Shown here: in pieces, positions 1-64,000 of the stretch
Numbering within the stretch: position 1 is the first letter of the stretch
Layout of the letters: each line of letters begins with the position of its first letter
Source of the DNA: Candidatus Limimorpha caballi
Lineage (GTDB): Bacteria; Bacteroidota; Bacteroidia; Bacteroidales; F082
Assembly (NCBI GenBank): GCA_018064605.1
Contig: JAGHUX010000005.1
Coordinates: 310,001 to 374,000 of the forward strand
Length of the DNA: 64,000 nucleotides
Reading direction: 5' to 3'
Translations under genes and position numbers: made by a program
The notes under the pieces: generated by a model
Database searches by the model: none
Seen by the model: only the letters and a program-made list of their open reading frames with translations
What the model was told of the DNA's origin: nothing

Positions 1-342
1 CACCCGCAAATGACCGGCAGTCATACATTCACACCGCGCACCGCGCCCGGACACAACGCGCCGCTTCATGCCGACACCGAATGCCACGGAGAATGCCTCA
101 CCGACTATGCGGACAATTTCGAGAACAACAAGCAACGTATTCAGCTTCAATGGATTATCGACGCACGGAAGCAGCTGGAAGACGATGACAAGTTCTTCAA
201 CAATTATTTCGAGAGACTTGCCGGCGTGACGTCGTTGCGTGAAATGATCAACAACGGGCTTTCAGAGAAGGAGATTCGCGACTCATGGCAGGAAGGCATC
301 GGCAAATATCTGAAAATCAGAGAGAAATATCTGATATATTAA
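1..342 (+). CDS. C-terminal end of a DUF1343 (NamZ-like exo-beta-N-acetylmuramidase) protein, partial
   Basis: The reading frame is open from the first base of the window and stops at 340-342, so this is the last ~113 residues of a gene that begins upstream. The end of the protein carries features usual for the DUF1343 C-terminus: FTPRTAP, a Cys in TECHGECL, and a final segment GLSEKEIRDSWQEGI followed by KIREKYLIY. DUF1343 includes NamZ, which removes terminal MurNAc from peptidoglycan fragments in cell-wall recycling; the catalytic part lies outside the window. It converges on the aminotransferase gene, with a hairpin between them. The family assignment is good; the substrate is inferred from family knowledge. 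Confidence 0.8.
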   Translation, partial: HPQMTGSHTFTPRTAPGHNAPLHADTECHGECLTDYADNFENNKQRIQLQWIIDARKQLEDDDKFFNNYFERLAGVTSLREMINNGLSEKEIRDSWQEGIGKYLKIREKYLIY

Positions 343-375
343 AAAAAGTGGAGGCGGATTTTGATCCGTCTCCAC
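341..375 (-). terminator. Rho-independent terminator of the aminotransferase gene (possibly bidirectional)
   Basis: A 12-bp stem pairs GTGGAGGCGGAT with its near-perfect complement (one G-T wobble) around a short loop. On the minus strand it is followed directly by seven T (positions 347-341). On the plus strand the T tract is weak, so it mainly serves the minus-strand gene. Confidence 0.8.
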
Positions 376-427
376 GACAAATTTTCGTTTTATCTTCGTT
401 ACGGCAACGAGAGTTGTCGGATTTCCA

Positions 428-1630
428 TCAGAATGTTCTCTTTCCGGGATACACTTCGAGAGCCTTCCCGAGTATGAACATCGCGTCTTTGAGGTCGTCG
501 CAGTTGAGGCAGTAGCTGAGACGCACTTCCTGACGTCCGAGGCCGATTGTCGAATAGAATCCGCTTGCCGGTGCGAGCATCACTGTCTTGCCTTCATAGC
601 TGAAGTCGGTGAGCAGCCACTTGCAGAACCTGTCGGAGTCGTCGATAGGGAGATGTGCGACGATGTAGAAAGCGCCTTTAGGCACCGGGCAATACGCCCC
701 CGGGATTTTGCTTATGCCTTCGACACAGACATCACGGCGTTTGACATATTCCGCGACGATGGCTTCGAAATATGAGACCGGGGTGTCGAGAGCCGCTTCA
801 CCGGCAACCTGGCCGTACGTCGGAGGCGACAGGCGAGCCTGCGCGAACTTCATGGCAGTGCTGATGACTTCACGGTTGCGCGTCACCATACGTCCGACAC
901 GGATGCCGCATGCGCTGAAACGCTTTGACACCGAGTCGATTAATATGACATTGTCATTCACACCCTTGAGACTCATCGCCGAATAGTGTTTCGTCCCGTC
1001 GTAGCAGAATTCACGATAGACCTCATCGGAGATGAGATAGAGGTCGTACTTCAGGATTATCTCACGAAGCCTTTCCATCTCGTCTTTTGAATAGAGGTAA
1101 CCCGTCGGGTTGTTAGGGTTGCAGATAAGGATGGCCTTTGTATGCTCAGTGATGGCCTTCTCGAAGTCCTCAATCGGAGGAAGTGCGAAACCGTTGCTAA
1201 TCTCCGAGTAGATTGGACGTACGCGTACGCCCGCTGTCTGTGCGAAACCGTTGTAGTTGGCGTAGAACGGCTCGGGGATGACGATCTCGTCATCAGGGTC
1301 CATGATGGTCTGGAACGCGATCTGGAGAGCCTCCGACGCGCCGTTGGTCACGATGATGTCGTTCGGAGTGACATCGATGCCGAGACGCCCGTAGTATTCA
1401 CACAGTTTCTTCCTGTATGAAAGCGTACCTGCCGAATTGGTGTACTTGATGACTTTCTCGTCGTAGTTTTTGACAGCTTCAAGGGCGTATGGAGTTGTCG
1501 CAATATCAGGCTGACCGATGTTCAGGTGATAGACGTGAATATTTCTTGACTTCGCTTCATCGGCGAACGGCACGAGCTTCCTGATCGGGGAAGCCGGCAT
1601 GAACTGACCTTTTTTTGAAATGTTAGGCAT
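428..1630 (-). CDS. Pyridoxal-phosphate aminotransferase, class I/II (aspartate aminotransferase family)
   Basis: This 400-residue protein has the length and motif order of fold-type I aminotransferases. HLNIGQPDI lies near residue 36, NPNNPTGY near 173 binds PLP and substrate, SDEVYREF follows near 200, and SVSKRFSACGIRVGR holds the Schiff-base lysine near residue 235. A conserved Arg in VRLSYC near the C-terminus should bind the substrate carboxylate. Such enzymes exchange an amino group between an amino acid and 2-oxoglutarate; the exact amino acid cannot be read here. The start MPNISKKGQFMPASP is typical of the Bacteroidetes members. It follows the DUF1573 gene by 15 bases and is probably cotranscribed with it. 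Confidence 0.9.
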   Translation of the reverse strand: MPNISKKGQFMPASPIRKLVPFADEAKSRNIHVYHLNIGQPDIATTPYALEAVKNYDEKVIKYTNSAGTLSYRKKLCEYYGRLGIDVTPNDIIVTNGASEALQIAFQTIMDPDDEIVIPEPFYANYNGFAQTAGVRVRPIYSEISNGFALPPIEDFEKAITEHTKAILICNPNNPTGYLYSKDEMERLREIILKYDLYLISDEVYREFCYDGTKHYSAMSLKGVNDNVILIDSVSKRFSACGIRVGRMVTRNREVISTAMKFAQARLSPPTYGQVAGEAALDTPVSYFEAIVAEYVKRRDVCVEGISKIPGAYCPVPKGAFYIVAHLPIDDSDRFCKWLLTDFSYEGKTVMLAPASGFYSTIGLGRQEVRLSYCLNCDDLKDAMFILGKALEVYPGKRTF

Positions 1631-1645
1631 ATATTATTAGAGGTA

Positions 1646-2110
1646 TTAGTTGTTCTTGTTGAATGGACTACCTTCGTTTTCCTCCCTCAACGGCACCGCT
1701 TCAGTGGGCTGTGCCATGACAGTCCCCTTGATATGAAGTTTCACCTCATTGTTTGTCAATGAGTTGGAGAAAATCGTCACGTATTTGTTGAAGTTTCCCG
1801 GACGGTCGGTGTTTTTGTAAGTCACCCTGATGACATTCGACTCACCCGGCATTATCGGCTGGCGCGGCCATTCCGGCACCGTGCAGCCGCATGACGACTT
1901 CGGCTGGGTCAGGATGAGAGGTTCGTTGCCGGTATTTGCAAAAGCAAATTCGTATGTGCCGTTCCCTTTGTACTGGATGCTGCCGAAATCGTGGCTCGTC
2001 TCCTTGAATGTGATGACAGGACCGTTTTGCGGTTCTTTTGAATCAACCTGCGCTGTCGCGATGTTTAACATCACGCAAAACACGCTCAAAAATGCAAATA
2101 ATTTCTTCAT
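1646..2110 (-). CDS. DUF1573 domain exported protein
   Basis: The 154-residue product begins with a signal peptide (MKKLFAFLSVFCVMLNIATA). A DUF1573 domain follows, with SHDFGSIQYKG, the small-Cys signature SSCGCTVPEWP and a beta-rich remainder ending in KLHIKGTV. The family has an Ig-like fold (ASPM-SPD-2-Hydin type) and is abundant in Bacteroidetes; its function is unknown and it is presumed periplasmic. The gene has its own promoter box upstream and leads a two-gene unit with the aminotransferase. Confidence 0.85.
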   Translation of the reverse strand: MKKLFAFLSVFCVMLNIATAQVDSKEPQNGPVITFKETSHDFGSIQYKGNGTYEFAFANTGNEPLILTQPKSSCGCTVPEWPRQPIMPGESNVIRVTYKNTDRPGNFNKYVTIFSNSLTNNEVKLHIKGTVMAQPTEAVPLREENEGSPFNKNN

Positions 2111-2142
2111 TTTATTAATGTTTAATTAATTTTTTTGACCGA

Positions 2143-2150
2143 CAAAAGTA
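2143..2150 (-). promoter_or_regulatory. Bacteroidetes -7 box before the DUF1573 gene
   Basis: TACTTTTG on the minus strand matches the TAnnTTTG consensus, about 33 bases before the DUF1573 start. I see no well-spaced -33 TTG. Confidence 0.6.
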
Positions 2151-2208
2151 CAAATATTTCTTCAATATCACATCAAAAAAATTATTTTAATTTTTTGAAA
2201 AATAAATG

Positions 2209-2238
2209 TTGCGCGTATTGAAAAAAGATGTACTTTTG
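2209..2238 (+). promoter_or_regulatory. Promoter of tRNA-Met
   Basis: TTG (2209-2211) and TACTTTTG (2231-2238) are separated by 19 bases, matching the Bacteroidetes -33/-7 arrangement. The tRNA begins 14 bases after the -7 box. Confidence 0.75.
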
Positions 2239-2251
2239 CACCGTCAAAAAC

Positions 2252-2325
2252 GGCGAGGTAGCTCAGTTGGTTAGAGCGTCGGATTCATAACCCGGAGGTC
2301 ATGAGTTCAATTCTCATCCTCGCTA
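2252..2325 (+). tRNA. tRNA-Met (anticodon CAT)
   Basis: A full cloverleaf can be drawn. The acceptor stem GGCGAGG pairs with CCTCGCT (first pair G-T), the D arm is GCTC/GAGC, the anticodon loop TTCATAA carries CAT, and the T arm is ATGAG/CTCAT with loop TTCAATT. The acceptor stem is fully paired from position 1 (G-U), unlike initiator tRNA, so this is the elongator Met tRNA; a lysidine-type Ile-CAT tRNA cannot be wholly excluded. The 3' CCA is not encoded. Confidence 0.93.
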
Positions 2326-2341
2326 CAATCACAAGTTGAAT

Positions 2342-2373
2342 GTCAGGAGGTCACAGGCCTCCTGACTTCGTTT
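2342..2373 (+). terminator. Hairpin after tRNA-Met, likely terminator
   Basis: GTCAGGAGG (2342-2350) pairs perfectly with CCTCCTGAC (2358-2366) around a 7-base loop, followed by TTCGTTT. The T tract is interrupted, so termination is likely but not certain. Confidence 0.55.
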
Positions 2374-2547
2374 AGTGAGGCAGCATATCGGGACAGGACA
2401 TTTCACGATGTCAATCGGAACCTGGCATTTCAACGCCGCGACAATGAAGGATGTGTCACTTTCCACAGCAGTGAATTCGCCCCAAAACTCCTCGTCACGT
2501 GAAAATCTCCGGCAAAGAAATGAAATCAACAGTGAAATCCGCCGAAT
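2374..2547. other. Intergenic stretch with no supported gene
   Basis: Between the tRNA hairpin and the transketolase terminator, short open frames exist on both strands but show no family motif or convincing start. Nothing further is recognised. Confidence 0.5.
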
Positions 2548-2583
2548 AAAAAAAGGCAGACACCCCATTCCGAAGTGTCTGCC
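2548..2583 (-). terminator. Rho-independent terminator of the transketolase operon
   Basis: On the minus strand GGCAGACAC pairs with GTGTCTGCC (9 bp), followed by seven T (2554-2548). It sits about 55 bases after the end of the transketolase C-terminal subunit gene. Confidence 0.9.
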
Positions 2584-2636
2584 GCAAGATTTGTGTCTTA
2601 AAATTTCAGACAAATTTACCGTGCGAGTCACTCCAT

Positions 2637-3593
2637 CTAATTTCCTTTTCGCGCCACTGCTCTCTTCGCCGCCTCGACAACATCCTGAGTGTCAAGATGA
2701 TAGAATTTCATTAGTTCATCTGGCTTGCCGCTCTGTCCGAACACATCGTTGATGGCGACCATCTCTATAGGGCGCGGGGTGTTCAAGGCGAGAAGCTGTG
2801 CGATGCTGTCGCCAAGACCTCCGTTGCGCATGTGTTCTTCAGCCGTCACCACGCAACCCGTCTTAGCCACGGATTTCAGCACTGCCTCAGCATCCAACGG
2901 TTTGATTGTGTGGATATTGACAAGTTCGGCGTTGATACCCATTTCTTTCAGGATTGGTAGAGCCTGCACCGCTTTCCACACGAGATGTCCGCATGCGAAT
3001 ATCGACACGTCGGTGCCTTCATGGAGCATTTGCGCCTTCCCGATGACAAATTTCTCATCAGCCGGGGTGAAGTTGGCCACTTTCGGGCGTCCGAAACGCA
3101 AGTACACGGGGCCGTCGTGTTCCGCGCAGGCTATCGTGGCGTTTTTTGTCTGGTTGAAGTCGCACGGGACGATGACCGTCATGTTAGGCAGCATCTTCAT
3201 CATGCCCACATCTTCGAGTGTCTGGTGCGTGGCGCCGTCTTCGCCGAGCGTGATGCCGGCATGTGAGGCGCAGACCTTCACGTTCTTGTTTGAATATGCG
3301 ACCACCTGTCGTATCTGGTCATAGACGCGAGCCGTCGAGAAGTTGGCGAATGTGCCTGTGAACGGAATGTAGCCGCCGATGGCGAGGCCAGCCGCCATGC
3401 CGATCATGTTGGCTTCCGCGATGCCCATCTGGAAGAAACGTTCCGGGAACGTCTTCTGGAAATCGCCCATTTTCAGCGAGCCCGTCAGGTCTGCGCAGAG
3501 GCCGACGACCTTCGGGTTGCGTTTCCCGGCTTCGAGCAAACCCTCGCCGAAGCCGCTTCTTGTATCTTTGTAATTTTGCACTTCGAGATTCAT
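2637..3593 (-). CDS. Transketolase, C-terminal subunit
   Basis: The 318-residue protein corresponds to the pyrimidine-binding and C-terminal domains of transketolase, which in this operon are a separate polypeptide. FQMGIAEANMIGMAAGLA contains the Glu that activates the thiamine ring. HAGITLGEDGATHQTLEDV and PVYLRFGRP are typical of the Pyr domain, and VTAEEHMRNGGLGDSIAQLL belongs to the C-terminal domain. With the N-terminal subunit encoded just upstream (12 bases between the genes) it should form the thiamine-diphosphate enzyme of the non-oxidative pentose phosphate pathway. A related two-subunit 1-deoxy-sugar synthase is the alternative. Confidence 0.9.
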   Translation of the reverse strand: MNLEVQNYKDTRSGFGEGLLEAGKRNPKVVGLCADLTGSLKMGDFQKTFPERFFQMGIAEANMIGMAAGLAIGGYIPFTGTFANFSTARVYDQIRQVVAYSNKNVKVCASHAGITLGEDGATHQTLEDVGMMKMLPNMTVIVPCDFNQTKNATIACAEHDGPVYLRFGRPKVANFTPADEKFVIGKAQMLHEGTDVSIFACGHLVWKAVQALPILKEMGINAELVNIHTIKPLDAEAVLKSVAKTGCVVTAEEHMRNGGLGDSIAQLLALNTPRPIEMVAINDVFGQSGKPDELMKFYHLDTQDVVEAAKRAVARKGN

Positions 3594-3605
3594 AATTCAC
3601 AAATT

Positions 3606-4448
3606 TTAATAGTCACCAAGAGTTTCCTTCAACTGGCTCAAGGCACATGCGGCCTGTTCGTCGTCGGGCGCGCTGCCGTGCCATTTGTGCGTCCCCATCA
3701 TGAAATCGACGCCCATGCCCATTTCGGTGCGTGCGAGGAGCACCTGCGGCTGTCCCTTGTGGGCGTTCCCGCGCGCGGCATTCAATGCATCGACGACTTG
3801 CTGCATGTCGTTGCCGTCGAGTTCACAGACCTTCCAGCCGAACGCCTCGTATTTCGCCTTCATGTCGCCGAGATTCATCACGTCGTCTGTGCTGCCGTCA
3901 ATTTGTTTCTTGTTGTAATCGACGATGGCGACGAGGTTGTCAACGTGTTTGGCGGGCGCATACATGGCGGCCTCCCATATCTGGCCTTCCTCCTGTTCGC
4001 CGTCGCCCATCAGACAGAAGACGAGATGGTCGTCACCGCTGAGTCTCTTTGCCTGAGCCGCGCCGCACGCCACGGAGAGACCCTGTCCCAAGGAGCCGGA
4101 TGCGACCCTGATGCCGGGAAGCCCCTCCGCCGTCGTCGGATGCCCCTGGAGACGCGTGCCGAGACGCCGGAATGTTGACAGTTCGGCCACCTGGAAATAT
4201 CCGCGATGAGCCAGTATGCTGTACAGCATCGGGCTGATGTGGCCGTTTGAAAGGAAGAACATGTCCTCCCCCATCCCGTCCATGCGGAAATTCGCCGGAT
4301 CGACATGCATCTGGTCGAAAAACAAAGCCGTCACAATGTCAGTGGCACCGAGCGAACCTCCCGGATGCCCCGACTGACAAGCATGAACCATTCTGATAAT
4401 ATCACGCCGGACTTGCGACGCGACATCTTTCAATTCATTGATAGTCAT
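3606..4448 (-). CDS. Transketolase, N-terminal (thiamine diphosphate-binding) subunit
   Basis: The 280-residue protein has the transketolase N-terminal layout. HACQSGHPGGSLGATDIV lies near residue 22 and FFLSNGHISPMLYSILAH near 65. The metal/diphosphate motif CLMGDGEQEEGQIWEAAMYA starts near residue 144 and continues to VDYNKKQIDG. It binds thiamine diphosphate and magnesium; the activating Glu is supplied by the downstream subunit. It is the first gene of the pair and has a well-formed promoter upstream. Confidence 0.92.
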   Translation of the reverse strand: MTINELKDVASQVRRDIIRMVHACQSGHPGGSLGATDIVTALFFDQMHVDPANFRMDGMGEDMFFLSNGHISPMLYSILAHRGYFQVAELSTFRRLGTRLQGHPTTAEGLPGIRVASGSLGQGLSVACGAAQAKRLSGDDHLVFCLMGDGEQEEGQIWEAAMYAPAKHVDNLVAIVDYNKKQIDGSTDDVMNLGDMKAKYEAFGWKVCELDGNDMQQVVDALNAARGNAHKGQPQVLLARTEMGMGVDFMMGTHKWHGSAPDDEQAACALSQLKETLGDY

Positions 4449-4487
4449 TATCTTAAAAATATGTTATACTTATTTGTTTCGCTGCCG

Positions 4488-4517
4488 CAAAATTAGACAA
4501 TTTTACGTTGCAAACAA
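4488..4517 (-). promoter_or_regulatory. Promoter of the transketolase operon
   Basis: On the minus strand TTG (4517-4515), a 19-base spacer and TAATTTTG (4495-4488) match the Bacteroidetes -33/-7 pattern. The -7 box lies about 40 bases before the start codon. It overlaps the divergent promoter for the RluA-type gene. Confidence 0.75.
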
Positions 4518-4535
4518 TTATTTTTAGTAATTTTG
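4508..4535 (+). promoter_or_regulatory. Promoter of the RluA-type gene
   Basis: TAATTTTG (4528-4535) matches the -7 consensus 29 bases before the ATG. A TTG at 4508-4510 gives a slightly short 17-base spacer. Confidence 0.6.
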
Positions 4536-4563
4536 CCGCGCATTATTGAAATAATCCGAATAG

Positions 4564-5445
4564 ATGAACAATCCGAGCGAAAAGAAATACGGCAAACTCG
4601 TTTTCAGGGTGTCTGAAAACGACGAGTTGCTCCCATTTCTGATGAAGAAAATGAGCGGGATAAGCCGCACCAAGGCGAAGGGCATTCTGGCAAGCGGTGT
4701 CGTGACCGTTGACGGGCAATCGACGACACAGCACAACTTCCCGGTGAGGCCGGGCATGACGGTGACTATGGAACGCAACGGCGGCGGCAACATGCTAAAG
4801 AACCGCTGGGTGAGAATCGTTTACGAAGACAAATACCTCCTGGTGGTCGAAAAGCGGAACGGCATACTGAGCAACTCCATTCACCCAGGCGACGAGACGG
4901 TGCAGAAAATCCTGAACAGGTATCTGGAAAACAAGCATTTACGGTGTCATGCGCACACGATACACCGGTTGGACAGGGACACCTCCGGACTGATGCTGTT
5001 CGCGAAGAGCAAGGAGATCGCGCTGAAATTCGAGGACGACTGGAAAGGCACAGTTTACGACCGGCGCTATGTCGCGCTCGTGCACGGCGAGATGAGGAAA
5101 AGTGATGGGACTATAAGCTCGTGGCTCAAAGACGACGAGCACTTCTTGACGTACTCGTCGAAGACTGACAACGGCGGGAAATTCGCCGTGACGCGCTACA
5201 AGGTGCTGAAAGTGTGTGAAGGCTATTCGCTTGTGGAGCTGCGACTTGAGACCGGACGGAAGAACCAAATCCGCGTCCATCTCCAGGACATCGGCTATCC
5301 CGTCGTCGGCGACCCGAAATACGGCGACGGCGACAACAGCATCGGGCGGCTCGGACTGCACGCCTATAAACTATGCTTCACGCACCCTGTCAACGGCAAT
5401 GACATGAAATTCGAGACTCCATTCCCGAAAGGATTCGACATTTAA
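4564..5445 (+). CDS. RluA-family pseudouridine synthase with S4 domain
   Basis: The 293-residue protein starts with an S4 RNA-binding region (GISRTKAKGILASGVVTVDG, residues ~31-50). The RluA catalytic domain follows: the signature HRLDRDTSGLMLFAKS near residue 133 contains the catalytic Asp, and GRKNQIRVHLQDIGYPVVGD lies near 237. It converts specific uridines in rRNA (RluC/D-like) to pseudouridine; the exact position is not predictable. Its TAA stop shares the palindrome TTAA with the stop of the convergent Wzc gene, so the two genes overlap by four bases. Confidence 0.92.
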   Translation: MNNPSEKKYGKLVFRVSENDELLPFLMKKMSGISRTKAKGILASGVVTVDGQSTTQHNFPVRPGMTVTMERNGGGNMLKNRWVRIVYEDKYLLVVEKRNGILSNSIHPGDETVQKILNRYLENKHLRCHAHTIHRLDRDTSGLMLFAKSKEIALKFEDDWKGTVYDRRYVALVHGEMRKSDGTISSWLKDDEHFLTYSSKTDNGGKFAVTRYKVLKVCEGYSLVELRLETGRKNQIRVHLQDIGYPVVGDPKYGDGDNSIGRLGLHAYKLCFTHPVNGNDMKFETPFPKGFDI

Positions 5446-7847
5446 CTCTCTTTTTCGTAGCCATAACCATAACCATAGCCATAACCATAGCCGTAACCAT
5501 AACCGTAACCGTAGTTGTCACGACGTTTGTAGGTGGTGGCATTCACGACGACATATAGATTTGGCAGGCGTCTCTCGCTGTAAATCCTGTCAAGGTCAGG
5601 AAGCGCACGTCTGTCGATGTCGCCGGATTTGATGACGAACATCGTTGCGTCAGCGAGGCGCTTGATCACTTCGACATCGGCGACGGCGAATGCCGGGGTG
5701 CTGTCGAGAAGCACATAATCGTAATTATCCCTGAGTTTATCGACCATATCGTCCAGACGTCTTGAGGAGAGCAGTTCGGCGGGGTTTGGCGGGATCGGGC
5801 CGGAGCAGACCACGTCGAGGCCGTTGACAAATAGATCTCTCTGTATGATTTCGTCGACATCGTTCACGCGTCCGGTGAGCAGGCTCGTCACTCCGTTCTG
5901 GTTCAGCGCGTTCATCCGTCTCGCCATGGTGCCTTTCCTGATGTCGAGGTCAACGAGTGCGACCTTCACGCCCGACAGGGCGAGGCTTGTCGCCAGGTTC
6001 ATCGACACGAACGTCTTGCCGGAATCAGGGCTAAATGAGGTGAACAATATAACCTTTGCCCTGTTGTCGTTCGCGTCCTTCATATAGAAGAGGTTAGACC
6101 TAAGGATTCTGAACGCCTCTGTTATCTTGTCGAATTTATTATCGAGGACGACTATCTGCCTGCCGTCTTTCCCGTTATATTTCGGCAGTTCGCAAAGGAC
6201 AGGAACGTTGGTGGCCTGCCGTATCTCCTGCAAACAATACACCTTGGTGTCGAGCGTTCTCCTCAGGAAAAAGACCAGCATCGGAGTCGCGAGGCCGAGC
6301 AGCAAACCGATGAGCAACATCTTCTTCTCATTCGGGGCTACAGGGACGTTGTTGATCTTGGCACGGTCCACGACCCTGGCATTGCCTTCTATCTGAGGTT
6401 GGCTGAGCAGCAGCTCCTCCCGTTTTGTGAGGAGGTTGAGATATAAAGTCTCCTTGATTTTCTGGACACGCGCCACATTCATGAGGTACATCTGTGTCTC
6501 CGGCACGTCATTCATCGCCTTCGACGCCTCCTTCCCTTTGACGCTGAAGGCGGCGATTTTCTTGTTAATACCTGTGATATAAGCACTTATCAGCGTCTGT
6601 ATGCTTTTTTTATGTGCCTCCAGCGACTCCTTCAAAGAGCTCACGACGGGATTCGCCGACGCTCCAGAAGTCTCGTACCTCTCAAGTTTCAGCACGTCTT
6701 CGTTGAACTGGCTGATGACACCCTGCATTATGTCGTCATCGATTTCCGGGATTATCGGCAGCAGTTTGTTTTCAGTGTTGTTTTTCACATAGTTGAGCAG
6801 ATAAGCCGCCATCGACCTGCTCTCCTCCAGGCGGATCATCTCTTCCGACGACTCTATGCTGACTTGCAGGTAATTCTGTCCATAGTCGCTGACATCCAGC
6901 AGCAAATGTTCCTTCTTGAACAGTGCAAGCTCCGATTCTCTGTCACCGAGGTCAGTGTCAAGGGCGGAAAGCCGCTCGTTGATGAAGTCATACGTGTTTT
7001 TGATTATCTGCGTCTTGTCGTTGATGGCGGCCTCATTGTAAGCATCTATCAGGGTGTTGATGATGTCGGCCGCCCTGACCGGGGAGGTGTCTGTAATCTC
7101 CAGATTTATCAGGGTGTTCGCATCGCTGAGTCTCGAGATTTTAAGTTTTTGTCTGTATTGTTCAGCCACATCAAAGCTCGGGAGATGTCTTACTTTCACG
7201 GGGTCGTTTATGCAATCATCGCTGAACACAGGTGTCTTCGCGACGACGATTCTTCCGTCAGTGGTGTAAATCGTATCGCCGAAAGCCGCCACGACATCAC
7301 GCATGGCGGAGTTCGAGAAGTCGGAGACCAGCACCGTATCGTTGTCGAGCGGTGTCACCAGCATCTTGATCATCTGGTTCTCACGGGCGTCGGGGAATGA
7401 CACTTCGACAGGGCTGTTCCGGTACATGTCACTGTTCCTCCTGACGATTTTGGTCTGTCGCGTGTACGTGACGTTGAGGTTCAGACGTCTCACCACCTCC
7501 AGCATGGTCGTCTTTGACTCCATGATCAGCATTTCATCGTTCACGGAGCTTGCCATGATGTACCCGGACCTGTTGGTGAACTCCGACACGAACGTCATGT
7601 CCCTGACCATCCCTTTCGAAGATTTGTAATTGTCAGTCCTGAGCATAATCTGCGCACTGCTCTCATAAATCCTGTCCTGCCTCCTCGCGTAATAGACAGC
7701 TGCAAACGAGCCGATGAGGCCGAACAGCAGCAGCCAGTGCAGATTCCTCAGTATCACGAAAAGCACATCCTTGAAATGCAAGGAATTGTATGAATCATCA
7801 TCGAGAAACGATTCATTATCGTCAGTCCGACCTTTAATATCTGCCAT
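5442..7847 (-). CDS. Wzc-like polysaccharide co-polymerase with tyrosine autokinase domain
   Basis: The 801-residue protein has an N-terminal Wzz segment with a first membrane span (LHWLLLFGLIGSFAAVYYA, residues ~34-53), a long periplasmic coiled region and a second span (MLLIGLLLGLATPMLVFFL). The cytoplasmic BY-kinase domain has Walker A SPDSGKT near residue 606, Walker A' VALVDLDIRKG and Walker B YVLLDSTPAF. The C-terminus is a tyrosine cluster, (YG)9Y then EKES, the expected autophosphorylation site. BY-kinases of this type control chain length and export of capsule or exopolysaccharide together with the OPX protein encoded 9 bases upstream. The tail is an unusually regular repeat. Confidence 0.93.
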   Translation of the reverse strand: MADIKGRTDDNESFLDDDSYNSLHFKDVLFVILRNLHWLLLFGLIGSFAAVYYARRQDRIYESSAQIMLRTDNYKSSKGMVRDMTFVSEFTNRSGYIMASSVNDEMLIMESKTTMLEVVRRLNLNVTYTRQTKIVRRNSDMYRNSPVEVSFPDARENQMIKMLVTPLDNDTVLVSDFSNSAMRDVVAAFGDTIYTTDGRIVVAKTPVFSDDCINDPVKVRHLPSFDVAEQYRQKLKISRLSDANTLINLEITDTSPVRAADIINTLIDAYNEAAINDKTQIIKNTYDFINERLSALDTDLGDRESELALFKKEHLLLDVSDYGQNYLQVSIESSEEMIRLEESRSMAAYLLNYVKNNTENKLLPIIPEIDDDIMQGVISQFNEDVLKLERYETSGASANPVVSSLKESLEAHKKSIQTLISAYITGINKKIAAFSVKGKEASKAMNDVPETQMYLMNVARVQKIKETLYLNLLTKREELLLSQPQIEGNARVVDRAKINNVPVAPNEKKMLLIGLLLGLATPMLVFFLRRTLDTKVYCLQEIRQATNVPVLCELPKYNGKDGRQIVVLDNKFDKITEAFRILRSNLFYMKDANDNRAKVILFTSFSPDSGKTFVSMNLATSLALSGVKVALVDLDIRKGTMARRMNALNQNGVTSLLTGRVNDVDEIIQRDLFVNGLDVVCSGPIPPNPAELLSSRRLDDMVDKLRDNYDYVLLDSTPAFAVADVEVIKRLADATMFVIKSGDIDRRALPDLDRIYSERRLPNLYVVVNATTYKRRDNYGYGYGYGYGYGYGYGYGYEKES
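5457..5513 (-). repeat. Hexanucleotide repeat encoding the (YG)9Y tail of Wzc
   Basis: Nineteen codons alternate Tyr (TAT/TAC) and Gly (GGT/GGC), giving ten tyrosines. The unit is a degenerate 6-mer TAYGGY, so slippage by whole units would change the number of tyrosines without shifting the frame. Confidence 0.95.
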
Positions 7848-7856
7848 AAGAAAGAA

Positions 7857-8630
7857 TTATTTTAACAGTACAACAATCATCGTCACCACGGAGGTGATAG
7901 ATGACAGCACACCCATCCACGACATCCAATAGTTGACTTCGTTCATGTAATACCTTGATTTTATCGACTCAGTGATGATGAAATCGTTTTGCTGCAGCAG
8001 GAAGAACGGGTCGTTGAAGATCTCCGACGATCGCGGGTCCATGTAATGCAGCACCATCTTGCCGTCAACGTTGCGCAGCACGCCAATCTTGTCGCGGCGC
8101 GTGTAGCTGTTGATGCCTCCGTGCAAGGCCAGCGCCTCCAGGAACGTGCATCTCTCGTTGCTAATTGAGATGGAGCTGCCGCCTTCCGGACTCAAGAAGA
8201 ATATCTTGTAGTTGTTGAACCGCACATTGACGAACGGGTTGCTTTTACTCATGTATTCGCCGTCAACGAGGACCTTCTTGATGTATTCCTGAAGCTGGAG
8301 TCGCGTCATCCCGGCGACGTGAATCCGTCCGATGACAGGAAACTCTATGTCGCCGTTCACGTCAACGAGATAGCCTCTCCGCGCATACGAGCCGCTGTAG
8401 TCACGTTCACGCGACATGATGTTGAACGGCTCGGCCAGTTCCTTGTCGGAACACGAGACCCAGATGTCCAACTCATCGTACGGGCTTATCACTGCTTCAA
8501 ACCTGTTCTCAAGTTCAATCTGCGTCGTGTCGTTCATGTCTTGAAGGTAAAACACCTTCTTTGGCGTGACGCACGATGTGGCTGACATCAGCGCGAGGAT
8601 CACGGCGACCAACAAATTACATTTTCTCAT
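7857..8630 (-). CDS. Wza-like outer-membrane polysaccharide export (OPX) lipoprotein
   Basis: The 257-residue protein starts with a lipoprotein signal peptide (MRKCNLLVAVILALMSATSC, lipobox ending at Cys20). A Poly_export domain begins near residue 50 (ISPYDELDIWVS) and includes YLVDVNGDIEFPVIGRIHVAG. An SLBB-type region follows, and a hydrophobic C-terminal helix ends VVTMIVVLLK. It would form the export channel working with the Wzc-like kinase downstream. A promoter box precedes it, so the pair can be expressed apart from the glycosyltransferase genes. Confidence 0.9.
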   Translation of the reverse strand: MRKCNLLVAVILALMSATSCVTPKKVFYLQDMNDTTQIELENRFEAVISPYDELDIWVSCSDKELAEPFNIMSRERDYSGSYARRGYLVDVNGDIEFPVIGRIHVAGMTRLQLQEYIKKVLVDGEYMSKSNPFVNVRFNNYKIFFLSPEGGSSISISNERCTFLEALALHGGINSYTRRDKIGVLRNVDGKMVLHYMDPRSSEIFNDPFFLLQQNDFIITESIKSRYYMNEVNYWMSWMGVLSSITSVVTMIVVLLK

Positions 8631-8659
8631 ATGACAATCAGCATGGATAAATCAGGGCG

Positions 8660-8667
8660 CAAAGGTA
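8660..8667 (-). promoter_or_regulatory. -7 box before the wza-wzc pair
   Basis: TACCTTTG on the minus strand matches TAnnTTTG, 30 bases before the Wza start. No clear -33 TTG is seen. Confidence 0.6.
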
Positions 8668-8678
8668 GCAAAAATTCA

Positions 8679-8771
8679 TCATCTGGCGATTAAAAACTTG
8701 ATGATATTTTCAACATTCTGCGGCAGCGGTTCCTTCAGCTGTGACGTGAGGCTGCCGTCCGGCGGTCTGTC
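8679..8771 (-). pseudogene. Possible C-terminal relic of an unidentified gene
   Basis: One minus-strand frame between the epimerase stop and the wza promoter reads as a plausible protein end of 30 residues (DRPPDG near its start, NVENIIKFLIAR at the end) before a stop at 8679. It has no start codon and is cut off by a stop just upstream. It may be the tail of a gene deleted by recombination, or chance. Confidence 0.2.
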
Positions 8772-8787
8772 TCAGACGCGGGGTCCG

Positions 8788-9939
8788 CTACGACAGTATG
8801 TATTGCAGTATGTGTTCCGCGGCTTTTGCGTCGCCGAACACCTTTGGGTAGTCGATCTTCCGCGACAGCAGGTCGGCGGTGGCATCGACGATTTTCCGCG
8901 TGTCGGCGTCGGCTATCACCCCGGCGTTGGCCCGCACTATCTCCACCCACTCCGTCTCCGGGCGCATGATGACACACGGCTTCTCGAAGAAATACGCCTC
9001 TTTCTGCACGCCGCCGCTGTCGGTGATGACAACGGCCGAGTTCTTCTCCAGGACAATGATGTCGAAGAACGACGCCGGCGGGATGCAGACTATGTTTCTG
9101 CAACTCCCGAACTCTTCGTACACGCGCGGGTTGAGGTTGAGCGGGAGCAGTTTCGCCGTCCGCGGGTGCAACGGCAGCACGAGCTTGTACTGCGGCATCT
9201 CACGTGCGACCTCCACCAAGGCCCTGAAGATTGACGTCAGCCTCTCAGGGTTGTCGGTGTTGTTGTCGCGGTGTATGGTCACCAGGACATATTTGCCGGG
9301 GTGCAAGTCATGGCGTTGCAGTATGTCGGATTTCTTCTCGGCGATGCCGGCGAAATACATGCTGTTGTCGTACATCACGTCGCCGAGGTTGACGACGGAG
9401 TACGTCCTGCCGTCGGCGAAGCGAGCCCGAGAGTCGAAGAAGCCCTCTCGTCGGAGGTTCTCGACGGCCGTGTCGGTCGGGGCGAAGAGTATTGTAGAGA
9501 GCCGGTCGCAGACGATGCGGTTCATCTCCTCGGGCATCGACATGTTGAACGAGCGCAGGCCGGCCTCGATGTGGTACACCGGCACGTGGAGTTTGCCGGC
9601 GGCCACGGCGCCGGCGAGCGTCGAGTTGGTGTCGCCGTAGAGTATCACGCCGTCGAAATGCTCCGACAGCAGCACATCCTCGATGCCGGCGACCATCTTG
9701 GCGGTCTGCTCGCCGTGCCTCCCCGACCCCACGTTCAGGTTGTAATCCGGGTGCGGGATGCCGAGCTCGTCGAAGAACACCTGCGACATGTTGGCGTCGT
9801 AGTGCTGCCCCGTGTGCAGTATCCTCTCCTCGACGGACCCGGAGAAACGGCCTCTTATCGCGCGTGAAACGGCCGCCGCCTTGATGATCTGGGGCCTCGC
9901 CCCGATGATGGTCAATATTCGGATCATTTTATGTGACAT
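8788..9939 (-). CDS. Non-hydrolysing UDP-sugar 2-epimerase, WbpI/WlbD-like
   Basis: The 383-residue protein has the UDP-GlcNAc 2-epimerase fold signatures: GARPQIIKAAAVSRAI at the N-terminus, HTGQHYDANMSQVFFDELGI, YGDTNSTLAGAVAAGKL, HIEAGLRSFNMSMPEEMNRI, and TDSGGVQKEAYFF near residue 290. AGLRSFNM-MPEE resembles the WbpI/WlbD group, which epimerises UDP-2,3-diacetamido-2,3-dideoxyglucuronate; WecB-type enzymes usually read AGLRTGD at this place. A WlbA-like dehydrogenase of the same pathway lies at the other end of the locus (42832-43812). The base composition looks GC-rich like the core, unlike the cassette to its right. Plain ManNAc synthesis is the alternative. Confidence 0.85.
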   Translation of the reverse strand: MSHKMIRILTIIGARPQIIKAAAVSRAIRGRFSGSVEERILHTGQHYDANMSQVFFDELGIPHPDYNLNVGSGRHGEQTAKMVAGIEDVLLSEHFDGVILYGDTNSTLAGAVAAGKLHVPVYHIEAGLRSFNMSMPEEMNRIVCDRLSTILFAPTDTAVENLRREGFFDSRARFADGRTYSVVNLGDVMYDNSMYFAGIAEKKSDILQRHDLHPGKYVLVTIHRDNNTDNPERLTSIFRALVEVAREMPQYKLVLPLHPRTAKLLPLNLNPRVYEEFGSCRNIVCIPPASFFDIIVLEKNSAVVITDSGGVQKEAYFFEKPCVIMRPETEWVEIVRANAGVIADADTRKIVDATADLLSRKIDYPKVFGDAKAAEHILQYILS

Positions 9940-9949
9940 TTAATTTCTC

Positions 9950-10262
9950 TCAAATTTTCCGGCTTTCAGAATGGCATCTCCCGCAGCGCAGCAGCCTCTT
10001 CGCACCGTTCTTCAGATTCTGCAGCAGCAGCTCCTTCAGCCAGGCCGCCGCATTGTCAGTCCAGCGTTGCGGATGTGTGGTGACCATCACTTCCCCCGGC
10101 AACTTCCCGCACCCGACGGCATGAATCACATCATCCGTGGAATGGAACACAAGGCCTTCCCTGCACCACCTGTCCTGATGAACCGGTATTCTGTCTCTCA
10201 CGCTGACATTGAAGCCATCCCAACGGCGGCCCGTGTCGGTCAGATGGGACTTCCGAAAAAAC
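9950..10262 (-). pseudogene. Truncated polysaccharide-deacetylase-like gene (C-terminal ~100 codons)
   Basis: The minus-strand frame ending at 9950 has no proper start. It encodes a C-terminus parallel to that of the intact gene next door (10269-11069): LTDTGRRWDG here against MTDTGYAWDGG there, then LVFHSTDDVIHAVGCGK against LHFHSTKQVVECIKS, then a helix NLKNGAKRLL against RNNVKRTA. It is therefore the tail of a diverged paralogue whose first two thirds are gone. It ends 10 bases before the epimerase start and shares that gene's GC-rich codon use. The cut coincides with the change in base composition, pointing to cassette replacement by recombination in related genes. Confidence 0.8.
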
Positions 10263-10268
10263 GATTTA

Positions 10269-11069
10269 CTATTTCCAATATAGTTTTACCAAGCCGTTAT
10301 AGGCCTTCGCTACAATTCCATTTTTCCGTGCCGTCCGTTTCACATTATTTCTCAAAAGCTCACGGGCATGAAGCCAGACCCACTGTAACAAATTATCACT
10401 CCAAAGTGTATGAGCCAATATCATGGATTGTTTTGGGAAACTCTCGGACTTTATGCATTCAACAACCTGTTTTGTGGAATGGAAATGCAATCCATGGTTG
10501 TTTACCACGACATCACGAATTGCATATTTTCCGCCATCCCAAGCATAACCAGTATCTGTCATATAAAAAATTTCGTCGAAATTGAGGGACAAATAGGGTT
10601 CCCCTAGAATGCCATAATCCGACAAATTGTATCTCTCCCAAAGCAAACGGTTATCAAACTTTGAGGAGGTACTGCCATGCATACATACGACCTTAACCGG
10701 ATAATACTGACGGAAATATGTCAAATTTCTCTCAAATGACTCAATGGCCTTTTCAAAATCGCCTTCGGCCAACGATAAATCCTCGTAATGATAGCCAACA
10801 GCATGACCCATGCTGGCAATTTCCCGAATCACATCAGGCTTATCGCTTTGCTTCACAATCCGGAAGAAGTAAGTTGACACGACTCCCAAGTCGTACTCAA
10901 CCTTGGCCATTTTCAAGGCGTTTTCCGCCTTTTCATCGACATCATGCCGCATAATGACCACCTTGCCAGCTAATGGGCTTACAAGATAGTCTTCAAATTT
11001 TTGGAACTGATAGCCTGCGCCGACAAATGCTTGCAACAGTGCTTTATATGCTTTTATTGTATGATCCAT
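10269..11069 (-). CDS. Polysaccharide-deacetylase-like protein (NodB-type fold)
   Basis: The 266-residue protein carries VVIMRHDVDEKAENALKMA near residue 34, where RHDVD corresponds to the metal-binding Asp-Asp region of carbohydrate esterase family 4-like enzymes. GHAVGYHYEDLSLAEGDF near residue 88 supplies a further His, and MHGSTSSKFDN near 130 comes next. The family removes N-acetyl groups from sugars, or is a related hydrolase; no signal peptide is visible, so it should act in the cytoplasm. Its start overlaps the stop of the MBL-fold gene by one base, making it the last gene of the coupled lipid-type block. A free amine made here could be the site for the acyl group made by that block (inference). 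Confidence 0.8.
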   Translation of the reverse strand: MDHTIKAYKALLQAFVGAGYQFQKFEDYLVSPLAGKVVIMRHDVDEKAENALKMAKVEYDLGVVSTYFFRIVKQSDKPDVIREIASMGHAVGYHYEDLSLAEGDFEKAIESFERNLTYFRQYYPVKVVCMHGSTSSKFDNRLLWERYNLSDYGILGEPYLSLNFDEIFYMTDTGYAWDGGKYAIRDVVVNNHGLHFHSTKQVVECIKSESFPKQSMILAHTLWSDNLLQWVWLHARELLRNNVKRTARKNGIVAKAYNGLVKLYWK

Positions 11070-11698
11070 TAAAAATTCATGTTTACATTTGCTAATTCAA
11101 AAGGTTCTCCATGACCGGGATAGACCATTGCTGTTGGTGGGAATAGAACCTTCATTCGCATTATGCTTTCTTCAAACACCCGCTTATTACCCGTAGGTTT
11201 CGAAATATAGGGTTTCGTTTCCATCAGAACATCTCCGCCAATGATTGCGTTTTCCCCATTGATTTCAATACACACAGAACCTGCACTATGGCCTGGAGTA
11301 TCAAAAAACGAGAATTCAGCTCTACACAACGAAACTCGAGTACCTTCTTCTACAATTTGATCTGGTTCAGCAATTTGATACTCATAATCACATTGGTCAT
11401 AGTAAAGTTGAAAATAGCTACGGCTATTGACATTCATATATTTTGCGCAATTTCTTGAGCACAACAATTTTGCCCCAAATTCTTCGCGCAAATAATTGCA
11501 TCCCCAAGTATGGTCAACATGTTCGTGAGTAAGCAGAACAAACTTTGGCACAAGATTGTTCGCTTCCAAATAAGGCAATATATTCTCGCATTTTTCCGCT
11601 GCAGGATCAATGACGACACATTCTTTATTTTGTTCCTGATGAATCACATAACAGTTGGAATTCATCAGAGGATTAAGGAAACGCGCAATCCGAATCAT
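11069..11698 (-). CDS. MBL-fold metallo-hydrolase (glyoxalase II-like)
   Basis: The 209-residue protein has the full metallo-beta-lactamase motif set: LLTHEHVDHTWG (HxHxDH), FFDTPGHSAGSVC, IIGGDVLM and VYPGHGEPF, which together hold two zinc ions. Small members resembling hydroxyacylglutathione hydrolase cleave thioesters. Within a block encoding an acyl carrier protein, a role as acyl-thioesterase or editing hydrolase is plausible but not shown. It lies one base from the KAS III gene and overlaps the next gene by one base, so it is part of the same coupled unit. Confidence 0.88.
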   Translation of the reverse strand: MIRIARFLNPLMNSNCYVIHQEQNKECVVIDPAAEKCENILPYLEANNLVPKFVLLTHEHVDHTWGCNYLREEFGAKLLCSRNCAKYMNVNSRSYFQLYYDQCDYEYQIAEPDQIVEEGTRVSLCRAEFSFFDTPGHSAGSVCIEINGENAIIGGDVLMETKPYISKPTGNKRVFEESIMRMKVLFPPTAMVYPGHGEPFELANVNMNF

Positions 11699-11699
11699 T

Positions 11700-12701
11700 T
11701 CAGAATTTCATCATGACACCGCCCCATGAATAGCCTAAACCTTGAGCGACCGACAACACTTTCATGCCTTGTTGGATTGTGCCATCCTTCAAAGCCTCGC
11801 ACAAGGCAATCGGAATAGTAGAAGAAACCGTATTGCCAATATTTTCAAAGCAGCAATAGTATTTCTCTACCGGTATCTTCATTTTAACCCGCTGCAAATT
11901 AGCGATATACTTATTTGCCTGATGATATACATGCAAATCTATGTTTTCAATGGAAACGGAATTCTTCTTCAACACGTCTTCGATAAGCGTTGGAATCCTG
12001 TCTAAGGTGTAATTTAGGATTTCCGTTCCATTCATATACAAATAATCAGATGACTTAGGATTGCCGAAATCATCGAAAACCAAATCGTTTTTCGACTTGC
12101 GGCAACGTGCGCCACCCGTGCGGACAATCAGGTTTTTCGCCCCTTCCCCGTCGGCGCCGAAACTGAAATTCCCGATTTCAGCGATGCCTTGCGTACTGAC
12201 CAATGTGGCTGCAGCACCATCTCCAAAAATTGTCCGGTTGCCCTTATCCTTTGGATGCATGTATTTGGAATAGGTCTCCGCAGTCAGCAAAAGCACATTG
12301 CCTGCCATACCGCCAGCAATTAGGCCTTTGGCCATCGAAAGGCCAAAAATCCAACCCGAACAACCCAAATTCAAATCAACGGCACCAATCGTGTCGTTCA
12401 AACCAAGCCTGTTTTGAATAAGACATGCTGTAGTAGGCAAGACATAATCGGCACTTTGTGTGCAGAAAATCAGATAATCAATGCTTCCTTTATCAATTCC
12501 GTGTTCAGAAAACAGTTTTTCCGCTGCTGCGACTGCCATATCCGATGCCGTTTCATCCTCGGCAGTCACATGACGTTCAAGGATGCCCAATTTCTTTGCA
12601 ATCTTCTCCTCCGTCCATTCGGGGAAAATCTTTGCCAGTTCGGCATTCGTGATGACCTTTTCCGGCAAATAGTATGAAATCGCCTCAATGTAAACCTGCA
12701 T
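11700..12701 (-). CDS. 3-oxoacyl-ACP synthase III family (KAS III/FabH-like)
   Basis: The 333-residue protein is a thiolase-fold condensing enzyme with all three catalytic residues of KAS III: Cys114 in DLNLGCSGWIFGL, His260 in VYHQANKYI and Asn290 in FENIGNTVSS. KAS III condenses an acyl-CoA starter with malonyl-ACP to give a 3-oxoacyl-ACP. Gene order (FabD-like, ACP, SDR, KAS III) places it in a dedicated acyl-building pathway inside the glycan locus, not housekeeping fatty acid synthesis. It lies 7 bases after the SDR gene. Confidence 0.92.
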   Translation of the reverse strand: MQVYIEAISYYLPEKVITNAELAKIFPEWTEEKIAKKLGILERHVTAEDETASDMAVAAAEKLFSEHGIDKGSIDYLIFCTQSADYVLPTTACLIQNRLGLNDTIGAVDLNLGCSGWIFGLSMAKGLIAGGMAGNVLLLTAETYSKYMHPKDKGNRTIFGDGAAATLVSTQGIAEIGNFSFGADGEGAKNLIVRTGGARCRKSKNDLVFDDFGNPKSSDYLYMNGTEILNYTLDRIPTLIEDVLKKNSVSIENIDLHVYHQANKYIANLQRVKMKIPVEKYYCCFENIGNTVSSTIPIALCEALKDGTIQQGMKVLSVAQGLGYSWGGVMMKF

Positions 12702-12708
12702 AATTTAA

Positions 12709-13461
12709 TTACATTAGAGTATAGCCACCGTCAATTTTCAGTTCTGCGCCCGTCACCCACGACGAAGCCTCCGACAAAAGGTAAATCACGCCATGAGCCA
12801 CATCTTCAGGATTCCCGAAACGTTTCATCGGGAAAAGCTTTTTCAACTCACCCAAATCTTCCATAGAAGCATCTTGGGCCGACTTGAAAAGTTCCGTCAT
12901 CACCATGCCCGGATTCACGCAGTTCACGCGCACACCTTGCGCTGCCAAATCCAATGCAGCAGCCTTGGCAAAACCACTGATAGAACCTTTGGAAGCCGCA
13001 TAAAGCGATTCGCCATGACGCACGCAATCGTTACCAGAGACCGATGATGTGAAAACCAAAGAAGAAGGTTTATTGAGTTTCTTTTTCGCTACCAACTGCT
13101 TGGTCAACAGCACCGTAGAAAAAGCATTGGTCTGCATAATTTCAAGCAATTCCTCCTCCTTGATAAACTTTATCATATTGATTTTCGAGATGCCCGCATT
13201 ATGCGAAACACCATCCAACACCGGCAACTGCGAAACCATTGCATTCAGCGACTCCTTGTCAGCCAAATCAGCGACGATAGCGGTGTGATTTGGACCCTCA
13301 AGCATGGAAAGCGTCTCATTCAAACGGGTCTCATCACGGCCTGTTAAGACCAATTTCGCACCCATCTTCGAACATTCGACGGCAACGCACCGACCGATGC
13401 CCGATGATGCGCCCGTCACCAAAACGGTCTTCCCCTCAATGGAAAACGGATTGTACATCAA
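12709..13461 (-). CDS. SDR-family oxidoreductase, 3-oxoacyl-ACP reductase (FabG)-like
   Basis: The 250-residue protein is a classical short-chain dehydrogenase. TGASSGIG near residue 17 binds NAD(P), SHNAGI lies near 88, Ser precedes the catalytic pair in SLYAASKGS (YxxxK), and NCVNPGMVMTELF leads to the C-terminal IDGGYTLM. The TGRD after beta-2 resembles NADPH-preferring reductases. Sitting between the ACP and KAS III genes, it most likely reduces 3-oxoacyl-ACP to 3-hydroxyacyl-ACP. It overlaps the ACP gene by four bases (ATGA). A sugar-nucleotide substrate is less likely given the neighbours. Confidence 0.9.
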   Translation of the reverse strand: MMYNPFSIEGKTVLVTGASSGIGRCVAVECSKMGAKLVLTGRDETRLNETLSMLEGPNHTAIVADLADKESLNAMVSQLPVLDGVSHNAGISKINMIKFIKEEELLEIMQTNAFSTVLLTKQLVAKKKLNKPSSLVFTSSVSGNDCVRHGESLYAASKGSISGFAKAAALDLAAQGVRVNCVNPGMVMTELFKSAQDASMEDLGELKKLFPMKRFGNPEDVAHGVIYLLSEASSWVTGAELKIDGGYTLM

Positions 13462-13685
13462 AGTGCCTGAATGAAATTATACAACTCTTCAATGGTAGTG
13501 CAAGCCTTCAGGTTGGAGCCTGTGATTCTTTTTTCCATTTCGGCATCAACCATGGTAATGATTGACAATGCGGTCAAAGAACCCCATTCTTCCAGTTGTT
13601 TATAATCTGTTGAAGGGTTAAACTTACTCATTGGAGTGTCATCAAACTGTTCTGCAAAATTCTGCACAAATTCATCTAATGTCAT
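13458..13685 (-). CDS. Acyl carrier protein
   Basis: The small 75-residue acidic protein has the four-helix pattern of an acyl carrier protein. Ser36 in the segment EEWGSLTALSII is the expected 4'-phosphopantetheine site; the usual Asp-Ser-Leu is here Gly-Ser-Leu, with Trp before it, as in specialised carrier proteins. It overlaps both neighbours by four bases (malonyl transferase upstream, SDR downstream), so the three should be made in step. It is presumably the scaffold on which the acyl group of this locus is built. Confidence 0.88.
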   Translation of the reverse strand: MTLDEFVQNFAEQFDDTPMSKFNPSTDYKQLEEWGSLTALSIITMVDAEMEKRITGSNLKACTTIEELYNFIQAL

Positions 13686-14608
13686 AATGTATTGTATTTT
13701 AAATTTTTATAATCCTCTAAATCCCAAATGGAACCGACTTGACTCTCAGGGCACATCCTAGCCACGATTTTCTGTAGAGTGTCGTCAGTCCCTACTTCAT
13801 AATATGTATCTACACCATCCGAATGCATGTTTCTGACCATAGAAGTCCACAGCACTGGATGCGTGATATGATCAATCAAATTTGCTTTCAATTCATCAGG
13901 ATTGGTATGCGGTTTTCCATCAACACACTGATAGACTGGGCAACAAGGTTCGATGAACGTCGTTTTTTCAATGATAGCGCCCAACTTTTCTCTTGCCTCA
14001 GCCATATACGGAGAATGGAAAGATCCACCGATGCCTAAAAGTACCGCCTTCTTAGCGCCTTCTTCCTTGAACCTTTTCAAGGCAGTACGGATGCCCATTT
14101 TGCTACCCGTAATCACCACTTGACCAGGACCATTGTAATTGGCAAAATAAACCGGTTCGCCTGTTTCGTCCCAAATTTCGCGGATGCGACGTTCAATATA
14201 TTCATCGGACAAGCCAATCACAGCACCCATTGCCGTCGGCGTCTTATCGCACGCTTCCTGGCCATAAATAGCACGATGAAGGACAAGATTCAGTCCGTCC
14301 TCGAAAGAAAGGCATCCACTTACAACCAAGGCTGCGAATTCGCCCAAAGAATGACCAGCCACCACATCGGGGCGAACGGATTTCTGAGTCATGGCAGCAG
14401 CCACTTCATAAATAAACACCGCAGGCTGTGTGTTTTGCGTTTCCATCAGTTCCAATTCGAAGCCATGGAACATCACATTGGTAATACTGCGACCGAAACA
14501 AGCATCTGCACGCTCAAAAAAAACACGAGAGTCAGGATATCGCTCAAACAACTCCTTTCCCATGCCTTCCTTTTGGCAACCCTGTCCCGGAAATATAAAA
14601 GCCTTCAT
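13682..14608 (-). CDS. Malonyl-CoA:ACP transacylase (FabD-like)
   Basis: The 308-residue protein starts MKAFIFPGQGCQKEGMG. It has the nucleophile Ser87 in VAGHSLGEFAALV, an Arg in LHRAIYGQEA that would bind the malonyl carboxylate, and the catalytic His in SFHSPYMAEAREKL. It loads malonyl units from CoA onto an ACP. A second fabD-type gene inside a polysaccharide locus, coupled by ATGA overlaps to an ACP gene, argues for a private pathway. The core fatty-acid fabD would be expected elsewhere in the genome. Confidence 0.9.
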   Translation of the reverse strand: MKAFIFPGQGCQKEGMGKELFERYPDSRVFFERADACFGRSITNVMFHGFELELMETQNTQPAVFIYEVAAAMTQKSVRPDVVAGHSLGEFAALVVSGCLSFEDGLNLVLHRAIYGQEACDKTPTAMGAVIGLSDEYIERRIREIWDETGEPVYFANYNGPGQVVITGSKMGIRTALKRFKEEGAKKAVLLGIGGSFHSPYMAEAREKLGAIIEKTTFIEPCCPVYQCVDGKPHTNPDELKANLIDHITHPVLWTSMVRNMHSDGVDTYYEVGTDDTLQKIVARMCPESQVGSIWDLEDYKNLKYNTL

Positions 14609-15180
14609 TCCTTATTCTGTTTATCTTTCATCAATGTTGAGAAATTCACCTTCTTTTTGGCCGGGTTTCCTACAACAATCGTGCAAGAATCCACATCCTT
14701 TTCCACCACCGAACCTGCTGACACAATGGCATATTCCCCGACTTTAGCTCCACATAAGATGGTGCTTTTCACTCCAATCCAAGCTCCTTTTTGTATGACG
14801 ACAGGAGCGACTTTCGGTTCGATGACACCTTCAAAATGCGGATAAGGGTTCATGTGTGCAATAATCGTAACCTCACCAGCCAACGACACATCATCCTCGA
14901 TATAAACATATTCCGGATATGCGTTATCAATCACGCAATGCATGCCGAGATACACATTTTTGCCAATATGAACACCACGCCAACGGTTCATTTTCACACG
15001 CCAGCCGTTCAGCGGGCAAAAATACGACATTCTTGCCAATATGATGTTCTTTATTTTTCGGCAAGCAAAATGCATCGGACTCATATTGCGTCTCGCACCC
15101 GAACTCTTGATTGCTTCGCCCAATTTTTTATCACCGCCATAAAACGGAATGTTATGCGGTTCTAATAAGTCAAATTGCAT
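14605..15180 (-). CDS. Left-handed beta-helix (hexapeptide) acyltransferase
   Basis: The 191-residue protein has an N-terminal segment without repeats, then hexapeptide repeats (VHIGKNVYLGMHCVIDNA, VYIEDDVSLAGEVTIIAH, VVIQKGAWIGVKSTIL). The C-terminal part GEYAIVSAGSVVEKDV then GNPAKK is typical of sugar O- or N-acyltransferases; His in IIAHMNPYP may be catalytic. Placed directly upstream of and overlapping the fabD-like gene, it is the leading candidate to move the ACP-bound acyl group to a sugar (inference). An ordinary acetyl-CoA-dependent acetyltransferase is the alternative. Confidence 0.85.
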   Translation of the reverse strand: MQFDLLEPHNIPFYGGDKKLGEAIKSSGARRNMSPMHFACRKIKNIILARMSYFCPLNGWRVKMNRWRGVHIGKNVYLGMHCVIDNAYPEYVYIEDDVSLAGEVTIIAHMNPYPHFEGVIEPKVAPVVIQKGAWIGVKSTILCGAKVGEYAIVSAGSVVEKDVDSCTIVVGNPAKKKVNFSTLMKDKQNKE

Positions 15181-15183
15181 TTA

Positions 15184-16107
15184 TTATTTATGTTTTATTT
15201 CATACAAATCCCTACAAGTCAAGAAATTAAATTCCTTCTTTTGAAAGAACTCCAATTCCCGTTCAAAGATAGGCAAAGCCTTCTCTCCCAAGTTCTTCAC
15301 CTTTAGCTTGTGACGCAGCACATCGCCCATCAGATAAGAAAAATAATTGCTGGCACGACGCTGAATCTTGCCGCCTTCCCAATCTTCATCGATGAACTCA
15401 TTCGGATGCGTCAAAAAGACAAACTGACGGCCATTGCACAAAGTCTCCCAATACAGAAGCTGGCGCGTCATCCGATTCAGACTTGGAGCAATGCGCATAA
15501 ATGTTCCGATATACGGAAATCCCATAGCTGAAATCGGCACTTCCATTACTTCAGAATCGCCTTTTTTGAAAATATTCTCTTCGTTCACCAAATATGCTTT
15601 TCTCGGTGCCGTAATCCAATGGAGTTTTTTCAAGGCGCCAAAAGAGAAAAACATATCCAGACGCTGCGAAGCCACGGAACTATCAACCTTAAAACCAGCC
15701 TCTTTCATAATCTGCGGGAACTTCTCGTCCACCCTTGCTGCTGGCGCGCGGAATGAAATCACTTCGTCACCGATAATGTCTTCCAAAATCTGCTTGGATT
15801 GTCTTAAATGACTCAACTGCTCATCAGGTGTCAGCACATCGAAGGCCTGACTCACCTCATGGGTCAATCCATGAGAACCGACTTCATGACCTCTATCATA
15901 AGCCATCTTCACCACTTGAGGATACAATGCCGCAATATGCCCCGTGAAGAAAAAAGTGGCTTTCACGCCACACTTGTCATACAAATCGAGCAGGCGCGGC
16001 ATACCCTGTTTCAAGACATACTCGCCAGTCTTATCCCTCAACTTGTGGTTGAGAATTGATGTCGTTTCAACATCGTTAGTAATCAGGCAAAATTTGTCTT
16101 TCGACAT
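15184..16107 (-). CDS. Polysaccharide deacetylase (carbohydrate esterase 4 type)
   Basis: The 307-residue protein begins CLITNDVETTS, a variant of the first CE4 motif with metal-binding Asp. It continues KATFFFTGHIAALYP, then HEVGSHGLTHE, with the HxxxH pair of the metal site. RAPAARVDEKFPQ follows as motif 3, and FLTHPNEF provides the late His. No signal peptide is seen. It should remove acetyl (or other acyl) groups from an amino sugar. It is the second deacetylase-type gene of the block, 3 bases from the hexapeptide transferase gene. Confidence 0.88.
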   Translation of the reverse strand: MSKDKFCLITNDVETTSILNHKLRDKTGEYVLKQGMPRLLDLYDKCGVKATFFFTGHIAALYPQVVKMAYDRGHEVGSHGLTHEVSQAFDVLTPDEQLSHLRQSKQILEDIIGDEVISFRAPAARVDEKFPQIMKEAGFKVDSSVASQRLDMFFSFGALKKLHWITAPRKAYLVNEENIFKKGDSEVMEVPISAMGFPYIGTFMRIAPSLNRMTRQLLYWETLCNGRQFVFLTHPNEFIDEDWEGGKIQRRASNYFSYLMGDVLRHKLKVKNLGEKALPIFERELEFFQKKEFNFLTCRDLYEIKHK

Positions 16108-16123
16108 ACTTGAAAAAAGGTTG

Positions 16124-17146
16124 TTACAGATTCTCTAAGATGGTCGTTATTTCTTTGTTGATGTCGCCGACAGCAGCAAAATAAGATTCTTTCTTCTGCA
16201 TCCATTCTGACTTGTGTGAGAATGAAGAAAAGTCCCGCACCGACGTTAAAACTTCATCAAACGATGCAATGTTTCGGAGCAGACCATACTTGTGCTCCAG
16301 CATCTTGAAATTCGACATGTCGTGTTCGCCGACAAAAGAATTTGATCGTATCGCCGGCGTCCCGAGCAAGGCGGCTTCCGTGGCCATCGTCTGAGAATCG
16401 CCCAAATACAAATCGGCAAAAGCCAAAACACTGTGAATGGCAGAAGCCGGCGTAGGCAACTTGTACTTTTTCAATTCTTCCGGCAGCTCTTTTTCTGAAG
16501 AAATATAAACCGTCATATAAGGTTCCACCGCTTCCACGAGTTTCATCTTCTCCTCCAAAGTAAAGCCGCTGTTGTTCACATCGTGATTGGCAAACCAGCC
16601 CACGAAGCGGAAAACCGCGTATGGCTTTTTCAGACCATTTCCCGGAATCACTTTTTCGTCTGGCTGAAAAACGGACGGAGCCAGATAGCAATCTTCGAAA
16701 ACACCTTTCACACGGATATGTTTTTCACCGTAATCCAATGTGAAGTTTTCAGGCGTTACGACCTTGGTACAGCGAGGCACCACATGCTTATTGGTCAAGG
16801 CAACGACTTCCGAATCGGGAAAAATCACCGACTTTGCCTTATATTTTTTTGCCATCAAGACCCCGAAGAGCGAAGCTTTTGAAACGACGACATCCGGACG
16901 GTACCTTTTCACGATTTTCGAATAGCATCTTAACAAAGAGAAAGAACCAAGAACCTTTTCTATCATCTTTTTCTTATGCAGGCCAAAGATTTCATACGGC
17001 ACGCCTTCTTCCTCTAAGACCTTCAGCAGCACATCTTTATCCCTAGCCAAGACCAAAACATCATGGCCGTCATTTTTCAGCATCTGCATCACATACTTGA
17101 ACTGGTAGTAATGCTTCGGATGGTTCAATTCAAATATATACTTCAT
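16124..17146 (-). CDS. DUF354 family GT-B-like glycosyltransferase
   Basis: The 340-residue protein begins [17 protein letters not shown]. It shows the DUF354 pattern: [39 protein letters not shown], and [26 protein letters not shown] near residue 250, a nucleotide-sugar-binding type segment. DUF354 proteins have a GT-B or epimerase-like fold and are common in archaeal and bacterial polysaccharide loci; no precise reaction is known to me. It overlaps the following acetyltransferase gene by four bases, so it belongs to the coupled block. Confidence 0.8.
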
Positions 17147-17634
17147 CTTTCTTTGTTTTCAAATGTCTTGATAACTTTAGCCGGCGCGCCCACAGCCACA
17201 CAATAAGGCGGAATATCGCGGGTAACGACCGAACCGGCGCCGATGATTGCGCCTTCGCCTATCGTAACGCCAGGCATGATGATGGAGCCAATACCGATAT
17301 GCGCGCCATCCTTTATGATGACTTTGCCTTCCTTAAATGGGCAATGCATGGCATACATCCCAGGTTTGTAATCTGTCAAATCGCGTTGATGGCACAGAAT
17401 CATCACGCCTGATGTAATAGCCACTCCTTTACCTATTTCTATCAAATCAGGATTACGGTCATCCAGAATCGCTCCACGAGCGACATGCGTCTGCTTGCCT
17501 ATTTTCACGCCCCTCAATTTATGCAAAAAAACCGTAACCTGATACGGGAACGTGAACATTGTCAAAATCGACAATGAATGGGTCCATATCCCTTTGATAA
17601 TGGAAAATAGACTACGATGTTTAACTATAGACAT
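17143..17634 (-). CDS. Hexapeptide-repeat O-acetyltransferase
   Basis: From the ATG at 17634 the product is 163 residues ([10 protein letters not shown]); a TTG 45 bases upstream would add 15 residues that do not resemble the family. Hexapeptide turns run from [17 protein letters not shown] through [15 protein letters not shown]. The typical end is [26 protein letters not shown], as in serine or maltose-type O-acetyltransferases. His in ILCHQRD is the likely base. It is the first gene of the tightly coupled block and probably acetylates a sugar hydroxyl; transfer of the longer ACP-bound acyl group is possible. Confidence 0.85.
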
Positions 17635-18049
17635 AATTTTACATTTTTTACTGTACGATGGTTGTTTGCCATGATTCAATTCATAAAATATATTCTTTTA
17701 CCATTCTTCAACGGTTCGAAACAGACGATAAAAGTTTCACCATCTACATTAGTTTACGACTCAATATCGAACCTCAACAAAAGCATTTCACACAAATTTC
17801 AATGGATAAAAACACGTAATTCTATATTTTGGGCAATCATATACAGTTTGACCAAAGAAGCGATGAAATGAAAAATTAAATATTTGAAAATTAGTATTAT
17901 AATGGAAAATGATGATTTGCAGTGATTCGCTCATCTTTCTTGTTCTATGAATTTGCATTTCAATCATTTATTACGGTTTTTTTGCCATTTTGATCTAAAC
18001 TTATTAATTTGAAACCATTAACAACCTAATGCTTTAAAACTCAATACTT
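17635..18049. other. AT-rich gap without a recognised gene
   Basis: These 415 bases separate the PaaK-like gene from the coupled block. One weak plus-strand frame of about 84 codons exists, with no family features. No TAnnTTTG box was found on the minus strand, so I cannot show that the block has its own promoter. It may be the site of a lost gene. Confidence 0.5.
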
Positions 18050-19351
18050 CTATTCTTCATCAACGACAACACGACGTTTATTATTTTTCATCAATGGAAT
18101 AGAAGGAACAATCTCCAAACGGACAGACTTCTGCAGTTGTTCAGACCAATATTTTACAATATGATTTTTGACCGTATCATCGAAATCGTTATTCACTTCT
18201 AAATTAAACAAAATCGACCCATCTTTCTTTTTCACCACTTGATATGCGGTGACACCACTAACTTCATGTAAAAAAAATCGGGAAAAATTGTGAACAGTAT
18301 ACCTTATTCCACCTGAACACACTAAGGAATCACACTCTCGCCCCATAATACGCGTTATTTTCCCATTACGAACTTCTACCAAATCATGAGCATCGTATCT
18401 AATAAAAGGTTGAGCAAAATTCCATAGGTCAGTTGAAATAACACGGCCAACGCCATCAGTAATCACATTATCATTTTCATCCAACACTTCAATTATACCA
18501 AAAGCATCAGAGACCTTATATCCATCATGAGAAACTGTTTCGTATGTATTTGGGGTACCCTCACAACTATATGAATCAATTACATCACAACAAAACGCTT
18601 TTTCAATTAATTCTCTATATGCAGTCGACAAAGTAGATCCTGTAGTCATAATATGCTTTGGACAAAAAACAAAACCAGGATTATCAAGTCGACACTGAGC
18701 CAATAAATATATCGGAATAGGATACGAGCGAATAATTGAAGGCTTTTCTTCCTCAACAAGGCGAAGAATTGCCTTCAAGTTATCATCGCTGATTGAATAA
18801 AATGGGACAAAAATGCAATTGTTCATCCTATCCTGCAACTTCTTTAACACCCCTTGTCTTTCACCATTAGCAATTTTAATATACTTATCGCCCATACGAT
18901 AACCAGCCTGATACCACGTACTTAACTTTGCCGCAGTATTTAACCCATCTGATTCTTTAGATGTGAAATATGAGAAAGGCTCTCCTGTAGAACCACTTGA
19001 ACAATGCGAAACCCGTTTTTTAACAGGATAGCTATTAGACACGAATCTATCGCCACCTTCTCTTCTCATAATTGATTTGTCAACAATCGGAAGCTTCCTC
19101 AAATCATTCTTTGTTTGAATATCGTCAACCGAAAGATTCAAAGATTTAAACAAATCGTTATAGTATGGAACACTTTCAACAGCATGCCGAATCAGCATGC
19201 GCAATCGTTTATTTTGGAAATCAATCACTTGCTCTTGAGACCAACCATCCGTTTCCTTTAAAAACCTAAAAGACCTGGCAACATTTTGACCTGCAATCAA
19301 ATCACTAATAGGCAAAAAAACATTCTCTGATATATAATTACGAAATGACAT
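18050..19351 (-). CDS. PaaK/CapK-like adenylate-forming enzyme
   Basis: From MSFRNYISENVF the product is 433 residues; an ATG 21 bases upstream is the alternative start. HCSSGSTGEPFSYFTSK near residue 125 is the Ser/Gly/Thr-rich AMP-binding loop of the phenylacetate-CoA ligase family, followed by GSTLSTAYRELIE and an acidic C-terminal domain. Members in capsule loci are called CapK-like and their reaction is not settled. Adenylation of a carboxylic acid and transfer to CoA, an ACP or a sugar would fit the acyl-building genes downstream (inference). Its composition is strongly AT-rich. Confidence 0.82.
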   Translation of the reverse strand: MSFRNYISENVFLPISDLIAGQNVARSFRFLKETDGWSQEQVIDFQNKRLRMLIRHAVESVPYYNDLFKSLNLSVDDIQTKNDLRKLPIVDKSIMRREGGDRFVSNSYPVKKRVSHCSSGSTGEPFSYFTSKESDGLNTAAKLSTWYQAGYRMGDKYIKIANGERQGVLKKLQDRMNNCIFVPFYSISDDNLKAILRLVEEEKPSIIRSYPIPIYLLAQCRLDNPGFVFCPKHIMTTGSTLSTAYRELIEKAFCCDVIDSYSCEGTPNTYETVSHDGYKVSDAFGIIEVLDENDNVITDGVGRVISTDLWNFAQPFIRYDAHDLVEVRNGKITRIMGRECDSLVCSGGIRYTVHNFSRFFLHEVSGVTAYQVVKKKDGSILFNLEVNNDFDDTVKNHIVKYWSEQLQKSVRLEIVPSIPLMKNNKRRVVVDEE

Positions 19352-19489
19352 ACATCCTTTATTTATTAACATTTCAACATTTCTCAGCCAATATCACATT
19401 TTACCACTTTTTTGACATCAATCAAAACCAATATACGGCGTCCCATCATTCACCATAATATCGGCATTATTTTTATCTTCAACTGACAA

Positions 19490-19984
19490 TCATCTGTTTT
19501 CGTTATACACCGGCAACAATTTCCGTTTAACGCTTTCCCATGAATACTTGCCCAAACCTTGATAAGCTTCATGTATCATGGCTTTCGATTTCTCTTGTTT
19601 TTCCACAACCAATATCATTTTTTCCGCCAATGCTTCCTCATTCTTTGAGCAGAACAGCAATCCATTCACGCCATCATCAATCATATATGGGACTCCTCCC
19701 ACATTGCTTGAAATCACCAAAAGACCGGCATTCATGCCCTCCAACACCGAAACAGGCATATAGTCATCCGTTGAGTTGTTATTGTAAAGATAGAAATGAC
19801 TCACCCCGATAACAAGATGGTAATCAAGCCGCTCTTTCAGAAACTTTGCCTCGTTATAAAACACGAGGCACAACGAGACTTCATATTTGCAGGCTCTGGT
19901 ATCAATGGTGGGTGAAAGTCTAAAGTAAGGGCGGATTACGCCTTCCAAGTATCAACACCTGAAGATTCTCTTAAAGTTAACCAT
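19490..19984 (-). pseudogene. Chimeric glycosyltransferase relic: GT92 (DUF23) N-part joined to GT4 C-part
   Basis: The ATG at 19984 is followed after ten codons by an in-frame TGA. The frame then continues with KYEVSLCLVFYNEAKFLKER and GVSHFYLYNNNSTDDY, the start of a DUF23/GT92 domain. Straight after this, near 19760, it changes to MPVSVLEGMNAGLLVISSNV and GGVPYMIDDGVNGLLF, the C-terminal nucleotide-sugar region of GT4 enzymes, closely matching the intact GT4 at 21861-22859. Neither catalytic domain is complete. A deletion joined two neighbouring genes in frame, and a nonsense codon has since appeared. Confidence 0.85.
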
Positions 19985-20023
19985 GTTTCGATTGCTTATT
20001 CTCAATTATACGAGGCTTATTCA

Positions 20024-20779
20024 TTATTCGGAGCTGCCACTTTTCCAAGAAACAACTACATTCCTCAAATTTTTTGTAATTCTGCGTTTCAGTTTTATCA
20101 GCCGTATCATATTGTTTGGGCCGATGAGTTTACGAAGGAGAGATTTCCAACCTTTTCCAACAGGAGCCTCCCCGACCGATTCACAATATGTATTTTCTGT
20201 GCGGAAATATTCGCCCGTAGTCTGAAAAGGACAGAAATAATCAACTGGGAAAATATGAAGATCTTTGTAATCCTGCTCGATTCCATTTTGAACCAGACCA
20301 TTACGGCTCATATTTGACGTCACGAAAGTTACGTTTGTAGTCATATCGAAGCTGCCGTCTGCCTTAAAGAAAAGTCTGCCTTTGTATGAATCGAGCTGTT
20401 CCTTCACCCACATTCCACCGGCTTCGCTTGCGATTACGCCCATCATCACAGGATGATGTTTGCTCCCCTCGAAGCCGGCAAAGGCCTTCAGATGCATAAG
20501 GTCATCAAAAGGTTTATACACCATAAAGTCAACGTCCATATACAGGCCGCCTTCATCGTGCAATGCCTTGAGCCTGACATAATCGCTGACAAACGCATAC
20601 TTTCCGGCCTTGTATGCCTCCTTGACATACTGATTGCAATTTATATCAAAGTTCTCCTCATCCCATAGTTTGTATTCCCAGTTTGGCATATACTTGTGCC
20701 AGGAGGCAATGCAGTCATTGGCTATCTGTGGCATTTCGCCTCGCCCGAACCAGCAATAATGTATTTTCAAGGGTATCAT
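20024..20779 (-). CDS. Glycosyltransferase with DXD motif (GT32/capsular sugar-transferase type)
   Basis: The 251-residue protein begins MIPLKIHYCWFGRGEMPQ. It contains YAFVSDYVRLKALHDEGGLY and MDVDFMVYKPFDDLM; the DVD here is the DXD metal and nucleotide-sugar site of the Gly_transf_sug (Och1/GT32-like) family. It transfers one sugar to the growing glycan at the inner face of the membrane. It lies 7 bases after the GT61 gene, in the same transcription unit. Confidence 0.88.
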   Translation of the reverse strand: MIPLKIHYCWFGRGEMPQIANDCIASWHKYMPNWEYKLWDEENFDINCNQYVKEAYKAGKYAFVSDYVRLKALHDEGGLYMDVDFMVYKPFDDLMHLKAFAGFEGSKHHPVMMGVIASEAGGMWVKEQLDSYKGRLFFKADGSFDMTTNVTFVTSNMSRNGLVQNGIEQDYKDLHIFPVDYFCPFQTTGEYFRTENTYCESVGEAPVGKGWKSLLRKLIGPNNMIRLIKLKRRITKNLRNVVVSWKSGSSE

Positions 20780-20786
20780 ACTCTGT

Positions 20787-21794
20787 TTATCGTATTATAT
20801 TCTTTAGCATTTTTTCGGCTCGATACAATACGCATTTTGCCGAATAAACCATGATATCGTAAAGCATCGAAAAGGATGAGGGCTGAAAGAACCGACATCC
20901 GTTTTCCACACAAAAATTTTGAAGTTCGCCCGAAGCCCAGAGCAGGAATGGCCCCTTGCTGTGGGATATCGGGAACGACTTGAACGGTTCCTTGAAACAC
21001 TTGATAAAGTTCGCTTCCACTCCTATGGCCTGATTGATCATATACTGCCGAGGTATGATCTCACTTTGCTTCCGAAGAATAATCTGTTTCATTCCGTCTG
21101 AAGCGAAAAGCGAATTATGCGCGAGTGTCCCTTCAACGGAAGCCAACACTTTGCAGTTTTTCACATACCAAATCTGAGCTGAAGGAGGCAACTGCTCAGG
21201 ATACAGGATTTTAAAACCGTTTCCTGCAAATATCCTCTCCAGATGTTTCTCTCCTATCTCCTTCTTCTTTTTCAGACGGGCTCGTGAAAAATAAATTTTC
21301 TCGTAAACAGGAAGGTCGCAAATGCAATTGTCACGAATAGTATTGTATATGGTCTTGTATTTATCCGTAAAATAATATGCCAGAACGCCATCCGCCTTTT
21401 TACCTAAGTATTCGAGATATGCATTTGCAGTCTTCCTCCCGAAAGTGGGCACCTCCAGATGATGGAAAGACTCGCAAGGGACAATACAGTTTTCGATTTC
21501 ATCTTCCTTTATACTCTGAAGTTGATGTCTTTGAATCCCCAAAAGGGAAAGTACTTCCAGAACACGCTTCGTGTGTGCACCGAAAACATACTCCCCTCTC
21601 GCATCCTCCGGTGCAATATAAGCAAACTTGCATATCTCAGGATGCTCAATGTAATACCATAGCCTGGAAAGACTCTCTACAAGGAAAAAGCCCCAGTTGC
21701 TCTCGATTTTGCCAAGGTATAAAGTGGAGGAGTTTCCAGAATTGGAGACTGAATAATCTGAAACTGAGAAATCCATGTTATTTATTTCTGCCAT
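20787..21794 (-). CDS. GT61-type (DUF563) glycosyltransferase, possibly shortened at the N-terminus
   Basis: The 335-residue product has the GT61 signature GKIESNWGFFLVESLSRLWYY only ~28 residues from the start. It continues with KIYFSRARLKKKKEIGEKHL, and VEGTLAHNSLFA with the conserved His. Bacterial relatives usually carry some 70-100 residues before the first signature, so this gene may have lost its N-terminal part. Upstream, before the GT4 stop, there is room only for a 19-codon frame beginning MNNSHKVDDF that ends in a stop. A downstream Met in NNMDFS could also be the start. Activity is uncertain. Confidence 0.78.
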   Translation of the reverse strand: MAEINNMDFSVSDYSVSNSGNSSTLYLGKIESNWGFFLVESLSRLWYYIEHPEICKFAYIAPEDARGEYVFGAHTKRVLEVLSLLGIQRHQLQSIKEDEIENCIVPCESFHHLEVPTFGRKTANAYLEYLGKKADGVLAYYFTDKYKTIYNTIRDNCICDLPVYEKIYFSRARLKKKKEIGEKHLERIFAGNGFKILYPEQLPPSAQIWYVKNCKVLASVEGTLAHNSLFASDGMKQIILRKQSEIIPRQYMINQAIGVEANFIKCFKEPFKSFPISHSKGPFLLWASGELQNFCVENGCRFFQPSSFSMLYDIMVYSAKCVLYRAEKMLKNIIR

Positions 21795-21860
21795 TTTGAA
21801 TTATCCTCTTGCTGTCACACGCCTATAGATGAAGTCATCGACTTTGTGAGAATTGTTCAT

Positions 21861-22859
21861 TTATTTGCAATAAAGATCAAGCAGTTTCGGGAATATCGCG
21901 TCCCATTGATATCGGGACAACGTGGAATGGGCATTTCTGACGATATTTGCAGATTGTGGATTGCCAATTGCCGTCAGCATTTTCTCAGCCAACTCCTTAT
22001 CATCATCACTTTCAAACAGGAGCCCGTTCACGCCGTCCTCAATCATATACGGCACGCCCCCGACTTTGCTGGAGATTACCAATAGTCCGGCATTGAACGC
22101 CTCAAGAATGGAGACGGGCATATTGTCGATTCTCGGTGAAGACAGGAATATGTCCGCCTTGTCCAGCTGACTATAAATTTCACTGTTATCCACCCGCCCC
22201 ACAAACAGGACATCCCTGATTTCTTCGGCTCTCACCATCTCTTCAAGTCCAGCTCTCGAAGGGCCATCGCCCACGATTCTGAGTGTTGCCTGAGGAATCT
22301 GTCGTTTGACCTTTTTGAAAGCCCGCAGAATGCACTCGATGTTGTAAAGCGGAGAGAGCGTGCGGGTGCTGATGAAATCGGGGTTTATGCTCTCGCGGAG
22401 CCTGAAATGGGAGCTGTCCAACTCTATCACGTTCGGGATAACCGTGTATGGAATTCCGAACTTGTCGAACACTCTCCCGAGATAGTCGGACAGGACAATA
22501 TTGGCATCTGTCTTCAGAAGGTAATGCCTCACCAGCCTTTTGTGTCTCCTGAAAAATTCATCGGCACCTCCACCGTGGTAGGTCAGCACCACCTTCTTTC
22601 CCAGTTTTTTCCCGACCGGTATGCCTACAATCGCAGGAAAGAAGCCCACCTTGGAACAGCAATGGATATGGAGCACATCATAATCTGCCGCTTGCCTCAA
22701 CATCCGCCGTTTGCACAATAGTCTGTAGATGAACGAGCCACTGGTGTTGAAGATGTCCGCTTCAATTCCCTCCTTCGCGAGGTTCCTCTGCAACAATTCC
22801 ACCTGACCCGAGATCCCCCCCGTGCCTTTCTTATAGTTTGTAATTAGAAGAACATTCAT
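21861..22859 (-). CDS. GT4-family glycosyltransferase
   Basis: The start MNVLLITNYKKGTGGISGQV at 22859 overlaps the stop of the membrane GT gene (ATGA), fixing a 332-residue product; the frame stays open further upstream only as a shadow. N-terminal Rossmann features include GGISGQVELLQRNL and VLHIHCCSKVGFF. The C-terminal donor domain has LRIVGDGPSRAGLEEMV, VLFVGRVDNSEIY and FLSSPRIDNMPVSILEAFNA followed by GLLVISSKVGG, with the conserved Glu. It should be a retaining, metal-independent GT-B enzyme. The relic at 19490 carries a close copy of its C-terminal part. Confidence 0.9.
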   Translation of the reverse strand: MNVLLITNYKKGTGGISGQVELLQRNLAKEGIEADIFNTSGSFIYRLLCKRRMLRQAADYDVLHIHCCSKVGFFPAIVGIPVGKKLGKKVVLTYHGGGADEFFRRHKRLVRHYLLKTDANIVLSDYLGRVFDKFGIPYTVIPNVIELDSSHFRLRESINPDFISTRTLSPLYNIECILRAFKKVKRQIPQATLRIVGDGPSRAGLEEMVRAEEIRDVLFVGRVDNSEIYSQLDKADIFLSSPRIDNMPVSILEAFNAGLLVISSKVGGVPYMIEDGVNGLLFESDDDKELAEKMLTAIGNPQSANIVRNAHSTLSRYQWDAIFPKLLDLYCK

Positions 22860-24256
22860 CACAACAACCCTCTCGAACCGATTTTGAAGTACGCCCACGC
22901 CACCTCCATCAGAACAACTACGACATACCAGTATTTGACATACTTGAAATTGCGGGCATTGAGCTTCGAAATGCCGTATGCCGCCATAATGAGCAGGCAC
23001 GGGAGTCCAGGCAGGAGGAACCGCTCTGCATTGCCGTAGCCGCTGACGGAGATAACGCCTAAATAGCCGACGGCAAAAGCGCCGATAAGTGACAGATTGC
23101 GCCAGTTCTTGTCTTTGAAAATAGCATAGAACAGGGCAAGGAGGACAAATATGCCAAAGAAATTGCGAACATAGTTTCCCCCGTGCAAAACCATCTGGTT
23201 CTCCTGTCCGGTATCGACCATCGTTGAAAGGGGCATGAAGAACTCCATCGGGGCAAGGATAGTTCCGGTAGCATATTTTGCCCATTGATTGCCGCCTGCC
23301 GTCTGAGCATTTCTTTTGAGAATCTGGTTCTCGACTCTCATTTCCCAATAACCTTCCACCTCGGTAGCAATCGTTCCACCTGCAAATCCCGCGATACTGA
23401 CAACTCCGAATACAATCAGCACGGCTTTCTTTGTCCGCCCTACAAGTTTGTTCGAAGTGAAAATCAGTCCGGCAAACAGAGAAATAATCGCAACCGCTCC
23501 GAGAACCGTTCTGAAGAAGAACAGGCTCAGTGCCAGCAGTGCAGGAACAGCAATAGTGAAAATGCCATAGCGCCGGGTCCTGATCAGATAATCCGCCCGC
23601 TCAAGGAAAGCGACTATGAGGAAAAGCATTTCCGTTTCCTTTACGTGCAACCCGCAGTAGATGATGAGGTTAGGCATAAAAGTGCAGAAAATTGCCGCCA
23701 TCCTGCCCGGAAACTCGCCGATATTCCTGCGTGCCAATCTGTATATCAACACACAGGTGAGCGCACTGAATAATGATTTGAAAACGCGTGCAACAAAGAC
23801 AGAAGGTCCAAAAATCCTGTAAATGACAATGAGCCAGAACGGATAGCCCATGTCAGACACGCCATTGCGAAACCCGTAATACTGACGTACCATATCCCAT
23901 CCGGCCTCAGCCAGCCATTTCGCCTCTTCGTGATATCCCATTGCATCCGCTGCCCCGAACTCGAACGGCTGCCCCGTCTGGGCCTTATAGAAGAAGTAGG
24001 AGAAGACAACCCACGCCAAGCGCAAAAGCAATGCTGCCCAGAAAACACGCCACGCGAACTTCTTCACCGGATACCGCATCCATTTCTTTGAACAGGAAGA
24101 TGACAACAGGAAAAATCCCGTCACCAACATTATCCCCAGCAGAATATACACCACCGGCATCGCGTGTCTGAAGAACGCAATGGACACGATTGCAAGGGCC
24201 ATCAGATACATTGATATCCCTTTCTTGGCTATTTTATCGGGGAAAATGGGAATCAT
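22859..24256 (-). CDS. Polytopic membrane protein, GT-C (GT39/ArnT-like) glycosyltransferase
   Basis: The 465-residue protein has about ten to twelve hydrophobic segments. After the first spans comes a luminal acidic loop (AADAMGYHEEAKWLAEAGWD near residue 100), which resembles the catalytic Asp loop of GT-C enzymes that use polyprenyl-phosphate sugars. VSDMGYPFWLIVIYRIFG and CGLHVKETEMLFLIVAFLER also fit that group. It could instead act as the Wzy-type polymerase of the locus, since no other candidate is visible. The family call is moderate and the exact role inferred. Confidence 0.7.
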   Translation of the reverse strand: MIPIFPDKIAKKGISMYLMALAIVSIAFFRHAMPVVYILLGIMLVTGFFLLSSSCSKKWMRYPVKKFAWRVFWAALLLRLAWVVFSYFFYKAQTGQPFEFGAADAMGYHEEAKWLAEAGWDMVRQYYGFRNGVSDMGYPFWLIVIYRIFGPSVFVARVFKSLFSALTCVLIYRLARRNIGEFPGRMAAIFCTFMPNLIIYCGLHVKETEMLFLIVAFLERADYLIRTRRYGIFTIAVPALLALSLFFFRTVLGAVAIISLFAGLIFTSNKLVGRTKKAVLIVFGVVSIAGFAGGTIATEVEGYWEMRVENQILKRNAQTAGGNQWAKYATGTILAPMEFFMPLSTMVDTGQENQMVLHGGNYVRNFFGIFVLLALFYAIFKDKNWRNLSLIGAFAVGYLGVISVSGYGNAERFLLPGLPCLLIMAAYGISKLNARNFKYVKYWYVVVVLMEVAWAYFKIGSRGLL

Positions 24257-25198
24257 TTAGCGGACAACTTGAATGATATATTTCTTGATTCTTGCAGCTG
24301 TGCTCATAAATCGGTTTTTCGCCCTCAAATAGAGCAACGGTTTGGCGTACCTGCTTTTGATTTCCGGGCTCTGCCTGCTCCAATCCACCTTGGCAAGTTC
24401 GACCTGTGCGGCATCGTGATACTCCTTGGAAAGGAAATACGGCATGAGACCGTACGTGCGGAGATTGTCTATCAGTTGCTTATAGTCGGGATTCGTTTTC
24501 TCTTCTTCTTCGAGATAACCGAGATTCCATAGCATATGGTTCTCAGGCTTGTGGAGATGGTGGGTTTCTCTATGCGTTACGTCAACGTCCTGATTATAGT
24601 TGCTCAATGGCTTATTCAAGAAGGCCATTTCATACTTCAAGGCTATTCTAATCCAGAGATCAAAATCTTCGCCAAGCTTAAGATTTTTCTTAAAACCGCC
24701 AAACTCATCAAATGTGTTTCTTCTTAAACATACAGCTCCCGTCCATACCGGTTGACATAGGCTATTTGCATATTCGCGGCAATAATTGAAATACCCTGTA
24801 GGAATATCCAACTTCACGACAGACTTTCTGTTGTGAACGTAATAATAATTTGTGCAGTACAGACCGGCATCGGGATATTCCCTTATCAGCCCGTCCATCT
24901 CCTCCAAGAATGTCGGCTCCCACCAGTCATCGGCATCAAGAAAGCAGATATACTCCCCTTGAGCCGCAGCAATACCGTTGTTTCTCGCCGTACTGACACC
25001 GGCATTCTCCTGATTGATGATTCTGGCATTCCCCACTCCGGACAGCACTTTTTCAGCAACAGCAAGAGAATTGTCGAGACTGCCGTCATTGACCACGATT
25101 AACTCATAATCCTTGAACGTCTGGGACAATACGCTCCTCAGAGCCTTCTCTATGTAAGGTTCCTTGTTGTACAGGGGGACTATTACGGAAAAACGCAT
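24257..25198 (-). CDS. GT2-family glycosyltransferase
   Basis: The 313-residue GT-A protein starts FSVIVPLYNKEPYIEKALRS. It has IVVNDGSLDNS near residue 35 for nucleotide binding, ARNNGIAAAQGEYICFLDAD near residue 74 with the DXD motif in LDADDW, and an aromatic acceptor region LGEDFDLWIRIALK (ED motif). It adds a sugar to the lipid-linked intermediate. It shares one base with the next gene, indicating coupling. Confidence 0.92.
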   Translation of the reverse strand: MRFSVIVPLYNKEPYIEKALRSVLSQTFKDYELIVVNDGSLDNSLAVAEKVLSGVGNARIINQENAGVSTARNNGIAAAQGEYICFLDADDWWEPTFLEEMDGLIREYPDAGLYCTNYYYVHNRKSVVKLDIPTGYFNYCREYANSLCQPVWTGAVCLRRNTFDEFGGFKKNLKLGEDFDLWIRIALKYEMAFLNKPLSNYNQDVDVTHRETHHLHKPENHMLWNLGYLEEEEKTNPDYKQLIDNLRTYGLMPYFLSKEYHDAAQVELAKVDWSRQSPEIKSRYAKPLLYLRAKNRFMSTAARIKKYIIQVVR

Positions 25199-26061
25199 TA
25201 TCGGTACTGTGTTATGCCGCCACGTTTAATTTCGGCTTTCTCGACCTTAAAAAGGCATCGTTCAATGAACCATACAACTTTATATGCCCACGGATGTCTT
25301 TTCAATCTTTTAATCTGGTCTATCGGAAATGCAAAATCATCATAATCTTTGAGAATAGCCGCAGGAATCAACTCCTCAAGGACTTTTCTTCGTTCTATCT
25401 TGTCGAGATTTTTATTGGTCTCACTGATGCCATTCATATCAAAAAGAGTCACATTAATGTCTGCATAGACCGGCATCTCTTCACCCAGAGCAATCGCCTG
25501 GAGATACCACTTCCAGTCGGACACGATGCGGAGACTTTCGTCATAAAAGCCATATTTTTCAAAGAGGCTTCTTTTTATCAATGCCGAGGAATGGTTGAGT
25601 GTTCCAGTATAGAATCCGAGAAAACTTATATCCTGCCCGGCGAAACATTTGTCGTTCAGTATTTTCCCATCCTTGAACACTTTCAACATGTTGCCATAAA
25701 GAATTGAAGGGAAATTGTTCTCTTCGAGGGAACCGAGCATTCTTTCTACAACTGTTGCATCTGCAAGGCAGTCCCCACTATTGAGAAACTGGACATAACC
25801 TCCACTTGCCATCCTTATGCCCTTGTTCATCGCATTGTAGATGCCCTTGTCGGGTTCGGAGATCCACTTTATCGAGTGTGGAGTTTTGAGGGTTGAGAGT
25901 GAAGATTCGTAATTTTTTATCACATCGACCGAATTGTCAGTGCTTTCCCCGTCGATGATGACGTGCTCGAAGTCCTTGCACGTTTGAGAGGCGACACTTT
26001 CCAAGGTCTTGGAAAGATCATGGACATTGTTTTTATTTATAGTTATTATGGACAGCCTCAT
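25198..26061 (-). CDS. GT2-family glycosyltransferase
   Basis: The start MRLSIITINKNNVHD at 26061 gives 287 residues. An upstream Met would add a basic stretch that is the antisense-like end of the neighbouring gene. Motifs are FEHVIIDGESTDNS near residue 34, WISEPDKGIYNAMNKGI and VQFLNSGD as the DXD-equivalent; relatives with this NSGD form are frequent in capsule loci. The gene overlaps the preceding one by 29 bases. Confidence 0.9.
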   Translation of the reverse strand: MRLSIITINKNNVHDLSKTLESVASQTCKDFEHVIIDGESTDNSVDVIKNYESSLSTLKTPHSIKWISEPDKGIYNAMNKGIRMASGGYVQFLNSGDCLADATVVERMLGSLEENNFPSILYGNMLKVFKDGKILNDKCFAGQDISFLGFYTGTLNHSSALIKRSLFEKYGFYDESLRIVSDWKWYLQAIALGEEMPVYADINVTLFDMNGISETNKNLDKIERRKVLEELIPAAILKDYDDFAFPIDQIKRLKRHPWAYKVVWFIERCLFKVEKAEIKRGGITQYR

Positions 26062-27031
26062 TGCCTTTTTTCTTTTTAAACCACGGACCTTCATGTCCAA
26101 AAATTCTCTTTACGCGTTTGTTAATTCTAAACAATAATCTTTTTCTGCCTTCCACACCATAATTCCAGGATTCGAAGTATATTTCCTGGAAACGTTGGTC
26201 GGATTTATGGCAAATAGATTCATCAGTAGGATATTTCAATGGTAGGATTGAATATGTTTCTCTATTGGCACCGTTACTGTTGGGATTTGTAGTATGTGTG
26301 CCAAATTGGTCAAAGCCTATGTTTTTGCAGAGATTGACATTCGGCATAATACCTTTCCCTTTGTGCAACCATATTGATATCCAAAATTGCTGATCCCAGC
26401 TGGTTCCTTGAAGAGCATCTTTCTGAATTTCGTTTAAACGATCGCACCAGTACTCGCGCATTCGCAACGCACAGCCATAGCTTTTCAATACCTGATTCAG
26501 TTGTTTTCGGCTGATGCTACGATGATAATAATCGAAGTCTTTCCAAGCACGCGCCCAAGTAGCCCAAGCACATAATGTTCGGTTCATCATGGAGAAATAG
26601 TAGCTTCCATCCCCATAAGAAAGGTTATCCAGATGCATACTTCCAATAGCCCGAACATCATTGTCGTCTTTATACTTCAGCAGCAATTCCTCGCAATATG
26701 CAAAGAAATCAGTATGTGGCAGTGCGTCATCTTCAATAATTATACCCATTTCATTCTCAGACAAGAACCAATTTATAGCAGTCATAGGGCCTGCGCCACA
26801 GCCAAGATTAATCTCGCTATAATAGCGGTTAAGCTTATTGATTCGACTCAAGGAAGTGAGAGATTCTATTACCTGCCGCACTTCTGCACACGCGATTGTA
26901 TCAATGTCCCTCGCCCCGTCTTGAAACACATATAGAGTAGAAGGGGCGGCTTGAAGAATTCGTTCCAACACTTTGCGTGTGTGTGCCGGGCGATTGAATG
27001 TTATCAATAATATCGGTATCGAAACTGCCAT
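26033..27031 (-). CDS. GT-A glycosyltransferase-like protein
   Basis: The 332-residue protein begins SIPILLITFNRPAHTRKVLE, followed by LYVFQDGARD and the metal-site segment MGIIIEDDALPHTDFFAYCE near residue 95. TLCAWATWARAWKDFDY near residue 150 is typical of a GT2-like group found in O-antigen and capsule clusters. The sugar is unknown. It follows the frameshifted deacetylase gene by one base. Confidence 0.83.
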   Translation of the reverse strand: MAVSIPILLITFNRPAHTRKVLERILQAAPSTLYVFQDGARDIDTIACAEVRQVIESLTSLSRINKLNRYYSEINLGCGAGPMTAINWFLSENEMGIIIEDDALPHTDFFAYCEELLLKYKDDNDVRAIGSMHLDNLSYGDGSYYFSMMNRTLCAWATWARAWKDFDYYHRSISRKQLNQVLKSYGCALRMREYWCDRLNEIQKDALQGTSWDQQFWISIWLHKGKGIMPNVNLCKNIGFDQFGTHTTNPNSNGANRETYSILPLKYPTDESICHKSDQRFQEIYFESWNYGVEGRKRLLFRINKRVKRIFGHEGPWFKKKKGNEAVHNNYK

Positions 27032-27032
27032 A

Positions 27033-27736
27033 TTACAAAGAGAGACCGTCTATACATTCTCGGTGGATGCCGGCATTGTTATAGTTTTTCCCGCCATCAC
27101 AATAAACAGGTATTAAGTTTTTATTACGTAGAAGCACATCTTGCTCTTGGGTGTGTTTCCCACAAGGATATGCAAAAAAAGGCACATACCCGTCCATAGA
27201 TGAAAAAAAATTCAAACACTGCGAGACATTTTCTGAAAACATAACCGTGTCTTGGGTGTCACAATTGTTATGATTCCATCCATGAGGCGCGATTGTGATG
27301 TTACTGTATTTTTCCATCAATTCTTTAATCTGTTCCACTGTCATCAGTCTATCCATACCATTTTCTCGAACTGATTCTCCAATCATGATAGAGGGATTTA
27401 GAAACAATGTAATGGGAATGTTTTGTTCATAAAGCCAAGGAAGAATATTAAGCTGACTCAGCCAGCCATCATCAGCGGTGAGCGTAGCATAGTTATGAAA
27501 TCGAATTTTATTTTTTAACATAAAAGAATTAGCTTCGCTCAATGAGATTAAAGTGTACAATTTCTTAAGTTTAAGAATATTTTTTTGAAGATATCCGTAC
27601 TTGTCCAGTCGCAATGCCACATTGCATTCTCTTCGAAAATATCGCTGACCTGATGAAAAACGAAAACACAAATAGGTTTGAGCCCGAATTTCTTCCAACG
27701 GTTCTTCAATTTATATATTATGTCTTTGATCTTCAT
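27033..27736 (-). pseudogene. Polysaccharide deacetylase gene interrupted by a frameshift in an A7 tract
   Basis: The start is fixed by an ATGA overlap with the GT8 gene (MKIKDIIYKLKNRW at 27736). The first frame runs FVFHQVSDIFEENAMWHCDW to TDIFKK and then stops within about ten codons. The second frame resumes at KNILKLKKLYTLISL and continues with ATLTADDGWLSQLNILPWLY, ITIAPHGWNHNNC and FFAYPCGKH, the core CE4 motifs. The switch is at the run of seven A (27586-27580); an eighth A would restore one 234-residue protein. It could be a true mutation, a phase-variable switch or a sequencing error. Confidence 0.88.
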
Positions 27737-28677
27737 CGCATCAATGGCTTTTTCAGCTTTATTCCCAACGGCCACAGAAAATACCGCTTGATAAACGTTG
27801 CCCATACTCTTGATTCAGGGTACTTGTCTTTCATCTTTCTCCATAAAGAAATCTTTTTGTACTTATGCCACACTTCATTGAAAGGGTAAGCATAATATTT
27901 CACCATCCAAGGTTTCAATTCAGCGGCGTAATGGATTATAATCGGCTCTGTTGTCCGCATCACGTCAACCTTCATCGCCTGGCTAAAGCCATCGTAGAAA
28001 TACGCCATACGCAGCTGGATTTGGTAATTGTATGTGACAGGCAATGTCCTCTTGCGCTCTCTTAACACGTAATTAAGGACATCCTGATCGTTGTTTATAA
28101 TCCAATCAAAATGAGTAGCCAAAAACTCCAGGCATTCTTTCCCAATATTGTGTTCACGCCAATATGCCAGATTTATCAAAACCGAACCCGCATTGAAATA
28201 CCCTAACGATTTGTCATAATGCAGCCTGTCATAAAATTCCTGCCATTCCGTACACATATCGGAGACAGCTCCAATGGCGACATCTGTCCAATCTGAATCA
28301 AACAGCTGGCGCAATGATCCATTGACAACGATATCACAATCAAGATAAAGCACCAAATCAACATCCTTCGGCAACAATTCAGCCGCATACAAGCGATAAT
28401 AAGTAACAATTGACCAATAATCGACACCATCACCTTTCAAAGGAAAATTCTCCAGATACGATTTATCCACCAAGCAATAATGGATATGTTGGTTGTATTG
28501 CCTTGCCAGCAGATCAAATTTCTCCTGATTTTCCTCTTTGAGCGGCTTGTCGATCAAGACATAGACATTCACCTCGCAGTCCTTGTGGTTCTCGAAGACC
28601 GAGGTCAGCATCACGCCGCAATAAGGAACATAATTGTCGTCAGTGGCGCAGGTGATATTTATTTGAAGCTTACTCAT
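27733..28677 (-). CDS. GT8-family glycosyltransferase
   Basis: The ATG start MSKLQINITCATDDNY gives 314 residues (a TTG four codons upstream is unlikely). GT8 features: CGVMLTSVFENHKDCEVNVY, YYRLYAAELLPKDVDLVLYL followed by DCDIV (DXD metal site near residue 105), YFNAGSVLINLAYWRE near 147, and DQDVLNYVLRE near 184. The late HYAAELKPW is the conserved His/Trp segment. Enzymes of this type (galactosyl- or glucosyltransferases) are retaining. It overlaps the sulfatase-fold gene upstream by 8 bases. Confidence 0.93.
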   Translation of the reverse strand: MSKLQINITCATDDNYVPYCGVMLTSVFENHKDCEVNVYVLIDKPLKEENQEKFDLLARQYNQHIHYCLVDKSYLENFPLKGDGVDYWSIVTYYRLYAAELLPKDVDLVLYLDCDIVVNGSLRQLFDSDWTDVAIGAVSDMCTEWQEFYDRLHYDKSLGYFNAGSVLINLAYWREHNIGKECLEFLATHFDWIINNDQDVLNYVLRERKRTLPVTYNYQIQLRMAYFYDGFSQAMKVDVMRTTEPIIIHYAAELKPWMVKYYAYPFNEVWHKYKKISLWRKMKDKYPESRVWATFIKRYFLWPLGIKLKKPLMR

Positions 28678-30454
28678 TGATGGTTGCAAAATAATTTGAT
28701 CTTATCAATTTATTGGATATTTGATAAGCTTCCTTTTCATTAAACATTCTTGGCTGGTTTTGTCTATTTAAAATATCTATTCCCAGTCCCTTCCATACAT
28801 TGCCACCTATTAGATTGGATATGGTTGGATAAATGTCCATCTGGTACAGTTCATCTTGTATTTGAATATTGGCATTCAACTGAGAAGGGATATTTAAACC
28901 GTGTATTACCAATGGAATATGTGTGTCTCCGTTCTTAAAGTCAATGCCTTGAGCTATTGCATAGTCATCCAGTTCTTGAGAATAATTTGGATCTCTGAAA
29001 ATGGCATGATCACCTGTTATGACCAATGTCACACTATTATCCAATCCACATGAATGAATATAGTCAATCAAATGTCCAATACAAGCATCTGTGTAGTATA
29101 AACAGTTGAGGTAATCACTCATCACCTGAGGCATTCCCTCAGGATGGTATATCGGGTGCTCTTTCCCATAGGTAAAAGGAAGATGTGATGACATCGTGAT
29201 ACCTAACATGCAGAAAGGCTCATCAACATCCTGCAAAACATCAATCATATTGTTGATAACCCATTCATCGCTTATACTATTATTTGGGGGTTCTATCACT
29301 TTCGTGAAACCATAATTGCGCGACATTTCAGTTTGATGCCAAGCTCCCGGAGATGGATTTACTATTATCGCATTGGCATAGGAGTGAACATAACTGGGAT
29401 ATACATTCTCATCATATATACAGCAAGCAGCACCATCATCAATAGGCAACAACCCACTTAGAACAGTCATTTGTCCATCGCCAGAGTTTCCGTGCTTAGT
29501 CTCCGAACGGACGCTTTTACAAAATAATGTGTTCTCACATTTTGCCAATCGGGAGAGATTAGGCATAAACTCATAGCCGGCAACCGAACCCAATGGCCAA
29601 GATTCCAAACTTTCCACCAAAAGGACTATTAGATTGGATTTTGGCGTAATATACTGTTTGCTATTGTCTATCAACTGATTAAATTGTTCCTTTTCAGTTT
29701 CTGTCAGTTTCTGCACTTTGCCGGTAGTCCAGAAATGATACAATGGCATTGCCACAAAATAGGAAACTATGGATTGGCGAAAGACATAGGTTTTGGCAAA
29801 AGTAACAGCATCTTGTGATTGATTATACTTTGCTAAGTAATAAGCATCCCCCAGAGGTATATATTCAGTATATTTATTTTTCCCCCCTGCGACATTCGGA
29901 GCTCGCATAGTAGTGGAATAAGTCCATACATCGAGTTGCTTGGAAAATAACACCTTATCAAAACAAGACAAAAATATGGCAACAATAAAGCACAATATAA
30001 AACACCAATAATTACTCCTTACACTCTTGAAATAAGATATTATTAAACCATAACAGATGGTCAATACAATAAAAAATGTAAAAGTCAGGTCAATATACAC
30101 AGACACAGCGTCTTCAAAACCTCTCATATTAGACGTTAAAGAAATAACATTCCACGTTATCAATGTTCCATACGCTCTGAAAAACACCAAATTTGCTATA
30201 CACCATACATCTATCAACATATTAATAACTATCGTCCACCATATGCCTTTTGTAAGAAAAACAAATGAAGATAGAAATAATGCAGGTGTAATCTTCCCCA
30301 ACCAAAATACCCAAAAATCAAGAGGCGCATAGAACATGGAAGATATTAATACACTATGGTACACGTTCCAATGAAAAAGCAATTCCTTTGTGAAAATTGA
30401 GCAAAAGAATAAAGCAAAAACCAGCCAACTCTTATTGTTTTCTGTTTTGATCAT
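28670..30454 (-). CDS. Membrane sulfatase-fold phosphotransferase (LTA synthase / phosphoethanolamine transferase type)
   Basis: The 594-residue protein has about five N-terminal membrane spans (residues ~10-160), then a periplasmic alkaline-phosphatase-fold domain. NLIVLLVESLESWPLG near residue 275 holds metal-binding Glu, ETKHGNSGDGQMTVLSGLLP contains the Ser/Thr nucleophile region, SSHLPFTYGKEHP follows, and VITGDHAIFRDPN then GDTHIPLVIHG supply metal ligands. Family members transfer phosphoglycerol or phosphoethanolamine from phospholipid to a glycan. Here it would decorate the exported polysaccharide or lipid A. Confidence 0.88.
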   Translation of the reverse strand: MIKTENNKSWLVFALFFCSIFTKELLFHWNVYHSVLISSMFYAPLDFWVFWLGKITPALFLSSFVFLTKGIWWTIVINMLIDVWCIANLVFFRAYGTLITWNVISLTSNMRGFEDAVSVYIDLTFTFFIVLTICYGLIISYFKSVRSNYWCFILCFIVAIFLSCFDKVLFSKQLDVWTYSTTMRAPNVAGGKNKYTEYIPLGDAYYLAKYNQSQDAVTFAKTYVFRQSIVSYFVAMPLYHFWTTGKVQKLTETEKEQFNQLIDNSKQYITPKSNLIVLLVESLESWPLGSVAGYEFMPNLSRLAKCENTLFCKSVRSETKHGNSGDGQMTVLSGLLPIDDGAACCIYDENVYPSYVHSYANAIIVNPSPGAWHQTEMSRNYGFTKVIEPPNNSISDEWVINNMIDVLQDVDEPFCMLGITMSSHLPFTYGKEHPIYHPEGMPQVMSDYLNCLYYTDACIGHLIDYIHSCGLDNSVTLVITGDHAIFRDPNYSQELDDYAIAQGIDFKNGDTHIPLVIHGLNIPSQLNANIQIQDELYQMDIYPTISNLIGGNVWKGLGIDILNRQNQPRMFNEKEAYQISNKLIRSNYFATINE

Positions 30455-31338
30455 AATAATATACGTTTAAGTGAGATGCTTATCATCTTTGGGGCATATC
30501 GGACAACCGAGATAATCTCCCACAAGGCCAATGCCACCTTGGGATTTCCGAAACGGCTGACCCAGTCAAACATCTCTTTATATCCTCTCCGAATGTCATC
30601 AGGGTATTTTGTCCGGATGGCCCGGAAACGCATCATTTCATGAAAACCCAGTTTACTGGCACGCTTGTGAGGGTTGTGCTCATAGTATGCAAAATGTTCC
30701 GAGCCGATGCGCGGGCATTCGCCGTTCAGCAAAAAGAAATCCGTCGTCGGCAGCACCTTCCACAAGGCATACATCAAGGAGAACTGGTCGCGTTTGCAGT
30801 CCGCTTTCAATGTCCGCCACCATAATTCGCCCACTTTCTCGACATTTTTTGTATGGCGCCGGAAAATGACATTATTCTCATAAAGTCCATATTTTTCCGG
30901 AAAGCCGTCATTCTTTATTTTGCCATACCATCCGGCGACTTCCGAATCGAGGACCCAGCGCAGCTGCACTATTGCGCATATCTCATCATATATGCAATGT
31001 TGATCCGGATGCCTGACGCCCGCCCATTCCACATCTTCACCCACCAACTCGACGAAGCGATTATACACCCATGGAGTAAGAATTCTGACATTTGCATCCA
31101 CATAGAGCGATGCTTCATATTCCGGCAGCACCTTTGCGGGCAGACACTTGGCATAGCGCGAGAGACGGAGCAGACTCGTGTCTTCATACGATATGCCACG
31201 TACCTGCCAAACGCCAATATTCTCACCCACATGCTCATCCGAGAAAAGCACATAGTCGAAGCGGTCGTCCACCACGGCGGGCTGGCGGACCTCATCATAG
31301 CCGCCGACGACGACAGAATATATGACGTATTTGTTCAT
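30451..31338 (-). CDS. DUF616 glycosyltransferase-like protein
   Basis: The 295-residue protein begins MNKYVIYSVVVGGYDEVRQP, the DUF616 start, with FDYVLFSDEHV near residue 27 and CLPAKVLPEYEASLYVDANV near 66. The VDAN takes the place of a DXD site. WAGVRHPDQHCIYDE, and KRDQFSLMYALWK near residue 190, are further family features. DUF616 (TOD1/MUCI70-like in plants) is viewed as a GT-A-like glycosyltransferase; the reaction here is unknown. It overlaps the sulfatase-fold gene by four bases. Confidence 0.82.
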   Translation of the reverse strand: MNKYVIYSVVVGGYDEVRQPAVVDDRFDYVLFSDEHVGENIGVWQVRGISYEDTSLLRLSRYAKCLPAKVLPEYEASLYVDANVRILTPWVYNRFVELVGEDVEWAGVRHPDQHCIYDEICAIVQLRWVLDSEVAGWYGKIKNDGFPEKYGLYENNVIFRRHTKNVEKVGELWWRTLKADCKRDQFSLMYALWKVLPTTDFFLLNGECPRIGSEHFAYYEHNPHKRASKLGFHEMMRFRAIRTKYPDDIRRGYKEMFDWVSRFGNPKVALALWEIISVVRYAPKMISISLKRILL

Positions 31339-31418
31339 CAGCCCGACTTTTCCAGATTATGTTTGTCCAATTCGCATCCATGGCTCGCATGCCGTGCCCG
31401 CTCCTGGTTCAAGACCGA

Positions 31419-32339
31419 TCATATCCTAATTTGTCCACCCGCAAATTCCTCAAATTCCCCATTAACGTATTTCATCAGCCCCGCGCCGGAGGAAAAAGTG
31501 AATTCACCAAATTTAATAATGTCGTTTTCCGTGTAAAGATCTATTCTGACAAACGGGAAGTCGCAACTAAGATTCTCTGCGATTTCAATTAGTTTCGGAA
31601 GATTGTTTGGTACTTCTACCGTCTGGTCATCATCGTACAACCATCCCTCGACTTTCCATGGCAACCTGTTGCCATCACAATCAAAGTAAATGCAGAGATG
31701 ATTGTGGAATCGTCCGATATTGATTTGGAAAAATTTCACTTTCCCGTCAAAGCAGAAAAACTTATAATCGCGCAAGTCACCTTGAGTTGATTCAAGATAT
31801 TCTTCGGCGATGATGCACCTTTTGACGTTTTTGTACGGCCACTCCCGATGTTTCAAATAGAAATTTGTGTTAAGACATTTCTGCAAAGACCTTTTTGCCG
31901 CGTCAAAATCAAAAGCAGACTTGTCCCTGCATATCACAACACTGCCGCTGTCATGGTTGCATTTAAGGACAAATTTGTCGGGCAGTTTGTCCAGATCTAT
32001 TTCATCAACAGAATTATATACAGCCAACGTAGGTATGAGGTATTGTTCCCCAATCTTATCGGCGACCCACTGTTTGACACGGTATTTATCAACCAGGGTG
32101 GTGTATAAGGGATTTCGATCATACAATTTGAGCCACTGCAATTTCTCATTGAATGCCTTGGGATGTTTCAGGTCAAGAGGATACCCGAACACATTATGAA
32201 ACTGATATTTTACAACCATTCTGTCAGGCAGTTTCTCTTCGTCAACAAACCTCAGAGCGACCTGTACCAGCTTATATTCCGGGTCTCGGACAAATTGCTT
32301 CAACCAATGAGACGCTCTTTTCAACAAACTTTTCGACAT
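31419..32339 (-). CDS. TupA-like ATP-grasp protein
   Basis: The 306-residue protein begins with a basic region, then KYQFHNVFGYPLDLKHPKAF and NEKLQWLKLYDRNPLYTTLV near residue 63. KFVLKCNHDSGSVVICRDKS lies near 122, the TupA-like ATP-grasp signature; RCIIAEEYLE and VKFFQINIGRF follow. Members occur in polysaccharide and teichuronopeptide loci. By analogy with TupA an amide ligation (amino acid to uronic acid) is possible, which would be another decoration of this glycan; this is inference. Confidence 0.85.
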   Translation of the reverse strand: MSKSLLKRASHWLKQFVRDPEYKLVQVALRFVDEEKLPDRMVVKYQFHNVFGYPLDLKHPKAFNEKLQWLKLYDRNPLYTTLVDKYRVKQWVADKIGEQYLIPTLAVYNSVDEIDLDKLPDKFVLKCNHDSGSVVICRDKSAFDFDAAKRSLQKCLNTNFYLKHREWPYKNVKRCIIAEEYLESTQGDLRDYKFFCFDGKVKFFQINIGRFHNHLCIYFDCDGNRLPWKVEGWLYDDDQTVEVPNNLPKLIEIAENLSCDFPFVRIDLYTENDIIKFGEFTFSSGAGLMKYVNGEFEEFAGGQIRI

Positions 32340-32696
32340 ACTTTTCTTGTTTCAAACTTTAAAATGCACATACAACAAATGACATCCACAAAACGGGTGT
32401 GGTAATTGCAAAGACCACCATTTATGATTCCGCAAGACAATGCATTCATACGCCGTGCAGACTTCGGACTGAATGCCGCAGATTCTGATGCTTGCCTGTT
32501 GGCGACCTCCTTTTTCCCTCAACATTTCCCGCAAGCAAGTCATCCATGCTTCTGTGGTATTGAGTGGAACTCCGTTCCATGTTGGATTTCTGAGCGGGAG
32601 TCATCCAAAGCCTGGAAATCATTCTACACCACAATTCATCATCTGAATTAATTTTGCGGACATAGTCAACAAGCCATTGGCAGTTGCAATCACAGG
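32340..32696. other. Gap of 357 bases after the ABC ATPase gene, no supported gene
   Basis: Between the ATPase stop and the TupA-like start there are overlapping open frames of 60-145 codons on both strands, rich in Trp and Cys. None shows a family motif, and the minus-strand frames run into the ATPase gene out of frame. It may hold decayed coding sequence, for example a transposase or capsule gene relic, but I cannot identify it. Confidence 0.4.
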
Positions 32697-33959
32697 TCAC
32701 CCCAAGCACTGGAAACCATATAAACTCTGATTTATCGGGAGGCCGCTTTCCGTGGAATTGCCTATCATGCGCATGCAGATCGGGAATTGGGTGGATGCGA
32801 AAACCTGGACCTGCGGGTGACAGATGTAAAGATTTATATGATAGTCGCCATTCGCCACACCTTCGGGCAGTCGGACATGACACACAAGATGGAAATCCTC
32901 ATTCGACAAATGTTGGCAAGTGCCGTTGAACAATCCGGGGGAATAACGTGCTAAGAGGACATCGTCCCGGCTGAGGATTGTCATTTCCAAGTCAAGACAG
33001 TGCGTCCCGCATATATGTCCGTCCACTTCTACGGTCAAGTCTCTATCGGGATATACCAGTTCGCAGGCTGCGGAGTTCCTGCCGTTCATTCTGACAGAAT
33101 AGATCTCCATCTGTTTGTCTCTGACCTTGAAGATGCCATCCAGCGTGCCGGCGTCGTCGGGAGAGAAGTTGGAAGCGATGTAGCGTTCCACGGTTTCGTT
33201 TACGCCACCCATGAAAGCGACCCGGCCTTTGTCAAGCAAGATCCCGCTTTTGCAAAATGCTTTTACACTCCCCATATTATGACTCACGAACAGCACCGTC
33301 CGTCCCTCCCCCTTGCTGACATCCTGCATCTTTCCGATCGCTTTTTTCTGGAATTCTGCATCGCCCACGGCAAGCACCTCATCAACCACCAGAATTTCCG
33401 GATCCAAATGGGCTGCAACAGCAAAGCCAAGGCGGACCATCATTCCGCTTGAGTAACGTTTGACGGGGGTGTCAAGGTAGCGTTCGCAGCCGCTGAAATC
33501 AACGATTTCATCAAGTTTTGAGGCAATCTCGTGTTTGCTCATTCCAAGGATGGCTCCGTTGAGGAAGATATTCTCGCGGCCGGTCATCTCTGAGTGGAAG
33601 CCTGTGCCCACTTCAAGAAGGGCACCTATTCGGCCACGGGCCTTGATGGAACCGGTGGTAGGACCTGTCACTTTGCTGAGAAGCTTCAGGAGCGTGCTTT
33701 TCCCCGCCCCGTTCTTGCCGATGATGCCGACAACATCGCCTTGCTCCACCTTGAAGTCGATGTCCTTGAGTGCCCAGACATAGTCGCTGGAGCCTTTTGT
33801 GGAGCGGTCGTTTGTCTCACCAATCTTGAGGTAGGGATCTTCCTTGCCCCGGATGTTCATCGTCCACCACCTCTGCAGGTCGTGGCTCAGAGTCTTGGTG
33901 CTCACAAGCCCCAGACGGTATTGTTTGCTAACGTGATTGAATTCTATTGCGGTTGGCAT
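32697..33959 (-). CDS. ABC transporter ATP-binding protein for polysaccharide export (Wzt/TagH type) with C-terminal substrate domain
   Basis: The 420-residue protein has an ATPase domain with Walker A VVGIIGKNGAGKSTLLKLLS near residue 75, signature KRYSSGMMVRLGFAVA near 166, Walker B ILVVDEVLAVGDAEF near 187 and switch His in VLFVSHNMGS. After ~250 comes a beta-rich domain (EIYSVRMNGRNSAACELVYP, HCLDLEMTILSRDDVLLARY). It resembles the Wzt C-terminal carbohydrate-binding domain that recognises the finished chain. Its permease partner lies at 40531-41403, about 6.6 kb upstream, not adjacent as is usual. Confidence 0.92.
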   Translation of the reverse strand: MPTAIEFNHVSKQYRLGLVSTKTLSHDLQRWWTMNIRGKEDPYLKIGETNDRSTKGSSDYVWALKDIDFKVEQGDVVGIIGKNGAGKSTLLKLLSKVTGPTTGSIKARGRIGALLEVGTGFHSEMTGRENIFLNGAILGMSKHEIASKLDEIVDFSGCERYLDTPVKRYSSGMMVRLGFAVAAHLDPEILVVDEVLAVGDAEFQKKAIGKMQDVSKGEGRTVLFVSHNMGSVKAFCKSGILLDKGRVAFMGGVNETVERYIASNFSPDDAGTLDGIFKVRDKQMEIYSVRMNGRNSAACELVYPDRDLTVEVDGHICGTHCLDLEMTILSRDDVLLARYSPGLFNGTCQHLSNEDFHLVCHVRLPEGVANGDYHINLYICHPQVQVFASTQFPICMRMIGNSTESGLPINQSLYGFQCLG

Positions 33960-34069
33960 ATGTCAGTGTATTCTGTTTATATCGTTTTCTTACTATCGGA
34001 AGACAGATGGTCTCGGATGTCTGATTAACTAAAAAATATTTCAGCGGATGTGCCGTTAATAAATGGATT

Positions 34070-35023
34070 CTACTCCTCGTCAACCCCACCAATGAGAATG
34101 CTGTCGGGATTCTTGTCGAGGAAGTTACTCTGGGAGACTACCGAATGGCCGATTTCCTTTTCGGCGGCCTTGCGGGCAACACCTGCCACAGAACCGCCCC
34201 TTTGGGCCACCTTGACGTTCTCGCGCATCCCTTCCGGCTTTTCCTTCTGGGACACCTCGGTCGTGACGCGCTCACCGAGCATCGTGAAAATCAGCTCCAG
34301 ATCCGTCATATGGTCGCGGAGGTTAACCCCTTCGGGCTTTTCCTCCTTCGCACCTCGGCAATCGAAGCAAGCTTCATTGCTCTCGGTTTGGCGTCGGTTC
34401 TGGCTCTTCTTCGTCAAACCCTTGATTTCCTCATGTTCCGAGGGAGTCATGCCGAAAGTCGCCTTCGCAATCTCTGCCGTCAGAATGGCGTAATCCCGTT
34501 GCTCAGTGATTCCACGCTCCTTCCACTCATTGGTCAGGTTCTGACGTATTGCAATCCCGCGAAGCCGCTTGTCAATCCAATCTTTCGGATAACCCTTCGC
34601 CTCGTAGATGGCCTTCATCCGTTCCTGAGCCAGTTCGGGATTCTCAATCTCCTGAATACGCTCATAGCCCACCCGCGCGAGCCACTGCTTGAACGGCTCT
34701 GCCTTGGGCGATGGAATGCTCTGGACAATGCGGAAAAGTTGCTCGGCATCGGCCACATCGGTGAGGTACCTTTTCCCATCCTTTGGCGAAACCAATTTCA
34801 GTTGGTTACAATTTGCAACCAACTCATTTCCCTCCTGCACAATCCTGAATTTCAGAACCTTCCAATAATTCTTTGCACGGTCATAATTTGGCTGGTCGGT
34901 CAAAACGCCACACACATCCACTATGGAGAAATACCATTTCTCCCGCTCACTGTCCCAAGCCGTCCGTACCTTCATGCCCTCAAACAGCTGGATTTTTTCT
35001 CTCATTGTCATGATATTTTCCAT
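34070..35023 (-). CDS. Bro-N domain / DinD-like protein
   Basis: The 317-residue protein has an N-terminal Bro-type DNA-binding domain: RTAWDSEREKWYFSIVDVCG, ANCNQLKLVSPKDGKRYLTD and AEPFKQWLARVGYERIQEIE. The conserved DinD-like C-part holds YPKDWIDKRLRGIAIRQNLT, LTAEIAKATFGM and NLRDHMTDLELIFTMLGE. Such proteins occur in phages and as DNA-damage-inducible accessory genes. An extra stretch of about 25 residues, rich in charge (NRRQTESNEACFDC and the following residues), seems inserted just before NLRDHMTD. The gene has its own -7 box and no evident part in glycan synthesis; it looks like a mobile passenger. Confidence 0.85.
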   Translation of the reverse strand: MENIMTMREKIQLFEGMKVRTAWDSEREKWYFSIVDVCGVLTDQPNYDRAKNYWKVLKFRIVQEGNELVANCNQLKLVSPKDGKRYLTDVADAEQLFRIVQSIPSPKAEPFKQWLARVGYERIQEIENPELAQERMKAIYEAKGYPKDWIDKRLRGIAIRQNLTNEWKERGITEQRDYAILTAEIAKATFGMTPSEHEEIKGLTKKSQNRRQTESNEACFDCRGAKEEKPEGVNLRDHMTDLELIFTMLGERVTTEVSQKEKPEGMRENVKVAQRGGSVAGVARKAAEKEIGHSVVSQSNFLDKNPDSILIGGVDEE

Positions 35024-35041
35024 TTATACAGTTATCTCTCA

Positions 35042-35049
35042 CAAATCTA
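35042..35049 (-). promoter_or_regulatory. -7 box before the Bro-N/DinD-like gene
   Basis: TAGATTTG on the minus strand matches TAnnTTTG, 18 bases before the start codon. No suitable -33 element was found, so this is a weak call. Confidence 0.4.
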
Positions 35050-35056
35050 CAAAAAC

Positions 35057-36124
35057 TCAAACGCACCTCTCGCATCTGCCCCAATTCATTTTACACGCCG
35101 ATGACAAAACAGCATTGATTGCTATGGATAGGCTCTTATGTTTTATACAGAATTTTGACCAGTAATTCCAATAGCCCGGGAATCTGTGTATCAACGGGTT
35201 GTCGTATAAATCAGAGCGATTCACAAAAGAATCCACCCGCTTATAAAAGGCCGATATCTCTTTGCCGCCACTCAACTTGAACAGCCGACCGAGTGATTTA
35301 GTAACATTCCAGCAAGCACCCTCAAGCACTCCATCGGCAAATGTCTGAATGCCATCATCCGCTCGCTCGCGCTGGTCGATATCCCGTTGAATGGTGGAAT
35401 AGAGTGCCAGCATCCTTGTACCAAGAAGCAGATAGTCTGCATAATTCTTATAGCTATTTCTACGGGTAGTAGAGCCTTCACGATGGCAGATTATACAGCC
35501 TGTCTCCGGAGAGTATGCCATCCGCCGGGCATAATAGAGATGTGCCGCAACAAAGTCCGAATCTTCGTACAGTACCCCTTCACAGAACGGATAGTTTGAC
35601 TGGTTCAAAAATGTCTTGCTATAGATATATGCCACAGGTCCCGAACACCAATAAGGATGGGCCGTCTGCATATCTATGCCTGAGAAAATCCGTCCTGGAA
35701 TGAAGGAAAGGTGCTCTTTCTCTCCTATTATCCGCCCATTTTCATCGGCATTTGCAAAATGGAATGCCAACATATCGGTTTGCAGTTCTTTTGCCATTCG
35801 AATGGCCGGCACAATACCTTCTTTAACTGCATCATCGCTATCCACAAAACAGATGTACACCCCCCTTGCTATTGACAAGCCTCTGTTTCTCGCAGCACCT
35901 TGGCGATTGTTTTGCGCTTGACGAAGCAAAATCAAATTTGTTGCTCCTTCGTGGTTCTCCGCACAATAGTTCTGAGCTATCTCGACAGTATCGTCCGTGC
36001 TGCAATCATCCACAAATATCACCTCGAACTCGCTTTTTTCAAGCGGCAACGCATAGATGCTGTCCAGACAACGCTTGACAGTATTGGCCGAATTATAGGA
36101 AGGAATGATGAAGGAGACTAACAT
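35057..36124 (-). CDS. GT2-family glycosyltransferase
   Basis: The start MLVSFIIPSYNSANTVKR at 36124 gives 355 residues; in-frame codons upstream are not family-like. Motifs: FEVIFVDDCSTDDTVEIAQN near residue 35, RQAQNNRQGAARNRGLSIAR, YICFVDSDDAV (DXD) near 92, and EDSDFVAAHLYYARRM near 183. With the genes at 36133 and 37173 it forms a run of three related GT2 enzymes. The closest similarity by eye is to 37173-38204 (shared RQGAARNRGL and CFVDSDD/VFVDSDD), pointing to duplication. Confidence 0.9.
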   Translation of the reverse strand: MLVSFIIPSYNSANTVKRCLDSIYALPLEKSEFEVIFVDDCSTDDTVEIAQNYCAENHEGATNLILLRQAQNNRQGAARNRGLSIARGVYICFVDSDDAVKEGIVPAIRMAKELQTDMLAFHFANADENGRIIGEKEHLSFIPGRIFSGIDMQTAHPYWCSGPVAYIYSKTFLNQSNYPFCEGVLYEDSDFVAAHLYYARRMAYSPETGCIICHREGSTTRRNSYKNYADYLLLGTRMLALYSTIQRDIDQRERADDGIQTFADGVLEGACWNVTKSLGRLFKLSGGKEISAFYKRVDSFVNRSDLYDNPLIHRFPGYWNYWSKFCIKHKSLSIAINAVLSSACKMNWGRCERCV

Positions 36125-36132
36125 TTCTGCGA

Positions 36133-37164
36133 TTATGCTTTTCCGTAGCGAATTCTTCTGTATATTTCCCGAAAAGCATCTACAGGGAATCGAATTCCTA
36201 GAAGCCTCCAAAAACGCACATAAGACAACGGAAGGTAAGAATTCAAACGCAACTTGCCAATTTCTTGATACATTATAGGTCTTTTGTTCTTAAGGAGATT
36301 ATCGAATGCAGATAACAAAGACTCATCAAATAACTGTCTATTTTGTTTTATCAAGCAAATCTTATATACTCCACACGACAGATGTTTAATCTGTGCTTCA
36401 AGTCTGCAAGCTCCAATTTGTCGCGCGTCAAACTCCGATAAGTTGTCGCTAAATTCGATCATATTTCGAATCAGCTCAGTATAGTGTCCTGCGCTTTTAA
36501 GAAGAACCTGAGGATCCATCGTTTGCCCCTCTCGGCCAATGACATAGTGATATACATTTAATGGCAGATAAATAGCTTTTTGAACTCGTGTTTGAGGATA
36601 AAATACCCATTCCGTATCGGTATAAGAAATACCTTCTGTTTGACGATAATTCATCTCTCGCAAGAGTTGAGTCTTATACGTTATAGAATGCAAGCCATAG
36701 TACTCGGCATCCTTAATCTCCTGGAACAAAAATGGAGAATTATATGGCAATTTAAATCTAAAAGTTTTAACCACCGTCCCGTCATTATCGACTTGATTAA
36801 AATCCGTTATCACCATGTCCATATCCATCGATTCCAATTCTTCTAAAAAGCTGATAAAATTGGCCGTGCCGAACCAATCATCCGCATCAAGCACCTTGAT
36901 ATATTTTCCTGTTGCCTCTTTCAAGCCCCGGTTCACACACGAACCGTAGTTGCCGTTTTCTTTGTCTATTACGCGGAAGGTGTTAGGGAATCTGTCCTGA
37001 TATGAGTAAGCTATCTGTGACGAACGGTCCTTGCTTCCGTCATTTATGACAAGCACCTCGAGACTTTGCATCATATCATCCGACACAATCAACGAGTCAA
37101 GACATCTTCCCAGATAGTCTTGCATGTTATAGGTCGGGATGATTATGGTCAGGAGTTTTTGCAT
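36133..37164 (-). CDS. GT2-family glycosyltransferase
   Basis: The 343-residue protein starts QKLLTIIIPTYNMQDYLGRC. It has EVLVINDGSKDRSSQIAYSY near residue 35, YGSCVNRGLKEATGKYIKVL and DADDWFGTANF (DXD) near residue 94, then SYTDTEWVFYPQ near 185 as the acidic catalytic segment. It probably adds a hexose or N-acetylhexosamine to the lipid-linked glycan. Spacing to neighbours is 8 bases on each side, consistent with one operon. Confidence 0.9.
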   Translation of the reverse strand: MQKLLTIIIPTYNMQDYLGRCLDSLIVSDDMMQSLEVLVINDGSKDRSSQIAYSYQDRFPNTFRVIDKENGNYGSCVNRGLKEATGKYIKVLDADDWFGTANFISFLEELESMDMDMVITDFNQVDNDGTVVKTFRFKLPYNSPFLFQEIKDAEYYGLHSITYKTQLLREMNYRQTEGISYTDTEWVFYPQTRVQKAIYLPLNVYHYVIGREGQTMDPQVLLKSAGHYTELIRNMIEFSDNLSEFDARQIGACRLEAQIKHLSCGVYKICLIKQNRQLFDESLLSAFDNLLKNKRPIMYQEIGKLRLNSYLPLSYVRFWRLLGIRFPVDAFREIYRRIRYGKA

Positions 37165-37172
37165 GAATCAAT

Positions 37173-38204
37173 CTATTGCTGACGGTGTTGTCTTTGAAAA
37201 GATATAAGTTTCCGTATCAAATCGGCTATGGGGGTCGCTATCAACAACAAAGGCAAAAACAACAATCGATTTGAGACGATATAATGGACAGTCCTTGACA
37301 TTTGATACTCATTGCACAATCGTTTCAAGTCAAAAATCAAAGGCTTCAAGTGTTTCTCATCATAAAAACTAAGATTCTCAACCCAGGAAAACTTGGTTAA
37401 ATAGCGAAGTCTCAGGAAGTTTTCTATTTCTTCTTTTCCTAAGATGTATAACAACTGGGATAAATTAGGACACTGCCCAACCAGACGTTCAGATAAATCG
37501 ATGTGCCTTATTCCACTGGCCACATGATCAAAAATCGTTGAGTATTTGGGCGCACGACAAGTGGAATTGTGATTGCAGCAATAGCGATAAGCACGTTTGG
37601 GACTGTAAGTAACCGTCCATGCTTGACTCAGCACATATGCCAACCAGTCTCTGTCTTCATGTTGACGATCCTCTACAAAAGGATATTTAAGTGAAACGAG
37701 AAAACTCCGGCGAATGATATAACTCCAAGGAAACCAAAAAACCCCGTCATTAAAAAATCGTTCGCAATATGCAGTACCTGTCATTATTTCCCCTTGTGGC
37801 AAATCAATGTCCATATGCGACATCTCGTTCTGTTTAATTTCCCGTTCAATACCGAAATAAACCATATCAGCCTTTGTCTGTAGAGCTATCTTATATGCTT
37901 CCACAAAATCCGGCAGCAGATAATCATCACTATCTACGAAAACTATATACTCTCCTTTCGCCTCTTTCAACCCTCTATTTCTCGCAGCACCCTGACGATG
38001 GTTTTCGGGCTGGCAGATAAGACACACCTGTTTATGAGATACAATATATTCTCTCACAACATCCCGTGTATCGTCCGTAGAGCAATCATCCACTACAATA
38101 ACCTCATAATCTGTCTCTGGGATAGCAAGATTTGTTATGCTATCCAGACAGCGGACAATGTATTCGCTGCCGTTATAGACGGGGATAATAAAAGAAAGCG
38201 TCAC
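37173..38204 (-). CDS. GT2-family glycosyltransferase
   Basis: The 343-residue protein starts MTLSFIIPVYNGSEYIVRCL. It has YEVIVVDDCSTDDTRDVVRE near residue 33, PENHRQGAARNRGLKEAKGE, YIVFVDSDDYLLPDF (DXD) and EDRQHEDRDWLAYVLSQAW near 175. A C-terminal hydrophobic stretch (LFLPLLLIATPIADLI) may attach it to the membrane. It is a close relative of the gene at 35057. Confidence 0.9.
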   Translation of the reverse strand: MTLSFIIPVYNGSEYIVRCLDSITNLAIPETDYEVIVVDDCSTDDTRDVVREYIVSHKQVCLICQPENHRQGAARNRGLKEAKGEYIVFVDSDDYLLPDFVEAYKIALQTKADMVYFGIEREIKQNEMSHMDIDLPQGEIMTGTAYCERFFNDGVFWFPWSYIIRRSFLVSLKYPFVEDRQHEDRDWLAYVLSQAWTVTYSPKRAYRYCCNHNSTCRAPKYSTIFDHVASGIRHIDLSERLVGQCPNLSQLLYILGKEEIENFLRLRYLTKFSWVENLSFYDEKHLKPLIFDLKRLCNEYQMSRTVHYIVSNRLLFLPLLLIATPIADLIRKLISFQRQHRQQ

Positions 38205-38233
38205 AATCTGTTTTTTCTTTATTATGTTGTCAG

Positions 38234-39338
38234 CTACCTCAATAAGTGTGTATGAAAGAATTCATTTGCCCTTGAACGCAATTGGTTTATTCTGCTATCA
38301 ACGGCACACCAGTCAATCTCCTTTAAGGATAGACCGGAATCCAATTGATTCGGCAAAACAATCCTATCCGTAATATCAAACACTGAAAGCACATCCAGAA
38401 ATCTTGTATCAGGGTCTGATGTCAAAACTATAAATGGCTTATGATAAAGCAGTGCGAATATTATCAGATGCATTGAACGGCCTATTATAAAATCTGAATG
38501 CCGGACAAGATTGAGAAATTCAGATGGGCCGGAATCATTTCGATTGATGAAGGACTTAATCGGTTGATATGTGGAATTGGAATTAACTGCTTTTAATCCC
38601 ATTCTTTTTGCATATTTAGCAATAGCACCTTTCTCATCATTTTCACCTCCTGGATTATAATAAAAGAGATAGTTATCGCTTATCAATCTCTTGGAAGTTT
38701 CTAATTGATTATAATCTTCAGCAGATAGCAACCAAGCCGGATCCGGCATTTCAAGAATCTCTTTTCGCACTATTTGATGCAATGCTCCTATACTCGATTT
38801 CTCACGAATAGATATAGCATCAAAGTCAGATAGCGCACTGCGAAGGAGAATGTCTATATCATTCGGATAAATCAATCCCCCCCATTGATGGTGCGTATGA
38901 TATTTTTTTGCAATGGGGCAAAGAAAATGGCAAGAAATAACCGAAATAAAAATCGACAAGAGCAACATTCCATATTTGATCCCCACCAACTACAACCACA
39001 TCAAAATTATTCGAAACAATGATATCTTTTGTCTCAGAGATACCACTGTGCAATTCGGTCAAATGCATATACCGTTTCAGGAATTGTTCAAATCGATTCC
39101 ATTTCTTACAATTCTTGAGAAACAGGATAGGATGCAAGAGCCGTTCTTTGAGCGCTACCCGATTCCAGTACCTATACGGTTTTGGATATAATTTTTGTTG
39201 TGAAAAACCACGATAATTTATAATGGAAACATCGCACCCCAAACCTTCCAAATAAGTTTGCAAAGCATAAGCCTGTAACATTGCGCCATAGTTATGAGCA
39301 GCATGGAAAGTCAAAATTCCAACCTTTTTTCCCGTCAT
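38234..39338 (-). pseudogene. Polysaccharide pyruvyl transferase gene split by a frameshift in a G7 tract
   Basis: The start MTGKKVGILTFHAAHNYGAM at 39338 overlaps the stop of the upstream gene (ATGA). The first frame has LQAYALQTYLEGLGCDVSII, VVVGGDQIWNVALVDFYFG and SYAPSMGG, then stops. The second frame resumes at YPNDIDILLRSALSDFDAIS, with IREKSSIGAL and DFIIGRSMHLIIFALLYHKP. The switch lies in seven G (38883-38877 on the minus strand); six would give one protein of about 367 residues. Complete enzymes add pyruvate ketals to sugars. Mutation, phase variation or sequencing error are all possible. Confidence 0.9.
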
Positions 39339-40504
39339 TTCACCCTCCTCCAAACTTTCTTTATTTTCCTCCTAACCCTGACCACCGGTGCATCATGCGC
39401 TGCAACGTAGTCGGCCAGACTTTGCAATCCTAATCCATGGAAGAAAAAATACCTGTTCCTGCGGCTGCTGATAGGATTCTCTCCATTTGCTCCTTGGTTG
39501 CATAGAACGGCATTTCCTATGGATTGTTCCTTGACGGTCAATGAATTGGACAACTTATTAAGAATGTTATGACCTTCAGCAGAGTGAACCAGAACAATGG
39601 ATGTGCCCTTGTTGTCAAACATCTCCGGGCAAAGGGAATCCGCTCCCCAATAGTCGGCAATGGTCAAATCCGAGACTCTGTCGCTGGTTCGGTACATACA
39701 ATGATAACAACTGCGTCTAAGGAAAACGTTTCTAAGAAATCCGCGAAAGTAGCGGTTATCCGTTTGTCCCTCAGAAAGCCTTGAGCCATCTGAGAAACCT
39801 ATGGAAATCTGGAAATTATTCCATCCATACTCCTTATTCCTGAAGTTGACCTCCGTCACTTTTTTGCACTTTGCCACCCATTTCAAATACTTTCTCCATA
39901 CGCCGGGACTCGGAACGCCGTGGCATATCAAATCGACTGTCAGAAGATTCTCGTATTTTCGCCCCAGCATTTTCAGTAATCCTGCAATCTGGCAGGGTGT
40001 GCCGGAGTATAATACCTGCCGTCCCTGATTTAGAAACTCCCGGCATTCCCGAAATGACTCTTCCGTACGGCTCTGGAGATATTTGCTTCTCATAAAAGGT
40101 GCAATTCCTTCACGGGACTCTGTATAATCGTGATGGACTCCCAGAAAATCCTCGTCGAATCTCGCACCGAAAACCACTCCTCCGTTACTTATGATATAAT
40201 CCGCCAGAGCGTGAAATACACCGCCCGAGGAGGAACTCAAGCGTATCTCCTCATTATTGTTGATGATGGCGTATGCTTTGGTCTCACCTGGAAGTGATTT
40301 GGGTTGAGGGCTGATAACAGGGCAAGTAGCCTCGCATTTGTGGCATTGAACACATTTTGAGGCATCGATTTCCGGCTGAAGAAAACCTTCACTGTCATCA
40401 ACTATCGTAATGCATCCGGACGGGCAGACGGATGCGCAGGCAGAGCATCCTGTGCAGCTATCTCTGTCTGCAAGACGAATCGATGTGTCTCTTTTATTAT
40501 TCAT
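39335..40504 (-). CDS. Coenzyme F420 hydrogenase/dehydrogenase beta-subunit family protein with two 4Fe-4S clusters
   Basis: The 389-residue protein has two N-terminal ferredoxin motifs, CTGCSACASVCPSGCI near residue 18 and CVQCHKCEATCPV near 51. FrhB-like domains follow: SSSGGVFHALADYIISNGGV, SKYLQSRTEESFRECREFLN, LYSGTPCQIAGLLKMLGRKY and VDLICHGVPSPGVWRKY. Such genes are regular neighbours of pyruvyl transferase genes in Bacteroidetes and Firmicutes glycan loci, as here. Their redox role is not known to me; F420 itself is unlikely in this phylum. Confidence 0.88.
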   Translation of the reverse strand: MNNKRDTSIRLADRDSCTGCSACASVCPSGCITIVDDSEGFLQPEIDASKCVQCHKCEATCPVISPQPKSLPGETKAYAIINNNEEIRLSSSSGGVFHALADYIISNGGVVFGARFDEDFLGVHHDYTESREGIAPFMRSKYLQSRTEESFRECREFLNQGRQVLYSGTPCQIAGLLKMLGRKYENLLTVDLICHGVPSPGVWRKYLKWVAKCKKVTEVNFRNKEYGWNNFQISIGFSDGSRLSEGQTDNRYFRGFLRNVFLRRSCYHCMYRTSDRVSDLTIADYWGADSLCPEMFDNKGTSIVLVHSAEGHNILNKLSNSLTVKEQSIGNAVLCNQGANGENPISSRRNRYFFFHGLGLQSLADYVAAHDAPVVRVRRKIKKVWRRVK

Positions 40505-40530
40505 TCGGGAATACTCTTCCTTCTTTCTTC

Positions 40531-41403
40531 CTACACCGTATCCATAAAGCTCTTCTGCACCCTGTTGAAGACCACGATGCCGAAACCGAGCAGCAGCACC
40601 ATGAAGGCGAAACTGTAGGCGAGCCAGCCCCAGCCGATGAATTCGCCGGCGCTCAGGAAGCCGTATTTGAATGTCTCAATGACCGGAGTGACGGGGTTGA
40701 GGTGCATCAGCAAATCAACATTGAAGCCTGCGATGACCTTGCCCTTGACAAGGCTCAGAGGATAGACTATAGGCGTGGCGTACATCCAGAGCGAGACCAC
40801 AAAAGTGAAAAGTATCTGGAGGTCGCGGTATTTGGTGGTCATACTGGAGATGAGAATGCCGAAGCCAAGGGAGAGACCCGCCATCATCACCACCAGCAGC
40901 GGGAAGAGCAGGGCGAACCAGTTGAGAGCGGCAGCACAGCCCGGATCGAAAAGCGCATATAAAACATACACTATGACGAAGAAGCCAAGCTGGATGCCGA
41001 AGCGCAGGAGGTTGGAAATAACGTTGGCCACGGGCATCACCAGCCTCGGGAAATAAACCTTGCCGAAGATGCCGGCGTTGTCCACGAAGGTGTTGGAGGT
41101 CTTGGTGAGGCAGTCGGCAAAATACTGCCACATGGCGGTACCTGCCAGATAGAAGAGAGGCTGCGGCACGCCGTCGGTGCCGATGCCCGCGATTCCTCCG
41201 AACACGACCATATACATGGCCACGGTGAGAGCCGGCTGGATAATGAACCACAGCGGCCCCAGAATGGTCTGCTTGTATTGGGTGATGATGTTGCGCTTGA
41301 CAAAGAGCGACGTGAGGTCGCGGTAGCGCCACAACTCACCGAAGTCAACTGACAGCATCCTGTCTTTCGGCTTTATGACAACGTCCCATTCATCTTCTTT
41401 CAT
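40531..41403 (-). CDS. ABC-2 type polysaccharide export permease (Wzm/TagG type)
   Basis: The 290-residue protein starts in the cytoplasm with LWRYRDLTSLFVKRNIITQY and KQTILGPLWFIIQPALTVAM, the family signature. About six membrane segments follow (for example VISNLLRFGIQLGFFVIVYV, LLFPLLVVMMAGLSLGFGIL, WLAYSFAFMVLLLGFGIVVF), with AGTAMWQYFADCLTKTSNTF between. It forms the channel for an undecaprenyl-linked or lipid-linked glycan together with the ATPase at 32697. It is the first gene after a 257-base non-coding region that carries a promoter box. Confidence 0.93.
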   Translation of the reverse strand: MKEDEWDVVIKPKDRMLSVDFGELWRYRDLTSLFVKRNIITQYKQTILGPLWFIIQPALTVAMYMVVFGGIAGIGTDGVPQPLFYLAGTAMWQYFADCLTKTSNTFVDNAGIFGKVYFPRLVMPVANVISNLLRFGIQLGFFVIVYVLYALFDPGCAAALNWFALLFPLLVVMMAGLSLGFGILISSMTTKYRDLQILFTFVVSLWMYATPIVYPLSLVKGKVIAGFNVDLLMHLNPVTPVIETFKYGFLSAGEFIGWGWLAYSFAFMVLLLGFGIVVFNRVQKSFMDTV

Positions 41404-41573
41404 GCGAAAACGTTTTGGAATAAAGCAACAAGTTTACACAGCTTCGCCACTTGAGTCACACTGACCCATCTGGCAAAATCCTACATTCATTTAAAAACCA
41501 ACACATTACAAGCGACTTTCTTAATCAGACCGACTAAGTTCCTGCTTATAAGCCGTTTTTATTTTTCAGACTG

Positions 41574-41581
41574 CAAAGATA
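41574..41581 (-). promoter_or_regulatory. -7 box for the main glycan operon
   Basis: TATCTTTG on the minus strand matches TAnnTTTG and would give a leader of about 165 bases before the ABC permease gene. It overlaps a palindrome at 41578-41601. No -33 TTG is visible at the normal distance, which could mean the promoter needs an activator. Confidence 0.55.
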
Positions 41582-41601
41582 ACTTTTTTTTAAAAGTTAT
41601 C
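41578..41601. repeat. Perfect 10-bp inverted repeat overlapping the main promoter
   Basis: GATAACTTTT and AAAAGTTATC flank four T. The arms cover the -7 box and the bases just upstream of it, a position suited to an operator. Confidence 0.7.
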
Positions 41602-41660
41602 GTAACGTAAATAAAAATAAACAGGAGGGATGTCACTGCCCTCGTCGTAATTTTTCCCAA

Positions 41661-42791
41661 TCAATTCGAATGTCTGTGTCTGAAGACAATGTTTCGCATT
41701 ATTCTCCAGAAATAGACCCATTTCGTCTTTATTTTATGTTTTTCGTATGCCTTCAGGTAGCGCATCTCGCTTTCCTGGATTTCCTCAAGCGTTTCGGGGT
41801 TGTCGGCGTAGAACGGCGGCAGAATCCCCGGCTTGTATTTTGTCCTGAGCTGCTGAAGCTCCTTTGAATACAGGCTGAAATAATGCCGGCTCAGCGGCCT
41901 CACTCCAACCAGGCACATTTCGCCTTTGAGGACGTTGATGAACATCGGCCACTCGTCGATGAAGTGCCTCCGCAGGAAACGCCCCCACCCGGAGACACGG
42001 AAGTCGTCTTTTATCTTGCCGCCTTTCTCCAATCTGTTCGACTCGTACAGCGGTTTCTGAAGATATTCGGAATAGGCGTACATCGTGCGGAACTTGTACA
42101 CATATATCATCTTCCCGTCCTTGCCGACCCTCGGCAGCCTGACGACCGGGCTGTACGACGGGTGTTCGTCGGAGCACGGCACGCCAACTTTCCGGGCGAT
42201 GAAGAAATAGTGCTCGCCGACATAGAGTTCCCTGTACAGCTCGAAGCCGCAGAAATAAAGCCTCCCCATCACCTCCATCCGAGGAAGCGCACGCTTGACG
42301 TTCCTGTTCACCAGGAAATAGAACTTCCTGGTAAGTCGCATCTTCGGGCACATGCGGTGCCAGAAGAAATCCATCGCGTAAAGCGTCCTCGCCAAAAAAC
42401 GAGGATAGCCTCTCTTGTAGTACAGGTCATGACGTCTTCGCGCGGTCACGAAACAGGCTATGAAATAGCCGCCCTCGGCGAGTTTACGGTTGACGGAAAT
42501 CATGTACCTGTTCAGATAACGCTGGTTGTTGAGGAACCACTCGCCGAGCACGACATGCCCCGTCCCGTCGGCGACAGCCATGCTGCCCCTGGAATAATCA
42601 CTCAGCCAAGCGATGGTGTCTTCTGTGATAGGCTTGAAAAGCACACCGAACACCTTCTCAAGCTCCTCATCTCCGAGCGATGAGATGTCGAAGGATTGTC
42701 CGCAGTCGGCGTCATCCCTGTATTTCTCAATGACATCCTTCTCCCTGACGGATTCAAAAACCGGTATTTTGTCTTCTCTAAACAAGCGCAA
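41661..42791 (-). CDS. Bacterial sugar transferase with an unusual soluble N-terminal domain
   Basis: The 376-residue protein has a C-terminal bacterial sugar-transferase (PF02397-type) domain: VRLPRVGKDGKMIYVYKFRT near residue 216, FLRRHFIDEWPMFINVLKGE with the catalytic Asp-Glu, and CLVGVRPLSRHYFSLYSKEL. Such enzymes start glycan assembly on undecaprenyl phosphate. The hydrophobic hairpin that usually precedes KFRTM is missing. The first ~200 residues are soluble and vaguely like a methyltransferase without its SAM site (KLAEGGYFIACFVTARRRHD, GRLYFCGFEL). The start codon appears to be TTG; no ATG lies at the right place. Confidence 0.85.
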   Translation of the reverse strand: MRLFREDKIPVFESVREKDVIEKYRDDADCGQSFDISSLGDEELEKVFGVLFKPITEDTIAWLSDYSRGSMAVADGTGHVVLGEWFLNNQRYLNRYMISVNRKLAEGGYFIACFVTARRRHDLYYKRGYPRFLARTLYAMDFFWHRMCPKMRLTRKFYFLVNRNVKRALPRMEVMGRLYFCGFELYRELYVGEHYFFIARKVGVPCSDEHPSYSPVVRLPRVGKDGKMIYVYKFRTMYAYSEYLQKPLYESNRLEKGGKIKDDFRVSGWGRFLRRHFIDEWPMFINVLKGEMCLVGVRPLSRHYFSLYSKELQQLRTKYKPGILPPFYADNPETLEEIQESEMRYLKAYEKHKIKTKWVYFWRIMRNIVFRHRHSN

Positions 42792-42831
42792 AAATTTAAT
42801 GAATAAGGTTAAAATCCGGATGACCCGAAAA

Positions 42832-43812
42832 CTAATATCTGACGTCGTCCCAGCCGAACGGGTGCTTCGCCAGCGGTTTCTTCGCGAGCGGATGGTAGTC
42901 GCCCGTCAGCCCGACCGGCCTCGCGTTCCTGATGTCGTGCACTATCTGTATGCACGGCCTCGCCTCCGAGATGCGGAACCCCTTCCCGTCGAGGATGTCC
43001 TGATAGCTCTTGGTGTGCAATTCCGTGAATCCTTCGCTGAACTCGAACTCCTCACCGTCGATGTTTATAGCCCGGTAGGTCTTCTTCTCGCCCTGCACGG
43101 CGTTTTCCGGCAGGCATTCCGCGTTGATGCTCAGGAAATAGCGCACGCGTGCGTTCTTCAGCCCGAGGTAGCCCGCCACACGGTCGAAGCTCATGACATG
43201 TACGATGTTCTCCTGCACGGGCCCGAAGATCCACTGCAGCATGTCGTAGAAATGCACGCCGATGTTCGTCGCCACGCCGCCGCTCTTGTGATTGTCGCCC
43301 TTCCACGACGAATAGTACCATCTCCCGCGCGAGGTTATATATGTGAGGTCGATGTCGTAGATCTTGTCCTTGGGGCCATCCTCGACCTTCTTCTTCAACG
43401 CCACGATGCTGTCGTGAAGCCTGAGCTGCAATATGTTATACGCCCTGCAGCCCGTCTCCTCCTCCACTTTCATCAGCGCGTCGATGTTCCACGGATTCAG
43501 CACCACCGGCTTCTCGCAGATGACGTTGGCGCCGAGACGGAGGCCGTAACGGATGAAGGCATCGTGCGTGTAATTCGGCGTGCACACCGAAAGCCAGTCG
43601 ATGTTGCCGTCCGACCCTTTCACCTTGCTGCAATACCTGTCAAACAGAGCCTGCTCCGTGAAAAAAGCGCAATCGGGGAAGAAACTGTCAAGACGGCCTA
43701 CGCTGTCAAACAAATCATACGCGGCAACCAACTTGTTGCCCGTGTCAGCTATAGCCTTAAGGTGTCTCGGGGCTATGTACCCCGCAGCACCAATCAATGC
43801 AAAATTTGCCAT
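42832..43812 (-). CDS. Gfo/Idh/MocA family dehydrogenase, WlbA/WbpB-like
   Basis: The 326-residue protein begins MANFALIGAAGYIAPRHLKA, the Rossmann fold for NAD. It has WLSVCTPNYTHDAFIRYGLR and VICEKPVVLNPWNIDAL (EKP motif) near residue 110, and GGVATNIGVHFYDMLQWIFG near 188 with the catalytic Asp/His region. This pattern fits the UDP-N-acetylglucosaminuronate 3-dehydrogenase group (WlbA/WbpB), which begins 2,3-diacetamido-uronate synthesis. The aminotransferase and N-acetyltransferase partners are not evident in the window. It precedes the sugar transferase gene by 40 bases. Confidence 0.87.
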   Translation of the reverse strand: MANFALIGAAGYIAPRHLKAIADTGNKLVAAYDLFDSVGRLDSFFPDCAFFTEQALFDRYCSKVKGSDGNIDWLSVCTPNYTHDAFIRYGLRLGANVICEKPVVLNPWNIDALMKVEEETGCRAYNILQLRLHDSIVALKKKVEDGPKDKIYDIDLTYITSRGRWYYSSWKGDNHKSGGVATNIGVHFYDMLQWIFGPVQENIVHVMSFDRVAGYLGLKNARVRYFLSINAECLPENAVQGEKKTYRAINIDGEEFEFSEGFTELHTKSYQDILDGKGFRISEARPCIQIVHDIRNARPVGLTGDYHPLAKKPLAKHPFGWDDVRY

Positions 43813-43837
43813 GTCTAACTAACAATTTTCAAACGCA

Positions 43838-43845
43838 CAAAAATA
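43838..43845 (-). promoter_or_regulatory. -7 box before the WlbA-like gene
   Basis: TATTTTTG on the minus strand lies about 26 bases before the start codon, immediately after the tRNA-Leu terminator. Confidence 0.55.
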
Positions 43846-43874
43846 CAAAAAAAAATCAAAAAAACATCTTTCTG

Positions 43875-43907
43875 AAAAAAAAAAAAAAATCGGTCAGCAA
43901 CCGATTT
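43875..43907 (-). terminator. Rho-independent terminator after the tRNA-Leu pair
   Basis: On the minus strand AAATCGGT pairs with ACCGATTT around a 5-base loop and is followed by a run of 15 T (43889-43875). It starts 9 bases after the tRNA-Leu(CAG) gene. Confidence 0.92.
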
Positions 43908-43915
43908 CGTTTTAG

Positions 43916-43999
43916 TGCCCATGAGAAGACTCGAACTTCCAAGAGCGTCCGCTCACTACACCCTGAATGTAGCGTGTTTACCAATTTCACCACATGGGC
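43916..43999 (-). tRNA. tRNA-Leu (anticodon CAG)
   Basis: The acceptor stem GCCCATG/CATGGGC is fully paired. A long variable arm of class II type is present, and the anticodon loop TTCAGGG sits between CTACA and TGTAG. The 3' end reads A-CTA, so CCA is not encoded. Confidence 0.93.
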
Positions 44000-44024
44000 G
44001 AGGTCGAAATTCTTGGATTTCGCT

Positions 44025-44111
44025 TGGTGCCCAGGACAAGAGTCGAACTTGCATGACGCATTCGTCACTACCCCCTCAAAGTAGCGTGTCTACCAATTTC
44101 ACCACCTGGGC
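44025..44111 (-). tRNA. tRNA-Leu (anticodon GAG) with encoded CCA
   Basis: The acceptor stem GCCCAGG/CCTGGGC, the D arm, the anticodon loop TTGAGGG and a long variable arm define a class II Leu tRNA. The discriminator A is followed by CCA in the DNA. It lies 25 bases upstream of the tRNA-Leu(CAG) gene in the same transcript. Confidence 0.93.
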
Positions 44112-44177
44112 CTTACCATCTTTGGTCAGGAGTCTCTCAAAGAACCTTCGGTGTCTGACCCCCTTTCAAAGACGGCG

Positions 44178-44185
44178 CAAAAATA
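44178..44185 (-). promoter_or_regulatory. -7 box before the tRNA-Leu pair
   Basis: TATTTTTG on the minus strand lies about 67 bases before the tRNA-Leu(GAG). The leader contains a GGTCAG/CTGACC inverted repeat. Confidence 0.55.
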
Positions 44186-44257
44186 CAGCATTTTTCAATA
44201 CATGCAACACATTCGCCGCATTTTTTTCAAAATATTTTTTCAAAAATTTATAAGTCG

Positions 44258-45913
44258 TTAATTTTTAATGATTTTCGTTGAGACATTTTTATTTTCAGAA
44301 GTCATTTTCACCAAATACACACCTGCATCCAATTTGGTCAAAAGCGCTTCAATTTCCGAGTTATCATCTTGAATATCAATATTATAAATCATTTGTCCTA
44401 TTTGATTAAAGACTTTCACATTTTTTTCGCCTTCCACGCCGAAATCGACGAAAACTACGCTGTTTGACGGATTCGGGTAGATTTTCATGACATCCAGCCC
44501 GTCGCCGTTTCCGGGAGTCTCGACTGTCAGGAGGTTCAATGCGTTCTTGTAATCAGGCACGCCATTGCCGTAGAAGCTGTCCGAGTTTTCGGCCTTGTCG
44601 CCGGTCATTCTGACAAAGCTCCTGATTTCGGCGGGTGATTTTTGCGGCATTGCCTGAATCAGGCATGAGATCATGCCGCAAGTCACGGGAGAGGAATATG
44701 ATGTGCCGTTGCCTCTGTAGAACCATCCGTCGGAGCTGCCGGTGATGAACACGTCCTGTCCGAGCGCCATCACATCTGGCTTAATCCTGTTGTCGGCTGT
44801 CGGCCCGATGGAGCTGAACTCGGCTCTGACGCCATTGACGTCAACGGCCCCGACAGTGAAGACGTGTTCGCCGTCGGCGGGTGCGCCCATCCAGCGCCAG
44901 GTGTTATGCTCCGAGCCTTCGTTGCCGGCCGAGTTGACGACCAGAATGCCGCGCGAGCAGGCGGTCTCAGCACCTTTGGTGATGACGCAGGTCTGTCCGT
45001 CCATCTGGTCGTAGGTGTGGCTCATCAGCGGGTCGTCGAAAGTGATGTAGCCGAGCGACGAGTTGATGATGTCGGCGCCGATGCTGTCGAGCAGCTCCAC
45101 GCCCGAGACCCAGTTGTACTCCTCTATCACGTTCTCTGTCCCGACATCTTCGGTCCTGCAAAGGAAGAACATGGCGTCCGGGGCCGTGCCCACGTATGTG
45201 TCCTCGATTTTCCCGCCTATCAGGCCCCACACGGCGGTGCCGTGGGAGCTTTCGTTGAAGACGTTGACGCCACCGTGGACGAAGTCGCGCGTGCCGAGCA
45301 GACGCCCCTCCTCGCGTGCCGCCGCGAAGAGAGCCATGTTGTCAGCCCCCGCGAAACCGCCGTCGCAGATGCCGACCAGCACGCCCTTGCCGGTGTAGCC
45401 TGCCTGATGCACGGCGATGCCGTTAAGCTGGTTGATCTGGTCGTAAGCATAGCCGTAGTAACCTCTGGCGGCGTCTGCCCCCGGCACGGCCTTCCTCATG
45501 GATTCGTCTTCAAGATAGAATTTGCTCTTAATCTCCTGCTTCAACGGCTCGTCAACACAGGCACGGACACCAGACACGAATTCCAGAGCATTGATTTCAT
45601 CAAGAATCGACTCGTCAAACGTCCTGATTGTCACGCCGTTGAGCCATTTCGACGGGTTTAGGATCTCGGCCCCGCAGGCAGCGACGGCTTCAATATATGT
45701 CTGATTCACCGGGAGGTCCAACTCATCGACGGCGATGTCCAGCTTCACGCGGCGGTCGATGGCACGCCGGCTCAGGAATTCTTCAGGACGCTCCGTCGAA
45801 TACGGCGAGCCGTTCTTGTCGGTAAACTGCACCCAATAACGGCTTGGGGCGATTTGCGCCGTGGCACCGGAAAGCATTGTCAGAAGCGCAAATAACGATA
45901 AAAATCTCTTCAT
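44258..45913 (-). CDS. Secreted S8 (subtilisin-like) peptidase with T9SS sorting domain
   Basis: The 551-residue protein has a signal peptide (MKRFLSLFALLTMLSGATAQ) and a propeptide-like part. The subtilase triad is Asp184 (LVGICDGGF), His224 (ESSHGTAVWGL) and Ser405 (GNGTSYSSPVTCGMIS), with oxyanion Asn in VNSAGNEGSEHN. The last ~80 residues (MKIYPNPSNSVVFVDFGVEG through VKMTSENKNVSTKIIKN) form a type A C-terminal sorting domain for type IX secretion. It should be exported to or released from the cell surface. A promoter box lies 26 bases upstream, back to back with that of trmD. Confidence 0.93.
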   Translation of the reverse strand: MKRFLSLFALLTMLSGATAQIAPSRYWVQFTDKNGSPYSTERPEEFLSRRAIDRRVKLDIAVDELDLPVNQTYIEAVAACGAEILNPSKWLNGVTIRTFDESILDEINALEFVSGVRACVDEPLKQEIKSKFYLEDESMRKAVPGADAARGYYGYAYDQINQLNGIAVHQAGYTGKGVLVGICDGGFAGADNMALFAAAREEGRLLGTRDFVHGGVNVFNESSHGTAVWGLIGGKIEDTYVGTAPDAMFFLCRTEDVGTENVIEEYNWVSGVELLDSIGADIINSSLGYITFDDPLMSHTYDQMDGQTCVITKGAETACSRGILVVNSAGNEGSEHNTWRWMGAPADGEHVFTVGAVDVNGVRAEFSSIGPTADNRIKPDVMALGQDVFITGSSDGWFYRGNGTSYSSPVTCGMISCLIQAMPQKSPAEIRSFVRMTGDKAENSDSFYGNGVPDYKNALNLLTVETPGNGDGLDVMKIYPNPSNSVVFVDFGVEGEKNVKVFNQIGQMIYNIDIQDDNSEIEALLTKLDAGVYLVKMTSENKNVSTKIIKN

Positions 45914-45938
45914 TTTTTATACCTTTATTATATGGCCG

Positions 45939-45946
45939 CAAAAATA
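45939..45946 (-). promoter_or_regulatory. -7 box before the S8 peptidase gene
   Basis: TATTTTTG on the minus strand, 26 bases before the start codon and divergent from the trmD promoter. Confidence 0.6.
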
Positions 45947-45968
45947 CAAATTTTTCCGAAATTTTTAC

Positions 45969-45976
45969 TAATTTTG
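45969..45976 (+). promoter_or_regulatory. -7 box before trmD
   Basis: TAATTTTG matches the consensus, 32 bases before the chosen trmD start codon at 46008. Confidence 0.65.
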
Positions 45977-46007
45977 CGGCTTGAATTTTTTTGACAAACT
46001 GAGAGAG

Positions 46008-46697
46008 ATGCGCATCGACATTATAACCATATTCCCGGAGATGTTCAACGGCCCGTTGACCGAGTCCATTGTGAAGAGAGCCATTAATAAAGGCTTGGTT
46101 GACATACACTTACACAACCTGCGCGATTACAGTACAGACAGGCACCGTCGCGTTGACGACTACCCGTTTTCGGCGGGTGCAGGCATGGTGATGATGATCG
46201 AGCCCGTTGACAACTGCATCAGCAAACTAAAGTCGGAGCGCGACTACGACGAGGTCATCTACATGAGTCCCGACGGCATCCTGCTGACGCAGCCCGTTGT
46301 CAATCAGCTCTCGATGAACCGCAATCTCATCATGCTCTGCGGCCACTACAAGGGCATCGACGAGCGCATCCGCGAGCATCTGGTGACCATGGAGATCTCC
46401 ATCGGAGACTACGTCCTTTCTGGAGGCGAGCTGGCCGCCGCAGTCCTGACCGACAGCCTCGTCCGCCTGATCCCGGGAGCACTCTCCGACGAGACATCAG
46501 CTTTGTCGGACTCATTCCAGGACGGGATGGTGTCGCCGCCCGTATATACGCGCCCTCGCGAATACAAAGGATGGGCCGTCCCCGACGTGCTACTTTCCGG
46601 CAACGACGCCGTGATAAACGAATGGAAATATCAGCAGGCGTTGGAAAGGACAAAGGCCAGAAGACCGGAAATGTATGAAATTTTGAAAAAAAATTAA
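46008..46697 (+). CDS. trmD: tRNA (guanine-N1)-methyltransferase TrmD
   Basis: From [17 protein letters not shown] the product is 229 residues; an ATG nine codons upstream (MNFFDKLRE) does not fit the family. The trefoil-knot SAM site is seen in [17 protein letters not shown] and [20 protein letters not shown], and [18 protein letters not shown] near residue 50 is typical. It methylates G37 next to the anticodon to hold the reading frame. The next gene is rplS, the usual neighbour of trmD, here with its own promoter. Confidence 0.96.
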
Positions 46698-46725
46698 TAT
46701 ATGTCACACGTGTTAATTTTTTTTA

Positions 46726-46733
46726 TATATTTG
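46726..46733 (+). promoter_or_regulatory. -7 box before rplS
   Basis: TATATTTG matches TAnnTTTG, 48 bases before the rplS start. Confidence 0.6.
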
Positions 46734-46781
46734 CACGATTTTTTTGGATGCTGAGAATATAAACAAAAAAGTATATATAAA

Positions 46782-47144
46782 ATGAAAAACCCACTAATTC
46801 AATTTGTTGAAAATCAAGTTAATGTAAAAGATTTTCCGCAGTTCAAGTCAGGTGACACAATCACGGTGACTTACAAAATTATCGAAGGAACAAAGGAGCG
46901 TTTGCAGAAATTCCAGGGTGTGGTGCTCCAGCGTTCAGGTGAAGGCAAGCTCGCGACATTCACGGTGAGAAAGATCTCCAACAACGTTGGCGTCGAAAGG
47001 ATCTTCCCTATCGCAGACCCGATGATTGACAGCATCGAAGTCAACAAAGTCGGTTCGGTCCGCAGGGCCAGGATTTTCTATCTCAGAGGACTCCGCGGCA
47101 AGAAGGCGAGAATCAAGGAAGTTCTCAAGAAGAAAGAGAACTAA
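46782..47144 (+). CDS. rplS: 50S ribosomal protein L19
   Basis: The 120-residue basic protein has the L19 pattern: FPQFKSGDTITVTYKIIEG, KERLQKFQGVVLQRSGEGKL, TFTVRKISNNVGVERIFPIA, and a C-terminal VRRARIFYLRGLRGKKARIK. L19 sits at the 30S-50S interface. It is followed at once by a strong terminator shared with rlmB. Confidence 0.97.
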   Translation: MKNPLIQFVENQVNVKDFPQFKSGDTITVTYKIIEGTKERLQKFQGVVLQRSGEGKLATFTVRKISNNVGVERIFPIADPMIDSIEVNKVGSVRRARIFYLRGLRGKKARIKEVLKKKEN

Positions 47145-47151
47145 AACCAAT

Positions 47152-47181
47152 AAAAAAAGCGTCCGGTCGGACGCTTTTTTT
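47152..47181. terminator. Bidirectional rho-independent terminator between rplS and rlmB
   Basis: AGCGTCC and GGACGCT pair around GGTC, with seven A before and seven T after the stem, so it can end transcription from both sides. It ends at the rlmB stop codon. Confidence 0.93.
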
Positions 47182-47935
47182 ATCCCCTCTGCCTCACTAT
47201 CTCAAACGCCACAATCCCCGTCGCGACGCTGACGTTCAGCGAGTCGATGTCGCCGGGCATCGGTATGACCAGATGATTGTCGGCACGTTTCAGGTACGCT
47301 TCGCTGATGCCGTCCTCCTCCGAACCCATCAACACGGCGACCGGCCCGGTGAGGTCGGCCTGCCATATCGTCTGCCTGCCTTTCTCGGAGAATGCGACCA
47401 CCTTCAGTCCGCTCGCCTTCAGGAAGTCGATGGTGTCCTTCAAGTTTTCGACACGGCACACATTAATTAATGACAGCGCGCCGGCCGACGTCTTCATCGC
47501 GTCACCATTGATCAGCGCGGAGCCGCGTGAAGGTATCACTATCGCGTCGGCGCCGGCCGCGTAGCACGTGCGGGCAATGGCCCCGAAATTACGGACATCG
47601 GTGACACGGTCAAGGATGACGACAAACGGGACGCGGCCCGCCTCATACGCCATAGGTATCACGTTCTCAATGTCTTGGTACGAAATCGGGCACACAAACG
47701 CCACAATGCCCTGATGGTTCTTGCGCGTCAGCCGGTTCAGTTTCTCCACGGGCACGAACTGCACCGGCACGCCATGCTCCTTCGCATAACCGCAAATCGC
47801 CGAGATCTGCGGAGAGCGCAAGCCGTTCTGCACGAAAATCTTCTCAAATTCCCTTCCGGCCCTCATCACCTCCTCCACGGGATGAACGCCGAAAACCATG
47901 TTGGAATCTTCCTTCCTGTTCCTGTTTTCCATCAT
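47180..47935 (-). CDS. rlmB: 23S rRNA 2'-O-methyltransferase RlmB-like (SpoU/TrmH family)
   Basis: From the ATG at 47935 the product is 251 residues. MVFGVHPVEEVMRAGREFEK starts the substrate-binding domain. The SPOUT domain has VVILDRVTDVRNFGAIARTC, AIVIPSRGSALINGDAMKTS, VAVLMGSEEDGISEAYLK and MPGDIDSLNVSVATGIVAFE, the knot that binds SAM. RlmB methylates G2251 of 23S rRNA; another TrmH-family target cannot be excluded. A -7 box lies only about 16 bases before this start, so a start at 47899 is the alternative. Confidence 0.9.
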   Translation of the reverse strand: MMENRNRKEDSNMVFGVHPVEEVMRAGREFEKIFVQNGLRSPQISAICGYAKEHGVPVQFVPVEKLNRLTRKNHQGIVAFVCPISYQDIENVIPMAYEAGRVPFVVILDRVTDVRNFGAIARTCYAAGADAIVIPSRGSALINGDAMKTSAGALSLINVCRVENLKDTIDFLKASGLKVVAFSEKGRQTIWQADLTGPVAVLMGSEEDGISEAYLKRADNHLVIPMPGDIDSLNVSVATGIVAFEIVRQRG

Positions 47936-47950
47936 AAAAAATTTAAAGTG

Positions 47951-47958
47951 CAAAATTA
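47951..47958 (-). promoter_or_regulatory. -7 box before rlmB
   Basis: TAATTTTG on the minus strand, very close to the start codon, which implies a short leader. Confidence 0.5.
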
Positions 47959-47994
47959 TTATTTTATCTGTAACATTTCATCAAAAAAATGTAC

Positions 47995-48002
47995 TATATT
48001 TG
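47995..48002 (+). promoter_or_regulatory. -7 box before the TonB-like gene
   Basis: TATATTTG, 28 bases before the ATG at 48030; divergent from the rlmB promoter. Confidence 0.6.
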
Positions 48003-48029
48003 CGAGATTTTAATTCGGACGAAAACTAT

Positions 48030-48821
48030 ATGATTAATAAGGTTATAGCATTTATGATGTTGCTGGCGTTCACGTCATTCGGGACGAACCTGAAGTCTCA
48101 GGACATAGCGCCGGAGCCTGTTGCCGGCAAGTCGCTGACAAGCAAGATACTCAAGAACCACATGATTTATCCGCAGGAGGCCCTCGGGCAAAAGAAAAGC
48201 GGGAAGATTGCGGTGTCGTTCACTGTGGGGACAGACGGTTTCGGGAAGGACTTCAAGGTTGCCGAAAGCTTCGATGAGGAATGCGGGGCGGAGGCAGTCC
48301 GCCTGGTGAAGATGATAGAATGGAAGCCGGCGACGTCAGACTCGAAACCCGTTGAATATCAGATGTCATACACGGTGGATTTTTCAGCGAAACAATATGC
48401 CAAGGCCGAAGCGAAGAGTCCGAGGCCGACGCTTCCGAGACAAAGTCACCCGGCGCAGAGAAGCAACAAGGTTTACAAATTGGAGGAGCTTCACACCTCG
48501 CCGCGTTTCTATTTCGAGAATCCGGAAGCCACGATAGGCGGCTACCTCCGCACGGAGTTGAAATATCCCGACCAGGCGAAACAGTTTGAAATACAAGGCA
48601 CTGTGAAGATGAGTTTCATCGTGGAGACCGACGGACGCGCCTCCAACATCGTCATTGAGAACAGCGTCGGCGGCGGCTGTGACAACGAGGCCGTCAGGCT
48701 GCTGCAGAACCTGCTGTGGACCCCGGGCGTGAAGAACGACAGCCTCGTGAGGACACGGATGACACAGGAAATAACATTCAAGATAGGAGAAAGCAACTAC
48801 TTTGACGGGAACGCCTACTGA
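48030..48821 (+). CDS. TonB-family protein with two TonB C-terminal-type domains
   Basis: From MINKVIAFMMLLAFTSFG the product is 263 residues with a signal peptide (cleavage near NLKSQ). The first TonB_C-like unit is HMIYPQEALGQKKSGKIAVS and FTVGTDGFGKDFKVAESFDE, then AVRLVKMIEWKPA. The second repeats the pattern: LKYPDQAKQFEIQGTVKMSF, IVETDGRASNIVIENSVGGG, AVRLLQNLLWTPG. Unlike true TonB it has no proline-rich spacer and seems periplasmic. Such proteins are many in Bacteroidetes; their partners are unknown. The DUF3078 gene follows after 44 bases. Confidence 0.85.
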   Translation: MINKVIAFMMLLAFTSFGTNLKSQDIAPEPVAGKSLTSKILKNHMIYPQEALGQKKSGKIAVSFTVGTDGFGKDFKVAESFDEECGAEAVRLVKMIEWKPATSDSKPVEYQMSYTVDFSAKQYAKAEAKSPRPTLPRQSHPAQRSNKVYKLEELHTSPRFYFENPEATIGGYLRTELKYPDQAKQFEIQGTVKMSFIVETDGRASNIVIENSVGGGCDNEAVRLLQNLLWTPGVKNDSLVRTRMTQEITFKIGESNYFDGNAY

Positions 48822-48865
48822 GGACTTCAAGTTGAAAGTTTAATTCTAAATCAAATACAAACAAA

Positions 48866-49822
48866 ATGAAAAAAGTATTTTTACCATTGATCGCGCTCAT
48901 CATGACAGCGCAGATCGCCTCCGCGCAGGACGACGCGAAGACGGCATCACCATGGAGCCACGGCGGCAACGTAGGGCTCAACTTCGCACAAAGCCACCTC
49001 GACAATTGGGCGGCCGGCGGACAAGACAACATCAACATGCTCGGGACGGTCGTTTACGGCATCAACTACAACAAAGACAAACACAAATGGGAGAACGACC
49101 TTGACATCCAGTTGGGCTACAACTACTTTGACATAGACAAGAAGCCCATCAAGACAGACGACCGTCTGTTCATCGGGTCACTTTATGGCTTCAACGTCGT
49201 GAAAGACAAACTGTTCCTGTCGGCGAACTTCACGTTCCAGACACAGATGGCCGACGGTTTCGACTACAGCACCCCTGACACGGCCAAGGTTTCGGAGTTC
49301 ATGGCACCGGCGTACCTGACACTCGGCCTTGGTGTTGACTGGACACCTACGGCCCCCGACGCACGCTTTGCATTCTCAATGAACGTCGCACCTGTCACCG
49401 GCAAACTGACCATCGTCAACAACCAGGACTTCGCCGACGAAGGCCGCTATGGCATGGAGGGCGCAGAGAGAGACCCGATTACCGGCGAGATAACAGCACA
49501 CAGCAAAAAGACACACTGGGAACTTGGTGCCAAGGTGACAGCCAAATTCAAAGCCGACTTGTTCGAAAACGTCGTGTTCACCTCGAAGCTCGACATGTTC
49601 GTCGATTACATCAACGAACTCGACAGGAACTACGACTGCCCTGTTGACTTCGACTGGGACAACCTCCTGACACTCAAGGTGAACGACTGGCTCAACTGCA
49701 ACATCTCGGCAAGACTCGTCTATGACGAAGACGTGTTCCCGTGGGACAATGGCGAACCGGCCGACGACATCCTCCAGTTCAAGGAAGTCTTCAGCCTGGG
49801 TCTTTCATACAAGATCCGTTAA
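48866..49822 (+). CDS. DUF3078 outer-membrane-type protein
   Basis: The 318-residue protein has a signal peptide (MKKVFLPLIALIMTAQIASA). A beta-rich body with amphipathic strands follows, for example GGNVGLNFAQSHLDNWAAGG, KWENDLDIQLGYNYFDID and LFLSANFTFQTQMADGFDY. The end is FKEVFSLGLSYKIR, with a terminal aromatic/basic strand as in barrels. This matches DUF3078, a Bacteroidetes family of unknown function, presumably in the outer membrane. The next gene starts two bases after its stop, so both are probably cotranscribed. Confidence 0.87.
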   Translation: MKKVFLPLIALIMTAQIASAQDDAKTASPWSHGGNVGLNFAQSHLDNWAAGGQDNINMLGTVVYGINYNKDKHKWENDLDIQLGYNYFDIDKKPIKTDDRLFIGSLYGFNVVKDKLFLSANFTFQTQMADGFDYSTPDTAKVSEFMAPAYLTLGLGVDWTPTAPDARFAFSMNVAPVTGKLTIVNNQDFADEGRYGMEGAERDPITGEITAHSKKTHWELGAKVTAKFKADLFENVVFTSKLDMFVDYINELDRNYDCPVDFDWDNLLTLKVNDWLNCNISARLVYDEDVFPWDNGEPADDILQFKEVFSLGLSYKIR

Positions 49823-49824
49823 CG

Positions 49825-50337
49825 ATGAAAAAAATAGGGTTACTGTCCGACACACACGGCTGGTTTAATCCTAAAATCCTTGACTTCTTCAAGGGTTGCG
49901 ATGAGATATGGCATGCCGGCGACATCGGGACGACCGAAGTCGCCGACAGGCTCTCAGAGTTCAAAAGACTCCGCGCTGTCTTCGGCAACGTGGACGGTCA
50001 GGAGTTGCGACTCATGTTTCCAAAAATACAAATATTTAACGTGGAAGACGTCAAAGTCGTCATGACACACATCGGCGGCTACCCCGGAAGATACGAGACA
50101 GGCATGACATTGCTCCTCGCAAGTGAGAAACCTGACATCTTCATCAGCGGGCACTCACACATCCTGAAAGTCATGCGCGACCCGGCAATGAACCTTTTAC
50201 ACATAAACCCCGGCGCGGCCGGAAACTCAGGATTCCACAAAGTAATAACCATGGTGAGATTCCAAATCGACGGCAAAGACATCTCCAACATGGAGGTTTA
50301 CGAACTCGACAGAAAAAAGGCACCAATGAATTTTTGA
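49825..50337 (+). CDS. Metallophosphoesterase, YfcE/MJ0936 family
   Basis: The start MKKIGLLSDTHGWFN at 49825, two bases after the DUF3078 stop, gives 170 residues. The metal-site motifs are complete: LLSDTHG, IWHAGDIGTTE, AVFGNVDGQE, VMTHIGG, FISGHSH and LLHINPGAAG. Such enzymes are phosphodiesterases on small substrates and use Mn or similar metals; the natural substrate is unknown. Confidence 0.92.
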   Translation: MKKIGLLSDTHGWFNPKILDFFKGCDEIWHAGDIGTTEVADRLSEFKRLRAVFGNVDGQELRLMFPKIQIFNVEDVKVVMTHIGGYPGRYETGMTLLLASEKPDIFISGHSHILKVMRDPAMNLLHINPGAAGNSGFHKVITMVRFQIDGKDISNMEVYELDRKKAPMNF

Positions 50338-50367
50338 TGCCTCGTCAATCTAAATCAAACAGTGAGT

Positions 50368-50835
50368 TCAACGAATCCTGTCAACTGATTTCAACAACTC
50401 AATATCCTTCTTTATCCCCCTGATTGCCAATAAGTTAAACACAAGACTACCTATCGGGAAGTACATGCCCGCCTTGTAAATCTCCATTTCTGCATTGATG
50501 GTTTCCTTGACATCCGGGGCGAAATAGAGCATCACAAGGACGACAAAAACGACGTTGAGAAGCATCTCGAGCTGGCAGAGTTTCACCTGCACCTGACGTC
50601 TCTTGTACAAGAAAGATGTGACGACAGGAAGAATGGTCATCAATATGGTCAGAACAAGCAACGACCACGTGTATCCGCTTCCAAAATATGTTGCATCAAC
50701 CTGATTGTCAACACCGAGAACGGATAAATTCATCATCGTGCTTCCGTAGTCAAACGAAGCGAGGTCGAAAGAAAAAAGAAGGCCGCACAAAACCACTGAC
50801 AAATACATGTAAAGCGTCTGAATTCTCTGTATCAT
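50368..50835 (-). CDS. DUF4293 membrane protein
   Basis: From MIQRIQTLYMYLSVVLCGLL, the standard DUF4293 start, the product is 155 residues; the upstream ATG would add eight residues. Four hydrophobic segments are seen: residues ~6-22, LLVLTILMTILPVVTSFLY, CQLEMLLNVVFVVLVMLYFA, and FPIGSLVFNLLAIRGI. Function is unknown. It is divergent from rho, as in many Bacteroidetes genomes, each gene with its own -7 box. Confidence 0.88.
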   Translation of the reverse strand: MIQRIQTLYMYLSVVLCGLLFSFDLASFDYGSTMMNLSVLGVDNQVDATYFGSGYTWSLLVLTILMTILPVVTSFLYKRRQVQVKLCQLEMLLNVVFVVLVMLYFAPDVKETINAEMEIYKAGMYFPIGSLVFNLLAIRGIKKDIELLKSVDRIR

Positions 50836-50867
50836 TTCAATATATTTTAGTTTGAACAAAATTTTTG

Positions 50868-50875
50868 CAAAAATA
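50868..50875 (-). promoter_or_regulatory. -7 box before the DUF4293 gene
   Basis: TATTTTTG on the minus strand, 33 bases before the start codon at 50835. Confidence 0.55.
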
Positions 50876-50909
50876 AAAATATTTTTCTTTCGCGTAAGAA
50901 AAAATATCG

Positions 50910-50917
50910 TATTTTTG
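50910..50917 (+). promoter_or_regulatory. -7 box before rho
   Basis: TATTTTTG followed by GCGCCG. It gives a rho leader of about 110 bases that contains two small hairpins (ACAACA/TGTTGT near 50934, and an imperfect GTGG-AAC/GTT-CCAC after it), which may serve rho self-control. Confidence 0.65.
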
Positions 50918-51034
50918 CGCCGTCAAAGGAACGACAACAATTCTGTTGTTCTACTGAGTGGCAACGATTCTGTTCCACAATAAAATTTCAAGTAAAATTT
51001 TTAACACAAACAAAATCAAAGGAAATTTAAAAAT

Positions 51035-52807
51035 ATGTTTGATATTTTTGAGCTGAATGACAAGTCATCAGATGAATTGAGAGACATTGCCACAGGTCTT
51101 GGCATTGATAATCAAGAGCTTCCCAAAGAAGAATTAGTTTACAAAATAGTTGAGAGGCAGCAGGCACAAGTCCAGGAGACAGGCTCGGACACGTCTGTCG
51201 TGGCACCGAAACCGAAGGGCAGGCCGGGCCGCAAGAAGAAGATTGCGACATCAAATCCGGAAGCAGAGCCTGTCGCGGAAGCCGCGGCAGACGAGAACAA
51301 GGAGACGAAACGAGCGAAACGCCCGAGGATAGGCAAGCGCGTTGACGCGATAAAGACCACATTCGACAACGAGAGCGACGATGAGAGCAAGACACGCCAG
51401 CATGTCTCATATCCAAGGCCGAGACGTCAGGTCGTGGAGGATTCGGAGATGACAAATCTCGAGGAATCGAGCGAAGAAGTCGTTGAGAATGAATATATTG
51501 AAGAAGTCATCCCTGAGAACGCAGAAGAAATCGCCATCGAGAATGTCGTCGAGGGGAAGGACATTCAAGCCGTTGAGAGGCCGTCGTTCGACCACCACTA
51601 CAGGAAGAGGCAGCCCGAGCAGCCCTACAACGCCCAGGAAGACGCCAGCCAGCCGTCGTTCCAGAAACGCGACGACATGATTTCGGAGTTTGACGGCGTG
51701 GTGCAGGCCGAAGGCGTGCTCGAAATCATGGCCGACGGATACGGTTTCCTACGTTCAGCCGACTACAACTACCTAAACTCACCAGACGACATCTACGTCT
51801 CGCAGTCGCAGATAAAGCTCTTCGGCCTCAAGACCGGCGACACCGTCCTCGGCAACATACGTCCGCCGAAGAGCGGCGAGAAATATTTCCCGCTGGTGAA
51901 AGTTGACAAAATCAACGGCCGCGTGCCGGAAGAAGTCAGGGACCGCATCCCGTTCGACTTCCTCACGCCGTTGTTCCCTGACGAGAAGTTCAAGCTCACC
52001 GGACATCAGGGCTGCACGGTGTCAACGAGGATCATGGACCTCTTCGCCCCCATAGGCAAAGGCCAGCGCGGACTCATCGTCGCACAGCCGAAGACAGGCA
52101 AGACCGTGCTTCTGAAAGAGGTCGCCAACGCGATTGCGGCGAACCACCCCGAGGTGTACCTTATTATATTGCTGATAGACGAGCGTCCGGAGGAAGTCAC
52201 CGACATGGCACGCAGCGTGAAGGCGGAGGTGATATCAAGCACCTTCGACGAGCCGGCCGAGAAGCACGTGAAGATTGCGAACATCGTACTCGAGAAGGCG
52301 AAACGCATGACGGAATGCGGGCACGACGTCGTCATCCTGCTCGACTCCATCACGCGACTGGCGCGCGCCTACAACACCGTCTCACCGGCATCGGGCAAAG
52401 TGCTCTCCGGAGGCGTCGAAGCAAACGCCCTCCAGAAACCGAAGCGTTTCTTCGGCGCGGCACGTAACATCGAGAACGGAGGCTCGCTCACCATCCTCGC
52501 GACTGCCCTCATCGACACCGGCTCCAAGATGGACGAGGTCATCTTCGAGGAGTTCAAGGGAACCGGCAACATGGAGCTCCAGCTCGACCGCCGTCTGTCG
52601 AACAAACGCATCTACCCTGCCATCGACATCGTGGCATCAGGCACACGCCGCGACGACCTGCTCGTCGACGACCGCACGCTCGCCCGCGTCTGGGCGCTGC
52701 GCAACCACTTCGCAGACATGACACCTGTCGAGGCAATGGAATTCCTCAAGGACAAAATATCCAAGACAATATCCAACGAAGAGTTCCTGGCTACAATTGA
52801 CAAATAA
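51035..52807 (+). CDS. rho: Transcription termination factor Rho with extended N-terminal insert
   Basis: The 590-residue protein begins with a Rho_N helix bundle ([20 protein letters not shown]). Residues ~45-200 are a low-complexity insert with basic ([11 protein letters not shown]) and acidic ([17 protein letters not shown]) parts. The cold-shock-like RNA-binding domain follows ([20 protein letters not shown]). The ATPase has [19 protein letters not shown] as Walker A, then [13 protein letters not shown], and [15 protein letters not shown] as Walker B with the Q loop after it. The ring hexamer ends unprotected transcripts. Such inserts are usual in Bacteroidetes Rho. Confidence 0.97.
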
Positions 52808-52886
52808 TCAGAACAAAGTGTGCGCGACGGGACGCCGGATTGACATCCCCTCTTTTTTAAATTTAAAACAAACACCAGAATCCGCC

Positions 52887-54896
52887 ATGAAAGCAAAAAA
52901 ATCACTTCTGACATTGCTGTTTCTCATGATCTGCACATTCGCAGCGGCACAGAAGCCGATAATCGAGGTCAGCAACGACAAGAAGAAAATCAACGTCCAC
53001 GAGTTGGGACTTCCGGAAAGCACAAGCCTGAAGAGCATTCTCAACATGCTCCCGGAACTGCTGGCGCGTCCTTCCAAATGGCTTTACGAGAATTACTCAA
53101 TTGAGGTGAACGACGTTGATGTCGGCGACGCGAGAGACGCCGTGCTGACACAACTCAGCATATCCGACATCGAATATATTGAGGTGTCAGAAAACCCGAT
53201 AACAAGCTATCAGAACAACGGACAAGGAGGGACGATAAGCATCGAACTCAGGGAGTTCCAGGAGGCGGAAAACGTCAAAGGAAGTTTCTCGTTGAACGCC
53301 AGCCACCCGTTGGACATCTGCCCGCATCTCAATTTCGGCTACAGGAAAGACAAACTGTCGGTCAACGCGATGGCAATTGCCGAATTTTACAACCCCAAGG
53401 ATTTGGCCACCGACATCCGCAACAGCGCAGCAGACGAGTACACGTCGGAATCAACAGACATGAAATTTGCCACGGAGATGGCCATTGTGCAAATGAAGTA
53501 CAACCCGACGGACAACAACGAATTCAGGCTGTCGCTGTCGGAGAACTGGAAGAAGGAAGACGACGTCACCACCGAGAGGGTGCACAGACCCGGAATCGGG
53601 ACTTCGACTTCACGACACGAAAACGAGGCCAAGCTCACCAATCTCTTCGCTGAATTCGAATACTCCCATTATTTCGGCGACGCCTCGAAACCCAAAGACG
53701 AAAAGCCGAGGCTGAAATTCGAGACGACGGCCACATACAGACCTGAAGACAACGACAACAAGCAAAACATGCACTCACTGCTCAGAGAGCACAACAGATC
53801 CAACAGCATGGCCGGCAAACTCGAATATCTGCTTCCGCTTGCGAAACGGGTCAATGCCGAAAAGATGAATCTGACAATCGGTTCAAACTTCAACCTCAGT
53901 TATGATGATGAAGAAAGCAAGACAGACATCACCGGGTTTGCACACAAGACTGACATCACAAATCTGAACACCAACGCCTTGACAACATTCCTTTCGCCAT
54001 ACCTGCAGGCCGAGTACGTCAAAGACAAGATTTCGTTCAAGGGGATCTGCGAATACCAGTACTTCAAGTATGACGTCAAGAGTGTCAACGATCCTGATGA
54101 CAACAATCGCGATTACCTGACAGACAACAAGTCGGTCACGGGGAAACTGATGTTCGGGTACAGATTCGCCCCAAGCCAGACCATCCGCCTGATAGCCGAC
54201 AGGAAGATCAAGCGTCCAACAAGCAGCCAGATCTACCCATACATGGTCTTCAACATCAACGACCTCACCTTCGTGCGTGGCAACCCCGACCTGAGGCCGA
54301 TTCTCTCTCATGAAATCACGGTCGACTACATAACCGAAGTGGACAACGGTGACAATTCAGTGGTAATAAACATGGGCTTCAGCTACATACAGGTCGATGA
54401 CGTTATTGTCCAGTCAGAAAACATGCCGTTGTATCAAACAAGGTCGCCTGACGAGTATTACACTTTCCTCAACGAAGGCGACAACCATATCGCCAAGACC
54501 AACTTCATGATATTCTACAAGAGGAGGGTCTTCTCGATACTCCTGACGGCAAACATGTTCAACAACATCGGCAACAGGGACTACAAGTCTTCGGACCATT
54601 ACACGTATTTCAACACGGAGCTGTCAACTTCGTTCAGATTCAGGCGCAGCTGGTGTTTCATGACCAGCGTGGCATACAACAGCAAGGTCATCAAGACGGA
54701 TGAGACCATAGGCGATAACCTGTACTCAGACATCACAGTGTCGAAGAATTTCAAGAACTTCAGCATAGGAGCATTCACGGAAATCTCGCTGTTTGATGGC
54801 ACGAAAGACCACGCATACACCGACGACGGCATGGTCACGACGACATACGACGCCGTGAGGGACCTGGTCGGAGTCAGATTCGGATACAAATTTTAG
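52887..54896 (+). CDS. Outer-membrane beta-barrel protein, TonB-receptor-like
   Basis: The start MKAKKSLLTLLFLMICTFAA at 52887 gives 669 residues with a signal peptide. A short plug-like part follows (LKSILNMLPELLARP, then ISDIEYIEVSENPITSYQNN and GQGGTISIEL). The rest is a long beta-barrel with alternating strands that ends RDLVGVRFGYKF, the terminal aromatic typical of outer-membrane proteins. It matches the OMP_b-brl_3 group, which lacks the carboxypeptidase-like domain of SusC proteins. The ligand is unknown. There is no terminator between rho and this gene, so read-through is possible. Confidence 0.83.
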   Translation: MKAKKSLLTLLFLMICTFAAAQKPIIEVSNDKKKINVHELGLPESTSLKSILNMLPELLARPSKWLYENYSIEVNDVDVGDARDAVLTQLSISDIEYIEVSENPITSYQNNGQGGTISIELREFQEAENVKGSFSLNASHPLDICPHLNFGYRKDKLSVNAMAIAEFYNPKDLATDIRNSAADEYTSESTDMKFATEMAIVQMKYNPTDNNEFRLSLSENWKKEDDVTTERVHRPGIGTSTSRHENEAKLTNLFAEFEYSHYFGDASKPKDEKPRLKFETTATYRPEDNDNKQNMHSLLREHNRSNSMAGKLEYLLPLAKRVNAEKMNLTIGSNFNLSYDDEESKTDITGFAHKTDITNLNTNALTTFLSPYLQAEYVKDKISFKGICEYQYFKYDVKSVNDPDDNNRDYLTDNKSVTGKLMFGYRFAPSQTIRLIADRKIKRPTSSQIYPYMVFNINDLTFVRGNPDLRPILSHEITVDYITEVDNGDNSVVINMGFSYIQVDDVIVQSENMPLYQTRSPDEYYTFLNEGDNHIAKTNFMIFYKRRVFSILLTANMFNNIGNRDYKSSDHYTYFNTELSTSFRFRRSWCFMTSVAYNSKVIKTDETIGDNLYSDITVSKNFKNFSIGAFTEISLFDGTKDHAYTDDGMVTTTYDAVRDLVGVRFGYKF

Positions 54897-54933
54897 CGTG
54901 CCATACACCATGAAAGAAAATCAGTGTGAAAAA

Positions 54934-54964
54934 TTTGCGCAGCAAGCATTTTTGATTAACTTTG
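54934..54964 (+). promoter_or_regulatory. Promoter of the Na/Pi cotransporter gene
   Basis: TTTG (54934-54937), a 19-base spacer and TAACTTTG (54957-54964) match the full Bacteroidetes promoter pattern, 80 bases before the start codon. Confidence 0.78.
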
Positions 54965-55043
54965 CATCCTGTTCGGAAATCGAATTCGTAACATTTAAAT
55001 CATTGGAAAACAAATCGTAACATAACAACTACTTCAAAATATC

Positions 55044-56765
55044 ATGACACTTTTCCTTTTTTTGAAGCTTTTGGGTTGCCTTGCGCTGCTCATGTACGGC
55101 ATGAAAACCATGAGCGAAGGCTTGCAGAAACTAAGCGGGAGCCATCTCCGCAACATCATGGGGGCAATGACAAAGAACCGTTTCACGGGTCTTCTCACCG
55201 GGGTCTTCGTCACGGCGACGGTGCAGTCGTCCACGGCGACGACCGTCATGACGGTCAGTTTCGTCAACGCCGGGCTTCTCACGCTGGCGCAGGCGATTTC
55301 GGTCATCATGGGCGCGAACATCGGCACAACGGTTACGGCTTGGATCATGTCGGTGTTCGGCTTCCAGATGGACATGATCAACGTGGTCTTCCCTCTTTTC
55401 GCGATAGCAATAGTGCTGTTGTTCCAGAAGAAACCGACTGTCAAATCGTTGGGAGAGTTCATTTTCGGCTTCTCGTTCCTGTTCCTCGGTCTATGCACAC
55501 TGCGTGAGAACGCGATTGCGATGGACCTGCCGTCCAATTCATCTGTCATCAGTTTCTTCGAGAAGACCGGCCAATGGGGATTCGCATCGACGTTGCTGTA
55601 TCTGCTTGTCGGAAGCATCCTGACGATGTGCGTGCAGTCGTCGGCGGCGATCATGGCGATAACGCTCATCCTCTGCTCAAGCGGCGTGCTCCCAATCTAT
55701 CAGGGCATCGCGCTCGTCATGGGCGAGAACATCGGAACGACGGTGACATCGAACATCGCGGCGTTGAGCGCCTCGACGAACGCGAGGAGGGCGGCGCTGG
55801 CGCACATGGTATTCAACGTGTTCGGCGTCATCTGGGTACTGCTGGTCTTCAAGCCATTCGTGAACATGGTCTGCGGATTCGTCGGCTTCGACCCCGACCC
55901 TGACTACATCCCGCAGTCGGACACCGAGATTGCGGAGAGACAAGTCACAATCACATACGCTCTGTCGGCGTTCCACACCGCGTTCAACGTATGCAACGTA
56001 TTGATCCTCATCTGGTTCATCAACCCAATCGAGCGGCTGGTATGCCGTTTCATCAAACAGAAAGAAGAAGACGAGGATTCGCGTCTGAAATTCATCTCAA
56101 GCGGCATCATGTCAACGGCAGAGCTTTCGATACTCGAAGCGCAGAAGGAGATAAGCCTGTTCGGGGCGCGCACGCAGAAGATGTTCGAGTTCGTCCCGAC
56201 GCTGCTTTTCGAAGCCAAGAGCGAGGAGGACTTCAGCAAGCTTTTCACCAGGATCGAGAAATACGAGAGCATCTCCGACAACATGGAGATCGAGATCGCC
56301 AACTACCTCAACAAGGTGACCGAGGGACGTCTCAGCACGGAAAGCAAGGCCGACATACGTTACATGCTGCGCGAAGTCGGCGAGCTTGAGAGCATCGGCG
56401 ACAGCTGCTACAACCTCGCGCGCACGGTACAACGCAAGCATCAGGCCAACGAGCACTTCACCGATGAGCAGAAGACACACATCCGCCACATGTTCGAACT
56501 GTGTGACAACGCATTGACACACATGCAGAAAATACTCAATGACGACCAGAACAAAGTTGACATCAACGAGTCGCTGAACATAGAGAACGAAATCGACAAC
56601 TACCGTTCGCAGCTCAAGGACGCAAACCTGACCGACATCAACGAGCACCGCTATAATTATCAGGCGGGCGTTCAGTATATGGACATAATCAGCGAATGCG
56701 AGAAACTCGGCGACTACGTCATCAACGTCGTCGAGGCGCACGCACACAAGAAACTAACGACCTGA
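55044..56765 (+). CDS. Na/Pi cotransporter family protein with PhoU-like C-terminal domain
   Basis: The 573-residue protein has two inverted membrane repeats with the paired QSS motifs of this family: GVFVTATVQSSTATTVMTVS near residue 58 and ILTMCVQSSAAIMAITLILC near 195. MGANIGTTVTAWIMSVFG and MGENIGTTVTSNIAAL follow each. The C-terminal ~220 residues (from SRLKFISSGIMSTAELSILE) are helical and PhoU-like, and may regulate uptake. It should bring phosphate in with sodium. Confidence 0.93.
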   Translation: MTLFLFLKLLGCLALLMYGMKTMSEGLQKLSGSHLRNIMGAMTKNRFTGLLTGVFVTATVQSSTATTVMTVSFVNAGLLTLAQAISVIMGANIGTTVTAWIMSVFGFQMDMINVVFPLFAIAIVLLFQKKPTVKSLGEFIFGFSFLFLGLCTLRENAIAMDLPSNSSVISFFEKTGQWGFASTLLYLLVGSILTMCVQSSAAIMAITLILCSSGVLPIYQGIALVMGENIGTTVTSNIAALSASTNARRAALAHMVFNVFGVIWVLLVFKPFVNMVCGFVGFDPDPDYIPQSDTEIAERQVTITYALSAFHTAFNVCNVLILIWFINPIERLVCRFIKQKEEDEDSRLKFISSGIMSTAELSILEAQKEISLFGARTQKMFEFVPTLLFEAKSEEDFSKLFTRIEKYESISDNMEIEIANYLNKVTEGRLSTESKADIRYMLREVGELESIGDSCYNLARTVQRKHQANEHFTDEQKTHIRHMFELCDNALTHMQKILNDDQNKVDINESLNIENEIDNYRSQLKDANLTDINEHRYNYQAGVQYMDIISECEKLGDYVINVVEAHAHKKLTT

Positions 56766-56806
56766 AAAAAAATCAACAAAAAAAGTTTGTCTTTCAAAAA
56801 AAATAC

Positions 56807-56814
56807 TATTTTTG
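56807..56814 (+). promoter_or_regulatory. -7 box before the NfeD-SPFH pair
   Basis: TATTTTTG, with a TTTG at 56786-56789 as a possible -33 (17-base spacer), 66 bases before the NfeD start. Confidence 0.6.
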
Positions 56815-56879
56815 CGGAAAATTTGCGGGGTTGAGGGGTCTCATAAGGTTCGGAAGTTAAAATTATAAAAATTAGAAAT

Positions 56880-57311
56880 ATGGAAATCTGGCACATCTGG
56901 CTTGTAGTAGCATTGGTTTTCGTAATCATCGAAATTTTCACGGCGGGTTTCGCAGTCGCTTGTTTCTCAGTCGGTTGCGTCTTCAGTTCGGTTCTCTCCG
57001 CGTTGGATATGTCATTGACGTGGCAGTTTTTAGGCTTCGCCGCCGGGACGTTTCTGTCATTCGTGCTGATTCGCCCGTTCGTCATGAGATATCTCGACAG
57101 GAGGACCAACGGCAACGAGATCAAGACGAACATGGACAACCTCATCGGCAGGACTGTCATCGTGACGGAGCGCATCGAGGAAGGAGGATTCGGACGCGTG
57201 AAGATTGACGGTGACGACTGGAAAGCACAGAAAGAAGACGGCACCTCCGCCGCAGTGGGCGAGAAGCTGAGAATCGTCTCTCACGAAAGTATCATACTTA
57301 TAGTCAAATAG
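56880..57311 (+). CDS. NfeD-family membrane protein
   Basis: The 143-residue protein has membrane segments IWLVVALVFVIIEIFTAGFA, FAVACFSVGCVFSSVLSAL and FLGFAAGTFLSFVLIRPFVM. A small beta-barrel (OB-fold) domain follows: NLIGRTVIVTERIEEGGFGR, VKIDGDDWKAQ and KLRIVSHESIILIVK. It is the short, protease-free NfeD type. It lies 26 bases before an SPFH gene, the classic pair thought to organise membrane microdomains. Confidence 0.92.
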   Translation: MEIWHIWLVVALVFVIIEIFTAGFAVACFSVGCVFSSVLSALDMSLTWQFLGFAAGTFLSFVLIRPFVMRYLDRRTNGNEIKTNMDNLIGRTVIVTERIEEGGFGRVKIDGDDWKAQKEDGTSAAVGEKLRIVSHESIILIVK

Positions 57312-57337
57312 AAAACATCAACAAAAATTAATCCAAC

Positions 57338-58306
57338 ATGATTGCAGTAGTATCAGTGATTGCTTTAATAGTAATCATTTTCGCGCTTGCGGGTCTGAAA
57401 GTCGTCCCGCAGTCAGAGACGAAGGTCATCGAACGTCTCGGTAAATTCCACAAAGTGCTTCCGGCCGGTCTCAACATCATCTGGCCAATCATCGACCGCG
57501 CAAAAGTCATCTCGACGAGGACGGTGGTCACCGGCTACCAGGGCCGCCAGGTGGTGAGGATGAGCGAGACGACAAAGATCGACCTGCGCGAGCAGGTCTA
57601 TGACTTCCCCAAACAGAACGTAATCACGAAAGACAACGTCACGACAGAGATCAACGCCCTGCTCTATTTCCAGATCGTTGACCCGATAAAGTCGGTGTAT
57701 GAGATTGACAATCTGCCTAATGCCATCGAGAAGCTGACGCAGACCACGTTGCGCAACGTCATCGGCGAGCTCGAGCTCGACGAGACGCTGACATCGCGCG
57801 ACACCATCAACGCCAAGCTCCGCGCCGTCCTCGACGACGCGACCAACAAATGGGGCGTCAAGGTCAACCGCGTCGAGCTACAGGACATCACGCCTCCTGA
57901 GACGGTCAGGGTGGCCATGGAGAAGCAGATGCAGGCAGAGCGCAACCGCCGCGCCGAGATCCTGAAGGCGGAAGGCGAGAAAGCGTCGGCGATCCTCAAC
58001 TCAGAAGGAGAGAAGACATCAGCCATCAACAACGCGGAGGCGGAGAAACAGTCAACACTGCTGAGGGCGGAAGGTGTCGCCAAGGCGAAGATCATGCAGG
58101 CCGAGGCCGAAGCGCAGGCGATCAGCCTCGTGGCGGAGGCTATCAAGTCGACGAAGACCGACCCCGCGTCGTACCTGCTCGCGACAAAATACATCGAGAC
58201 ATTGAAGGAGATGACGAGCGGCAAGGACAACAAGACAGTCTATCTGCCGTACGAAGCCACCAACCTCCTCGGCTCAATAGGTGGAATCAAGGAAATCTTT
58301 AAATAA
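57338..58306 (+). CDS. SPFH/band 7 (stomatin-like, QmcA-type) protein
   Basis: The 322-residue protein has an N-terminal membrane anchor (MIAVVSVIALIVIIFALAGL). The band 7 domain runs from VPQSETKVIERLGKFHKVLP through NVTTEINALLYFQIVDPIKS and VIGELELDETLTSRDTINAK to VKVNRVELQDITPPETVRVA. An Ala/Glu-rich coiled coil follows (KAEGEKASAILNSEGEKTSA), then GGIKEIFK at the end. Such proteins form membrane-bound oligomeric cages with NfeD partners. A strong terminator follows. Confidence 0.94.
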   Translation: MIAVVSVIALIVIIFALAGLKVVPQSETKVIERLGKFHKVLPAGLNIIWPIIDRAKVISTRTVVTGYQGRQVVRMSETTKIDLREQVYDFPKQNVITKDNVTTEINALLYFQIVDPIKSVYEIDNLPNAIEKLTQTTLRNVIGELELDETLTSRDTINAKLRAVLDDATNKWGVKVNRVELQDITPPETVRVAMEKQMQAERNRRAEILKAEGEKASAILNSEGEKTSAINNAEAEKQSTLLRAEGVAKAKIMQAEAEAQAISLVAEAIKSTKTDPASYLLATKYIETLKEMTSGKDNKTVYLPYEATNLLGSIGGIKEIFK

Positions 58307-58325
58307 TATTCATTTTTGTTTTCCG

Positions 58326-58362
58326 AGACGGCTCAGCCTTAGGACGGGCCGTCTGTTTTTTT
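58326..58362 (+). terminator. Rho-independent terminator after the SPFH gene
   Basis: AGACGGC (58326-58332) pairs with GCCGTCT (58348-58354) around a 15-base loop, then G and seven T. Confidence 0.9.
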
Positions 58363-58404
58363 CAAAAAACTTTCCTCACGGAAAATGGAATGTGAAAAAT
58401 TTTG

Positions 58405-58412
58405 TATCTTTG
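58405..58412 (+). promoter_or_regulatory. -7 box before the arginine deiminase gene
   Basis: TATCTTTG matches the consensus, 55 bases before the start codon. Confidence 0.6.
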
Positions 58413-58466
58413 CAGCTCGAAATTCCGGGGATGCACGTCCCCTATTGTTGAACGAAAAAATATTTT

Positions 58467-59708
58467 ATGGACTATTTCCGATGTGTTAAACCTTGCGTTG
58501 AATCAGAGATTGGAAAATTAGATTATGTCATATTGCACGCACCTGGTCGCGAGATTGAGAATATGACACCCGAGAATGCACACAAGTTCCTATTCAGTGA
58601 CATTTTGAACTACCAGGAAGCACGGGAGAATTACAAGGACTTCGAGGGCACCATGAACAAGGTCACGAATGTATTATATTTCAAGGACTTGCTTCTTGAC
58701 ATCCTCAAGAGAAAAGAAGTGAGGGACGACCTCGTCAGGAGGATCTGCGAGAGGGAGCATCTTCAATGTTTCGTTGAATTGTTCAATGAATTCAGTGCCG
58801 AGGAACTCGCCCGCGTGCTCATCGAGGGGTACGACAACAGCAACTTGTCGGAGCGTTTCCCCTTCCCTCCCATCCCCAACCTGTTCTTCATGAGAGATGC
58901 GTCGTTCACGATGCACAACAACGTGATGATCAGCAAGATGGCGACGACGGTGCGCGACCGCGAGACGTTGATTCTCGACGCCATCTTCAAGAACTCATCG
59001 ATCATCGACACTAAGGTGACACATCCGGTAGAATGCTACAGCATGGACGGCCGCGGCTCCGTCGAAGGTGGCGACGTGGAGATAGCCCGTCACGACATCA
59101 TCCTGAGCGGCTGCGGCGCGCGCACGAGCCGCGAAGGCATCGACGCCATGGTGGAGCATCTCAGATGCCTCGGCGGGACACGCCACCTCATCATGCAGCA
59201 GCTGCCGCTGACACCGGACTCATTCATACACCTCGACATGGTGTTCACCCTGCTCGACAAGGACCGCTGCATGGCGTTCAAGCCGGTGGTCATGAACGAG
59301 CGATTCAAGACAATACACATCGAAGTCAAAGACCACGACTACACGAAGGTCACCGAAGAGGCGAACCTCATTGAGGCCCTGCACAAACTCGGCATGGACC
59401 TCGAACCTGTCTTCTGCGGCGGCGACAACGAATACGCCGGAGCACGCGAGCAGTGGCACAGCGGAGCCAACTTCTTCGCCTTCGCACCGGGCAAAGTCCT
59501 GGGCTACGCACGCAACTACAACACGATTAACGCGTTAGGCCAGAACGGCTTCACGATCCTCGACGCCGCTGATGTCGCATCAGGGAAGAAAAACGTTGAC
59601 GACTACCAACGCTGCGTCGTGGCATTCCAAGGCAACGAGCTGTCGCGCGGAGGAGGCGGCGCAAGATGCATGACGATGCCGCTGAAACGACAGGACGTCG
59701 ATTGGTAA
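58467..59708 (+). CDS. arcA: Arginine deiminase
   Basis: The 413-residue protein has the length and all key motifs of arginine deiminases. They are KLDYVILHAPGREIENMTPE near residue 18, PNLFFMRDASFTMHNNVM near 140, SVEGGDVEIA, FIHLDMVFTLLD with the catalytic His near 255, and ELSRGGGGARCMTMPL with the nucleophilic Cys near 400. It hydrolyses arginine to citrulline and ammonia. No ornithine carbamoyltransferase, carbamate kinase or arginine antiporter gene is adjacent, so it may serve acid protection or arginine removal rather than a local ADI operon. It is flanked by a promoter box and a terminator, as a single-gene unit. Confidence 0.95.
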   Translation: MDYFRCVKPCVESEIGKLDYVILHAPGREIENMTPENAHKFLFSDILNYQEARENYKDFEGTMNKVTNVLYFKDLLLDILKRKEVRDDLVRRICEREHLQCFVELFNEFSAEELARVLIEGYDNSNLSERFPFPPIPNLFFMRDASFTMHNNVMISKMATTVRDRETLILDAIFKNSSIIDTKVTHPVECYSMDGRGSVEGGDVEIARHDIILSGCGARTSREGIDAMVEHLRCLGGTRHLIMQQLPLTPDSFIHLDMVFTLLDKDRCMAFKPVVMNERFKTIHIEVKDHDYTKVTEEANLIEALHKLGMDLEPVFCGGDNEYAGAREQWHSGANFFAFAPGKVLGYARNYNTINALGQNGFTILDAADVASGKKNVDDYQRCVVAFQGNELSRGGGGARCMTMPLKRQDVDW

Positions 59709-59737
59709 AGAATCGATTCGTAAAATCAAGTAACAAG

Positions 59738-59774
59738 CCCGGAGCGGATTATCGAAGGTCAGCTCCGGGTTTTG
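59738..59774 (+). terminator. Rho-independent terminator after arcA
   Basis: CCCGGAGC (59738-59745) pairs with GCTCCGGG (59762-59769) and is followed by TTTTG. Confidence 0.8.
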
Positions 59775-59852
59775 TCTTAGATTGTGGCAGTCATCGCACC
59801 TTTCAACAACTTCCAGTCATCGCTTTGAATGTTGTCAGAATAGTTTTTGGTA

Positions 59853-61880
59853 CTACAGACTATCTGCAAATGTTTTTCTGTCTATCGTTGTTTCCTCTCC
59901 ATTCTCAAACTTGGTTATTTTCCATGTGCTTCCCTCTAAAATAGGCAAATAGAAAATGTGTTTTGTTTTTTTCGAACAAGCCTTATAACACTCTTTCAAA
60001 CTTCTGATTTTTGCCTCGTACTCCTCTTCGCCGATATTTTGCGATGACGAGACGTTCACGCTTTTCACTTCAAAAATGTGTATCCTCCCTTTCTTGTCTT
60101 TCATTACAAAATCAGGATAAGACGAGTGTATGCCATCAGAAAAATATTCAAATTTTATTTCCGAATTGAGCGGAAAGTTCTTGCCCCACAAGAATTTATT
60201 ATCATCCTTTTGTAATATGTTTGTTTCACAGATACTTTTTTGCCGAATATCTTTCAACACTTCAGCCCACTTTTTTTCAGCTTCACTATCAAATGAAAAT
60301 TCATCGGAAATATCGTCTCCTTCCTTTCTATACCAAACCCAATCATCAAGTGTCAATGTTCTCTCCGTTTCATTGTAGCAACTTCCATAAGGAAATGTAA
60401 CATCACTGCAAATGCTCATACTACTTTCATAATCAGTAATATACGTTTGGTATTTCTTTTTTATTTCTCCTGATTTCTCAACAAACAGACGCCATTTTTG
60501 GTATGTGTCGGCATAATCATAACACATTTCCTGAATTTCATCACCCAAATTCATTAAAGAACGATACATCTCAAAAATATTGTCTCCTGTCAGTTTTGGT
60601 TTGGCATCTTCCAATATTGCAGCAACATCCAAATCATTCTTGATTTTTTCCACCTCCAATTTGGTTGGTGTTACACGTATTTCAGTTTCAATTCCATAAT
60701 TTTTGAATAAATTTACCTGCTTGGGAAGTCCCATTTCTTTTGGTTTTATGCCCCAAACCCAAGCTGTTGAGGCCAAGTCCTGCGCATCTTTCGGCAAACG
60801 CTCAAAATCCAACAGTCGCGGATTGCGGCGAACTCGTCCCATTACTTGCTCATCGAGTTGCCTGCTTTGCGTATCACGCACTTGATAGAGCATACATGCT
60901 CGCGGAATATCCCAACCTTCGGAAATAACCATCTTGAAAATGATAACCGAAATGCTTGATTCTTTCCCTTTCATATACTCTTTCCACTTCGACACCTTGA
61001 GCTTGTTCAACCCTGAGTCGTTGGTTTTGCAGCCATTGCCTGACTTGTCGCCAGTAATATAAACCCACTTCAAATCTTGGTGTTTTGTGTTGTTTAGTGT
61101 TGGGAATATGTTGTTATTCAACTCTTCTTCTGCCCTTTCCTTATTTGATATCTGAATGATGAAACATGGATTTACACGCAATTTATTTGTATAATCGGCT
61201 TTGATTCTTTCAAATTTATCAAGCGCCATATCAAGAGAATCTGTTTCGGGCTGAAACTCAACTTGCTTTATCAATTTTGCTTCTTGGGCAGAGTTGTTTG
61301 AAATTTCCACATCGGGCAATTGTCTGCGTGATAGCTTTGGCGTTGCGGAATAATTGATAATAACGGAGAAATAGGAGCCTAATTCATCGAGATTTGAGGT
61401 GGCAATATGGCACTCGTCTTTGATGACATAAATAAATTTTCCAGCCGTGCCTTTTTGCAAATCGCCTGTGGTTGCTTGCAGAAAATTCAGGAAAGTTCCT
61501 TCCTCCTTGAGTTTGCTTTTGTCTTTGTACAAATCGCGTGGTAGCACGTACACATTGTAATCCATAGGAATATGCAACGCACCTTCGCCACTCGATTCGG
61601 AATTTATCAAATATGGATTCAGATTGGGAAATGTTCCGTTTTGCACCAACGCGCAAAAGGAATTGTAATTCTGTTCCGCCAATTCGCTTTTTGAAAGCGA
61701 CGACACAATAAAGACTATATTTTTGTTGGCAGCGAGAATGCGGTTCATAAAATCCGCCATCATGTAGGTCTTGCCGCTGCCGGTCGGTGCTTTGAAAGTA
61801 TATTCCTTTTTCCCTTGCGAAAGCACGGAAACCAATTTAGTGACAGCTTGGTTTTGCAGGTCTTTTGCTTCTTGTAACAT
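59853..61880 (-). CDS. Type III restriction enzyme, Res (helicase-nuclease) subunit
   Basis: The 675-residue protein has SF2 helicase motifs: TFKAPTGSGKTYMMADFMNR (motif I, residues 31-38 for the P-loop), VIKDECHIA (motif II, DECH), VIINYSATPKL (motif III), and MVISEGWDIPRACMLYQVRD, then DEQVMGRVRRNPRLL (motif VI). Near residue 600, SYPDFVMKDKKG and IHIFEVKSVNV form a PD-(D/E)XK nuclease site. It is at the short end for Res subunits. With the Mod subunit it should cut DNA when two unmethylated, oppositely oriented sites are present. It starts three bases after the mod stop. Confidence 0.92.
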   Translation of the reverse strand: MLQEAKDLQNQAVTKLVSVLSQGKKEYTFKAPTGSGKTYMMADFMNRILAANKNIVFIVSSLSKSELAEQNYNSFCALVQNGTFPNLNPYLINSESSGEGALHIPMDYNVYVLPRDLYKDKSKLKEEGTFLNFLQATTGDLQKGTAGKFIYVIKDECHIATSNLDELGSYFSVIINYSATPKLSRRQLPDVEISNNSAQEAKLIKQVEFQPETDSLDMALDKFERIKADYTNKLRVNPCFIIQISNKERAEEELNNNIFPTLNNTKHQDLKWVYITGDKSGNGCKTNDSGLNKLKVSKWKEYMKGKESSISVIIFKMVISEGWDIPRACMLYQVRDTQSRQLDEQVMGRVRRNPRLLDFERLPKDAQDLASTAWVWGIKPKEMGLPKQVNLFKNYGIETEIRVTPTKLEVEKIKNDLDVAAILEDAKPKLTGDNIFEMYRSLMNLGDEIQEMCYDYADTYQKWRLFVEKSGEIKKKYQTYITDYESSMSICSDVTFPYGSCYNETERTLTLDDWVWYRKEGDDISDEFSFDSEAEKKWAEVLKDIRQKSICETNILQKDDNKFLWGKNFPLNSEIKFEYFSDGIHSSYPDFVMKDKKGRIHIFEVKSVNVSSSQNIGEEEYEAKIRSLKECYKACSKKTKHIFYLPILEGSTWKITKFENGEETTIDRKTFADSL

Positions 61881-61883
61881 GTC

Positions 61884-63500
61884 CTACTCCTCCATAATCC
61901 TTTTTAACCATTCTTCGCCACTTTCGAGGCATTGTTGCGTTTTGTCGAAATTGCTGCAAACCCAATCGATTTTTTCCCTAATGGTTGCAAATTTTTCGTT
62001 ACCGTAGAGTGTTTCGTCAATTACGTCAAAAGGTGTCTTACCCTCTGTCCACTCAAAGTTAGAAACGCTCTCTATTTCATACACATCAAGATTACCTCCG
62101 TACGGCTTGTTTTTCTTGATCCATTCAAAATCTTTTGTGCCGTCGTAGCATTCGCCCGTCATTATGCGTTTTAGGCGTTTGCTGGTAACATCGTAGGCAA
62201 TGCCGTTAGGCGTTGTGTCGGTCTTTTCATTTAGTTGGCAAAGAATGAATGTGCGGTTGCCACCGTCTTGTTGGTTTAATTCTAAAACAGCGTGTCCTGT
62301 GGTGCCACTGCCAGCAAAGAAATCAAGAACGATGGAATCGTCTGTTGGAAAGTATTGTACAAGTTCACTTATGAGTTTTGTAGGCTTTGCGTAATCAAAA
62401 GGTGACATTAGTGTGGAAAAAATGTCTTTAAGTTCTTCACTCCCTTGCGCATTCAAAAACATATCTTTTAGTATGGATACAAGTTGTTTGTTTTTGATTT
62501 TGTTCTTCCTTATTTTTTCATATACAACAAAACTTCCATCATCTCTTTTCTCAAATATTACATCGTTTCCTTCAACTGCCTTTAGCATCTTTTCTTTTCC
62601 CCATCGCCATCTTCCTTCTGAACCGTCGTTTCTTATAGGGTATACATCTTCATAATTAGGCCCTTTAATAGGAAACCACATTGAAGGAGAGTCCTCCCTT
62701 CTTGAACTAGCTCCCCATTTGTTTAATTCTCGTCCTTTTGCATATTTACCTTTAGTATCCTCGTATTCATAACAATAGTTTTCTTCAAATTCTTCACCAA
62801 CAAGAATATCTTTCTGTTCATTACCATTACTGAGTTTTTTTGCAAAAACTATTACGTAATCGTGAACCGATTTGACATTTCTCGCTTTTGACCCTCCTTT
62901 AATTGCTTCTCTACAGATATTCCCTACAAAATTCCCTTCACCCATTACTTCATCAAACAAGCACTTCACATACGCCTGGTTCTTATCGTCCATGCTACAA
63001 AAAATCACACCATCTTCCGACAGCAATTGTTTAGCGAGTACCAAACGTGGGTAAAGCATAGAGAGCAAATTGTCGCGCGTGATGGCATTGTTATAGTTGG
63101 TTTGTGCAAACTCGCCCATAGAATCCTTGCCGTATGGTGGGTCGATGTAGATTACATCTACCTTGCCACGATACTGAATCAGAAGATTTTGCAGCGCTTC
63201 GTAGTTGTCGCCAATGATGAGTTTGTGCGTGGGTTTGCTGTCGTCAGTATGGAACGAGAGAGCTTCGTTCTTTCTGAAATATTTGATGGTGTCGCTCATT
63301 TTTTCCAGACGTTTGTCAAAGTGCAAACCAGTGCGTCGGTAGGTTGTGCCTAATGCAGCAATATTTATCGCCTCATCAAGCGAATCGGCATTGTTAATCA
63401 ATTTGATGAGCAAATCGGCATTGGTCTGCTCCAAAATTCTGTCCGAAACACGTCTCTCGATTTCGGCAATAAGTGATTGTTTAGTTGCATTCATCGGCAT
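61884..63500 (-). CDS. Type III adenine-specific DNA methyltransferase (Mod)
   Basis: The 538-residue protein has catalytic motif IV DPPY at residue 120 (VDVIYIDPPYGKDS) before the SAM-binding motif I near residue 400 (IVLDFFAGSGTTGHAVLELN). This is the order of beta-class N6-adenine methyltransferases, including type III Mod proteins. The middle ~150 residues should hold target recognition, so the site cannot be read. No simple sequence repeats of the phase-variable mod type are seen. A structured RNA and promoter lie directly upstream. Confidence 0.93.
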   Translation of the reverse strand: MPMNATKQSLIAEIERRVSDRILEQTNADLLIKLINNADSLDEAINIAALGTTYRRTGLHFDKRLEKMSDTIKYFRKNEALSFHTDDSKPTHKLIIGDNYEALQNLLIQYRGKVDVIYIDPPYGKDSMGEFAQTNYNNAITRDNLLSMLYPRLVLAKQLLSEDGVIFCSMDDKNQAYVKCLFDEVMGEGNFVGNICREAIKGGSKARNVKSVHDYVIVFAKKLSNGNEQKDILVGEEFEENYCYEYEDTKGKYAKGRELNKWGASSRREDSPSMWFPIKGPNYEDVYPIRNDGSEGRWRWGKEKMLKAVEGNDVIFEKRDDGSFVVYEKIRKNKIKNKQLVSILKDMFLNAQGSEELKDIFSTLMSPFDYAKPTKLISELVQYFPTDDSIVLDFFAGSGTTGHAVLELNQQDGGNRTFILCQLNEKTDTTPNGIAYDVTSKRLKRIMTGECYDGTKDFEWIKKNKPYGGNLDVYEIESVSNFEWTEGKTPFDVIDETLYGNEKFATIREKIDWVCSNFDKTQQCLESGEEWLKRIMEE

Positions 63501-63563
63501 TCGCTATTTTCAGCGTTCAGCAACTTATTTCGAGAATGCGGGTGGCAAATTTCTTTTGGACAT

Positions 63564-63813
63564 AAAAAAGCGGGACTTTCCTTATGAGCCCTGGGAGATT
63601 TGCCGTAACCCGCATCACAATAAGTTCCGTCCACGCTTAGCGCGAACATTTACTGAACTTATTCAATGTGATGCTTTTAGAATCGGCAAATTTTTAGGGC
63701 ATCTCGAATAAATAGCAAACGCTATGATTTATAACATGTTGGTTTTAAAAATTATCTTCTTCCTAATTATTTGACATTTAATGATTTAAAGAAAATAAAT
63801 ATATTTATTTAAT
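63564..63813 (-). ncRNA. Candidate structured RNA upstream of the type III mod gene
   Basis: Positions 63582-63711 fold into a long rod. From the tip outward: 8 bp (629-636 with 640-647, last three digits), 9 bp (619-627 with 655-663), 7 bp (612-618 with 668-674), 8 bp (598-605 with 684-691), 5 bp (588-592 with 696-700) and 4 bp at the base. Two pairs in the tip helix are A-C on the plus strand but G-U on the minus strand, so the RNA is read from the minus strand. A TTG-N20-TATCTTTG promoter lies 5' and six T (63569-63564) lie 3'. Its identity is unknown; it could be a 6S-like or other small RNA, or a mod leader. Confidence 0.6.
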
Positions 63814-63819
63814 TCGGTG

Positions 63820-63850
63820 CAAAGATAATTATTTTCGGCCAGAGATTCAA
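63820..63850 (-). promoter_or_regulatory. Promoter for the structured RNA and/or mod-res
   Basis: On the minus strand TTG (63850-63848), a 20-base spacer and TATCTTTG (63827-63820) match the full Bacteroidetes pattern. Transcription should begin near 63814, about 310 bases before mod. Confidence 0.75.
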
Positions 63851-63894
63851 TCTTTTTTTCAACTTCACATTGTTTTTGTGCCGTTAGCCGTCAC

Positions 63895-63916
63895 GTCCGC
63901 GCAATGATACGCGGAC
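63895..63916. repeat. 7-bp inverted repeat near the window end
   Basis: GTCCGCG and CGCGGAC flank eight bases. No T tract follows on either strand, so it is not an obvious terminator. Confidence 0.6.
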
Positions 63917-63962
63917 AGTTGGCAAAGTTGGAAGCTGAGATGATGGAGAAAGAGCGGCTGAA

Positions 63963-64000
63963 ATGATAACGATTAGGGAACATTGCAAAGCAATTGGTGA
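63963..64000 (+). CDS. Possible start of a plus-strand gene, cut by the window end
   Basis: An ATG at 63963 overlaps (ATGA) the stop of a very short frame (63904-63966, MIRGQLAKLEAEMMEKERLK). The new frame MITIREHCKAIG stays open to the last base. The ATGA arrangement suggests coupled translation, but only 12 codons are visible, so no family can be named. Confidence 0.3.
   Translation, partial: MITIREHCKAIG

What the first reader, a model, noticed from the sequence alone, without database searches (positions are those of the whole stretch)
10269..17634. Private fatty-acid/polyketide-like pathway inside a glycan locus, predicted to make a beta-hydroxyacyl sugar substituent
Seen: acyltransferase (17143), DUF354 glycosyltransferase, CE4 deacetylase, acyltransferase (14605), FabD-like, ACP (Ser36), SDR ketoreductase, KAS III (Cys114/His260/Asn290), MBL hydrolase and a second deacetylase. 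Most junctions are 1-4-base overlaps or gaps of 1-16 bases, so the block acts as one unit. Known: KAS III plus malonyl-ACP plus a ketoreductase gives 3-hydroxyacyl-ACP, and short hydroxyacyl groups on amino sugars occur in some bacterial glycans. Inferred: with no dehydratase or enoyl reductase the product stops at 3-hydroxyacyl (or 3-oxoacyl). A deacetylase frees an amine, a hexapeptide transferase places the acyl group, and the PaaK-like ligase (18050) may activate a starter acid. I do not know this exact combination from a described system.
Basis: partly seen in the sequence, partly recalled or inferred. Interest (0 to 1): 0.8.

Follow-up and report, generated by a model that had tools for sequence, protein, structure and literature searches.

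The report
Private hydroxyacyl supply for sugar coat
A gut/rumen-type bacterium carries, inside its surface-sugar genes, a private miniature fatty-acid pathway that most likely makes a short hydroxy-acid and hangs it on an amino sugar; the kind of pathway is already known from two other bacteria, but this version has extra parts of its own.

Summary
KAS III and FabD-like differ from housekeeping relatives, and five sister genomes carry the block beside a separate housekeeping-type FabH. The core (hexapeptide acyltransferase, FabD, ACP, ketoreductase, KAS III, with a CE4 deacetylase alongside) recurs at 70-87% identity in seven other Bacteroidales records, followed by Wza/Wzc-type export genes in six. 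Related KAS III loci swap in other parts of the same logic (PIG-L deacetylase plus LpxD-like acyltransferase; aminotransferase plus PglD-like acyltransferase). Likely product: a 3-hydroxybutyryl (or close 3-hydroxyacyl) amide on an amino sugar of an exported glycan; nothing has been measured. It is not a new kind: the Pseudomonas syringae viosamine island (mutant evidence) and Flavobacterium psychrophilum wfpC-G work alike. New here: a dedicated malonyl-transferase lineage and amine exposure by deacetylation. Corrections: MBL, the 17143 acyltransferase and the PaaK-like ligase are outside the conserved core, and this KAS III is the only one found in the assembly.

The parts
14605..15180 (-). 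hexapeptide (left-handed beta-helix) acyltransferase, proposed hydroxyacyl-ACP:sugar acyltransferase; directly before FabD in 7 of 7 sister blocks
13682..14608 (-). private FabD-like malonyl-CoA:ACP transacylase (GHSLGE, conserved Arg, FH pair)
13458..13685 (-). private acyl carrier protein, Ser36 attachment site
12709..13461 (-). SDR (3-oxoacyl-ACP reductase role inferred from context)
11700..12701 (-). KAS III, Cys114/His260/Asn290, apart from housekeeping FabH in the tree
15184..16107 (-). CE4-type polysaccharide deacetylase, proposed to expose the amine
10269..11069 (-). RHDVD protein, weakly CE4-like, probable hydrolase; wide family
11069..11698 (-). metallo-beta-lactamase-fold hydrolase, accessory; possible thioesterase (guess)
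16124..17146 (-). DUF354 glycosyltransferase-like protein
17143..17634 (-). second hexapeptide transferase, first gene of the packed unit; variable between sister loci
8788..9939 (-). non-hydrolysing UDP-GlcNAc 2-epimerase (WecB), neighbour
7857..8630 (-). polysaccharide export protein (Wza type); a relative follows the block in 6 of 7 sister loci
5442..7847 (-). Wzc-type chain-length/tyrosine kinase protein, follows the export gene
18050..19372 (-). PaaK-like adenylate-forming ligase, upstream, not part of the conserved core

Best explanation
The unit is a private type-II fatty-acid-like supply line for decorating an exported polysaccharide. The FabD-like protein loads malonyl onto the private ACP; KAS III condenses it with a short acyl-CoA, most simply acetyl-CoA; the SDR reduces the 3-oxo group. 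The result is a 3-hydroxyacyl-ACP, most simply 3-hydroxybutyryl-ACP. The CE4 deacetylase removes the acetyl from an N-acetyl amino sugar on a lipid-linked or nucleotide-linked intermediate, and the 14605 hexapeptide transferase puts the hydroxyacyl group on the freed amine. The glycan then leaves by the Wza/Wzc-type machinery. Shown by computation: gene identities, catalytic residues, separation of KAS III and FabD from housekeeping copies, conservation as a unit. Inferred: substrates, chain length, reaction order, the SDR's substrate, amide rather than ester linkage. The MBL protein may hydrolyse stalled thioesters; that is a guess.
For: 14605-FabD-ACP-SDR-KAS III keep their order in 7 of 7 sister loci, each with the CE4 gene directly after KAS III (in the window CE4 lies before 14605); 6 of 7 continue into export genes, the seventh (L013) is a 4.9-kb contig; in L019 the KAS III frame is split. 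35 housekeeping-type FabH rows lie on one side of the KAS III tree (SH-aLRT 99), and the 11 usable KAS III rows from loci with a dedicated FabD lie together (SH-aLRT 100). All 5 sister genomes with a close block searched also hold a housekeeping-type FabH (281-284 bits). The window FabD is 48% identical to the housekeeping copy against 80-83% to the 7 FabDs of the sister blocks. Parts replaced with the logic kept: LpxD-like acyltransferase plus PIG-L de-N-acetylase around the same ACP-SDR-KAS III core in L018, L082, L084, L087; PglD-like plus aminotransferase-like plus FabD in L015. A deacetylase together with a hexapeptide transferase in 14 of 52 loci. L151 holds DUF354, a 14605-like transferase, KAS III, SDR and ACP together. 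Described precedents with known product.
Against: Nothing measured. The 14605 enzyme's nearest named families are largely O-acetyltransferases, so an ester or plain acetyl transfer is possible. Deacetylase, DUF354 and 14605-like genes occur together without KAS III within about 1.5 kb in other Bacteroidales, so the deacetylase need not serve the acyl route. Of 33 loci with ACP and SDR, 19 showed no recognised deacetylase in range, 16 neither deacetylase nor DegT aminotransferase, and 5 had an MBOAT; most genes there were left unidentified. The residue at the starter-pocket position is Leu88, not Phe, so the starter may be longer than acetyl (meaning of the position recalled). The SDR scores far below the 3-oxoacyl-ACP reductase cut-offs. 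L118's second KAS III lies outside the FabD-linked group.
Confidence: 0.6

Rival explanations
1. Same acyl supply, but the hydroxyacyl group is put on a sugar hydroxyl as an ester; the deacetylases act independently on the polymer.
For: Nearest named relatives of the 14605 enzyme include WcaF and WbbJ O-acetyltransferases; related KAS III loci hold MBOAT O-acyltransferases (7 of 52); deacetylase genes occur without nearby KAS III.
Against: The same core is paired with LpxD-like or PglD-like acyltransferases and PIG-L or aminotransferase-like genes in other loci, and both described precedents are amides.
Confidence: 0.2
2. The product is longer or different (may overlap with the best explanation): KAS III uses another starter (branched, aromatic or a PaaK-activated acid) or works as a small polyketide synthase, giving for instance a 3,5-dihydroxyacyl or 3-oxoacyl group.
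For: Leu88 in place of Phe; F. psychrophilum carries 3,5-dihydroxyhexanoyl and has two synthase genes; PaaK-like genes nearby in the window and in L014, L019.
Against: The window block has one KAS III and one SDR; the PaaK-like gene is outside the packed unit and its sister-locus relatives are 27-29% identical.
Confidence: 0.2
3. The KAS III (with its partners) is really the housekeeping fatty-acid initiator of this genome and only lies in the glycan locus.
For: No other KAS III found in this assembly, rated 100% complete; no fabH/fabF2 pair within the 19.5 kb read around its best fabG match.
Against: KAS III lies apart from housekeeping FabH; 5 of 5 sister genomes with the block have a separate housekeeping-type FabH; fabD, fabF with ACP and a fabG exist elsewhere in the genome.
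Confidence: 0.06

Closest known systems
Viosamine island of Pseudomonas syringae (vioA, vioM, vioT, vioS, vioB, vioR, acp; PMC3927599, passages seen)
   Same: KAS III, 3-oxoacyl-ACP reductase, dedicated ACP and a dedicated acyltransferase in one glycan island; product is an N-(3-hydroxy-1-oxobutyl) amino sugar; the vioR mutant's flagellin lacks the modified viosamine.
   Different: Amine made by an aminotransferase (vioA), not exposed by a deacetylase; no FabD among the seven genes; flagellin glycan, not an exported polysaccharide.
O-polysaccharide R-group genes wfpC-G of Flavobacterium psychrophilum (PMC6519341, passages seen)
   Same: Bacteroidota glycan locus with ACP, 3-ketoacyl-ACP synthases, ketoreductase and a PglD-like acyltransferase; NMR shows a 3,5-dihydroxyhexanoyl amide. 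The gene roles are that paper's predictions.
   Different: Two synthases; pglE/pglF route to the amino sugar; PglD-like acyltransferase; no FabD or CE4 named in the passages seen.
Rhizobial nod genes nodABC + nodFEG (recalled; search listing only)
   Same: Same logic: glycosyltransferase, deacetylase frees an amine, dedicated ACP and synthase supply the acyl group, acyltransferase attaches it.
   Different: NodA is an unrelated acyltransferase and NodE a KAS II-type enzyme, with long unsaturated chains (all recalled).
LpxC/LpxD of lipid A (recalled)
   Same: Deacetylate, then N-acylate from a 3-hydroxyacyl-ACP with a hexapeptide enzyme.
   Different: Uses housekeeping ACP and long chains; LpxC is not CE4.

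Membership tests
Glycan 3-hydroxyacyl cassette of the viosamine-island / wfp kind | KAS III with Cys-His-Asn triad, distinct from housekeeping FabH | tested here: met
Glycan 3-hydroxyacyl cassette of the viosamine-island / wfp kind | dedicated ACP and SDR in the same unit | tested here: met
   SDR substrate not tested
Glycan 3-hydroxyacyl cassette of the viosamine-island / wfp kind | dedicated sugar acyltransferase in the unit | tested here: met
   acyl specificity not tested
Glycan 3-hydroxyacyl cassette of the viosamine-island / wfp kind | hydroxyacyl group in the glycan | not testable with these tools
   needs chemistry
Glycan 3-hydroxyacyl cassette of the viosamine-island / wfp kind | amino sugar supplied by an aminotransferase in the unit (a feature of both described examples; I do not hold it to be defining) | tested here: not met
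   none of the ten proteins matched an aminotransferase model; a CE4 deacetylase is there instead
Housekeeping FAS II | groups with housekeeping FabH/FabD | tested here: not met
   KAS III tree; FabD by identity only, no tree
Nod factor genes | NodA acyltransferase homologue | tested here: not met
   no NodA family among the Pfam matches of the ten proteins (E <= 0.001; the NCBIfam lists are capped at 25 for four proteins); NodB model matched far below cut-off (36.2 of 240 bits)
XrtA-linked exopolysaccharide system | deacetylase of model TIGR03006 | tested here: not met
   91.3 of 276.2 bits; XrtA itself not sought

The most novel reading that the evidence does not exclude
A self-contained 'deacetylate and re-acylate' line for an exported bacterial polysaccharide: N-acetyl groups are cut off and replaced by a short hydroxy-acid from a metabolically insulated supply with its own malonyl loader, reinventing the logic of Nod factors and lipid A from unrelated parts, in a lineage of Bacteroidales where parts are freely swapped (CE4 or PIG-L; WcaF-like, LpxD-like or PglD-like).
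Probability: 0.35. Interest if true: 0.6.

Novelty: new variant of a known kind. Interest (0 to 1): 0.42.

Why it matters
Surface glycans of gut and rumen Bacteroidales govern contact with host, phage and diet (general knowledge), and their non-sugar decorations are poorly known. If the prediction is right, a genome signature (this KAS III lineage + small ACP + SDR, with or without FabD) marks polysaccharides with hydroxyacyl groups: 36 of 393 sampled genomes of the order, the window's own included, carry a KAS III at E <= 1e-90 to this one, and 33 of 52 KAS III loci examined also carry the ACP and SDR. The private FabD lineage points to insulation of the route from membrane lipid synthesis.

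Tried and rejected
Housekeeping FAS copy: rejected by tree and by sister genomes. PaaK-like ligase as starter activator: outside the packed unit and poorly conserved. MBL as core enzyme: not seen in 7 of 7 sister blocks. Settling the missing fabH by synteny: a LytTR flanking gene found only a 28% match; the best fabG match (72%) lies inside a 247-kb contig without fabH/fabF2 in the 19.5 kb read, so the absence is not a contig edge at fabG, but a gap elsewhere is not excluded. Mapping a catalytic residue of the hexapeptide enzyme onto 3mqg was tried from the printed alignment and dropped as unconvincing. Promoter and terminator scans gave numbers near the shuffled controls (30 against 21.8 +/- 5.3; 11 against 11.3 +/- 3.8) and were not used. 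Literature: 9 searches of the open PMC set; among the rows listed (capped, for example 15 of 123 and 12 of 691) I saw no title or abstract with this exact set (FabD + CE4 + KAS III + ACP in a Bacteroidales glycan locus). Subscription papers are not in that library, and five papers were looked at by passages only.

Rows dropped: L051 (fragment) and L019 (KAS III reading frame split into two ORFs) were not put in the trees; L140 was left out of the second tree (long branch). Gene maps used homology to window proteins, two KAS II-type proteins and ten extra query proteins only, so unlabelled genes are unidentified, not absent functions.
Full report
What is there. The window is bases 310001-374000 of contig 5 of a 2.76-Mb assembly whose nearest named matches are uncultured Bacteroidales. 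Ten minus-strand genes from 17634 down to 10269 are packed with gaps of -4 to 16 bases; 415 bases separate them from the PaaK-like gene upstream and 329 from the WecB-like epimerase downstream. In order of transcription: hexapeptide transferase (17143), DUF354, CE4 deacetylase, hexapeptide transferase (14605), FabD-like, ACP, SDR, KAS III, MBL hydrolase, RHDVD protein. Then follow a UDP-GlcNAc 2-epimerase (285.9 bits, cut-off 210.15), a Wza-type export protein and a Wzc-type protein. Further upstream the locus has many glycosyltransferases and an ABC exporter pair.

Is it housekeeping? No. The genome has a second FabD (335.6 bits against 260.1 for the window copy), two KAS I/II-type synthases each with an ACP nearby and a FabG-like protein on contig 37 that is 72% identical to a sister genome's. 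In a tree of 79 KAS III rows, the 35 rows I labelled housekeeping (the best FabH match of 35 other genomes) lie on one side of a branch (SH-aLRT 99, quick method, no bootstrap) and the other 44, the window included, on the other side. Those 44 were picked by similarity to the window KAS III; for many the setting is not established. In 60 same-genus genomes, the window's included, 6 hold a close 14605 acyltransferase (85-100% identity); one more has a 41% relative, and 0 of 40 genomes of other genera pass E 1e-40. In one search the five other genomes of these six had both a block-type KAS III (247-257 bits) and a housekeeping-type FabH (281-284 bits; none passes the 292.1-bit cut-off). The window's own assembly is the exception: it has no other KAS III. 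Among the 23 same-genus relatives, 19 show a housekeeping-type FabH (281 bits or more) and 4 do not, those 4 being 62-89% complete. I cannot say whether the absence is real.

What is conserved. Seven sister loci (L009-L014, L019) keep 14605-FabD-ACP-SDR-KAS III in this order with CE4 next; six go on to the RHDVD protein, Wza and Wzc genes, and the seventh is a 4.9-kb contig. Identities to the window are 70-87% for these six proteins and 61-65% for the RHDVD protein. Against them the window has CE4 upstream of 14605 and an MBL gene after KAS III. Of the six loci with upstream sequence, two (L014, L019) have the 17143 transferase and a DUF354 protein at 64-72%; the other four have a DUF354 protein at 30-34% and no 17143 relative there. 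So the heart of the unit is acyl supply + 14605 + CE4.

Swapped parts. KAS III at E <= 1e-90 was found in 36 of 393 sampled genomes of the order. I read the gene order around 52 KAS III loci: 14, 35 and 3 further same-genus loci; several are contig ends. On the KAS III strand, ACP within four genes before or three after in 38 of 52, SDR in 36, both in 33; within six before or five after, FabD in 11, MBOAT in 7, DegT-like aminotransferase in 6, the RHDVD protein in 6, MBL in 1. Four loci (L018, L082, L084, L087) put the same ACP-SDR-KAS III core beside an LpxD-like hexapeptide transferase and a PIG-L de-N-acetylase (Pfam for L082 and in part L087, the others by similarity). L015 has a PglD-like transferase, aminotransferase-like genes and FabD. 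L118 has FabD, a glyoxalase-like protein, two KAS III, an MBL 45% identical to the window's and an aminotransferase. L097 and L113, from other families, keep DUF354, CE4, a 14605-like transferase and KAS III with no ACP in the stretch held, which ends soon after. L151, a same-genus locus, holds DUF354, a 14605-like transferase, KAS III, SDR and ACP, with a distant RHDVD protein. That unrelated deacetylases and acyltransferases fill the same places is the best argument that the amine-exposing and amine-acylating roles are real. Two of the CE4 matches counted are weak (L083 81 bits, L103 19 bits), as is L017's transferase match (42 bits). The dedicated FabD goes with one KAS III lineage: of 12 FabD loci, the window included, 11 had a usable KAS III row, and these 11 lie together (support 100); L118's second KAS III does not belong to them.

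Against. The deacetylase-DUF354-RHDVD set also exists without KAS III close by: the RHDVD family is in 67 of 393 genomes, and among 19 such loci with about 1.5 kb of flank or less, DUF354 was seen in 7, CE4 in 3, a 14605-like transferase in 3, KAS III in none. So the acyl supply may have been added to an older deacetylase module, and the deacetylases may have other substrates. The 14605 enzyme is nearest by name to O-acetyltransferases, though its best solved relative is an LPS-biosynthesis acetyltransferase (3mqg, 55.9 bits). The SDR is not named a 3-oxoacyl-ACP reductase by any cut-off shown.

Chemistry. FabD-like keeps GHSLGE, the conserved Arg and the FH pair as in the housekeeping copy, which fits malonyl (meaning recalled). 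KAS III keeps its triad. At the position of the starter-limiting Phe of short-chain FabH (recalled; aligned through 4nhd) the window has Leu, as do 37 of 47 similar rows; housekeeping rows have Thr (24 of 35), Phe (10) or Ser (1). No dehydratase family was matched in the unit; a MaoC-like dehydratase does lie upstream in sister locus L009. Hence 3-hydroxyacyl, most simply 3-hydroxybutyryl, is expected.

Known relatives. In P. syringae the viosamine island (vioS KAS III 338 aa, vioR reductase 253 aa, acp 69 aa, vioB acyltransferase 213 aa) makes N-(3-hydroxy-1-oxobutyl)-viosamine, and the vioR mutant's flagellin lacks the modified viosamine (PMC3927599, passages). In F. psychrophilum wfpC-G are predicted to make and transfer the NMR-assigned 3,5-dihydroxyhexanoyl group (PMC6519341, passages). 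N-3-hydroxybutanoyl amino sugars occur in other capsules and O-antigens: three such sugars are assigned to 12, 13 and 22 of 237 Acinetobacter K loci (PMC9676051, passages), and others in Hafnia (PMC4869667, passages); the term 'acyl carrier' has no occurrence in the main text of these two papers or of PMC3726653. The window therefore is a variant of a known kind, with private FabD and deacetylase-based amine exposure as its own features.

Noticed in passing
window genome, contigs 37, 45, 33 (L169, L162, L163): No housekeeping fabH or its usual fabF partner found in an assembly rated 100% complete; the only KAS III is the glycan one. Real loss or assembly gap is open.
   Followed up: partly
L005 and L163 (window genome contig 33): A second KAS II-like gene with an ACP, a gene that by eye looks like a membrane acyltransferase, and an SDR lie together, like another specialised acyl pathway.
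   Followed up: no
window 32697-33959 and 40531-41403: ABC-2 export permease and Wzt/TagH-like ATPase in the same locus as Wza/Wzc-type genes: two export routes side by side.
   Followed up: no
window 34070-35023: BRO-N domain protein inside the glycan locus, between an ABC ATPase gene and a glycosyltransferase gene.
   Followed up: no
window 38234-40504: Polysaccharide pyruvyl transferase next to an FrhB/FdhB-type iron-sulphur protein; role of the pair unclear.
   Followed up: no
L009:2235-3262: A second 14605-like transferase (43% identity) directly followed by a MaoC-like dehydratase, hinting at a second acyl modification there.
   Followed up: partly
L019:9944-10980: KAS III reading frame is split into two ORFs in this assembly; sequencing error or a broken gene.
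   Followed up: no
L171-L189: The RHDVD protein family of 10269, with almost no Pfam match, is in 67 of 393 genomes of the order; 7 of 19 loci looked at have a DUF354 gene close by.
   Followed up: partly
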